DNA from: a virus
DNA: 42,857 nt
Virus record (IMG/VR): IMGVR_UViG_3300020462_000013
Coordinates: 1-42,857 of that record
Strand: one strand, 5' to 3'
Shown here one piece after another: positions 1-42,857 of the stretch. The position numbers and the translations under genes were made by a program. Within the stretch, counting starts at the first letter, position 1, and each line of letters starts with the position of its first letter. Under the pieces are notes generated by a model. The model did not search any database, was not told the DNA's origin, and saw only the letters and a program-made list of their open reading frames with translations.

Positions 1-2
1 GT

Positions 3-188
3 GTATTTGAGGATGAGAAGATGAAGTATCCTTGGTTTGCACCTAAGATGCAAGTCTTTGAATCTGGTGCAGTACAAGATATGTGTGGTGAGGATGTCTC
101 ATTCTGTTTAGATGCTATTGAAGCTGGATTTGATATTTGGTGTGATCCACGTATTAGAGTGGGTCATGAGAAGACACGAGTTATTTGA
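3..188 (+). CDS. Probable glycosyltransferase, C-terminal fragment (5' partial)
   Basis: An open frame enters from the left edge and ends at TGA 186-188, giving the last 61 residues of a protein. The segment with CGEDVSFCLDAIEAGF followed by IWCDPRIRVGHEK resembles the end of phage GT-A-fold glycosyltransferases. There an acidic ED pair begins a helix, and a DP..RVGH segment carries the metal- or donor-binding histidine. If so, it would transfer a sugar from a nucleotide donor to DNA or a virion protein. The catalytic N-terminal half lies outside the window, so the substrate cannot be inferred. It is followed after 13 nt by a small gene with a strong ribosome binding site. The reading frame is secure, the family assignment is moderate. 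Confidence 0.55.
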   Translation, partial: VFEDEKMKYPWFAPKMQVFESGAVQDMCGEDVSFCLDAIEAGFDIWCDPRIRVGHEKTRVI

Positions 189-201
189 TTAGGAGGTTAT
201 T

Positions 202-348
202 ATGGCAAAAGTAAAAAGGTCACTGATGGGTACAGCATTCATTGAATCTATTCCCAAGAAAACACGACAAGGTTCAGGGCAGCACACAAAGTATGCTGCA
301 ACTAGCAGTAACAAAGCAAAGAAGCGTTATAGAGGACAAGGACGCTAA
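202..348 (+). CDS. Small basic protein of unknown function (48 aa)
   Basis: The frame runs from ATG 202 to TAA 346-348 and encodes 48 residues. It starts MAKVKRSLMGTAF and ends KKRYRGQGR. AGGAGG at 191-196, five bases before the ATG, is the strongest Shine-Dalgarno sequence in the window and fixes the start. The protein is rich in Lys and Arg, has no cysteine or membrane segment, and looks disordered with a nucleic-acid-binding charge pattern. I recall similar very short basic proteins in T4-like cyanophages, but no function is known to me. A hairpin terminator follows 13 nt after the stop, so it is probably the last gene of the upstream transcription unit. Confidence 0.8.
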   Translation: MAKVKRSLMGTAFIESIPKKTRQGSGQHTKYAATSSNKAKKRYRGQGR

Positions 349-360
349 TATTCAGAGAGG

Positions 361-386
361 GGGTGCCTAACAGGTGCCCTTTTTTT
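361..386 (+). terminator. Rho-independent terminator
   Basis: GGGTGCCT (361-368) and AGGTGCCC (372-379) can form an 8-bp stem with two G-U pairs around a 3-nt loop. Seven T residues (380-386) follow directly. It sits 13 nt after the 48-residue gene and is the only clear intrinsic terminator seen in the window. Confidence 0.75.
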
Positions 387-390
387 GTGT

Positions 391-396
391 TATAAT
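391..396 (+). promoter_or_regulatory. Possible -10 element (TATAAT)
   Basis: A perfect TATAAT hexamer lies between the terminator and the 226-residue gene, 29 nt before its ATG. No convincing -35 hexamer is visible 16-18 nt upstream and the site overlaps the terminator tail. The evidence is therefore only the hexamer and its position. It could serve host RNA polymerase. Confidence 0.3.
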
Positions 397-425
397 TAGA
401 ATCAGCGCGGAAAATCTCTTTCTCT

Positions 426-1106
426 ATGTCTTGTTTGATTACTAACTTACCTTCTACTGAGGTATGGGTGCGAAAAGAATACCTAACAGATCACACATCT
501 GGTTGGGGTGAATTTGAAAAAGGTGTATGGGTATCTGCTAAATCTATTCCTGGTCGTGCATTTTATTTTGAAACTTATCTACCAGAATATGGTGCAATGT
601 ATGATAAATTACCTATCAGTGCATTCTTAGCAGAGCCCAAAACACCTGATCCTGATATGAACCTACGTAATTTACAATTTTGGAATTGTATGGATTATGG
701 GGTAGTTGCTGTTCAGAAGCAGTTTATTGGGTCAATGGATTATGAAGTTTATACACGTGATTATGGTACAATGAAAGGTACATATGTTTGTACATTAGAT
801 AACTATCATCAAGATCCTGATACAGTAGATTATAGTTGTTCAGAAAATCCAGCAGAACATAAGTCGCATAATCTAATTGAATTAGAGAATGGTCAGTATT
901 GTTTATATCCTAACAATAGAACACGTATCTATGATAACAGTTTGACACCAGAAAAACCCAAAACACCTGACTTCAAGGTATCTACTGAATATTATCAAGT
1001 TGAGAATGGTTATGATAGAGATGGATTAGGTGATCAGGATTCTTATTTCTGGAAAACTACAAAGGATAGAAAAAGTGAATTGGATGATCTTTTAGATCCC
1101 CTTTAA
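426..1106 (+). CDS. Conserved phage protein of unknown function (226 aa)
   Basis: The product is a 226-residue soluble acidic protein. It is rich in Tyr, Asp and Asn, with no signal peptide, membrane segment or recognisable catalytic motif. It begins MSCLITNLPSTEVWVRKEYL and contains a segment typical of a folded beta-rich domain (SIPGRAFYFETYLPEYGAMYDKLP, about residues 40-63). The start at ATG 426 follows a pyrimidine-rich stretch without a clear Shine-Dalgarno sequence. The gene lies between a terminator and the late promoter of gene 25. I believe similar proteins sit near gene 25 in T4-like cyanophages, but I know no role. A structural or accessory assembly role is possible from context only. 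Confidence 0.8.
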   Translation: MSCLITNLPSTEVWVRKEYLTDHTSGWGEFEKGVWVSAKSIPGRAFYFETYLPEYGAMYDKLPISAFLAEPKTPDPDMNLRNLQFWNCMDYGVVAVQKQFIGSMDYEVYTRDYGTMKGTYVCTLDNYHQDPDTVDYSCSENPAEHKSHNLIELENGQYCLYPNNRTRIYDNSLTPEKPKTPDFKVSTEYYQVENGYDRDGLGDQDSYFWKTTKDRKSELDDLLDPL

Positions 1107-1123
1107 AAAATATGAAAAACCCC

Positions 1124-1131
1124 TATAAATA
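1124..1131 (+). promoter_or_regulatory. T4-type late promoter, TATAAATA
   Basis: This is an exact match to the T4 late promoter TATAAATA, which is read by host core polymerase with gp55 and gp33. It lies 22 nt before the gene 25 start in a 47-nt intergenic gap, and is the likely start of the 25-6-7 operon. Confidence 0.8.
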
Positions 1132-1153
1132 AAGACACATCCTAGTGTAGATA

Positions 1154-1555
1154 ATGCCTGTTCAAAGGGTAAGTAAACCATTTAAAGATATAAGTGCGAC
1201 GTTTCAAACAAACCCTTTGAACAATGATTTGATTGGTTTGAAGAATGAGAATGCTATTTCACGTGCAATACGTAATTTAGTTCTTACAGTACCAGGTGAG
1301 AAACCATTTCAACCTGATTTGGGTTCAGAAGTATATGATTCATTGTTTGAGAATATTGATAGTTTAACAGCATCTAGTATTCAACAACAAATTGAAAATA
1401 CTATCATTAAATATGAACCTAGGGTTGATTTAATTAGAGTTGGTGTGAAAGCTAATTCTGATAATAATTCATTTGATGTTCTGATAAATTATGAAATCAT
1501 TGGAATTGAAGCATCAACACAAACATTAAGTTTCGCATTAGAGCTCACTAGGTAA
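1154..1555 (+). CDS. 25: Baseplate wedge subunit gp25
   Basis: The 133 residues match T4 gp25 (132 aa) in length. gp25 is the lysozyme-like-fold wedge protein that helps bind the sheath to the baseplate. Conserved segments are NAISRAIRNLVLTVPGEKPF (residues about 36-55), the P-x-x-G turn after it, and LFENIDSLT...YEPRVDLIRVGV (about 66-100). These parallel T4 LFENMTPLT...NYEPRIDKLAVNV. It is the first gene after the TATAAATA promoter and ends 1 nt before gene 6. In T4, gene 25 lies apart from gene 6, whereas here the two are adjacent, an arrangement I associate with cyanophages. No strong Shine-Dalgarno sequence precedes the start. Confidence 0.93.
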   Translation: MPVQRVSKPFKDISATFQTNPLNNDLIGLKNENAISRAIRNLVLTVPGEKPFQPDLGSEVYDSLFENIDSLTASSIQQQIENTIIKYEPRVDLIRVGVKANSDNNSFDVLINYEIIGIEASTQTLSFALELTR

Positions 1556-1556
1556 G

Positions 1557-3626
1557 ATGCCTTTAGTCAATTTTAGCAATTTAGATTTCGAGGAAATCAA
1601 AACATCATTGAAGGATTACCTTCGTGCGAATTCAAACTTTACTGATTATGATTTTGAAGGTTCTAACCTATCAACAATAATTGACCTGTTAGCATATAAT
1701 ACATACATCAGTTCTTATAATGCTAATATGGTGACCAATGAGGTCTTCATTGATAGTGCTACATTACGAGAGAACATTGTATCACTAGCAAAGAACATTG
1801 GTTATACACCAAGACCAAGAAGGGCAGCAAAAGCAACTGTATCCTTTGCTGTGGATGTATCTGGTACAACAACTGTTGCTGTTACCTTAAAGAAAGGTAT
1901 TGTTGCTGTATCTGGTGCAACATATGGTTCTACATCATTTACATTCTCAATACCAGAAGATATTACAGTAGGTGTTGATGATGAAGGATTAGCAACCTTT
2001 GATTCTATTGAAGTTTATGAAGGGACATATATTCAACAAAGTTTTAATGTCAGTTCACGTACTCCTAATCAAAAGTATGTGCTGACTAATAATGGTATTG
2101 ATACTAATTTAATTAGAGTGAGTGTTAAAAATTCACCCACCTCTTCTATTGTAAGAGAATATAAAGAATCAAAAGGTCTTTTTGAAATTGATGGTACATC
2201 ACCCATTTATTTCTTACAAGAAGTAGAGAATGAAAGATATGAGATTTTATTTGGTGATGGTATCTTTGGTTTACCAGTACAAGAACCAAATGTTATTGAA
2301 GTAGGTTATATTGTATCAAATGGTATAGAAGGTAATAGTATTTCACGATTGTCATATGCAGGACAGTTAGTGAATAATAATGGTGCTTCTATTACTGATA
2401 ATATTACTGGTTTGTTTGTAGACCAACAAAGTTTTGGTGGTGCTGATATTGAAAGTATAGACTCTATTAAGAAGTTTGCACCACAAATCTATGCATCACA
2501 AAACAGAGTAGTGACAGCAGTAGATTATGAGGCAATGATTCCTAAGATTTATCCAGAAGCAGAATCAGTATCTGCCTTTGGTGGTGAGGAATTAACACCT
2601 CCCAAATATGGAAAAGTAATGGTTAGTGTAAAACCCATTAATGGTGTTTATCTTTCATTGAATATAAAGAATGATATTAAGCGTCAATTAAAGAAATATG
2701 CAGTTGCTGGTATCATTCCAGAGATTGTTGACCTGAAATACCTTTATGTAGAGACTAATTCATATGTTTACTACAATGAAAATCAAGCACCTAGTGCATC
2801 TGCTGTAATTGGTCTGTGTAGAAACAATATCAATTCTTATGCAGACTCAACAGAACTGAATAAGTTTGGTGCTAGATTCAAGTACAGTAAATATCAAAAT
2901 GTATTAGATAACAGTCATACATCTGTTACATCCAATATCACCACTGTGAATATGCGTAGAGACTTACAGGTGGTATTGAATACATTTGCAGAGTATGAGA
3001 TTTGTTTTGGTAATAGATTCCATATTAAGAACCATGGTCATGGCACTCATGGTGGTGAGATTGGATTTAATATTAAATCATCTGGATTTAAAGTTGCTGG
3101 TATCTCTGATACAGTTTACTTGGGTGATAGTCCTAATCAAGACTTGAAGGCAGGCACTGTCTTTATGTTTAAACTGAATTCTGAAACAGAATATGTTATT
3201 GTCAAGCAAGATGTTGGCACAATTGATTATGTCAAAGGTGAAATTATGTTGTCACCAATTAACATTATTTCTACCATAGTAAATAGAGGTGAGTCACTCA
3301 TTGAAATTTCTGCTACTCCTTATTCAAATGATGTAATTGGAAAACAAGATTTATATCTTCAACTTGACACTTCTAATGTGTTTATCAATGCTGTAACAGA
3401 TGAAATTGCATCTGGTGATGATATCTCTGGAAGTAACTACATTGTTTCCTCCTCTTATTCAAATGGAAAACTTATCAGGGGTAAAGCAGTGTTAGCACTT
3501 GAACCTTCTACAACAGTGGAAGCATCAACTACAAGCACACCAGTTGTTCCAGCAACTCAGACAGTCAATGTAACCACTGGAATGAATGGTTCAACTACAT
3601 CAACTCAAAATACATATTCTTATTAA
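1557..3626 (+). CDS. 6: Baseplate wedge subunit gp6
   Basis: The product has 689 residues against 660 in T4 gp6, the protein that forms the continuous inner ring of the baseplate wedges. The N-terminus (NLDFEEIKTSLKDYLRANS, then FEGSNLSTIIDLLAYNTYI and an ATLRENIVSLAKNIGYTPRPR segment, to about residue 90) is the hallmark of the gp6/gpJ baseplate family. The middle part contains the GDGIFGLPV and SAFGGEELTPPKYGKVMVSVKP segments expected of the family (about 235-360). An unusual histidine cluster occurs at H489, H493, H495 and H498. The last 40 residues are a Thr/Ser-rich tail. It is translated between genes 25 and 7 with gaps of 1 and 3 nt, so translation is probably coupled. Confidence 0.92.
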   Translation: MPLVNFSNLDFEEIKTSLKDYLRANSNFTDYDFEGSNLSTIIDLLAYNTYISSYNANMVTNEVFIDSATLRENIVSLAKNIGYTPRPRRAAKATVSFAVDVSGTTTVAVTLKKGIVAVSGATYGSTSFTFSIPEDITVGVDDEGLATFDSIEVYEGTYIQQSFNVSSRTPNQKYVLTNNGIDTNLIRVSVKNSPTSSIVREYKESKGLFEIDGTSPIYFLQEVENERYEILFGDGIFGLPVQEPNVIEVGYIVSNGIEGNSISRLSYAGQLVNNNGASITDNITGLFVDQQSFGGADIESIDSIKKFAPQIYASQNRVVTAVDYEAMIPKIYPEAESVSAFGGEELTPPKYGKVMVSVKPINGVYLSLNIKNDIKRQLKKYAVAGIIPEIVDLKYLYVETNSYVYYNENQAPSASAVIGLCRNNINSYADSTELNKFGARFKYSKYQNVLDNSHTSVTSNITTVNMRRDLQVVLNTFAEYEICFGNRFHIKNHGHGTHGGEIGFNIKSSGFKVAGISDTVYLGDSPNQDLKAGTVFMFKLNSETEYVIVKQDVGTIDYVKGEIMLSPINIISTIVNRGESLIEISATPYSNDVIGKQDLYLQLDTSNVFINAVTDEIASGDDISGSNYIVSSSYSNGKLIRGKAVLALEPSTTVEASTTSTPVVPATQTVNVTTGMNGSTTSTQNTYSY

Positions 3627-3629
3627 GAA

Positions 3630-6600
3630 ATGGCGGTAGATAGAGTACAACTTCAGGATGTCATTGCATCCCAAATCCCTACTTATGTAAGGGATGACTT
3701 TCCTTTACTTGTTGATTTTTTAGAAGAATATTATATTGCACAAGAGACACAAGGTGCTACTCTTGATTTGATTGAAAATCTTGATAAGTATGTCAAGGTA
3801 GATCAACTTGCTAATTTAAAAACAGAAACTCTTCTTGCTGAAGATTTAGATGTTGATGATACTACAATTACTCTATCATCTGAAACTAATTTTACATATG
3901 GATTTCCAGATGAGAATGGATTGATTCTAATTGATGATGAGATTATTAAGTATGGGACTAGAACTGATACAACCTTTGAGGACTGTGTAAGAGGGTTCAG
4001 TGGTGTCACACAATACATAGACACACTAATTCCTGATAAGCAGGTATTTAAGCAATCTAATAGTGCAGAACACACTACTGGTGCTACTGTAAAGAATTTA
4101 AGCATCTTATTCTTACAAGAATTCTTTACAAAATTAAAAACACAAATCACACCAGGATTTGAGAATAGAACTCTTGCTGATACATTAAACCAGAAAAACT
4201 TTATAAAGTCAGCAGATACTTTCTACAAAGCAAAAGGCACTGATGAATCATTCAAGATTCTATTCAAGGCAATCTATGGTGTAGATGTTGATATTCTCAA
4301 ACCAAATAATTTTTTAACAAGACCATCTGATGCTTCTTACATTGTAAGTCAAGATTATGTAATTGAAGGTTATGTTGGAGATATTGAAGAATTAAAGAAT
4401 AGAACCATCTTCCAAAATGCAACTGGTGCCAGAGGCACTGTGAATAAAGTTGAGAAGTTAAATGTAGATGGTGACTTTTGGCAAATTTCTATTGATACTG
4501 GATATCAACGTGACATTGATGTTGATGGAACAATCTATGGAAAGTTTGAACCAAATTCAAAGACAAAACTTCTGAATAATGTAGGTGTTGGTGCTACTAT
4601 CTTAGATGTAGACTCAACAATTGATTTTGCATCTTCTGGTAGTTTATCAATCATTGATGATAATGGTGATGAGCAATTTCTTTCATATACTGATAAAAAT
4701 CTCACACAGTTTATTGGTGTAACTACCACCACCACAACAATCTCAAAGAAAACTGACATTAGAGAGAATGATTATTCATATGCCAATATTGGAGTTGGAA
4801 CTGATAATCAAGTAAGATTTAGAATTCTCTCAACACTCAAAAATATTGAATACCTTGAAGATAACTTTGGTTTCAGTAAGGGTGATAGAATTACACTCAA
4901 AACTATTGGTGTAGAAGATGATACAATCAAGTCAGATTGGTTCTATAATGTTAAATCCAAACTTGATGTAAAATCAATTGAAGTAAGTAATGCCACTAGC
5001 AACATTTACAGAATTGTATTTTATGAGGATCATGACTTAGTAGTCAATTATGGTGTTGTTTTAACTAACCTTGACCTTAACACCACCATAACTGGTGTAG
5101 TTGATAATGTTGAGAAGACTAACTGCCTGAATGTAAGATTTTCAGGGACAATTCCTGTTGCAACATTAGGACAAAGATTTAGTCTTGAAAATCAAGTATT
5201 GAAGGGCAATTCATCTGAACTACCTTCAATCACTACAATCAATGCCAATGTTCTGAATACTTACATCAAACAAGATAAGTATTTGATTGCGTCTAATAGT
5301 ATTCCAAACTATGAAGATGAAATTAGAAGTGATGATAAAGTAGTATCATTTACTGGTTCAGCAGATGGTGATGGTACAATCACTCTCTCTATCAATCAAG
5401 ACCATGGTTTCTTTAATGGTGATGCTGTTTATTATAAGGGTTCAACCACCACAACCACCACATCTATTGATGGTGGAACATTTGTAGACACCACCACAAG
5501 TAAGTTTACAAATGTAGAAGAGGGTGTATACTTTGTTTATAGAAAAGATGCTTTCTCAATTCAACTTGCAAATAGTAAGTCAGAATTGTATGAAGGCAAA
5601 TTTATCACACCAACTGGTAGTGTAACAGATAACACGTTTACTTACTACCCCTTCTATGAGAAACCACTTACAGGACAGAAATTATTCAGAGAAGTAACTG
5701 ACATTGTTCAAGAGGCAGGAACCTTCCCAACAAAACCTGGTAAAACTGGTATCTTGCTTAATGGTGTAGAGATTGAAAATTATAAGTCAGATGATGTTAT
5801 CTATTATGGTAACATTGAATCATTTGAAGTAACAAGTCCTGGTAAAGGATATGATATTATCAATCCACCAATTCTGACCATCTCTGATGGTTCAGGTTCA
5901 GGTGCTAGCGGTATTGTACAAGTATCTGGTGAGTTAACAGATTTAAGAATCACAAATCCTGGATTTGATTTTGTTGAAACACCAAAAGTAACTATTGAGG
6001 GTGGTAGTCCAACTAGACCAGCAGTTGTTGGTGCCAATTTAAAAAAGGTTGAACATAAGGTTCCTTTTAATGCTGGTATCAATCTTAATAATCTTGATGG
6101 TGGTGTAAGTATTGTAAATGATATCATTGGTTTCTCTACATTCCACAATTTAAGAGAAAATGAGCAAATCATATATGACCCCAACACTTCTCCTGTTGCT
6201 GGATTAGGAACAAATCAAACATATTTTGCTAGACTTATTAGTGATACACAAATTAAACTTCACTCTTCATTCAGTGAGTGTATTGCTGGAATCAATACTG
6301 TTTCTATCAATGGATTTGGTAATGGACAGCAATCATTCTCCTCTGTTGATAGAAAACAAGTAGTAAGTAGTCTGGTTATTTCAGACCCTGGTTCTGGTTA
6401 TAAAAACCAAGAGACAAAGATATCTGGTTTAAGCACATCACTTAATACACTTACTGTAAACTCCCATGGTTACAGTACAGAAGAGAAGGTTAGATATTGT
6501 GATAATGGTTCTGATCTTGTAGGTGGATTGAGCACTACCACAAATTATATTGTAAAGAATATTGATACTAATACTATTCAACTATTTTCTGATCTTACAA

Positions 6601-9600
6601 ACTTATCAAGAAATATTCCTGTTGATATTGAGTCAGATGGTGGTGGCTGCTTTAATTACATACCAATCACTGTTACAATTGAAGGTTTAGTTGGTGTTGG
6701 TTCCTTTGGTCATAATACAACTTGCACAGTACAACCTATTTTTAGAGGAAGCATTACTGGTGCTGATGTTCTTGAATCTGGTGTTGGTTATGGTTCATCT
6801 GAAATCTTTAACTTTGACAGAAAACCAAATGTCACTCTTGATAGTGGCACAGGTGCTCAACTCCAACCAATTGTTGAGAATGGTTCTATAACAGAGGTTG
6901 TTGTAAGAAATGGTGGAAGTGGATACAACAGTCCTCCTGACCTGACTGTGACTCTTGGCAGTTACTGCAAACTCACACCTGTTGTTGAGAATGGTTCTAT
7001 TAAGTCAGTTATTGTAACAGCAGGTGGTATCAATTATAGAAATGATTCACTTATCATAGTAACTCCTGCTGGTCAGGAAGGTGCGATTGCTGGTAACATT
7101 AACCAATGGACAATTAATAAGTTTGAACAGAAGTTTGCAAAACTGACTGATGATGATTGTATCATTACAGAAGGTTCTATTGACAACACATTACAGTTGG
7201 CACACCTTTATGCTCCTAGGAACATAAGGTCAGTTAGATATGGCAATAAGTCAAATCTTGAAGCACAATACCAATATCCTGACCTTTACATAGAACAGGG
7301 GATTGAGGTAGATAGTAAGTATCACTCTCCTATCATTGGATGGTCTTATTGTGGTTCTCCCATTTATGGTCCTTATGGATATGAGACACCAGATGGTGGT
7401 GCTGTTAAAAGAATGATATCTGGTTATGAATTAGAGGCAGGTCCAAATAGACCACCCCTCAATTTATACCCCTTGGGTTTCTTTGTTCAAGACTATGTTT
7501 TCAGAGGAACAGGTGACCTTAATGAAAGTAATGGTAGATTCTGTGTCACACCTGAATTTCCAAAAGGAAGATTCTGTTACTTCACAACTATAAGAAAAAA
7601 CACTGATAGTGGTGGTCCTTTCAATAACTTGAAGAGACCTGTATTCCCATACTTGATTGGTAATACATTCCAACACAAACCAAATGATTTTAACTTTAAA
7701 AAATTATCAAATCATGTTGATTATGATTTAGTATCAAATGATTGGAGAAGAATTACATCACCTTACAAGATTAACACAAACTATGGTGGATATGATTATA
7801 TTTTCAGTTCAAATGATGTAAAAGAACAAGTTATTGAAGTAACTGGAATTTCCAAGGGAAGTGTTGATAATGTTGGCATCTTTACTGGTGGTGTAAACTA
7901 TAAGGTAAATGAAAAAGTTGTATTCAAAGGTGACACTAATGGAAAGGCAGCAAGAGGTGTAATTGAAAAGATTGATGGTAAGAAGGTAAAGAATGTAAAT
8001 ATCCAAACTCAACAATTTGTCAATATTGAGTTTCTTAATGTTGGTGTTGCCAATAAGTTTGTTGGATTCTTAACAGCACCTCATAATCTTGTAGATAATA
8101 CAAGATTGAAGATTGATGGTCTGTCTGATTACTTTGCTGGATTTGACAAGACATATAACATTGGAATCAACAGTGGTTCATATGTTCTTCTTGATGATGT
8201 TGATACATCAGCAAACACTGGTATTGTAACTTATTTCAGTGTTGGTGGTGCTTTCCAGTATCCATTCATGAGACCCAATGATATTGTTTCTATTGAGTCA
8301 GAGAAAGTAAAAATTCTCAATAGTGACCCTCTTAATAATAGAGTAAGGGTACTAAGAGCACAGCAGGGCACAGTAGGTGCTTCTCATACAGGCAATGTAA
8401 GTCTATTCCAAGACCCAAGGTCATTTGCCATTGAAGTTGGCACATTAAAGACTACAAAACTTTTAAAGACAAATACTGAATTTTACTTTGACCCAAGTGA
8501 ATCATTAGGTATTGGAACTGAAACAACCATTGGTGCTGGCAATACCATCAACTTCTCCAATCCTGGTGCTGGTATTACAAACATATTTGTACAGAACCAA
8601 CATATCTATCTACCCAATCATACATTTAAAATTAATGACAATGTTACTTACCACACCAATGGTGGTAACTCAATCCAAGTGTATAATGGAAAGACTGGTG
8701 TAGCATATACCACTCTTGAAAGTTATACTCCATTATATGTTGCTCCAATAGATAGAAACTTTATTGGTATCTCATCTGTTAAGATTGGTCTCACAACAAC
8801 AGGTTATGTGGGTCTTGGTTCAACAGCAGATGTTGGACTGTTCTATTTTACAAACCTAGGAACTAATGTTTATCATAGTTTTAAAACCAACTTTGATAAT
8901 GTAGTCACAGCAAAGGCAGAAAGAACAAATGTAACTGTTTCAACAGCGAGTTCACATGGTTTGTTTGTCAATGATAATGTTGTTTTTAGTCTTAATCCAA
9001 AAAACCAAAGAACAATTACTGTAAAATATGATGATTTCAATAGAAGAATTGTATTTGACCCACAGACATTTGTAGCAGGTAATGTTGACGTACAAGATAA
9101 TACAATTGGTTTTACCACTGGATTCTTTAAGACTGGTGATAAAGTAATTCACACATCCAGTTCAGTGTCTGGTGGTTTGGTGAATGAAAAGATGTACTAT
9201 GTTGTAGTTCATTCCCCAGATAGAATTAAGTTAGTTGAAGAGAAGTATCAATTGGATGAACTCTCTCCCAATTTTATTGACATCACATCTGCTGGTCAGG
9301 GAACATTATCAAAAATTAATCCAGTTGTCTCTGCTGATTCAAATATCAAATTTGACCTTTCTGACCCCTCATTGTCATTCACATCCAACTCCATTAAGTA
9401 TCCTGCTTTCAAGATGGAGATATTCAATGATGCTCTTCTCATCAATCAATATCTGTCCTCTGGTGTTGATGCTGATTTTAATGTCAAAACGAAAGGCATT
9501 GTTGGAACAGATGGTGAACTGACTATTGATGTAAAAGATATTCCATTTTCTTTATACTATAAGTTCAGCAATGTCAATCAATCTTTTGTAACACAAGAAA

Positions 9601-12600
9601 AGTTGCTTGTTGTTGATGATGATGTCAAATCATATAATACCATATTCAAGTCTCTGTCTATTCTTGATGGAAATCACTCTGTCACAAGTATTGGTACAAC
9701 TACCTTTACATATGAATTAGATACAGTTCCTTCAATTATTTCATACAATGAAACAACTGCTGATGCTGAATATTCAACAACATCATCAAATGCATATGGT
9801 GCAATCAATAAAGTAAACTTGGTTGATAATAATTATGGATATGTTTCATTACCAGGTATTTCCTCAATCAAGTCTGGTATTGGTACAGGTGCTATCCTCT
9901 TTGCTGAATCTAGATCCATTGGCAGAATCAGGAATCAAAAATTCCAATCAAATAATATTGGTTGGAATTATCCCACTGACAGAACACTAAAACCAACTGC
10001 CAATCTTCCTGAAATTGTTGAAGTAAATCCCCTTGCTTCTTTTGAAAGGATTGGAATCACATCATCAGGTGTTGATTATTTGGTAGCACCAGACTTGGTT
10101 GTAAGAGATGGTGTAACAGATAGTTTAGTTGATTGTGATTTAAAATATGAGTTAGGTGACCCAGAGGTTACTATCATTGCAAATTCCAGAGGATTCTTCC
10201 CAACAACACCCAGAATCATCACAATAAACAATTCTAATGGTTATTCAATTGGTGGTGTAACTCTCACAGACAAACTTGTTAAGTTAGACATTGTTAATCA
10301 GTTCAATAGTGATAGTGAGTATCCTTTCAGCATTGGAAGTAAGATTTATGTTGAAGGTATTAATGTTGGTTCTATTGCAACAGCAAAAGGATACAACTCA
10401 GACCAATATAAGCACAAACTATTCACAGTTGTTGGTGTAAAAACCAATGCTGGTGGTTCTGGTGCTTATGTTGAATATTCCTTAGAAGATGACCTTACTG
10501 ATACTGAAAGTCCTGGTAGTGTTGTTTCATTCAATTCAGCAAGAGTGATTGCTGAAAACCATCTTCCCACATTTGATGTTTCTCTTGGTAGGAATAAGTT
10601 TTTAACTGATGAAACAGTATCTTGGGATTCCAAAAAAGGTTTAATTGATGAATATAATAATGATACTGACATTTTAAAGGTAAAAACACAATTTGACATC
10701 CCTGTTGGTGACACCTTAATTGGTGAATCTTCAAAAACAAGAGGTATTGTAGTTAAGAAATGGGATTTCAAAGCAGATATCAATGTTGGTGCTGGAACAA
10801 CCATTAACTATGGTTGGACAAAGAACACTGGTTTCTTAAATGACCCATTACAGAGAATGCCAAATAATGAGTATTATCAAAGATTCTCATATTCTCTGAA
10901 ATCAACCATCCCACTTGATGTTTGGGACAATACAGTTGGGGCACTTAACCACACAGCAGGATTTAAGAAGTTCTCTGACCTTCAAGTAATAAGCACACCA
11001 GAGGAAACTCTTGAAGTTAACACTAATGACACAGAATTGTCATTTATTGTTGATTGTATTGGTGAAGGAGATTTGAACTGCTGGCATGATTATGACAATG
11101 CCAAGGAAAATATCTATTCTGTAAATGGCAAGGATTATTCAGACACTATTCTGTTTGAGAATGCTATTCTCACTGATTATTTTGAATCAAAGGGCAATAG
11201 AGTATTAAGAGTTGATGATGTAAGTGAATTCTTCAATAGCAATGAAAGAGCAGAGGCATTTTCTGCTGTTGCCAACTTTGATACTTCTGTTAAATTTGCT
11301 AAATCACTATTCTACATTCAAGATACTACATTTACTGATGAAAGGCAGTTCCAGGTCACAACAGCAATTGTTGATGATGACCTTTACTACATTACAACAT
11401 ATGCTGAACTGACTACATTCCCAAGATTGGGTGATATTGATATTCAGGTAACAGAAGATAACTGGGAATTTGAGTTCCATCCCATCAAATTTGAATATAA
11501 CAACTATGAAGTTTCATCATTCACATTTGCCTTTGAACCAGCAGCAACTGGTGTTGCTAATACATCATTTGGTGATGTAATCTTCTTTGATAACCAGGAA
11601 GTCAACATTCCAACAGGTGCAACAACTAATATTGTCTCTGTTGGCACTTCTTACAGGTCAGCAAAGGTATTGAATATGATTGTAAGTGATGACCATCATC
11701 ATTTTGCAGAAATCAATATTATTCACGACAATTCAACAGTTTCATTTGTTGAATATAATAATTTAGATGAAGGTCCAAATCCATATGCTGGTGGTATTGG
11801 AACATATAGTGCTGCCATAAGTGGTTCTAATCTTCTCCTTAAATTCCATCCAAATGCTGGCATAGCAGCAACATCATACAGTCAAGTTGTAAGCACTGCC
11901 AGAGGTAATTCAACAACTGGATTTGTTACAATGACCACTGCCAAGATTGGTAGTGCATATACATCAATTTCCTCATCTGGTTCACCTTCTGCTCACGTTT
12001 TGAGCAGTTATGACACTGTTGACCCTGGTGAAAAATACAGTGCTTCATATCAAATCATTACAGTTGAAGATACTGGAAATGGTGACTATGAAACATTTGA
12101 ATTTGGTTTAATTAATTCAAAAACCATCACAACTCAAAATTATGTTGAATTTGGCAATGTAACAACCAATTCAAGTCTTGGTACAATTGGTGTTAATACC
12201 ACTGGTGATAATGTTCAGGTAACATTTACTCCTAATGCAGGTATTGCTGTTGAAGTCAAATCATTCTTCAGTGATTTAAGAGAAATTGAACCTAATACAA
12301 AGGTCAATAAAATTGAAATGAATGATGGAGATTTGAGAACAGTTCAAGGTAACTATTTTGGAACAAAGAGTGCAGTTACAAAAGATTTCAATCTCTTCCA
12401 CAATGGTGACCCAATTTTCCAAAGACAGTTTGATGGAAGTTCAACATCTGGTGTCAATACAATAACAAATCAGATTGCACTTCCTAATCACTTCTTCCAA
12501 AGTGGTGAAGCAGTTAAGTATGAAGTAACTGGCACTGATACAAGAATCCAAATTGTAAATACTGATTTTGGTGGTAGTGTTGGTTCAACAACCCTTCTTC

Positions 12601-15600
12601 CAACTGACCTTTTTGTTGTTAAGTTTGATGATGCACATATTGGTTTCTCAACAACTGCTGTTGATGCCCAGGCAATCAATCCAACAACAATTGACTTAAC
12701 AAATGTTGGTACTGGCAATTCACACTTTGTAACTGCCACAAAGCAGAATACAAAGATGTTGGTCACTATTGATAATATGCTTCAATCACCAGTTGCTAAA
12801 ACTGACATTACAGCAACTCTTCAATCAGACATTATCTTTGATACATTCTTCAAAACAAGTGGCATTACATCCATATCATCAAATGATATTGTCAAGATTG
12901 ATAATGAGTTTATGAGAGTGACATCAGTCACAGGAACTGGAACAACAATCTTTGTTGAGAGACCAATTCTTGGTACTGAAATTGAAGCTCATACTGTTGG
13001 TGCAACAATTGAAAAATTTGTTGGCAACTACACTGTTTCTGATAATAAAATCAACTTTGTAAGTGCTCCTTATGGAAAAAATCCATTAAGCACAACAACA
13101 AATCCACCAGATTCAAGAGATTGGACTGGAATTACTACAAGTTCTTCTTTCAGTGGAAGAGTATTCTTGAAGAGAGGTGTTGAAGGTTCTACAACTGAAA
13201 CTTATAACAATAACTTTGTATTTGATGATGTTTCAGACCAATTCACTGGTTTGACAAGTGAATTTACACTTAAATCAGATGGTGTTGATGTAAGTGGTAT
13301 TGCTACAAATAGCATTATCAGTGTTAACAATATTTTCCAGTCAACACAAGGAGTTCAGTCACTTGAAGTTGGTGAATATCAGATTTTTGAATCTGCTGGT
13401 GTATCAACAGCTCAATTTAGTGGTGTTGGAACACCTCTTGGATATGATGTGAATAGAGGTGGTCTTCCTATTGGTGGAATGATCGTTTCTGTTGGTTCTA
13501 TTGAAGGATTAGGTTATCAACCACTTGTGAGTGCTGGTGGTACTGCTGTTGTATCTACTGCTGGAACTATTCAGTCAGTAAGCATTGGAAATAGTGGTTC
13601 TGGTTACAGAACAGGTGTTGCAACAGCATATAATGTTGGCGTACAAACCTATGTGGGTGTTGTTCCTGTTCTTGAACATATTGGAACAGCAATTGTCACT
13701 GGTGGTCACATTACAAGCATTAATATTACAAATCCAGGTTCAGGTTATACAAATACCAATGCTCCTGTTGTGGTAATTGACCAACCATTAAACTATACAG
13801 GCATTCCTCTTGAATATTCCTCTACATCATCAGGAAGTGGTTCACAAGCAACTATTGATATCAAGGTTGGACAAGGTTCAAGTGTAATTGAGTTTGAAAT
13901 TAATGATTTTGGTTATGGATTTAAGAAAGGTGAGGTATTGACAATTCCAACTGGTGGAACCACTGGAATACCAACAGATACATCATACTCATTTAGTGAA
14001 TTCCAAATTTCAATTCAAGAAATTTACAGTGATAACTTCCTGGGATACTCACCTGGTGAATTCCAAGTATTGGATAGAATTGATAGTAAGTTTAATGGTA
14101 TTGATAGAGTATTCCCACTCACATTAGAGGGTAATCCTGTTTCAATTAAGGCAGCAAGAGATTCAAACATTGAAGTTGACCAAACCTTGCTGATTTTCAT
14201 TAATGACATCTTACAGGTTCCTGGAAAGTCTTATGTGTTTGAGGGTGGTAGTCAAATTGTCTTTAATGAAGCACCTAAGGGACCTGGTTCAGGTATTCCA
14301 GAGGGTGATACATCAAGAATCCTATTTTATAGAGGAGCAGGTGCCAGTGATGTTGTTTTTGTTGATGTTCTGGAAACAGTTAAGATTGGTGACACTCTTC
14401 AATTGAATGCTGATATTGAATCAGGTCAAAGTATTGTGCTGAATGAAGATAAGAGAGTTGTAACTGGTATTACAACTGTTGATTCAGTTCAAACAAATGC
14501 TTATCCTGGTCCAGGTCTTTCTAATGATAAAACTCTTACTAGACCACTGACTTGGTGTAAGCAAACAGTTGATAGAAGAATTGATGGTCAGTTTATTGGA
14601 AAGGACAGACCAAAGTATGAACCAATTATTACTCCAACATCATATTTACTGCAACCTGTTTCTACTGGTTCAACTCAAATCTATGTTGACAATGTAAGAC
14701 CATTGTTTGATGGTAGAAATGAAGGCACAGTTAGAACTTTCCAGAATAAGATTTGTGTGATTTCACAAGATGTGATTGTTGGAGCAACTGCTTCTGCCAC
14801 TGTTTCAGTTGCTGGAACAGTTACTGGTTATACAATCACTAATGCTGGAAGTCAATACACTTCCACACCAACAGTTTCTATTGCTGGAACTGCTACTGCC
14901 ACTGCTACCATATCTGGTGGTTCTGTTACTGCTTTAACCACCACTGATAGTGGTGGAGGTTATACTGAGGCACCTTTGGTTCTTATTGAGGAACCAAAAC
15001 TGATTAAAGAGAATATTAATGTAACTTCTTATTCTGGTGATGATGGTATTATTGTTGGATTTGGAACTACATCTTACACAGGTAAGACACAAGTAGTTTT
15101 TGACTTCTTTATCCCAACAGATTCCTTCCTTAGAGATGCATCACTTGTAGGCAGTGCTATCACTGTAAGTGGAATCTCAACAGGTGATTTCTTCACTTGT
15201 TTTGGTACAAATATGGTAACTGATTTGAGTGAGATTATATCAGTTAAGACTGATAATGTAACTACCATTGGTGTTACAACAACTTTTGCTGATTCTGTAT
15301 ATCAAGCAGAAAGAGTTGAGGTAATATCAAGTGAAGTGATTGGCATTGGAACAACAGTGGTAGCAAGAGTATTTGCTAACATTTCTGGAATAAGTTCAAT
15401 TTCATTCTCAAGTTCCTTGCTGAACTTTGATTCAACATTATTCACATTTGATAGCCAAACAGTTGAAGTTTATAGTGGTGGTATTGCTAGTTCTCACAAT
15501 ATGGGCAAATTCAGTTGGGGCAAGATTGCCCTTGGTGAAAGAGTTAGTGCTCAGTCATTCAATTTCTATGGATTGAATGGTCATTCTGGAATTTCGTCAT

Positions 15601-15650
15601 CAGGTTTAGTCCAAAGATATAATCCCTTGAAGTACAAGAATTATATCTAA
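3630..15650 (+). CDS. 7: Giant gp7-like baseplate protein with YHYH and GxGY modules (4006 aa)
   Basis: This 4006-residue protein follows gene 6, the position of T4 gene 7 (1032 aa, the wedge arm). Residues 1-300 resemble the C-terminal third of T4 gp7. IPTYVRDDFPLLVDFLEEYY corresponds to the T4 MPDSYLLQDSNFEAF region, FYKAKGTDESFKILFKAIYG to FYSTKGIEASYKFLFKVLYN, and NRTIFQNATGARGTVNKVE to GQTIYTATGRCNVTYIE. The remaining 3700 residues are beta-rich modules: GxGY repeats (about 734-1144, 3316-3390, 3732-3790), a YHYH-family domain (about 1230-1325), three dE..V..RG..H modules, a duplicated IHD-type module (about 2671-2887), and a fibre-type FINDILQ...GD module (about 3487-3600). No frameshift or stop interrupts 12 kb. 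It probably serves as wedge scaffold and external decoration. The gp7 assignment is strong by position and moderate by similarity. Confidence 0.8.
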   Translation: MAVDRVQLQDVIASQIPTYVRDDFPLLVDFLEEYYIAQETQGATLDLIENLDKYVKVDQLANLKTETLLAEDLDVDDTTITLSSETNFTYGFPDENGLILIDDEIIKYGTRTDTTFEDCVRGFSGVTQYIDTLIPDKQVFKQSNSAEHTTGATVKNLSILFLQEFFTKLKTQITPGFENRTLADTLNQKNFIKSADTFYKAKGTDESFKILFKAIYGVDVDILKPNNFLTRPSDASYIVSQDYVIEGYVGDIEELKNRTIFQNATGARGTVNKVEKLNVDGDFWQISIDTGYQRDIDVDGTIYGKFEPNSKTKLLNNVGVGATILDVDSTIDFASSGSLSIIDDNGDEQFLSYTDKNLTQFIGVTTTTTTISKKTDIRENDYSYANIGVGTDNQVRFRILSTLKNIEYLEDNFGFSKGDRITLKTIGVEDDTIKSDWFYNVKSKLDVKSIEVSNATSNIYRIVFYEDHDLVVNYGVVLTNLDLNTTITGVVDNVEKTNCLNVRFSGTIPVATLGQRFSLENQVLKGNSSELPSITTINANVLNTYIKQDKYLIASNSIPNYEDEIRSDDKVVSFTGSADGDGTITLSINQDHGFFNGDAVYYKGSTTTTTTSIDGGTFVDTTTSKFTNVEEGVYFVYRKDAFSIQLANSKSELYEGKFITPTGSVTDNTFTYYPFYEKPLTGQKLFREVTDIVQEAGTFPTKPGKTGILLNGVEIENYKSDDVIYYGNIESFEVTSPGKGYDIINPPILTISDGSGSGASGIVQVSGELTDLRITNPGFDFVETPKVTIEGGSPTRPAVVGANLKKVEHKVPFNAGINLNNLDGGVSIVNDIIGFSTFHNLRENEQIIYDPNTSPVAGLGTNQTYFARLISDTQIKLHSSFSECIAGINTVSINGFGNGQQSFSSVDRKQVVSSLVISDPGSGYKNQETKISGLSTSLNTLTVNSHGYSTEEKVRYCDNGSDLVGGLSTTTNYIVKNIDTNTIQLFSDLTNLSRNIPVDIESDGGGCFNYIPITVTIEGLVGVGSFGHNTTCTVQPIFRGSITGADVLESGVGYGSSEIFNFDRKPNVTLDSGTGAQLQPIVENGSITEVVVRNGGSGYNSPPDLTVTLGSYCKLTPVVENGSIKSVIVTAGGINYRNDSLIIVTPAGQEGAIAGNINQWTINKFEQKFAKLTDDDCIITEGSIDNTLQLAHLYAPRNIRSVRYGNKSNLEAQYQYPDLYIEQGIEVDSKYHSPIIGWSYCGSPIYGPYGYETPDGGAVKRMISGYELEAGPNRPPLNLYPLGFFVQDYVFRGTGDLNESNGRFCVTPEFPKGRFCYFTTIRKNTDSGGPFNNLKRPVFPYLIGNTFQHKPNDFNFKKLSNHVDYDLVSNDWRRITSPYKINTNYGGYDYIFSSNDVKEQVIEVTGISKGSVDNVGIFTGGVNYKVNEKVVFKGDTNGKAARGVIEKIDGKKVKNVNIQTQQFVNIEFLNVGVANKFVGFLTAPHNLVDNTRLKIDGLSDYFAGFDKTYNIGINSGSYVLLDDVDTSANTGIVTYFSVGGAFQYPFMRPNDIVSIESEKVKILNSDPLNNRVRVLRAQQGTVGASHTGNVSLFQDPRSFAIEVGTLKTTKLLKTNTEFYFDPSESLGIGTETTIGAGNTINFSNPGAGITNIFVQNQHIYLPNHTFKINDNVTYHTNGGNSIQVYNGKTGVAYTTLESYTPLYVAPIDRNFIGISSVKIGLTTTGYVGLGSTADVGLFYFTNLGTNVYHSFKTNFDNVVTAKAERTNVTVSTASSHGLFVNDNVVFSLNPKNQRTITVKYDDFNRRIVFDPQTFVAGNVDVQDNTIGFTTGFFKTGDKVIHTSSSVSGGLVNEKMYYVVVHSPDRIKLVEEKYQLDELSPNFIDITSAGQGTLSKINPVVSADSNIKFDLSDPSLSFTSNSIKYPAFKMEIFNDALLINQYLSSGVDADFNVKTKGIVGTDGELTIDVKDIPFSLYYKFSNVNQSFVTQEKLLVVDDDVKSYNTIFKSLSILDGNHSVTSIGTTTFTYELDTVPSIISYNETTADAEYSTTSSNAYGAINKVNLVDNNYGYVSLPGISSIKSGIGTGAILFAESRSIGRIRNQKFQSNNIGWNYPTDRTLKPTANLPEIVEVNPLASFERIGITSSGVDYLVAPDLVVRDGVTDSLVDCDLKYELGDPEVTIIANSRGFFPTTPRIITINNSNGYSIGGVTLTDKLVKLDIVNQFNSDSEYPFSIGSKIYVEGINVGSIATAKGYNSDQYKHKLFTVVGVKTNAGGSGAYVEYSLEDDLTDTESPGSVVSFNSARVIAENHLPTFDVSLGRNKFLTDETVSWDSKKGLIDEYNNDTDILKVKTQFDIPVGDTLIGESSKTRGIVVKKWDFKADINVGAGTTINYGWTKNTGFLNDPLQRMPNNEYYQRFSYSLKSTIPLDVWDNTVGALNHTAGFKKFSDLQVISTPEETLEVNTNDTELSFIVDCIGEGDLNCWHDYDNAKENIYSVNGKDYSDTILFENAILTDYFESKGNRVLRVDDVSEFFNSNERAEAFSAVANFDTSVKFAKSLFYIQDTTFTDERQFQVTTAIVDDDLYYITTYAELTTFPRLGDIDIQVTEDNWEFEFHPIKFEYNNYEVSSFTFAFEPAATGVANTSFGDVIFFDNQEVNIPTGATTNIVSVGTSYRSAKVLNMIVSDDHHHFAEINIIHDNSTVSFVEYNNLDEGPNPYAGGIGTYSAAISGSNLLLKFHPNAGIAATSYSQVVSTARGNSTTGFVTMTTAKIGSAYTSISSSGSPSAHVLSSYDTVDPGEKYSASYQIITVEDTGNGDYETFEFGLINSKTITTQNYVEFGNVTTNSSLGTIGVNTTGDNVQVTFTPNAGIAVEVKSFFSDLREIEPNTKVNKIEMNDGDLRTVQGNYFGTKSAVTKDFNLFHNGDPIFQRQFDGSSTSGVNTITNQIALPNHFFQSGEAVKYEVTGTDTRIQIVNTDFGGSVGSTTLLPTDLFVVKFDDAHIGFSTTAVDAQAINPTTIDLTNVGTGNSHFVTATKQNTKMLVTIDNMLQSPVAKTDITATLQSDIIFDTFFKTSGITSISSNDIVKIDNEFMRVTSVTGTGTTIFVERPILGTEIEAHTVGATIEKFVGNYTVSDNKINFVSAPYGKNPLSTTTNPPDSRDWTGITTSSSFSGRVFLKRGVEGSTTETYNNNFVFDDVSDQFTGLTSEFTLKSDGVDVSGIATNSIISVNNIFQSTQGVQSLEVGEYQIFESAGVSTAQFSGVGTPLGYDVNRGGLPIGGMIVSVGSIEGLGYQPLVSAGGTAVVSTAGTIQSVSIGNSGSGYRTGVATAYNVGVQTYVGVVPVLEHIGTAIVTGGHITSINITNPGSGYTNTNAPVVVIDQPLNYTGIPLEYSSTSSGSGSQATIDIKVGQGSSVIEFEINDFGYGFKKGEVLTIPTGGTTGIPTDTSYSFSEFQISIQEIYSDNFLGYSPGEFQVLDRIDSKFNGIDRVFPLTLEGNPVSIKAARDSNIEVDQTLLIFINDILQVPGKSYVFEGGSQIVFNEAPKGPGSGIPEGDTSRILFYRGAGASDVVFVDVLETVKIGDTLQLNADIESGQSIVLNEDKRVVTGITTVDSVQTNAYPGPGLSNDKTLTRPLTWCKQTVDRRIDGQFIGKDRPKYEPIITPTSYLLQPVSTGSTQIYVDNVRPLFDGRNEGTVRTFQNKICVISQDVIVGATASATVSVAGTVTGYTITNAGSQYTSTPTVSIAGTATATATISGGSVTALTTTDSGGGYTEAPLVLIEEPKLIKENINVTSYSGDDGIIVGFGTTSYTGKTQVVFDFFIPTDSFLRDASLVGSAITVSGISTGDFFTCFGTNMVTDLSEIISVKTDNVTTIGVTTTFADSVYQAERVEVISSEVIGIGTTVVARVFANISGISSISFSSSLLNFDSTLFTFDSQTVEVYSGGIASSHNMGKFSWGKIALGERVSAQSFNFYGLNGHSGISSSGLVQRYNPLKYKNYI

Positions 15651-15653
15651 ATA
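15647..15653 (+). promoter_or_regulatory. Late-promoter-like CTAAATA
   Basis: CTAAATA lies 21 nt before the fibre gene start and contains the TAA stop codon (15648-15650) of the giant gp7-like gene. It is a relaxed form of the NATAAATA late motif, so it is less certain than the exact matches. Confidence 0.5.
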
Positions 15654-15674
15654 TTTAAACGGTAAACAAAACAA

Positions 15675-18600
15675 ATGGCGAAACTAGGAATTAATACTGG
15701 ATCAGCGCCAAATGATGGCAATGGAGATACTTTATTAAGTGGTGCTGTTAAGATTAACAGTAATTTTAATGAATTATATGCATTACTTGGTAATGGTACA
15801 GCATTATCTGGTGTTGTTACATCATTGACTGCTGGCAATGGTATCTCCCTAAGTGCATCATCAGGTTCTGTTCAAGTCTCTTCCTCAGCTGGATCAACAG
15901 CAGATGTAAGAGCAAATACATTAGTGGTCACTGGTGTCAGCACACTGGGAACAATTAATGGTAATGGGTCAGGTTTAACAAATCTGCCAGCAGGACAATT
16001 AACAGGCACAATTGCTGATGCTAGATTTCCTAGCACATTACCTGCTGTTTCTGGTGTTAATTTAACTGGCATTACAACCCTCATCAAAGCTGGCACAGAT
16101 ATTTCAGTAGTAACCAGTGGTGGAATCACCACAATTACATCCACAGCAAGTGGTACTGGTTCAACAGCAAATCTCAGGTCAGATTCTCTTGTTGTCACTG
16201 GTGTATCTACACTTTCAGACCTTACTGTCACAGGGGTAAGCACACTTGGTGTAGTAACATCAGTTACGTCAATTTTAGCAACCAAGTATTATGGTGATGG
16301 TTCCTCTCTGGCAGGTGTTAATTCTGAAAGATTTGACACTGGTACTTTAAATGTAACTGGTGTTTCAACATTCAATGACCAGGTGAATGTTTATTATGGT
16401 AAGAAAATTGTAATGGGTGAACCAGGTTATAATGCTGGAAAGGTTCAAATATACACTGGAAATGGTCAAGTAAATGATTACTTTGAGATTGACCCCTCAG
16501 TAACTGATGATATTACATTGAGGCATTCTGGCACAAATGCCAGAGCCTTTAAGATAATGTCTACTGGCAATATTGGTATCAATACAGTAGACCCAGCAGC
16601 ACAATTTGATATTGCTGCTAATACCAGAGTTACAGGAGTTTTAACTGCCACCCAGTTTAGTGGTAATGTTCCTGCTTCCAATCTAACTGGTGCTTTACCA
16701 GCTCTTGATGGTTCAGCATTAACTGGAATTACAGGTTCAGGTTCTGGTGTTGTTGTCAAGCACGATGGTTCTACTATTGGTACAGCAGGAACTATCAACT
16801 TCTCCACAAATCTGGATGTATCTGCCATTTCTGCTGGTGTTGTTACAGTCACAGCATCTGGTGGAAGTAGCACAGTAGGCACAAGTGGAACTTGGGCAAA
16901 CTATGATGGTGTAACTGGTGTTACAACAACTAAGAAAGTTAAAATTCAGAATGACCTTGAAGTTACTGGTATTCTGACAGCATCTTCACTAGATGCCTCT
17001 ATTTCACAATGGGATCTAGGCGCTGATGGTACTAATAATTATACCTTCACTGGACCTGGATTCACTGGTGCTGAAAATGACCCAACACTGTATTTGGTAA
17101 GAGGACAGAAGTATAAGTTTAAGAATGCAATGGGTGCTCACCCATTTAGGATTCAGAGCACTGTTAATGGTTCAGCAGGAACAACATATAATGATGGCGT
17201 AACCAATAACAATGTGTCTAATGGCACTTTGTCTTGGAATGTTCAATTTGATGCACCTGATATCTTGTATTATCAATGTACTGCTCATAATAATATGGGT
17301 GGTAAGATTTATATTGGCAATAGTGGTGATACATCTACTATTGGTGGTCAGGTCATCAACACAACTGGTATCAATGTCAGTGGTGTAGTCACAGCAACTT
17401 CATTTGTAGGAAATTTAGTTGGAATTGCAACAACAGCAACTAATCTTGCTGATGCTGCAAATATTACAACTGGTACAATTGCTGATGCTAGGTTCCCTGC
17501 TACATTACCAGCAATTTCTGGTACAAATCTGACCAATCTCAATGCTGGCAATTTGGCATCTGGCACAATGCCTGATGCTAGATTCCCATCTGTGCTTCCT
17601 GCCATTGGTGGTCAGAGTTTGACTGGTGTAACCACAGATGTTGAGTTTGCTAGTCTTCAAGCACAAGTCAATACCCTTGCTAATAATCTTAATATTATTG
17701 GTTTCTACAATGCCACAGCAGGTGTAGTTACTGCACTTACAGTGGTAGGTGAGTCAAGGAGTTATATTAGTCTTGGTGCAACACTACCAAGTTCTGGTAT
17801 TCACACTGGTGATTATCTGATTGTTTCAACAAATGGTAGTAATGTTGGAGTAGCATCATACCTATCAATTGGTGTTAGTACAGCATATTCTGGTGACTGG
17901 ATTGTTGGTGCAAGTGGAACAGAATGGGAAGTATTATCTTACTCCTCTGCTGTTGTAGCACCAAGAGCAACTAATGCTGATTTTGCTGATACACTGAAAT
18001 CTACATCAAGTGTCATTACAAGTGGTATTATCACTGCTGCTTCATTTGCAGGTGATGGCACAAATCTGACTGGTGTTGCCTCCACTGATTATATTGTTAC
18101 TGGAACAGCAGCAACCTTTAATAATGTAGCGATTTTTAATGATAATTTAAGAATTGCTGATAATGTAAAAGCACAGTTTGGCACTGGATTTGATTTAGAA
18201 ATTTATCACGATGGTTCTAACAGTTATATTGGTGATGTAGGAACAGGTGCTTTAAGAATTGGATATAATGGAACTCCTGAACTTTATCATGGCACCTCAA
18301 AGAAACTTGAAACTGTTAGCACTGGTGCCACAGTAACAGGTACAATGTTTGCCACCCAGTTTAGTGGTGGTGGTTTGATGGCAGAAAGAACAACAGTCTC
18401 TGGTGTTACCACTGCTATTGCTCAACTTGGTATTGGACACACTGATATCACTGGATTTAAATCATATGCTCTGATGAAAGTTGGTCTGTCCACAGCAGGG
18501 TGGTTCAGACTATATACAGATAGTACATCTAGAACAAATGACCTTTCAAGAAGTGTTGGAATTGACCCATCACCTGGAAGTGGAGTTATTGCAGAAGTTG

Positions 18601-18761
18601 TAACCACTGGTGTTTCAACATCTCATATTATCACTCCTTTCGTGACAGGTGGCAATATGGATGAACCTGCAACCACAACAATGTATGCATCAGTACAAAA
18701 TCTTTCTGGTGTAACCACAGAAATTTCAATCAATCTAACACTTCTTCAACTGGAGGCATAA
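15675..18761 (+). CDS. Tail-fibre-like protein with embedded cupredoxin domain (1028 aa)
   Basis: The protein is built from fibre modules common in cyanomyoviruses: repeated VTGVSTL strands, YYGDGSSLAGV, three copies of a GT..DARFP..LPA..G..LT unit (about residues 112-135, 598-622 and 631-652), and an EIYHDGSNSYIGDVGTG unit (about 842-858). Residues 440-550 differ and resemble a cupredoxin (blue copper) domain, with LVRGQKYKFKN, AHPFRIQ and YYQCTAHNNMGGKIYI. The four ligands of a type-1 copper site would be H489, C535, H538 and M541, with amicyanin-like C-x2-H-x2-M spacing. It is probably a trimeric fibre or baseplate-attached structural protein. The gene follows a CTAAATA motif and precedes the next gene by 6 nt. 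Host binding is inferred from domain type only. Confidence 0.82.
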   Translation: MAKLGINTGSAPNDGNGDTLLSGAVKINSNFNELYALLGNGTALSGVVTSLTAGNGISLSASSGSVQVSSSAGSTADVRANTLVVTGVSTLGTINGNGSGLTNLPAGQLTGTIADARFPSTLPAVSGVNLTGITTLIKAGTDISVVTSGGITTITSTASGTGSTANLRSDSLVVTGVSTLSDLTVTGVSTLGVVTSVTSILATKYYGDGSSLAGVNSERFDTGTLNVTGVSTFNDQVNVYYGKKIVMGEPGYNAGKVQIYTGNGQVNDYFEIDPSVTDDITLRHSGTNARAFKIMSTGNIGINTVDPAAQFDIAANTRVTGVLTATQFSGNVPASNLTGALPALDGSALTGITGSGSGVVVKHDGSTIGTAGTINFSTNLDVSAISAGVVTVTASGGSSTVGTSGTWANYDGVTGVTTTKKVKIQNDLEVTGILTASSLDASISQWDLGADGTNNYTFTGPGFTGAENDPTLYLVRGQKYKFKNAMGAHPFRIQSTVNGSAGTTYNDGVTNNNVSNGTLSWNVQFDAPDILYYQCTAHNNMGGKIYIGNSGDTSTIGGQVINTTGINVSGVVTATSFVGNLVGIATTATNLADAANITTGTIADARFPATLPAISGTNLTNLNAGNLASGTMPDARFPSVLPAIGGQSLTGVTTDVEFASLQAQVNTLANNLNIIGFYNATAGVVTALTVVGESRSYISLGATLPSSGIHTGDYLIVSTNGSNVGVASYLSIGVSTAYSGDWIVGASGTEWEVLSYSSAVVAPRATNADFADTLKSTSSVITSGIITAASFAGDGTNLTGVASTDYIVTGTAATFNNVAIFNDNLRIADNVKAQFGTGFDLEIYHDGSNSYIGDVGTGALRIGYNGTPELYHGTSKKLETVSTGATVTGTMFATQFSGGGLMAERTTVSGVTTAIAQLGIGHTDITGFKSYALMKVGLSTAGWFRLYTDSTSRTNDLSRSVGIDPSPGSGVIAEVVTTGVSTSHIITPFVTGGNMDEPATTTMYASVQNLSGVTTEISINLTLLQLEA

Positions 18762-18767
18762 GGAAAA

Positions 18768-20348
18768 ATGGCAGTAACAACTAACACATACACAGCAAGT
18801 TCAGGATGGAGCAGAGGAGATGTAGTCAATCTCCTTGAAAGTGGATTTGCATTCGCTGAACTTCATGGTGCTCCATTATCGGGAATTGGCACTGCTCTCA
18901 AAGCTTTTAGTGGTGGTGGATCAGTAGGTGCAGCTTACACTTATTATTATGATGTGCCTACAACTTCATCTGGTAGTGGAGTAAATGCAACAGTTAATGT
19001 AAGAAGAAGCAATGGACCAGTTGTTGATGTAAAACTCAATAAGGTTGGATATAATTATGCTGACAATGAAGTTCTTACAATTGATGCAGCTCATATTGGT
19101 GGTACATCAAATGGTGCAGTTGCCATTGGATGCACTCTCAATGTGATGGGAGGTGGCAGTCCAACAAGTTATGGTTCAACCACTACTTTCTTCAGAAAAG
19201 AAACTAATAGTAGTTACGATACAAACAGACCTTATGGTATGTTGAGACAGGTTAGAAACCAAAGTAAAAAATACGGAACAACTTACAGAGGATTTAAAGT
19301 CAGAACTGATAATCAATTAATTGTATCAGTTGGTCCATCATATGCTGTAAATCAAGATGATCAGACTGGTCTTGGAATGTATGGTGATTCACTGAGAGGA
19401 ATGCCATATTTTGATGTAACTGGAATTTATGGTGATTCACTGAGAGGAATGCCATATTTTGATGTAACTGGAATTTATGGCGACAGGATGAATTATGATT
19501 TTTCCGCTTATGGACAAATTACTAGTAGTAGTAACTTCAATTATGCATCAGATTCAAATCCCACATCACATGATTTAAAATTAAATGTGTATAGATCAGC
19601 AATTGATCCCACATTTAGTGTATTTTCTTTTGAACAACCAGGCATTGATGGATCAATGACAGATTCAACATTTTCTACTTTTATAGTACATAATTTTGAT
19701 AGCTCATTGTGGGATTATGATGAAGTATGGACAGCAGGTATTACTTTTGTATCTGTTAGTGATATACAAAATACAAATAATGCAACTTATGCTGGTGGAT
19801 TGAATTTAAACATGTGTATTGCTGGAAATGCAAGTAGTTATGGCGAAAATTTTTCTGCTACCAGAGCTGCTGAGTGTGGTTATGGGCAATTTTATTATGA
19901 AAATCATTATGGAAATAGATTTGTGACAACTAGATTTGTTCCAACAGGTTCAGATTATATAAACTCATCACAAGCACGAGTTGATGCCACTGCTGCTTAT
20001 GATGGTTATTCAGATTCTAGAATCTTTACAAGGAGAGGTGGAAGAAAAGATAAAGGATACTCCAATGACGATAGTAGTGATCCTAATCGTTATTCAAATT
20101 ATGATCCCATTACTCAAACAAAAAGTGTTATAAAAGGAATTCCCATTAACCCAGCTTTGGTTCCTTGTCCATATTTTATGCCAGATGATTTTGTTATTAT
20201 TGAAATGACACTTGATGCATCAGAACAAAATGTCAGACAAGGAGACACTATTACAATTAGTGGTTCTGAGGTTTATACAGTCATTACTGCATCATATAAC
20301 AAATATAGTCAAACTTCTGGACTCTTCTTCTGTGCGAGGAAAGTCTGA
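18768..20348 (+). CDS. Virion structural protein with internal tandem duplication (526 aa)
   Basis: The start at ATG 18768 is supported by AGGA at 18761-18764. The N-terminal 130 residues contain a GSGVNATVNVRR segment followed by KVGYNYADNEVLTIDAAHIGG, a variant of the GxGY/NY structural module seen in neighbouring baseplate proteins. Residues about 140-200 (PYGMLRQVRNQSKKYGTTYRGF) look like a folded domain. Residues 205-236 are two identical 16-residue copies of YGDSLRGMPYFDVTGI, followed by a partial third start (YGDRM). The C-terminal 290 residues are Tyr, Ser and Asp rich and unknown to me. The gene overlaps the next by 1 nt (TGATG). It is probably an adhesin or baseplate-attached protein, with no specific function assignable. 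Confidence 0.7.
   Translation: MAVTTNTYTASSGWSRGDVVNLLESGFAFAELHGAPLSGIGTALKAFSGGGSVGAAYTYYYDVPTTSSGSGVNATVNVRRSNGPVVDVKLNKVGYNYADNEVLTIDAAHIGGTSNGAVAIGCTLNVMGGGSPTSYGSTTTFFRKETNSSYDTNRPYGMLRQVRNQSKKYGTTYRGFKVRTDNQLIVSVGPSYAVNQDDQTGLGMYGDSLRGMPYFDVTGIYGDSLRGMPYFDVTGIYGDRMNYDFSAYGQITSSSNFNYASDSNPTSHDLKLNVYRSAIDPTFSVFSFEQPGIDGSMTDSTFSTFIVHNFDSSLWDYDEVWTAGITFVSVSDIQNTNNATYAGGLNLNMCIAGNASSYGENFSATRAAECGYGQFYYENHYGNRFVTTRFVPTGSDYINSSQARVDATAAYDGYSDSRIFTRRGGRKDKGYSNDDSSDPNRYSNYDPITQTKSVIKGIPINPALVPCPYFMPDDFVIIEMTLDASEQNVRQGDTITISGSEVYTVITASYNKYSQTSGLFFCARKV
19380..19475 (+). repeat. Perfect 48-bp tandem duplication
   Basis: 19380-19427 and 19428-19475 are identical over 48 bp and keep the frame, adding 16 residues (YGDSLRGMPYFDVTGI twice). 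The absence of even silent differences indicates a recent slippage or duplication event, or an assembly error. Confidence 0.95.
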
Positions 20349-20560
20349 TGGCTAATTACTCTGGAACAAACACAACAGCAGTTGATGGATATTCATCATC
20401 TAAACCAGTTGCCTCATCAGTTTCTTCACTTACTTATAACAGACTTTACAGTACATTAGAAAATTATATTTTTAATGCTACTGAAACAAGACCTGGATAC
20501 TTGACTGGAAGAAGACCTTCTCAGGGACAACAATTCCCTCGTGGAATCTATAATAAATAA
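20348..20560 (+). CDS. Small structural-region protein of unknown function (70 aa)
   Basis: This 70-residue protein starts at an ATG overlapping the preceding stop (TGATG) and ends with AAT AAA TAA, which also forms a late promoter motif. It is Ser/Thr/Tyr rich at the N-terminus, has a short helix-like middle (LTYNRLYSTLENYIFNATE), and ends in a basic GRRPSQGQQFPRGIYNK tail. There is no membrane segment. The tight coupling suggests it works with the 526-residue protein, perhaps as a small connector or chaperone. That is inference from context only. Confidence 0.7.
   Translation: MANYSGTNTTAVDGYSSSKPVASSVSSLTYNRLYSTLENYIFNATETRPGYLTGRRPSQGQQFPRGIYNK
20552..20559 (+). promoter_or_regulatory. 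T4-type late promoter, AATAAATA
   Basis: The motif matches NATAAATA and lies 19 nt before gene 8. Its last bases form part of the TAA stop (20558-20560) of the 70-residue gene, so one 9-nt sequence encodes Asn-Lys-stop and the promoter. Confidence 0.7.
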
Positions 20561-20578
20561 ACAAAAGTCTCAATAAAA

Positions 20579-22135
20579 ATGGCTGCGATTATAACTGATC
20601 AACTTCGTATATTGAATGCTAAAAACTTTGTGTCTGGAGTTCAATCCAGCACAAATTCTTATTATACGTTCATTGGTCTGCCTAATGCAAGTGACTACTC
20701 CTCAACTTGGGATGCTTCACCTCCCTCACCAAAGGATAGTTTAGATCAGTCTAATGATTATTGGGACACAATGATTGCCTTGAAAAAGGTAAATGCTGGT
20801 GATATTACTCAGGTTGTTAAAAAGAACACCTGGTCATCTGGTAATATCTATGATATGTGGAGAAATGATATTACCAGATCAAATCCTTCACAACCATCTG
20901 GTTCCTTCAATATCTATTCAGCAAATTACTATGTAATGAATAGTGATTATAGAGTCTATATTTGTCTCCACAATAATGCTCTTCCTGAAAATAATTTCAA
21001 GGGAAGTCCTTCTCTGGATGAACCCACTTTCACTGATTTAGAACCAAGAGCAGCAGGTTCAAGTGGTGATGGATATATTTGGAAATATCTTTACACTATT
21101 AAACCAAGTGATGCCATCAAATTTGACTCAACAAATTATATTCCTGTTCCTAATGATTGGGGCAACACAATTGACACAGCAACTGTAAAAGCAAATGCTT
21201 CAAGTAGTGGTCTTTTAAAAATTGCTACTATTGTTAATAGAGGTGCTGGTTTAGGTAATGCCAATACCTATACAAATATTTCAATCAAGGGTGATGGGAC
21301 AGGAGGAAAGGCAACTGTTGTTGTGAATGCTGATAGTAAAGTACAATCAGTCACTATCACAAATGGTGGTTCAGGTTATACCTATGGCACTATTGATCTT
21401 TCTGAAAAGGGTGTTACTGGAACAACAGAACCCATCTTTAATGTAATCATTCCCCCTCCTGGTGGTCACGGTTTTGATATCTACTCTGAGTTAGGTGCTT
21501 ACAATGTACTTACCTATTCAAGATATGAGAATGATACTGACAACCCTGATTTTATCACAGGAAACCAATTTGCAAGAGTAGGACTTGTAGAAAATCCTCA
21601 ACAGTTTGGTTCAACAAGTCATCTTACATCTGATAAAGCAGCAGCAACATATGCTTTGAGACTTACAGGAACTGGTTATAGTTCAGTTGTTTTTACTGCT
21701 GATAGTGAAATCACACAGACTGTTGGTCTTGGTTCAACAGCAGTTGGAAGAGTTGTTTCATATGATCAAACAACAGGGGTGTTGAAATATTGGCAAGATA
21801 GATCAAATGTTGGATTTAATTCTGATGGTTCTTTGAATGCAACACCCAAGTATGGTTTTGTCACTATTCCATTTGAACCAAATGCATTAGATAATATTGG
21901 TGGGTCTCTTGATATTTTGGGTGGAACTGCCACATTGCAGATTACCACTTCATTTTCGGGTATAAGTACTGTAATAAATAGTAAGACATATAATCTTGGA
22001 CAGGAATTTACAATGGGAGTTGCGAATCCTGAATCTAAAAAGTATTCAGGAAGAATTGTCTATGTTGATAACAGACCCCCTGTCACAAGGTCTGCCTCCC
22101 AGAAAGAAGACGTCAAAATTATTTTGCAATTCTAA
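20579..22135 (+). CDS. 8: Baseplate wedge subunit gp8
   Basis: The product has 518 residues against 334 in T4 gp8, a wedge component that dimerises and bridges gp7 and gp10. Three landmarks match. The N-terminus has YYTFIGLPNASDYSSTWD, comparable to T4 IFITFGRSEPWSS. The middle has SSGDGYIWKYLYTIKPSD (about residues 162-179), comparable to EPGDGYVWEYLFEIPPD. The C-terminus has YSGRIVYVDNRPPVTRSASQ...VKIILQF, comparable to HSGEMIYMENRPPIIMAMDQ...INILFTF. The extra length includes a GxGY module (about residues 211-275, ITNGGSGYTYG), probably an inserted surface domain. It is preceded by a late promoter and followed after 6 nt by the DUF4815 gene. Confidence 0.88.
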   Translation: MAAIITDQLRILNAKNFVSGVQSSTNSYYTFIGLPNASDYSSTWDASPPSPKDSLDQSNDYWDTMIALKKVNAGDITQVVKKNTWSSGNIYDMWRNDITRSNPSQPSGSFNIYSANYYVMNSDYRVYICLHNNALPENNFKGSPSLDEPTFTDLEPRAAGSSGDGYIWKYLYTIKPSDAIKFDSTNYIPVPNDWGNTIDTATVKANASSSGLLKIATIVNRGAGLGNANTYTNISIKGDGTGGKATVVVNADSKVQSVTITNGGSGYTYGTIDLSEKGVTGTTEPIFNVIIPPPGGHGFDIYSELGAYNVLTYSRYENDTDNPDFITGNQFARVGLVENPQQFGSTSHLTSDKAAATYALRLTGTGYSSVVFTADSEITQTVGLGSTAVGRVVSYDQTTGVLKYWQDRSNVGFNSDGSLNATPKYGFVTIPFEPNALDNIGGSLDILGGTATLQITTSFSGISTVINSKTYNLGQEFTMGVANPESKKYSGRIVYVDNRPPVTRSASQKEDVKIILQF

Positions 22136-22141
22136 AGAATT

Positions 22142-25100
22142 ATGCCACAGGAAACTAATCTCAATGTTGCTCCTTATTTTGACGATTTTGACGCAACTAA
22201 AAACTATAACAAGGTTCTTTTTAAACCTGCCTATCCCATACAGGCAAGAGAACTAAACAACATCCAATCTGTTCTCCAAGGACAGATTGAAGCAATGGGT
22301 GATAACCTCTTCAAAGAGGGTACTGTTGTTATTCCTGGTGCTCAATCATATAAACCAACATTTCCTTGCATTCAAATTCAATCTGAATTTTTGGGAGTAC
22401 CAGTAAATCTTTATATTGCTGACCTGGTTGGCAAAAAGATTATTGGCAGAACTTCTGGTGTCACAGCAAGAGTAGTTACATATATTACAAATCAACAGTC
22501 TGATAATAATAACTATACACTTTACTTAAACTATGAGGATTCTAGTGATGATGGAAATTCATCAGAACAATTCTTTGATGATGAAATTTTAACCACAGAA
22601 GCACCATTAGCATTTGGAAGTTCATTCATTGCTGCTGGTGAAGGATTTGCCAATACTATTGCATCAGATGCTGCTGCCACTGGCACTGCTTTCACTCAAA
22701 GTGCAGGTATTTTCTATCTCAGAGGGAATTTTGTAACTGTTGATAATCAAATTCTGATTCTTGATCAATATACACAAGGTTCAAGTTATAGAATTGGTTT
22801 CCAAGTAGAAGAAAAGATTGTCACATCAGATGATGATGAATCACTGTATGACAATGCTAGTGGTTTTAATAATTATACAGCACCTGGTGCTGATAGACTT
22901 CAAATTACTGCAACATTAGCAAAGAAACCATTAGGTGATTATGACACCCAAGGTTTTGTACAGGTTGCAGAGATTAATAATGGTCAATTAAAAAATGCAA
23001 TTAATAATAGCACAAGATATAATGAACTTGGTAATGAGTTAGCAAAAAGAACTTTTGACCAATCTGGTCATTACTACATCAAAGAATTACAGACAAAAAT
23101 TAAAGAGAGTCTGAATAATCTTGAAGGAAATAAGGGTATTTACCTTGCTGGACAGACCACTCAAAGTGGTAGTATCCCTAATGATGATTTGATGATTTAT
23201 CAGATCTCACCTGGTAAAGCATATGTCAGAGGTTATGAGACTGAAATCAAATCACCTCAATTTATTGATATTCCTAAACCAAGAACTTCAAGAACAGTTC
23301 AAAAGTCTGGTTTAAGTTTTGATTTTGCACCAACAATCTCTGTTAATAATGTTATTGGTGCTGCCCCTATTGGGTTCCATACAATTTCATTAAGAGACCA
23401 GAGAGTTGGTTCTGACAGATATGCTGCACCAGGCACTGAGATTGGTCAAGCAAGAATTTATGACTTCTTTCTACAATCTGGTTCATATGATGCAGTCAAT
23501 GATAGAGCAAATGATTGGGACTTATCATTATTTGATTTAAATCTTGAAACAAATCTTACACTTAACATCCAAGCAACTCTTACAAAAGGGACACACGTAG
23601 AAGGCAAATCAAGTGGTTCTACTGGATTCATCTCTGCTAATACCACTGGAACAACTTTTGCCCTTGTAGATGTAAGGGGAACATTTCTTAAAGGTGAAAA
23701 AGTAGTATTTGATGCTGATGAGAGCACTGCTAGATTTGTTGTCTCTCAAAGAGCATTCTCATTAGCAGATGTTAAATCAGTTCAAGCTATCTCAGGTGTT
23801 GGCAACACATTTACTGCTAATATCAAACAATCCTCTCTAACCATTTTTGATACAGCAAGAGTAAGTATCAATTCAGGTGGTTTTTCAACTGTTACCACTC
23901 CATCTCTTGAAGGAAATTCATTTGTTGGTATTGTAACAACTAACAATCTTATTAGATATAGAAGGTCTGATTTAATTGTTCCAACAATTCATAGAGTTGT
24001 ATCTGTTGCTGCAACCAACTTCACAGTTCAGGCAGTTGAAGATGTAAATGGTGTAGAAGATGGATCACTTCCTACTGCTAATTTAGATGTTGAAAATTTT
24101 GAAATTGTAGGAACTAAACTGGTTGAGTCTTCAAACAGTGGTAATATTTCAGGCAAGAGTTCTCTGTATAGTGTTCTTCCTAATCAAGGTATTTCATTAG
24201 TTAATACCATTAACTCTTCTACTGCTATTAGGGTCACTAAAAACATTACAATTGATTCTAATGGCGAATCAGGTGCTATTGCAGTCGATAATCTTCTCAC
24301 TCAAACTTGGGCAACCTTTGATGAGGAAAGATATGCTGTTCAAAGCAATGATGGCACAACCCAAGTCCTGACAGCAGACAAATTTACTTTCAGTTCTGAT
24401 AGAACTTCTCTCACACTTAAAGGTTTGAGTGGTTCTGGTGTTGCTGTACTGATTGGCACAATCTTCCAGACATCTCTTACATCTAAAATAAAGAGAAGAA
24501 ATATAGTATCAAAAGTTATTGTTGATAAATCAGTTGATCCAGCATCTGGAACTGATGCAGTTGGTTTTGCTGGAACAACATTGAATGATGGTCTAGTATA
24601 TGGCAACTATCCTTATGGAACAAGAGTTCAAGATGATATCATCTCACTCAATGTTCCTGATGGTTTTGTTGTTCATGGTGTGTATGAGTCAGTTGATGTA
24701 AATGACCCACAATCACCATCACTGACTCTCAGTAATATGACTGGTCCCAGTGCTAATACAAATGATTTGGCAATTGGTGATGTCTTTATTGGAAATATCA
24801 GTAATGCAAAAGCAATTTATCTTGAAAAGAGATCATCAACTTCAATTGGATTTGCATATTTAAATAACAAGAAATTTGCAGATAATGAGATTCTTGTTTT
24901 CCAACAATCAGGTGTACAAGCAAATGTAAGTGCTATTTTTGCTGGTTCACCTAATGTCACAAGTTCATTTGAATTTGATAATGGTCAAAGACGTGACATT
25001 TATGATTATTCAAGAATTGTGAGAAAAGGAACTGCTGCTGTTCCAAACAAAAAACTCAAAATCTTCTTTGGTCATGCTGATTATGATGCTTCTGATTTAG

Positions 25101-28100
25101 GAGACATTACAACAGTTAATTCTTACACTAACTTTGATTACACTAGAGAAATCCAAAGTGCAAATGGATTTAGAAATACTGATATGATTGATTTGAGACC
25201 AAGAGTTGCAGAGTATGCAGTAACAGAAGGTTCTGTATCACCATTCAATTTTGAAGGTAGAGTTCTTAGCACAAACAATAGTTCAAGATATATTTTTGCT
25301 AGAAATGAGTCTACAATTATTGGTTATAACTATTATCTTGGAAGAGCAGATAGAGTTTATCTAACAAGAGATGGTGATATTCAAGTAACATTAGGTGCTC
25401 CATCTTCTAGACCAGAACTTCCTGATGTTCTGCCTGGTGCTCTTAACATTGCTAACGTATTCAACCCTCCATACCTTTACAATGTAAAAGATTCTAGGAT
25501 TAATTTTGTTGAGCATAAGAGATATCAAATGACTGATATCGCAAAACTTGAAAAAAGAATCAAAAATCTTGAATATTACACATCACTTAATCTCCTTGAG
25601 CAGAATACACTGAATACATTTGTTGCTGACACAAATGGTTTGAATAGATTCAAGTCTGGTATTTTCATTGACAACTTCTCATCATATGTTCCACAAGATG
25701 TTACTATTGGTGTTAGAAATTCAATTGACCCTGTTAACAAGGTTCTCAGACCTGCTCACTATTCAACTGCTGTAAATCTCATTGCTGGAAACAGCACAAT
25801 TCCTGGAATTGGCAGTGTGACTGCTGCCAATGAAGACTCAAGATTTGCATCACTTGCTGGTCAGAATGTAACAAGAACAGGAAATGTAATCAGTCTCTCA
25901 TACTCTGAGACAGCTGAAATTACTCAACCATATGCCACAAGAGTTGAGAATGTCACACCTTTCTTGATTGATTTTTATCAAGGTTCTGTTGCTCTTAACC
26001 CCACAACTGATGTTTGGGTAAGCGCTCTTCCACCAGAGACTAATGATGTAATTATTGAAGGTAACTTTGAATCTGTTGCACAGGCATTGCAAGCAGAAGT
26101 TACTGATGGTGATGATGGTCTTAGAACTGGTGTAGCACCAACATTATGGAACTCATGGGAAACCACAGGAATCAATCTTGATTTAACTGGAACAAATCAA
26201 ACTGAAACATTTGCAGCAGCTGCTGCTAGAACAGGACAATCCACTGCTGATTTAGGTCTTGGTGGATTTAACCAAAACCTGTCATCTATCAATACAACAA
26301 CTATTGATGGTTCAATCAATATTGAACAGAATAGAACTGGTGTACAACAGACTGTTAATGAAGTTCTAACTGAGGCTGCATCACTTGGTAGTAGAATTGT
26401 AAGTAGATCAATTTCCAACTTCATGAGAACAAGGAATATTGAATTTACTGGTACAAGAATGAAACCAGCAACTCAGGTATTTGCCTTCTTTGATAATGTT
26501 TCAGTCACAACAAGGTGCACACCTAAACTGCTACAAATCTCAATGACAAGTGGCACTTTTGAGGTTGGTGAGACTGTCCTTGGATTCCCATCTGGTGGTG
26601 ATTTGTCTGAATTCTCATTCAGGGTTGCATCTGCTAATCACAAGTATGGTCCTTACAACAATCCTAATGATTTCTATGAGAACAATCCTTATTTAAGAAC
26701 TTCTGCAATTCCAACAACATATTCTGCTGAAAGCACTATTCTTAATATTGATTTAACAAGTCTTGCTTCTGAGGAAAATCCTGATTTCAGAGGAAATGCT
26801 GAGATTGGTATGATTCTTAGAGGTCAGACCTCTGGTGCAGAAGCAACAGTTTCTAACCTCAATCTTCTTACAGATAGAGTTGGTACAGTACAGGGTTGCT
26901 TCAATGTTCCAAGTAATGATGACACCTTTGCTTCATTCAATACTGGAAGAAATGTATTCAAGTTGTCTAGCAGTTCTGACAATAGTCTCATTTCTGGAAC
27001 CACTACCACAGAAGCAGAAGAAGTCTTCTATTCACAAGGTGACATTGATACAACTGAGGAAGTAACACTCTCACTCAGAAATGCAAGAGTTACCACAGTA
27101 GAGGTAGAGGCAGAGACTCAAACTGTTGAATCTGATGTCAACTTTGACATTATTAATAGCAGAACATTAAGACCTACACCTCCCCCTCCTCCACCACCAG
27201 CACCTCCTAGAAGAGGTGACCCTCTTGCACAAACCTTCAAGGTTGATGCCAAGAATGGTATCTATGCATCTAAGATAGATCTGTTCTTCCAAACAAAGGA
27301 TGATACACACCCTGTAACCATCCAGATCAGAGAGACCACACTGGGTACTCCTAATAAGACAATCCTTGGATATTCTGAGGTGACATTGGATCCTGATGAT
27401 GTAAATGTATCTGCTGATGGAACAGCAGCAACAACATTTAGATTTGAATCACCTGTATATCTCAGATCTGGTGCTGAGTATGCCCTGGTTGTAATGTCTT
27501 CAATGACAACCTATAACCTGTGGATTTCAAGACTTGGTGAAGCAGATGTAACAACTCTTGCAACAGAGTCTGGAAGAGTTCTTGTTACTGAGCAACCTCT
27601 TCTTGGATCTTTGTTCAAGTCACAAAATGCTTCTGTTTGGACTCCAAGTCAATATGAAGATATGAAGTTTGTTCTTCATAGATGTGACTTTGTTGGTTCA
27701 GGAAATATCCAATTCTACAATCCTGACCTTGATCAATCCAATGAGAGAATTCCACAGGGTGCTATTCAGGCAATCAGCAGAAAAGTAACAGTTGGTCTTG
27801 GAACAACTGCCAATCAGTCAGGTTCAAACCAATTGGTGGTTGGTAATAGAGTTGTTCAATATAATACAAATGCATCTGGTATTTTAGAAAGTTTTGCTGG
27901 TATTGCTACTGGTGACCTGACAATCACAGCTTCTGGTATCGGATTTACTCCATCTGCTGGAACTGCTGTATATTCTGGAATTGCACTTACTTCTGTAACT
28001 GGAAGGGGTTCTGATGCCACTGCCAATATCACTATTCAGGATGGTGTTGCTATTGCTGCCACAATCACTGATGGTGGTACAAATTATATTGTTGGTGATG

Positions 28101-29689
28101 TTCTTTCACCACTTGCCTTTGGTGATAACCTGGGCACAGGTATGCAATTAAGTGTGGGAATTATTACTGCTAGTGACACTCTTCTTCTTAAAAATGTTCA
28201 AGGTGAATTCAGCACCAATGCTCTTGATTATCTTGAGTATGATTCAACTGCTGGCACAAGACTGTCAATTAATGCAGGTGTTGGTGGTTCAGTAGTTCCT
28301 TCTGGAACCACTGTGATTGATGATGGTTTACATATGAAGGTTTTCCAAAGAAACCATGGTATGTACTCTGATACCAATAAGGTAGATATTAGAGAAGTAA
28401 TTTCTTCATCACAACCAACAACTCTTCTGACTAATGTCAATAGAGGTTCCACAGCAGCACTTTCAATTGCTGATATTGGAGGTCTTAATACATTTGAAAA
28501 TGTAAGTGTTTCTAGCACCAACCCTGGTTATGTTCAAATTGGTGAAGAAATACTCAAGTATGAGGGAGTTGTTGCTGGTAGTGGAACATCAGGCACACTG
28601 ACTGGTATTGGTAGAGCAGCAGAGGGTGTATCAGCAAGTCATGCTACAAATGATTTGGTTTATAAGTATGAGTTTAATAATGTTTCCCTGAGAAGAATTA
28701 ATACAACACATGACCTTGCTGATGTAACTATTGCTGACGCTCTCTCAATTGATGGATATCACATCAAGATTGATATGGCAAGCAATGGGACAAATAGAAC
28801 TGGTGCAGGTGGAACATTCGTTCCAAAAACAAATTATTTGACTGATGGCACAACAAATACAAGGTCTGCCAGAGGTTCTTATAACATTCCTTACTCTCTG
28901 ATTATCCCTGATGTGACATCTACCACACCTGAAAACACTTATATTCTTGCTTCTGCTAGAACCATTTCTGAAACATCAGTTTCTGGTGATGAGGTAGCAT
29001 TTGTTGACCAAGGTTTCCAGGATGTCCAGTTTAACAAGAAGAACTACTTTGAAACACAAAGAATGGTTGCTTCATCTGTTAACCAGGATGAAAAACTTAC
29101 TGAACTTCCTGGTCAAAAGTCATTCACACTGAACCTTGACCTTCTTTCTTATGACAGAAGAATTTCACCAATGATTGATATGAACCACTCATCTGTTATA
29201 TTTGTTTCTAACAGAGTAGATGGTCCTATCACTAACTTTGCTACTGACCCAAGAGTCACTGGAATTCCAAATGACCCCAACAGCATGATTTATGTGACCA
29301 AGAATGTTCTTCTTGAAAATCCAGCATCATCATTGAAGGTGTTCTTGGATGGTTATGTAGCAAACACCAGTGATGTCAGAGTATTCTTTGCTCTTGATCA
29401 GGATGTAAGTGCCAAAGAAACCATATTCTCACCTTTCCCAGGTACAGATAACATCAATACCTATGGTGAAGTAATTGACCCATCCCTTTCTGATGGCACC
29501 CCTGATAAGTCAGTTTCCAAAAATGACAACTTGACTCCTACTCCTCAAATTAATGACTTTACTGAATACAAATTCACAATGGACAATCTTCCCCCATTCA
29601 AGTCATTTAGATTGAAGATTATTGGAACATCAGTCAATCAGGCAGTAGTTCCTCAGTTCAGAAACCTTAGAGCAATTGCATTAGCATGA
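22142..29689 (+). CDS. Large DUF4815-containing virion structural protein (2515 aa)
   Basis: The N-terminus (NVAPYFDDFDATKNYNKVLF, then AYPIQARELNNIQSVL and NLFKEGTVVIPG) is characteristic of DUF4815, found in marine phage virion proteins. The protein lies between genes 8 and 13, where T4 has genes 9 to wac, and may replace part of that set as a baseplate pin or fibre attachment component. Residues 1678-1689 form a proline hinge (PTPPPPPPPAPP). After it comes a DPLAQTFKV...KIDLFFQTKDD domain (about 1693-1870), then a GxGY-like unit and a dE..L...GR...SH module (about 2131-2180). The final 350 residues contain ITNFATDPRV and a C-terminal FRLKIIGTSVNQAVVPQFRN segment. It overlaps the next start by 4 nt (ATGA). 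Confidence 0.8.
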   Translation: MPQETNLNVAPYFDDFDATKNYNKVLFKPAYPIQARELNNIQSVLQGQIEAMGDNLFKEGTVVIPGAQSYKPTFPCIQIQSEFLGVPVNLYIADLVGKKIIGRTSGVTARVVTYITNQQSDNNNYTLYLNYEDSSDDGNSSEQFFDDEILTTEAPLAFGSSFIAAGEGFANTIASDAAATGTAFTQSAGIFYLRGNFVTVDNQILILDQYTQGSSYRIGFQVEEKIVTSDDDESLYDNASGFNNYTAPGADRLQITATLAKKPLGDYDTQGFVQVAEINNGQLKNAINNSTRYNELGNELAKRTFDQSGHYYIKELQTKIKESLNNLEGNKGIYLAGQTTQSGSIPNDDLMIYQISPGKAYVRGYETEIKSPQFIDIPKPRTSRTVQKSGLSFDFAPTISVNNVIGAAPIGFHTISLRDQRVGSDRYAAPGTEIGQARIYDFFLQSGSYDAVNDRANDWDLSLFDLNLETNLTLNIQATLTKGTHVEGKSSGSTGFISANTTGTTFALVDVRGTFLKGEKVVFDADESTARFVVSQRAFSLADVKSVQAISGVGNTFTANIKQSSLTIFDTARVSINSGGFSTVTTPSLEGNSFVGIVTTNNLIRYRRSDLIVPTIHRVVSVAATNFTVQAVEDVNGVEDGSLPTANLDVENFEIVGTKLVESSNSGNISGKSSLYSVLPNQGISLVNTINSSTAIRVTKNITIDSNGESGAIAVDNLLTQTWATFDEERYAVQSNDGTTQVLTADKFTFSSDRTSLTLKGLSGSGVAVLIGTIFQTSLTSKIKRRNIVSKVIVDKSVDPASGTDAVGFAGTTLNDGLVYGNYPYGTRVQDDIISLNVPDGFVVHGVYESVDVNDPQSPSLTLSNMTGPSANTNDLAIGDVFIGNISNAKAIYLEKRSSTSIGFAYLNNKKFADNEILVFQQSGVQANVSAIFAGSPNVTSSFEFDNGQRRDIYDYSRIVRKGTAAVPNKKLKIFFGHADYDASDLGDITTVNSYTNFDYTREIQSANGFRNTDMIDLRPRVAEYAVTEGSVSPFNFEGRVLSTNNSSRYIFARNESTIIGYNYYLGRADRVYLTRDGDIQVTLGAPSSRPELPDVLPGALNIANVFNPPYLYNVKDSRINFVEHKRYQMTDIAKLEKRIKNLEYYTSLNLLEQNTLNTFVADTNGLNRFKSGIFIDNFSSYVPQDVTIGVRNSIDPVNKVLRPAHYSTAVNLIAGNSTIPGIGSVTAANEDSRFASLAGQNVTRTGNVISLSYSETAEITQPYATRVENVTPFLIDFYQGSVALNPTTDVWVSALPPETNDVIIEGNFESVAQALQAEVTDGDDGLRTGVAPTLWNSWETTGINLDLTGTNQTETFAAAAARTGQSTADLGLGGFNQNLSSINTTTIDGSINIEQNRTGVQQTVNEVLTEAASLGSRIVSRSISNFMRTRNIEFTGTRMKPATQVFAFFDNVSVTTRCTPKLLQISMTSGTFEVGETVLGFPSGGDLSEFSFRVASANHKYGPYNNPNDFYENNPYLRTSAIPTTYSAESTILNIDLTSLASEENPDFRGNAEIGMILRGQTSGAEATVSNLNLLTDRVGTVQGCFNVPSNDDTFASFNTGRNVFKLSSSSDNSLISGTTTTEAEEVFYSQGDIDTTEEVTLSLRNARVTTVEVEAETQTVESDVNFDIINSRTLRPTPPPPPPPAPPRRGDPLAQTFKVDAKNGIYASKIDLFFQTKDDTHPVTIQIRETTLGTPNKTILGYSEVTLDPDDVNVSADGTAATTFRFESPVYLRSGAEYALVVMSSMTTYNLWISRLGEADVTTLATESGRVLVTEQPLLGSLFKSQNASVWTPSQYEDMKFVLHRCDFVGSGNIQFYNPDLDQSNERIPQGAIQAISRKVTVGLGTTANQSGSNQLVVGNRVVQYNTNASGILESFAGIATGDLTITASGIGFTPSAGTAVYSGIALTSVTGRGSDATANITIQDGVAIAATITDGGTNYIVGDVLSPLAFGDNLGTGMQLSVGIITASDTLLLKNVQGEFSTNALDYLEYDSTAGTRLSINAGVGGSVVPSGTTVIDDGLHMKVFQRNHGMYSDTNKVDIREVISSSQPTTLLTNVNRGSTAALSIADIGGLNTFENVSVSSTNPGYVQIGEEILKYEGVVAGSGTSGTLTGIGRAAEGVSASHATNDLVYKYEFNNVSLRRINTTHDLADVTIADALSIDGYHIKIDMASNGTNRTGAGGTFVPKTNYLTDGTTNTRSARGSYNIPYSLIIPDVTSTTPENTYILASARTISETSVSGDEVAFVDQGFQDVQFNKKNYFETQRMVASSVNQDEKLTELPGQKSFTLNLDLLSYDRRISPMIDMNHSSVIFVSNRVDGPITNFATDPRVTGIPNDPNSMIYVTKNVLLENPASSLKVFLDGYVANTSDVRVFFALDQDVSAKETIFSPFPGTDNINTYGEVIDPSLSDGTPDKSVSKNDNLTPTPQINDFTEYKFTMDNLPPFKSFRLKIIGTSVNQAVVPQFRNLRAIALA

Positions 29690-29907
29690 ATTACATTCCA
29701 GTTGAGGGCAATAGAAGTTTGTCCAGAGATGGTAGGAATAATGCCATCATCAATACAAGCAAGAGTGAGTTTGAAGCATACATACAAAATAGGAAAAAAC
29801 TTGCTTCTGAAAAGGAGCGAGTTGAATCTCTTGAAAAAAAGGTAGATGATTTAAAAGGTGATATAGATGAAATCAAATCAATGTTAAGAGCAGTAATCAA
29901 TGGCTAA
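29686..29907 (+). CDS. Small coiled-coil protein (73 aa)
   Basis: The start codon overlaps the stop of the 2515-residue gene (ATGA), so translation is probably coupled. The first 25 residues (MNYIPVEGNRSLSRDGRNNA) look extended. Residues 35-70 (NRKKLASEKERVESLEKKVDDL and onward) have the heptad spacing of a short coiled coil, with Leu, Val and Ile at a/d positions. It could be a small oligomerising connector between baseplate and tail components. No T4 homologue is recognised. It overlaps the next gene by 8 nt. Confidence 0.75.
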   Translation: MNYIPVEGNRSLSRDGRNNAIINTSKSEFEAYIQNRKKLASEKERVESLEKKVDDLKGDIDEIKSMLRAVING

Positions 29908-30286
29908 CAACACAATTACCTTTAACCCTGATTCCAATACTGCTTATGGTGTAAATCTCACCATATATGAAGGTGCTGATTTTAAATCAACATTTCAAGT
30001 AAAAAATGAAAATAAATCTGCCTTTGATTTAACAGGTTATACTGTTGTAGGTAGATTAAAGAAAAGTGTTTCTATTGGAGCTTCATCAGGTGGCATCACA
30101 TCGTTCACAAGCGGTATCACATCTGCTGCTGCTGGTCAGTTCTCTCTCTCCCTTACTGATACTGTTACTGCTTCTTTAAATCCAGGAAGATATTTCTTTG
30201 ATATCAATGCAGTGAGTTCAGCATCTACTGTTTTCAAGATGGTAACTGGGAATGTGTTGGTGGAAGGAGGTCTTTCCATACCATAA
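29900..30286 (+). CDS. Small Ig-like beta-sandwich structural protein (128 aa)
   Basis: The 128 residues alternate as beta strands, with the pattern of a phage Ig-like domain: LTIYEGADFKSTFQV, FDLTGYTVVGRLKKSV, GQFSLSLTDTVTASL, PGRYFFDINAV and a final GNVLVEGGLSI strand. The DLTGYTV...PGRYFFDI pattern recalls N-terminal domains of baseplate upper proteins (BppU-like) in other tailed phages. No cysteines or catalytic motifs are present. It is probably a virion surface or baseplate accessory protein. Its stop codon lies inside a late promoter motif that serves gene 13. Confidence 0.7.
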   Translation: MANNTITFNPDSNTAYGVNLTIYEGADFKSTFQVKNENKSAFDLTGYTVVGRLKKSVSIGASSGGITSFTSGITSAAAGQFSLSLTDTVTASLNPGRYFFDINAVSSASTVFKMVTGNVLVEGGLSIP

Positions 30287-30289
30287 ATA
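30282..30289 (+). promoter_or_regulatory. T4-type late promoter, CATAAATA
   Basis: The motif matches NATAAATA, lies 21 nt before gene 13 and contains the TAA stop (30284-30286) of the preceding gene. It is the likely start of the 13-14 unit. Confidence 0.7.
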
Positions 30290-30310
30290 TAGAAAAGGAT
30301 ATAGTGTATA

Positions 30311-31174
30311 ATGGCACAACCTTCATCTAGACAAGAACTTATAGATTACTGTTTGAGACAGTTAGGTGCCCCTGTCTTAGAGATTAATGTCGCTGATGAA
30401 CAAATTCAGGATTTAGTTGATGATACTATTCAGTTCTTTAATGAAAGACACTATGATGGTGTAGAGAAGACATTTTTAAAATATCAGATTACACAGGATG
30501 ATGTAGATAGAGGTAAAGCAAGACCACCAGGTGCAGAGTCTGCAACCACTACCACTGGTATATCTACAACAACAGCAACAACAAGTATAGTAGGAACTGC
30601 CACTACATTCAGTTTCTATGAGAATAGTAATTTTATTCAAATCCCTCCTCAAGTAGTTGGTATTGAGAAGATTTTTAAATATGATGATGCACAGGCAGCA
30701 AGCAGTGCAAACATGTTTAGTTTCAAATACCAACTGTTCTTGAATGACATCTACTATTTTGGAAGCACTGACCTGCTCTCATATTCAATGTCTATGAGTT
30801 ATTTGGAGACAATGGATTTTCTCCTGAATACTCATAAGAGAATTAGATTTAACATCAGACAAGATAGAATGTATCTTGATGTTGATTGGGACAACCTCAA
30901 AGCAGATGAGTTTATCATTCTTGAATGTTACAGGGCACTTGACCCCAATGATTACACAAGAGTATATAATGACCCATTCATCAAGAGATATCTGACTTCT
31001 CTAATTAAAAAACAATGGGGACAAAACTTGATTAAGTTTAATGGTGTCAAATTACCAGGTGGAATTGAGTTTAATGGGAGACAATTGTATGATGATGGAC
31101 AGAGGGAACTTGATGAAATCAAGGTTGAAATGTTAAGTAAGTATGAATTACCCCCATTGGACTTGATTGGTTAA
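30311..31174 (+). CDS. 13: Neck protein gp13
   Basis: The 287 residues are close to T4 gp13 (309 aa), which forms the neck ring joining head and tail after packaging. The N-terminus (SSRQELIDYCLRQLGAPVLE, then VDDTIQFFNERHYDG) is typical of T4-like gp13. The C-terminus matches T4 closely: YNDPFIKRYLTSLIKKQWGQ, then KFNGVKLPGGIEFNGRQLYD, ending YELPPLDLIG. A short Thr-rich insertion (about residues 75-98, TTTTGISTTTATTS) separates the two halves and is probably a surface loop. The gene is followed immediately by gene 14. Confidence 0.92.
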   Translation: MAQPSSRQELIDYCLRQLGAPVLEINVADEQIQDLVDDTIQFFNERHYDGVEKTFLKYQITQDDVDRGKARPPGAESATTTTGISTTTATTSIVGTATTFSFYENSNFIQIPPQVVGIEKIFKYDDAQAASSANMFSFKYQLFLNDIYYFGSTDLLSYSMSMSYLETMDFLLNTHKRIRFNIRQDRMYLDVDWDNLKADEFIILECYRALDPNDYTRVYNDPFIKRYLTSLIKKQWGQNLIKFNGVKLPGGIEFNGRQLYDDGQRELDEIKVEMLSKYELPPLDLIG

Positions 31175-31175
31175 T

Positions 31176-32564
31176 ATGTTAAATCCATACTTCTTAAACA
31201 ACTCAAAGCAAGAGCAAAGTCTCATCCAAAGTCTTGTCAACGAACAGTTGAAGATGTATGGTATTGAGATATATTATATACCAAGAAGGTATGTGACAAA
31301 AAATACTGTCATTAGAGAAGTCATTCAATCTGAATTTGATAATGCTTATCCAATAGAGGCATATCTTGATAGTTATGATGGATATGGTGGACAAGGGACT
31401 CTCTTATCTAAATTTGGCATTGAAGAGCAAGATGACTTGAAACTTGTGGTGTCAAGGGAAAGATATGAGAACTATATCACACCACTTATCAAGAACATTC
31501 CAAATATTGAATTAGCAACTAGACCAAAAGAGGGTGATTTAATCTACTTCCCACTTGGTGATAGATTGTTTGAGATTAATTATGTTGAGCATGAGCAACC
31601 CTTCTATCAGTTAGGGAAGAACTATGTTTATGTGCTTTCTTGTCAACTTTACAGATATGAAGATGAGGTTATTGATACTGGCGTAGAGACCATTGATGAT
31701 GAGATAGAGCAGATTGGTTATATTCAAACACTTACCCTCATTGGTCAGTCAATTAATGCTACTGCCACTGCTGGCATTAATACTCAGGGTGGAGGTATTC
31801 TCACCCCAACAATCACAAATATGGGGGCTGGTTATGATAGCAGACCTATTGTTGGATTCTCATCTGCTCCATCAGGTGGTGTTACTGCTACTGGTGTTGC
31901 TAATTTGACAAATGACTATGTTCAGTGTGATGGAAAAAAAGGTGGTGGAGTACAATCAATTCTCATCACAAATGTTGGTGCTGGTTATACAGTTGCTCCT
32001 CTCATACAGTTTACTGGTGGAGGTGGTTCTGGGGCAGCAGCAACTGTTGGAATCACTACCTTGAATAGTGTCAATTCTCTTACTATAACAAACAATGGTA
32101 ATGGATATATTGCTAATCCTACTTTAACATTCTCTGCTCCTGGAATAGGAGTATCAGCACAGGGTATTGGACATATCAATTCTGCTGGTATTGTTACAGC
32201 AATATTCATCACCAATCCTGGATATGGTTATACATCTGCACCAACAATTACAATTGATGCACCACCCACCAATGCTGCTTCTGGAAGTTACATCTTCAAT
32301 GAAATTGTAACAGGTTCTGTTTCAGGAACAACAGCAAGAGTTAAGGAATATGATGCTGTCAATAATACCTTGGAAGTTTCTATTGTAGATGGGGCATTTA
32401 CATTTGGTGAATCAATTGTTGGTGAAGAATCAGGAGCATCCTATGCCATTAGAAAGCAGCAAAAGGATGATACCAATGACCCATTTGCTGATAATGACAA
32501 CATTGAGTCAAAAGCAGATGACATCATTGATTTTACCAAAACAAACCCCTTTGGTATGCCTTAA
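31176..32564 (+). CDS. 14: Neck protein gp14 with C-terminal GxGY repeat extension
   Basis: Residues 1-175 match T4 gp14, which with gp13 completes the neck. [20 protein letters not shown] and QPFYQLGKN align with T4 [20 protein letters not shown] and DPFYQLGQN, and the C-terminal DPFADND resembles T4 SPFDNDF. The protein has 462 residues against 256 in T4. The extra length is four GxGY repeats (about residues 205-364: [36 protein letters not shown]) plus a GE...SG.tA module (about 372-430). I chose ATG 31176, one nt after the gene 13 stop, giving [15 protein letters not shown]. An upstream TTG at 31167 would add three residues but lies inside gene 13. The extension probably decorates the neck. 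Confidence 0.9.
   Translation: [462 protein letters not shown]
31788..32265 (+). repeat. Four GxGY protein repeats inside gene 14
   Basis: Four degenerate repeats of about 35-45 codons encode an ITNxGxGYxxxPxIxF/I pattern. DNA identity between copies is low, so the repeat is old and best seen at protein level. The same unit occurs in the gp7-like, gp8, 526-residue, DUF4815 and beta-helix proteins. Confidence 0.8.
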
Positions 32565-32570
32565 TAAATA
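32563..32570 (+). promoter_or_regulatory. T4-type late promoter, AATAAATA
   Basis: The motif matches NATAAATA, lies 18 nt before gene 15 and overlaps the TAA stop of gene 14 (32562-32564) by two bases. Confidence 0.7.
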
Positions 32571-32588
32571 GAAAAAAGTATTAGTAAA

Positions 32589-33596
32589 ATGTTTGAGCAT
32601 TTTTACCATGAGATCTTCAGATCTGTCATCATTGCTTTTGGATCTCTCTTCAATGGAATTGAGGTTCATAAGAAAGATGCCAATGATGACACATACAGTG
32701 TTATCAAGGTTCCCCTTGCGTATGGACCTACTCAAAAGTTTCTTGCTAGATTAGAGCAGCAAGCAGATCTCAATAAACCAGTACAAATGACTCTTCCTAG
32801 GATGTCATTTGAATTTACTGATTTAACATATGATCCTGGTAGAAAAGCAACTCAAACACAAGCATTTCACCCTGTAACTGATAATGGCACAAAGACCAAG
32901 AAGGTCTATATGCCTGTTCCTTACAATATGGGTTTTGAACTGTCAGTGATGACAAAGTTGAATGATGATATGCTCCAAATTACTGAACAGATTTTACCAT
33001 ATTTTCAACCCTCATATACACTCCCAATCAAATTGCTTGGTGATCTGAAAGAAGTTGTCAATGTCCCAGTGCAACTGGAAAACATTACAATGACTGATGA
33101 TTATGAAGGTAACTTTGATACAAGAAGAGTTCTGGTATATACTATGAGATTTGTTGCCAAGACAAATCTGTATGGTCCTATCTCTGATGTCTCCAATGAT
33201 GTCATCAGGAAAGTTCAGGTTGGATATATCTCTGGTCAGAGATCAACTGATGGAACAACATACAATAGAGATGTCACATACAGTGTTGTTCCAAGAGCAA
33301 CCAAAGATTATAATGGAAATATATTAACTGAGATTTCTGAGGATATTGATACTACAGAAACTGTAATTACAGTGGCAAATGGTTCAGCAATCACTGTGAA
33401 AGAATATGTCACAGTTGGTGATGAGGAGATGTTTGTTGAAAAGGTTAATGGTAATAAGATTACTGTTAAGAGAGGACAAGATAAAACCATCGCTACAAAT
33501 CATGTTCTTGGATCATCTATCTTTGGTATTGAAGCAGCAGATGCTAACTTCATTGATATTGGAGATAACTTTGGATTTGATGGGAGCACCTTCTGA
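32589..33596 (+). CDS. 15: Tail sheath stabiliser and completion protein gp15
   Basis: gp15 caps the end of the tail tube and sheath and contacts the neck. The start MFEHFYHEIFRSVIIAFGSL resembles T4 MFGYFYNSSFRRYATLMGDL. The segments DDMLQITEQILPYFQPSY, IPV-type strands and DTRRVLVYTMRFVAKTNLYG follow the T4 pattern (DDMFQIVEQILPYFQPHF). The protein has 335 residues against 272 in T4. The extra C-terminal part (about 253-335) is a DEEMFVEKV...ITVKRGQ...NHVLGS module also found in the giant gp7-like and DUF4815 proteins. The gene overlaps gene 16 by 1 nt (TGATG). Confidence 0.9.
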   Translation: MFEHFYHEIFRSVIIAFGSLFNGIEVHKKDANDDTYSVIKVPLAYGPTQKFLARLEQQADLNKPVQMTLPRMSFEFTDLTYDPGRKATQTQAFHPVTDNGTKTKKVYMPVPYNMGFELSVMTKLNDDMLQITEQILPYFQPSYTLPIKLLGDLKEVVNVPVQLENITMTDDYEGNFDTRRVLVYTMRFVAKTNLYGPISDVSNDVIRKVQVGYISGQRSTDGTTYNRDVTYSVVPRATKDYNGNILTEISEDIDTTETVITVANGSAITVKEYVTVGDEEMFVEKVNGNKITVKRGQDKTIATNHVLGSSIFGIEAADANFIDIGDNFGFDGSTF

Positions 33597-33970
33597 TGAC
33601 TGAAGATAATATCATTGATGTAACTCCTGGTAAGGAAAAACCTGCTCATCTCACCAAAGATGATGTAGAAAAAGATTATGAGTATACCAGAGGAAACTTA
33701 TATTCTATTATTGAGAAAGGTCAAGAAGCAATCAATGGCATTCTAGAACTTGCTCAGGAAAGTGAGATGCCAAGAGCATATGAGGTTGCTGGTCAGTTAA
33801 TCAAGAATGTTGCTGATGCAACTGATAAACTGATGACTTTACAACAGAAGTTGAAGGATGTAAATGAAGAGCAAGTGAAGAAAGGACCAACCACTGTCAA
33901 TAATGCTTTGTTTGTTGGTTCCACAGCAGAATTACAGAAATTATTGAAGAATAATAATACTGATAAATAA
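33596..33970 (+). CDS. 16: Small terminase subunit gp16
   Basis: The 124 residues correspond to a short version of T4 gp16 (164 aa), the DNA-recognition ring that regulates packaging by the large terminase gp17. DYEYTRGNLYSIIEKGQEAI and the helical middle (ELAQESEMPRAYEVAGQLIK, then LMTLQQKLKDVNEEQVKK) match the gp16 helical-hairpin plan. NNALFVGSTAELQKLL matches T4 QNATVFMGSPTELMDEI. The start overlaps the gene 15 stop. The large terminase is not downstream: more than 8 kb of fibre genes follow instead. Its last codons (GAT AAA TAA) form a late promoter motif. Confidence 0.88.
   Translation: MTEDNIIDVTPGKEKPAHLTKDDVEKDYEYTRGNLYSIIEKGQEAINGILELAQESEMPRAYEVAGQLIKNVADATDKLMTLQQKLKDVNEEQVKKGPTTVNNALFVGSTAELQKLLKNNNTDK
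33962..33969 (+). promoter_or_regulatory. T4-type late promoter, GATAAATA
   Basis: The motif matches NATAAATA and lies within the Asp-Lys-stop codons of gene 16. The distance to the next start is 41 nt, the longest of the set, leaving an unusually long leader. Confidence 0.6.
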
Positions 33971-34010
33971 TACATCAGGGAGAGAAATCCCAAAGTATTA
34001 TACTAATAGG

Positions 34011-36641
34011 ATGTCTAAGAAAGAGGATTTGCCGTCAATTAATGAATATCTAGAGGATAGCAATCTACCCTCTTACAAGGACTTCATTGAAGAAGAAAAA
34101 GAACTACCATCAGTAGAAGAATATAAAACTTATCCTCTGGAAGAGGATCAAACCATTGAAGATGCAAATGGAACCACATTTGCAGAGGTTATTGACGTCA
34201 TTAAAGCACCAGAATGGGGAGAACTGGTCAAATTAGTCAATGATGTAAGAAAAGAAATACCTCAAATCCCTGAAATTAAGTCATATGATGAAGAAATTGC
34301 TGAAATAAGTGAAAAAATTGCACAAATTTCAGAAAATTTCTCACAGTATGACCTCAAAAGTGATAAAATTTATAATTTAAGGGCACAAAATGAGCAATTT
34401 GAGGAAAAATTAACTGAAATTGAGCAAAAAATCCCTGAAATCCCAGAAGTCAGGTACTATGAAGGTGATATTGAACTCATTTATGGTAAAATATCAAGAA
34501 TTAAGGAAGAAATTGAATCTCTTCCTGAGGTAAAATACTATGAAAATGACCTTGATGCTCTAAAATCAAGGATTGAACAGGTAAATGAGAGCATTCCAAC
34601 CTTTCCTGACTGGGTTCAGAAGGTAAATGAGGTCCCAGACTTCTCTTGGATTGGAAAAACCTTTGGAGTTATTGATGATGACTTCAAAAAGGTCCAAGGA
34701 CACCTTGATTTAATCAAAGATACCATCCAATCAAGGGTTTCTGAGTTAAATGAGACTATTGAGACCAAAGATTTTGAACAAAGAGTAGATACAAAGACTC
34801 TTTCTGAGAATTTAGACTCTACAAACACCAGATTAGCTGAAACTAAGGACAAAATCTACAAAGAACTGAGGGAAATGACCCTCAGAGTTTACGATCATCA
34901 CAAAGAATTCAAAGATGATGATAGAAAACTAAAAAAAGCAATATTAGGTGAGCAAAACAAACTCAAACAGACTTTAAAAGAGCAAATTAAGTCTATTGAG
35001 AAGGAAAGTATCAAGACAGATGAGAAAATTCTGTCCTTTTACACTAATTTTAAGGAAGAGGTAAGTAAAAAGTTTGATTCTCTTCCAGAAGTCAAATATT
35101 ATGATGATGAAATTAAAACACTTAAACAAGATGTAAGATTTGTCAAGGTAAGTGTAAAAAATTGTCTTGAAGATATAAAGAAAATATCTTCTGACATTAA
35201 AAAATCCCAAGTTGAACTGACAGAGGGTCTTCTCAATGAACCCCCTGATGAAAAAGAAACTGCTGGTGGTCAAACTGACCCACTGACACCTCTTGATCAA
35301 AAATTTGCCACTCTTGAAGACCTGTCAAAACATTACAGGTTGTTCATTAGTAGAATTCAAACTCAACTATCCACTATGGGTGGTGGTGGAGCAGGATTCA
35401 TCAAGGATCTTGATGATGTAAACTTTGATGCCACTGCTGGTGATGGTCAACTTCTTATCTGGGATTCACCAAATAACAGATGGGTTGGTATTGCTAGTTC
35501 TAAGATTCAAGGTTCAGTAGGTGCTGCTGGAACTTGGGCTGTTGGTACAGTTGGTATTCACACAACTAAAAATGTTGGCATTGGTACAACAGCAGTATCA
35601 AATAAGGCACTGTATGTTCTGGGTGATGGTCAGTTTACTGGCAATGTCACTGTTGGTGGAACAATTACATATGAAGATGTAAAGAATGTTGACTCAGTTG
35701 GTCTTGTCACTGCCAGAACTGGTATCAGGATTGGAACTGGTGGGACAGTTGGTCCTGTTGGATCTGGCATTGTCACTTACTTTGGTGATGGTTCGCAACT
35801 GACAGGTATTCCCAGAACCTCAATTAGGAGGCAAACCAATACTGCATCAGGAATTACAACTGAGTTCACAATTACTGATGGTTATGGTGCTGGATTCATT
35901 GATGTATTCCTGAATGGTGTCAAACAAAGAAGTGGGACTGACTTCACTGCAACTAATGAAACCTCAGTCATCATGGTTCCCCCTGTCAGTGATGGTGATG
36001 TGCTTGAATTTCAGGTTTATGAAAATCTGACAGCTGGTTCAAGTGGTGGTAGTGGCATTTCAACTTCTAATGTTAGAGATGAAATTCAAGGTTACTATGC
36101 ATATTCATCTGACTTCTACACTGTTGGAGTTGCTAACACCTCTCAGATACTTGAAGAAGATACATTTACTCTTGTTCAACCTCAAATTGGTGCAGCAGGA
36201 ACTCAATATCATTTGCCCTCAGTGATGTCTGATGTATTTGGTCAAAATCCTTGGGTTGGTAGTGGAGCAACCATTGGAACAGGACAGACACAATTTTCTC
36301 TTGCTGGATTATCATCAGGTGCAAGTGCAACAGTGAGAGTTGGTTGTCAGTTTAACCCTGATATTGATAATTGCAATCTTGATGTGAGATTGACTTTCAC
36401 AACCAATACAGCAACCCAAGGAACTGGCCTAACTAATTTTAGCATAACTAAAGAACAGGCACTCATTATGAATGAGGGTGCTGATCAAAACTATTCTTCT
36501 GAAACATTATTCTCCTTCTTTGTTGGTGATACTCTGGAAGGGACAACAAAGGATAATGCAGGGAGTTTTAACATTCAAGTACAAGCAAGCGAGGAAGGAA
36601 CTTTTGAAATGGCAGCATTCGCAGTAAATGTGGTAGCATAA
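34011..36641 (+). CDS. Coiled-coil virion structural / fibre protein (876 aa)
   Basis: Residues 1-45 contain three LPS-type motifs (LPSINEYLE, LPSYKDFIE, LPSVEEYKT). Residues 85-410 are strongly charged with heptad-like spacing and form a long interrupted coiled coil. Four PE(I/V)(K/R)(S/Y)Y motifs (87-92, 145-150, 172-177, 359-364) break it at Pro residues. After a GGGG linker (about 457-460) come fibre-type modules: FIKDLDDVNFDATAGDGQLL, a VGIGTT strand, YFGDGSQLTGI, and a FLNGVKQRSGTDFTA...GDVLEFQVY module (about 633-665). The C-terminal 190 residues are a beta-rich tip. It is probably an elongated trimeric fibre or whisker-like protein attached to neck or baseplate. No T4 counterpart is recognised by sequence, although a fibritin-like role is possible. 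Confidence 0.78.
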   Translation: MSKKEDLPSINEYLEDSNLPSYKDFIEEEKELPSVEEYKTYPLEEDQTIEDANGTTFAEVIDVIKAPEWGELVKLVNDVRKEIPQIPEIKSYDEEIAEISEKIAQISENFSQYDLKSDKIYNLRAQNEQFEEKLTEIEQKIPEIPEVRYYEGDIELIYGKISRIKEEIESLPEVKYYENDLDALKSRIEQVNESIPTFPDWVQKVNEVPDFSWIGKTFGVIDDDFKKVQGHLDLIKDTIQSRVSELNETIETKDFEQRVDTKTLSENLDSTNTRLAETKDKIYKELREMTLRVYDHHKEFKDDDRKLKKAILGEQNKLKQTLKEQIKSIEKESIKTDEKILSFYTNFKEEVSKKFDSLPEVKYYDDEIKTLKQDVRFVKVSVKNCLEDIKKISSDIKKSQVELTEGLLNEPPDEKETAGGQTDPLTPLDQKFATLEDLSKHYRLFISRIQTQLSTMGGGGAGFIKDLDDVNFDATAGDGQLLIWDSPNNRWVGIASSKIQGSVGAAGTWAVGTVGIHTTKNVGIGTTAVSNKALYVLGDGQFTGNVTVGGTITYEDVKNVDSVGLVTARTGIRIGTGGTVGPVGSGIVTYFGDGSQLTGIPRTSIRRQTNTASGITTEFTITDGYGAGFIDVFLNGVKQRSGTDFTATNETSVIMVPPVSDGDVLEFQVYENLTAGSSGGSGISTSNVRDEIQGYYAYSSDFYTVGVANTSQILEEDTFTLVQPQIGAAGTQYHLPSVMSDVFGQNPWVGSGATIGTGQTQFSLAGLSSGASATVRVGCQFNPDIDNCNLDVRLTFTTNTATQGTGLTNFSITKEQALIMNEGADQNYSSETLFSFFVGDTLEGTTKDNAGSFNIQVQASEEGTFEMAAFAVNVVA

Positions 36642-36642
36642 G

Positions 36643-39600
36643 ATGGCAAAGAAATTCAGAATTTTTGCAGATGTTTCAGCAGGTAGTATCTTCTTTGATG
36701 GAGGAAGAATTCCACCTGCACCACTTGGTGGTAAAGTTTTAGCATCAGATAACGGATCAGGAAGAGTTAGAGTTGTTAGAACTGATCTATTTGCCAAAGA
36801 TGGTGTCACTCCAAGAAGAATCTTCAAAGGATTGAAGGTAGGTAGAATTAAGAATCAAGCAAATCAAATTCTTTCTACTGATCTTGGTTTTAATTTAACA
36901 CAGATTATTGACTATATTAATGACCAGGCAAATAAGAAGGTCAATGAGATTGATTTCCAAAAAAATGGAGCATTAGTTGGTGGTGGTACAACCATCAACT
37001 TTACAGGACAAGTTGGTAGTATTTCAGTTTCTAATGACGTTGTAACTGTTGGTATTGCTACAACAGTCAGTGGATCTGGTATTATTGGAAATATAAATTC
37101 TGCTCAACTTACACCACATATCACTGGACTTGGTGGAGTTAATTTTACTCTTGGTACTGCTGATAACACACCAGCATTTGACCTGACTGATGCTCACAGT
37201 TATCCTTTTGGCATCTCCACTTCTGGTGGAATGGTTGGATCTGGTATCACCCTATTTGATTTCAGAGGTAGTGGTGTATCCACTGTCACCCCTGTAACTT
37301 CTGGTATAACAACTGTATTCTTTGAAGGTGGTTCTGGTTCTGCTGGTAATCCTGTTACTAGTGGTATCCTTACATCTAGCAATAGCACACTCAGACTCAC
37401 TCTTCAAGATGCAACCACAGTTGATGTTGATGTATCAGCATTGAATAATGTGTCACCAGTATCACTTGCTGCATCTACTTCTTACTTCTATTTGAATAGT
37501 GGTGTTCAACTCGCCAATAATCAACATGATAAAAATAATGGTGTTGTCTTCTATGGAACACCTGTCAGAAGAGGAGAGGAAATCGTCTTTGCTTTACCAT
37601 CTGGATCAGTACATGTTGGTATATGGAATGGTGGTAATGGTGTAACAGGTATCACTAATGTAAGTGACAGAGCTAATTGGTCAACCAAGTTTAGATATTC
37701 ATCAGATGATACTAGATGGCAAAATGCCAATACTACACAGGGAAAAGTAGGAATAGACCAATCAACTGATATTGAGACATCTGGTGGTACTTTTGCTGTT
37801 AGATTTGATCATCAAACAGAAAAACTACAACTCTGGAATATTGATACTGCCTATGATTGGCATGTAGCAACTGCTAATGTTGCAGTGGGAGCAACACAGA
37901 CTTATATCTATTTCTCATCAGGAGATAATACCCAAACAACTCCACCACAGTCTCTTCCAGGAATCTCAACTCTTAGATCACAAGATTTCACTCTTAAATC
38001 ATATACTGATTCAGATCGTCCTGGTGCTAGTTACTATAACGGAACCAAAGTCAATGATGTATGGAAATCCAATAAGTCATTGAGACCTGGAATGAAGGTT
38101 AAATTTACAGTTCCAACAACTGCTGGTAATCAGTATTGGGCAACAAACTTTGAAGGAACAGAAGATCTTGGTAGTGGTGAGAACAATGCATATCAGGCAG
38201 GTGAGATGACCTGGAGACTTACTAACCAGGAGAAGTTCACTGCTCATGAAGATGCTACTATGAATACTAATTATACTGCTATGGATACTAGTAGCACTAC
38301 CCTTGCTCTTCCAGGAAGGAATATGTCTTGGAGATATAATGCTGATAATACCTGGGATATCTTTGATGAGGATACTGATGAGGTAGTTCTTACTGGTGAT
38401 GATACACTTGATGGTGGTGATATGTATCCATATCTCCTTGCTGTGAATAACTCTGATGATGTTCTGTCGGATTATGCTCAGTTTGAATGGGAGTGGAGTA
38501 ACGCTAATTGGTTTACTGAATATCGTGATTATGTGAGTGGTGCTTCTGGAAACAAATTTATATCCAAAATTCCAAATGGAAAACCACTGAAGACCTATAG
38601 TCAAGCAATTCCCACTCAATCTGGTGGTTTCTATTATCTGGGTAATGCAAATTATAGAGTCACTTGGGGTGAGAAGATGAGACCTGGACAGGAGTTCTCA
38701 TGGACTCAACTTTCAGATAACAGTAATGGTGCTACTAAGAACAATATGGTTATTGGTGTTCTGAATAGTGACTCTGATGCATTTACTGCTGGTATTCACT
38801 TCAAACAAACTGGTCAACCAAAGAATCAGTCAGATCAGACTTCTGGATTTACAATCTCTGCTGGTATTGATGATACCACCGCATGTTCTGGTAAAAGTAT
38901 GAGATTACAGTATGAGTATGGAACTAACAAACTCGTATGTTATAGTTTAAACGCAGGTGTAAGAACTAAACTCGCTGAATCCACATCAGCACTGGATGGC
39001 AATCCAATCTTCATTACTCTAGGTGGAGAATCTACTAGAATTCCTACCACACAGGGTGTATCAGTATATGGTTGGGAGATTACTCATAGACCACCAAATT
39101 ACTACAACCCATGGAACAACTGGAGAATTGGTAGTTTTCCTGAGAACCAAACTGGTGTTGGTGTAGGAACTCATGTCTCTGGTAATTCACTTGCATGGGA
39201 AGCAGACCAAGCATGGAGACATAAGGATGGCATTCCTCAAGGATATAAGATGCACTGGTTATTGCCTACCTCACACCCCAATGCACAGATTGGACAGTGG
39301 AACACAGGTAATGCATCTTCTGGTTTAAGCAACATTGAGAATAATGATACTTATTGGGATTGGAGTTTTCAAAGTAATACCAGTGAAGAGATTGATGCTC
39401 TGAAAGGATTTACCTTCAATACTAGTAACTCAAATTATTCTGCAACTAAGTGGACTGACCCCAATCCTGGTAGCACCAAGTTCTCTATCAGGTATCATGG
39501 CAATAATACTGTTGATCTTTTTGATGAATCAAATCAAGCAATCATTGCCACCAAGGATGTAAATGCTGATGGCAATCCTATCTACATCAGTTGGGCAGGT

Positions 39601-39690
39601 GGTGGTGCCACCACCACACAATCAGCAATGCAAGATGACTTCTTTGGTGGTGGAGATGTAGGTATTGCACTTACAACCGCCACAGTTTAA
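36643..39690 (+). CDS. Structural / adhesin-like protein with four beta-sandwich repeats (1015 aa)
   Basis: The N-terminus (KKFRIFADVSAGSIFFDGGR, LGGKVLASDNGSG, then VNEIDFQKNGALVGGG) looks like an attachment domain of cyanophage fibre proteins. Residues 100-300 are Thr/Gly/Ser-rich strands. From about residue 308 to the end there are four divergent copies (starting near 308, 481, 678 and 863) of a 170-200-residue unit. Each has an RPGxxxxF-type start, a central Trp-rich strand, then an FxxRYxxxNxxxLxD...DGNPIYIS-type end. The fold looks like a lectin or SPRY/LamG-type beta sandwich, so glycan or cell-surface binding is plausible but not shown. It begins 1 nt after the coiled-coil gene and ends before a CTAAATA motif. 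Confidence 0.75.
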   Translation: MAKKFRIFADVSAGSIFFDGGRIPPAPLGGKVLASDNGSGRVRVVRTDLFAKDGVTPRRIFKGLKVGRIKNQANQILSTDLGFNLTQIIDYINDQANKKVNEIDFQKNGALVGGGTTINFTGQVGSISVSNDVVTVGIATTVSGSGIIGNINSAQLTPHITGLGGVNFTLGTADNTPAFDLTDAHSYPFGISTSGGMVGSGITLFDFRGSGVSTVTPVTSGITTVFFEGGSGSAGNPVTSGILTSSNSTLRLTLQDATTVDVDVSALNNVSPVSLAASTSYFYLNSGVQLANNQHDKNNGVVFYGTPVRRGEEIVFALPSGSVHVGIWNGGNGVTGITNVSDRANWSTKFRYSSDDTRWQNANTTQGKVGIDQSTDIETSGGTFAVRFDHQTEKLQLWNIDTAYDWHVATANVAVGATQTYIYFSSGDNTQTTPPQSLPGISTLRSQDFTLKSYTDSDRPGASYYNGTKVNDVWKSNKSLRPGMKVKFTVPTTAGNQYWATNFEGTEDLGSGENNAYQAGEMTWRLTNQEKFTAHEDATMNTNYTAMDTSSTTLALPGRNMSWRYNADNTWDIFDEDTDEVVLTGDDTLDGGDMYPYLLAVNNSDDVLSDYAQFEWEWSNANWFTEYRDYVSGASGNKFISKIPNGKPLKTYSQAIPTQSGGFYYLGNANYRVTWGEKMRPGQEFSWTQLSDNSNGATKNNMVIGVLNSDSDAFTAGIHFKQTGQPKNQSDQTSGFTISAGIDDTTACSGKSMRLQYEYGTNKLVCYSLNAGVRTKLAESTSALDGNPIFITLGGESTRIPTTQGVSVYGWEITHRPPNYYNPWNNWRIGSFPENQTGVGVGTHVSGNSLAWEADQAWRHKDGIPQGYKMHWLLPTSHPNAQIGQWNTGNASSGLSNIENNDTYWDWSFQSNTSEEIDALKGFTFNTSNSNYSATKWTDPNPGSTKFSIRYHGNNTVDLFDESNQAIIATKDVNADGNPIYISWAGGGATTTQSAMQDDFFGGGDVGIALTTATV
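37564..39660 (+). repeat. Four-copy protein repeat (beta-sandwich units)
   Basis: Four units begin near 37564, 38083, 38677 and 39229. They share a pattern of RxGxxxxF, a Trp-containing strand, then a strand-turn-strand ending in a DGNPI(Y/F)I-like motif that is clearest in copies 3 and 4. DNA conservation is weak, so the duplications are old. Confidence 0.6.
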
Positions 39691-39691
39691 T

Positions 39692-39698
39692 CTAAATA
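39692..39698 (+). promoter_or_regulatory. Late-promoter-like CTAAATA
   Basis: CTAAATA lies 1 nt after the stop of the four-repeat gene and 15 nt before the beta-helix gene. A second TATAAA-like string (39701-39706) follows. It is weaker evidence than exact NATAAATA matches. Confidence 0.45.
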
Positions 39699-39713
39699 CC
39701 TATAAAGACTCTC

Positions 39714-41399
39714 ATGAGCAGAACAAGAAATACTGCCAATTTAGTATCTCTAAATGCCCTCAACTCTAATGGCGGTAATATTGGTATTGGCACGACTGCT
39801 AAACCAAGTGAAAGTCTGTTTGTAGAAGGTGATACAAGGATAACTGGTATCCTGACGATTGGCACTGCGTCAGTTACAATTGATGGTGACCAGAATACAG
39901 TTAATGTTGGTCTTGTCACTATCACCAATTCAGAGGTGGTGCTTGGTAACAATGTAACCATCAATGCTAGTGCAACTGGTATCAACTCTGCACCAAATGT
40001 ATTTTATGTTGCCAAAGATGGAATTGATACAAATAATGGAACATCAATTGACAATGCAAAACTGACTATTGCTGCTGCTATTGGAGTAGCGCAATCAGGG
40101 TCAGTCATTAAGGTGCTGTCAGGAAACTATGTTGAGAGTAATCCTATCACACTCCCTGCATTTGTTGCTGTTGTTGGTGATGACCAAAGAACTGTCAAGG
40201 TTCTACCAAGCAACACTACACAAGATATTTTCCATGTAAACAAAGGTTGTAAGTTAGCAAACATGACCTTCTCTGGTCATCTTGCTCCTGCTGCTGCTGT
40301 TGCCTTCCCAACAGGAATTGCAACAAATGTGGGTGGTGGCAAATGGAAGGGTCCATACATCCAAAACTGCACAAGTGATACAACCACAGGAACTGGTATT
40401 TTTATTGATGGTAGCAAGGCAGAGAAAACCAAGTCAATGAATGTGGATGCCTTCACTCAATACAATCAAGGTGGTGTTGGTGTTGCTGTAACTAATGAAG
40501 GATATGCTCAGTTAGTATCTGTATTCACAATCTGCTGCAATGAAGCAATAACAGTTCATAAAGGAGGTCAAGCAGACCTTGCAAATAGTAATTGTAGTTT
40601 TGGTACATTTGGACTTATTGCTGATGGTGTAAGTAATCAGCAATACACAGGCATTGTATCAACAAGTGGTGCTGCTGGTCAGGACAATGTATCTGTAAAT
40701 GTTGGTGCTATTACAACCAGACCTTATGATGGACAGGTTGTATACTTTGACCAACTCTACAAGTCAGTAGAATCCATTACAATCACTAATGGAGGCAGTG
40801 GATATACTTCCACACCCTCAGTCACTATTTCATCTCCCACAGGTCCAAATGGAGAGGTAGCAACTGCTTTTGCAACCCTGGAAGGTGGTGTGGTTACTGA
40901 GATTGATATTATTAGTAGTGGTAGTCAATATACAGGCACTGCAACTATCACAATCTCTGCTCCTGATTCAGGCACAACTGCTACTGCAACAGCAGTTATG
41001 GCAGATACTTACTACACAATAAATAGTGCTACACCCATAGTGTCTGGAATTACTACATTAACCCTTGCTGAAAATTTACTCAATACAGTGGGAGTAGCAT
41101 CAACTGCTTACTTCTTCCAACAGAGTAAAATCATTGCTAGTTCTCATACCTTTGAATACATTGGTGCTGGAAATAATATTACATCTGCCACTCCCAAAAG
41201 AGGTGGAGTTACTATTCAAGCAAATGAAGTTAAGAGTCAAAATGGCGGTAGAGTAATCTATACCAGCACAGACCAGGCTGGTAATTTCAGAATTGGTGAC
41301 GATTTCCAAATCAATCAGGCAACAGGAACAGTCAGTGGTAGAGCATTCTCTAAGAGTTTGTTCTCAGAAATGACACCCTTTATTCTAGCACTTAGTTAA
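39714..41399 (+). CDS. Beta-helix (pectate-lyase-like) virion protein (561 aa)
   Basis: Residues 1-100 are fibre-type strands (GGNIGIGTTAKPSESLFVEG). Residues 101-330 begin with NVFYVAKDGIDTNNGTSIDN and AAIGVAQSGSVIKVLSGNYV, the usual opening of a right-handed parallel beta helix of the pectin-lyase type. Rungs such as KLANMTFSGH and GYAQLVSVFTICCNEAI follow. A GxGY module lies at about 352-418 (ITNGGSGYTSTPSVTISSP). The C-terminus (QAGNFRIGDDFQINQATGTV, then GRAFSKSLFSEMTPFILALS) is a segment I recognise as strongly conserved in cyanophage structural proteins. It could be a spike-like component, but no catalytic residues for glycan cleavage can be identified by eye. The next gene starts directly at the stop. 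Confidence 0.8.
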   Translation: MSRTRNTANLVSLNALNSNGGNIGIGTTAKPSESLFVEGDTRITGILTIGTASVTIDGDQNTVNVGLVTITNSEVVLGNNVTINASATGINSAPNVFYVAKDGIDTNNGTSIDNAKLTIAAAIGVAQSGSVIKVLSGNYVESNPITLPAFVAVVGDDQRTVKVLPSNTTQDIFHVNKGCKLANMTFSGHLAPAAAVAFPTGIATNVGGGKWKGPYIQNCTSDTTTGTGIFIDGSKAEKTKSMNVDAFTQYNQGGVGVAVTNEGYAQLVSVFTICCNEAITVHKGGQADLANSNCSFGTFGLIADGVSNQQYTGIVSTSGAAGQDNVSVNVGAITTRPYDGQVVYFDQLYKSVESITITNGGSGYTSTPSVTISSPTGPNGEVATAFATLEGGVVTEIDIISSGSQYTGTATITISAPDSGTTATATAVMADTYYTINSATPIVSGITTLTLAENLLNTVGVASTAYFFQQSKIIASSHTFEYIGAGNNITSATPKRGGVTIQANEVKSQNGGRVIYTSTDQAGNFRIGDDFQINQATGTVSGRAFSKSLFSEMTPFILALS

Positions 41400-41732
41400 A
41401 TGGCACAGTTAGCACTTAATAGATTTAAGACTGAAACACTTCAGTTAACAAATTCAGATCAGGTATTATACACAGCACCCACTGGTTATACAGGTATTGT
41501 GCTTTATGCCCATGTAACTAACTATGGTTCTTCTGCAACCACAGTTACAATGTCACATGTTAGAAGTTCTACTACAACAGAAATTATTAAAGAGGCATCT
41601 GTTCCTGTAAATGATGCTTATATTCCTCTTGATGGAAAGTTAGTTTTACAAACTAATGATTCTATTAAGATTAGAGCAGGTGCAAACACCACTCTAAAAG
41701 TTCTTTTATCAGTGTTGGAGACTGCAAACTGA
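41400..41732 (+). CDS. Small beta-sandwich structural protein (110 aa)
   Basis: ATG 41400 follows the previous stop with no gap. The 110 residues form alternating strands (LNRFKTETLQLTNSDQVLYT, GYTGIVLYAHVTNYG, TTVTMSHVRSST, IPLDGKLVLQTNDSIKIRAG, LKVLLSVLETAN) consistent with a small Ig-like or jelly-roll virion domain. No cysteines or catalytic residues are present. Its placement between the beta-helix gene and a 57-residue gene suggests a tail or fibre accessory protein. It overlaps the next start by 1 nt. Confidence 0.75.
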   Translation: MAQLALNRFKTETLQLTNSDQVLYTAPTGYTGIVLYAHVTNYGSSATTVTMSHVRSSTTTEIIKEASVPVNDAYIPLDGKLVLQTNDSIKIRAGANTTLKVLLSVLETAN

Positions 41733-41905
41733 TGCCTAGACTTTTAAGCGAGGTTAATGGAGGAGGTAGTGTTGGTATTGCAAGTGATGGTGTAGACCTA
41801 GGCAATATGAAAAAACTTGATTATGAATCAAATAGAATTGAGTTTGATAACACAACTGGTGTTGCTACTGTCCTGTCCAATCCTCTTACAATCATTGGTC
41901 TATAA
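41732..41905 (+). CDS. Very small protein of the fibre cluster (57 aa)
   Basis: The frame starts at ATG 41732, overlapping the stop of the 110-residue gene (TGATG), and ends at TAA 41903-41905. It encodes 57 residues beginning MPRLLSEVNGGGSVGIASDG and ending NPLTIIGL. The GSVGIASDG and NRIEFDNTTGVATV strands look like the short beta-strand units of neighbouring fibre proteins. The coupled start, filled gap and matching composition support a real gene. Its stop lies within a TATAAATA promoter. No function can be assigned. Confidence 0.7.
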   Translation: MPRLLSEVNGGGSVGIASDGVDLGNMKKLDYESNRIEFDNTTGVATVLSNPLTIIGL

Positions 41906-41908
41906 ATA
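41901..41908 (+). promoter_or_regulatory. T4-type late promoter, TATAAATA
   Basis: An exact TATAAATA lies 24 nt before the start of the cysteine-rich gene and contains the TAA stop of the 57-residue gene. Confidence 0.8.
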
Positions 41909-41932
41909 CATAGAGACCTTTTTATAAGAGAA

Positions 41933-42857
41933 ATGAAAAAGAAGTGTCCAGAAGGAAAATATTATTGTTACACAGATAAAGTGTGTAAGGATATTCCCAA
42001 AGGGTTCAAGGCAGTTGGACCTGCTGGAATGCTTCGTAAGGAGAATGGTCACTCTGTTGATGATGATTCTGAAACCAAGAATGGTAAGAAGAATGGAAAT
42101 GGTAATGGTAATGGAAATGGTAATGGTGCCTCAGTGAGTGAGGGTTCATTAAGAGACTGGTTTGGTAAATCCAAATCAAAGGGTGGTAAACCTGGTTGGG
42201 TTCAATCAGATGGATCTCCCTGTGCTAATGAACCTGGTGAAACAAAAACTCCAAAGTGCTACTCTTCTGCAAAGAGAGCAAGCATGTCTAAGAAAGAACT
42301 TCGTTCAGCAGATGCAAGAAAGTCCAGACAAGATCCTGGACAACAGCAAAAGTCTGGTGCTGCTAAACCAACTTATGTTTCCACTGATAAACCAAAGAAA
42401 AAAATGAAAGAAGAAATGGAAGTCAATGAAGCAAAGGACAAAAAGGGTAAGGGCAGTGGTACAAAAGATGCTTGCTATCACAAGGTAAAGTCAAGATATA
42501 GTGTTTGGCCATCTGCTTATGCATCTGGTGCTCTTGTAAAATGCAGAAGAGCAGGTGCAAAGAACTGGGGTAACTCAACAAAGAAAGAAGAGTATATGGC
42601 TCTTCCAGAATTCTCTGATATGCAAATCAATGCAATGAGAAATGCAGGCATTGAAGTAGAGGTGGTGAGAGAAGATTGTTGGGATGGATATGAGAAGAAG
42701 GGTACAAAAAAGATGTTTGGTAAGACATATCCAAACTGTGTCAAGAAGACTAAGAAAGAAGAACTAGAACATTTCTTCTCAGAGAAGAAAGGGTGTGCTC
42801 ATAGTCACAAAGGTGAAGAGTGTCCTATCCATGGAAAGAAAGAATGTCCTGGTGAGG
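41933..42857 (+). CDS. Cysteine-rich modular phage protein, 3' partial (at least 308 aa)
   Basis: The frame opens at ATG 41933 and stays open to the window end. It begins MKKKCPEGKYYCYTDKVCKD, a small Cys-containing unit, followed by a Lys/Asn linker and six Asn-Gly pairs. Then come SLRDWFGKSKSKGGKPGWVQ and TPKCYSSAKRASMSKKELRS (about residues 71-125), a basic unit I recall from several marine phage proteins. KDACYHKVKSRYSVWPSAYA and ALVKCRRAGAKNWG (about 181-210) form another. DCWDGYEKKGTKKMFGKTYP...NCVKK (about 244-266) is a common phage motif of unknown function. The window ends in CAHSHKGEECPIHGKKECPG, a possible metal-binding stretch. It may be a capsid-interior or maturation-related protein, but no function is established. 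Confidence 0.85.
   Translation, partial: MKKKCPEGKYYCYTDKVCKDIPKGFKAVGPAGMLRKENGHSVDDDSETKNGKKNGNGNGNGNGNGASVSEGSLRDWFGKSKSKGGKPGWVQSDGSPCANEPGETKTPKCYSSAKRASMSKKELRSADARKSRQDPGQQQKSGAAKPTYVSTDKPKKKMKEEMEVNEAKDKKGKGSGTKDACYHKVKSRYSVWPSAYASGALVKCRRAGAKNWGNSTKKEEYMALPEFSDMQINAMRNAGIEVEVVREDCWDGYEKKGTKKMFGKTYPNCVKKTKKEELEHFFSEKKGCAHSHKGEECPIHGKKECPGE
42092..42127 (+). repeat. Six-copy AATGGN hexamer repeat (Asn-Gly)6
   Basis: Six tandem AATGG(A/T) units encode (Asn-Gly)6 as a flexible linker between the N-terminal Cys unit and the RDWF unit. Such a repeat can change length by slippage without losing the frame. Confidence 0.9.

Follow-up and report, generated by a model that had tools for sequence, protein, structure and literature searches.

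Can a structural protein of a phage tail carry a copper site of the blue, type-1 kind? The question is raised by a virus record of IMG/VR, the whole of which (42,857 bases) was analysed and is called the window below. A preliminary description of this DNA had read residues 440-550 of a 1028-residue protein, taken to be a tail fibre, as a blue-copper fold flanked by ordinary fibre repeats, and had proposed H489, C535, H538 and M541 as the copper ligands. Translation of 15675-18761 agrees exactly with these four positions, and the features on which the analysis depends are as follows.

15675..18761, + strand: gp9/gp10-like baseplate wedge / fibre-connector protein of 1028 aa, which carries the domain (ORF, PF07880, phrog_677)
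15690..16103, + strand: T4 gp9/10-like N-terminal (baseplate attachment) domain, residues 6-143 (PF07880)
17007..17324, + strand: cupredoxin domain, residues 445-550 (AlphaFold2, Foldseek, VIA-align, profile against PDB)
17139..17141, + strand: codon of His489, predicted N-terminal type-1 copper ligand, which aligns with the ligand His of amicyanin and plastocyanin; 81/82 homologues
17277..17279, + strand: codon of Cys535, predicted thiolate ligand and the only Cys of the protein; 82/82 homologues
17286..17288, + strand: codon of His538, predicted C-terminal His ligand; 82/82 homologues
17295..17297, + strand: codon of Met541, predicted axial ligand; 80/82 homologues, Leu in 2
18384..18758, + strand: C-terminal fibre domain, residues 904-1028 (phrog_15343, unknown function, E 1e-23)

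The four residues follow the canonical order of a type-1 site and sit at its canonical positions: His, Cys, His and an axial Met. The pattern H-x30..70-C-x2-H-x2..4-M occurs a single time in the six-frame translation of the window. It never arose when the protein was shuffled 20,000 times, and 20,000 shuffles of the domain alone produced it 7 times. In the alignments the ligand loop, CTAHNNM, has the C-x2-H-x2-M spacing of amicyanin and not the C-x2-H-x4-M loop of plastocyanin, as had been pointed out; this spacing is not unique to amicyanin and is also present in the nitrite reductase cupredoxin domains 9cck and 6hbe.

The carrier protein and its gene neighbourhood

The carrier matched phrog_677, 'baseplate wedge tail fiber protein connector' (E 7e-47), and passed the cut-off of PF07880 (T4_gp9_10_N) marginally, with 25.8 bits against 25; its membership in this family is indicated by the N-terminal score together with the baseplate wedge genes on either side. 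The ORF is placed between gp6/gp7-like and gp8-like genes. On its 5′ side are a giant baseplate-wedge-like gene and two baseplate wedge genes, which their order and size mark as gp25- and gp6-like, and on its 3′ side a gene without a family and another baseplate wedge gene are followed by those for the neck, the tail sheath stabiliser and the small terminase. Gene order is comparable in cyanophage Syn9, where the cupredoxin domain ends a gp10-like protein. PF07880, phrog_677, the neighbouring baseplate genes and the order in Syn9 together identify the carrier as a fibre or pin protein that is attached to the baseplate of a marine phage of the T4 type, and not as a distal tail fibre. The name of tail fibre is refined accordingly: ordinary fibre repeats do flank the domain, of a DARFPxxLPA type (at 115, 604 and 634) and a VTGVST type (at 85, 174, 185, 227, 319 and 413), and the N-terminus is the baseplate domain of the T4 gp9/gp10 type.

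The giant baseplate-wedge-like protein (4006 aa, 3630-15650, phrog_2885) takes up about 28% of the contig. The 526-aa protein that adjoins the carrier downstream (18768-20348) and precedes the gp8-like gene had no match in PHROGs and contains a direct repeat with the unit YGDSLRGMPYFDVTGI.

Predicted fold and relation to known cupredoxins

An AlphaFold2 model of the domain, computed from an alignment of 69 viral-contig sequences, had a pLDDT of 93.3, a pTM of 0.87 and eight strands. The Greek-key beta barrel of about eight strands that characterizes the cupredoxin superfamily was found both in the model and in its structural matches. H489 (model residue 49) stands immediately ahead of strand 51-54, C535 (residue 95) is the final residue of strand 90-95, the last but one, and H538 and M541 are in the loop 96-101, ahead of the last strand 102-108, so that in the predicted fold the four ligands occupy the canonical cupredoxin positions. 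The best whole-domain structural match by VIA-align was the N-terminal cupredoxin domain (24-137) of 2dv6, a three-domain copper nitrite reductase (Z 11.2, rmsd 2.5, 98 residues), which is tethered within an enzyme and has 17% identity to the window domain; rusticyanin (2cal) followed with Z 9.9. In Foldseek against PDB, most of the top rows belonged to rusticyanin or copper nitrite reductase. Amicyanin and plastocyanin were there as well, and factor V, which also consists of cupredoxin-type domains, was among the matches near the top. These results bear out the blue-copper fold proposed for residues 440-550, and the domain is almost certainly a cupredoxin by fold.

A profile of 82 homologues matched 42 PDB sequences, every one of them a cupredoxin (plastocyanins, amicyanins, azurins, pseudoazurins or copper nitrite reductases; best E 1.3e-4), and in the amicyanin alignment all four ligands coincided; the single domain had no match in PDB by phmmer, cupredoxins being reached by the profile only. 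In the search against cupredoxin families that the preliminary description had suggested, the window sequence itself stayed below the cut-offs, with 13.7 bits against 21.2 for Copper-bind (PF00127) and 14.6 bits against 110.2 for amicyanin (TIGR02657). A relative in P-SSM2 exceeds the Copper-bind cut-off (23.3 against 21.2 bits), and sub-threshold matches were obtained for 45/82 homologues with Copper-bind and 44/82 with amicyanin. With amicyanin the window domain shares the C-x2-H-x2-M loop, but it falls far under the family cut-off; with plastocyanin (TIGR02656 / PF00127) it shares the fold and the kinds of ligand, but not the loop. It is a cupredoxin, but by the criteria of those two families it is neither an amicyanin nor a plastocyanin. 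Two other Pfam matches were below cut-off: At5g54830, and CBM_4_9 in the N-terminal half.

In a library of viral folds, giant viruses of the Pithovirus- and Marseillevirus-like kinds (LCPAC302, LCMAC201) have 'beta-sandwich proteins' with similar predicted folds.

Constraint on the four ligands

The search pattern of the first homologue sample included H538 and M541 and could favour sequences that keep the ligands, and for this reason we also used a ligand-blind query, consisting of residues 440-487 only, which contain no ligand. This search returned 80 loci, all of which (80/80) aligned to the domain profile, so that none was dropped. They represent 57 distinct sequences, one of them cut by a contig end, and the His, Cys, His and Met were kept in 56/56 complete distinct domains. 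In the wider set (n=82, filtered at 90%, identity down to 29%) the full ligand set was present in 79, and a single ligand was changed in the other three, twice Leu for Met and once Tyr for the first His. When the 101 alignment columns of this set are ordered by conservation, the ligands take the 3rd, 4th, 6th and 7th places. The earlier proposal would have been weakened by homologues that lose ligands freely, and neither sample behaves in this way.

The ligand codons vary between synonyms in the 82 sequences (CAT/CAC, TGT/TGC), indicating selection at the protein level and not recent copying. Exactly one Cys is present in 80/82 domains, which rules out an intradomain disulfide as the explanation for its conservation. 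The ligand set also persists in phage homologues near 30% identity, in distant cyanophage paralogues, in the Prochlorococcus podoviruses P-SCSP2 and P-GSP1 and a Methylophilales phage. The few matches without the ligands (L202, L205, L206) are remote, are among the weakest of the matches in cyanophages, and may not be cupredoxins at all. These alignments show that the ligand set is selected and strongly constrained.

Leu replaces the axial Met in two homologues (L074, L077). An axial Leu is found in some laccases, and a shifted redox potential would be expected in these two domains if copper is bound.

Distribution among phages and bacteria

By tblastn (E<=1e-5) the domain was found in 330 phage records, which by name are nearly all Synechococcus or Prochlorococcus phages, the remainder being marine single-cell viruses and one Pelagibacter phage. 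Copper or redox activity on a fibre had been called unusual in the preliminary description; the domain, however, is no peculiarity of one phage, and tails of marine cyanophages commonly have it. The same domain, at up to 74.5% identity, with the same four ligands and in the same baseplate or fibre context, is present in the 'long tail fiber proximal subunit' of S-SCSM1, the 'tail spike' YP_214529 of P-SSM2 and Syn9 gp102. These three records have no cupredoxin annotation, and the database names of phage homologues are, for example, 'tail fiber' or 'hypothetical protein'.

In the window protein the domain is in the middle; in Syn9 it is C-terminal, and in P-SSM2 it is close to the N-terminus. 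Its position within the protein varies widely among the 82 sampled domains, and an N-terminal domain of the window type is in the same protein in only 23/82; these two results point to a mobile module, shuffled among many fibre and baseplate architectures. The genome of P-SSM2 has four copies. Its tail spike YP_214529 (L152, P-SSM2 219393-227734) has two cupredoxin domains in one protein, both with all four ligands, and a C-terminal Peptidase_S74 chaperone.

Among cellular proteins, the nearest relatives are secreted or resemble lipoproteins. Those of marine Flavobacteriaceae and small proteins of Pseudomonadota have 34-49% identity and all four ligands, but they are not virion parts; in the flavobacterial protein that was scanned, which is lipoprotein-like, the cupredoxin domain follows CHRD. 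The bacterial sample comprised 18 domains in 17 loci, all with the full ligand set, and came from a search whose pattern was not ligand-blind and has the same possible bias toward ligand keepers; it is limited to close relatives because a single sequence was used as the query. Phage and bacterial copies intermix in a tree of the domain, which is unrooted, the domain being too short, and poorly resolved.

Metal and role of the site

The site formed by H489, C535, H538 and M541 is very probably competent for copper. From the sequence we infer that it binds copper, mainly because an axial Met is hardly needed for zinc and the solved relatives are all copper proteins. The explanation that we favour, and hold to be probable, is a fibre-embedded cupredoxin domain with a complete and selected type-1 copper site, copper-stapled in a baseplate protein. 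The domain would fold in the apo form while the virion assembles and would bind a single copper ion supplied by the lysate or by seawater; the metal would then staple the short ligand loop 535-541 to the strand at H489, giving a rigid, protease-resistant barrel that could stiffen or position the fibre at the baseplate, or offer an adhesive face. Free copper is very scarce in the cytoplasm, the site of virion assembly, and for this reason loading before lysis is doubtful and loading after lysis likelier. Copper is likely to be present in the mature virion, that is, on the outside of the tail. In T4 the baseplate has six-fold symmetry, and gp9 and gp10 are present around it as repeated trimers, so that the carrier gene alone would provide about 18 sites per virion.

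The main role is probably structural or adhesive rather than electron transfer, and we judge a rigid or adhesive module to be the likelier because the domain is a shuffled extracellular module in phages and bacteria. The retained axial Met leaves a redox role possible, as is a role in host recognition. A functional redox site, in which type-1 copper exchanges electrons with a partner in the host envelope or periplasm, or senses redox state or copper, and helps to trigger commitment of the tail, would agree with the axial Met kept in 80/82, since a merely structural metal site would not need this weak ligand, and with the ligand loop of the amicyanin and nitrite reductase type, which serves electron transfer in known proteins. 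However, no partner, acceptor or catalytic site is visible, some homologues have an axial Leu, and the many different positions in tail proteins fit a module better than a wired electron path; we consider such a function unlikely.

Similarly unlikely is a purely structural or glycan-binding reuse of the fold, with the ligand residues kept for packing and no metal bound. The CBM_4_9 match (E 0.01) and the few remote matches without ligands agree with it, but that match is sub-threshold and misses the ligand half, and packing alone would not be expected to preserve, down to about 30% identity and in an otherwise changing sequence, two His, one Met and a Cys without a partner, arranged exactly as in a type-1 site and its loop.

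Metal on phage fibres has a precedent in iron, which is bound by HxH motifs in the T4 gp37 tail fibre and is predicted in Alteromonas phage R22Y (PMC11705849); that site is octahedral and unrelated, in site and in metal, to the present one. As has been proposed for iron in the tails of phages, fibre copper could serve as a 'Trojan horse', recognized by a metal-uptake receptor of the host, or in metal scavenging. That certain cyanophage genomes have several copies of the domain, P-SSM2 having four, would suit this. We regard it as quite improbable, because the domain is mid-protein or near the baseplate end and not at a receptor-binding tip. In known cupredoxins, moreover, the ligands of the type-1 site are largely buried, and marine cyanobacteria are known to be sensitive to copper. 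That another metal (Zn, Ag or Fe) occupies the virion site instead of copper is very unlikely, for although His2Cys sites also bind Zn(II) tightly, the conserved Met would be of little use for Zn or Fe, and all solved relatives found with the profile belong to copper protein families.

In a search of full-text literature, with subscription journals largely outside its scope, no account of a phage tail with a cupredoxin or a copper site was found; the cryo-EM paper on P-SCSP1u mentions copper for a grid only. Within the literature searched, this is a known fold in an undescribed place, a cupredoxin in a phage baseplate or fibre protein. A reported viral nirK was considered as a possible misread cupredoxin domain and was rejected, as it is described as a full nitrite reductase, with 67-70% identity to gammaproteobacterial NirK (PMC8115048).

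Should copper be present at these sites, the infection apparatus of many cultured T4-like cyanophages from the sea would bear a metal centre, and metal-bearing phage fibres would be extended from iron to copper. There would then be consequences for the speciation of dissolved copper in the ocean, and copper, redox conditions and a Cys-to-Ser change would offer a testable handle on how cyanophages hold or fire their tails. A bolder proposal, which we put forward tentatively and think doubtful, is that marine cyanophage virions are cuproproteins. Their baseplate and fibres would bear tens of type-1 copper centres, kept by selection and filled from lysate or seawater, and engagement of the host would depend on redox state or copper. 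If true, copper would join the metals found on phage tails, and phages would be a copper ligand of seawater that has so far gone unrecognised.

Other proteins in the window

A 1015-aa protein without a match in PHROGs is encoded amid tail fibre genes at 36643-39690. At the other end of the window (426-1106), a 226-aa protein matches phrog_3704, labelled 'ferredoxin', with E 2e-111. This label looks doubtful from the sequence, because its five Cys (3, 88, 122, 138 and 159) do not form the plant-type cluster motif C-x4-C-x2-C.
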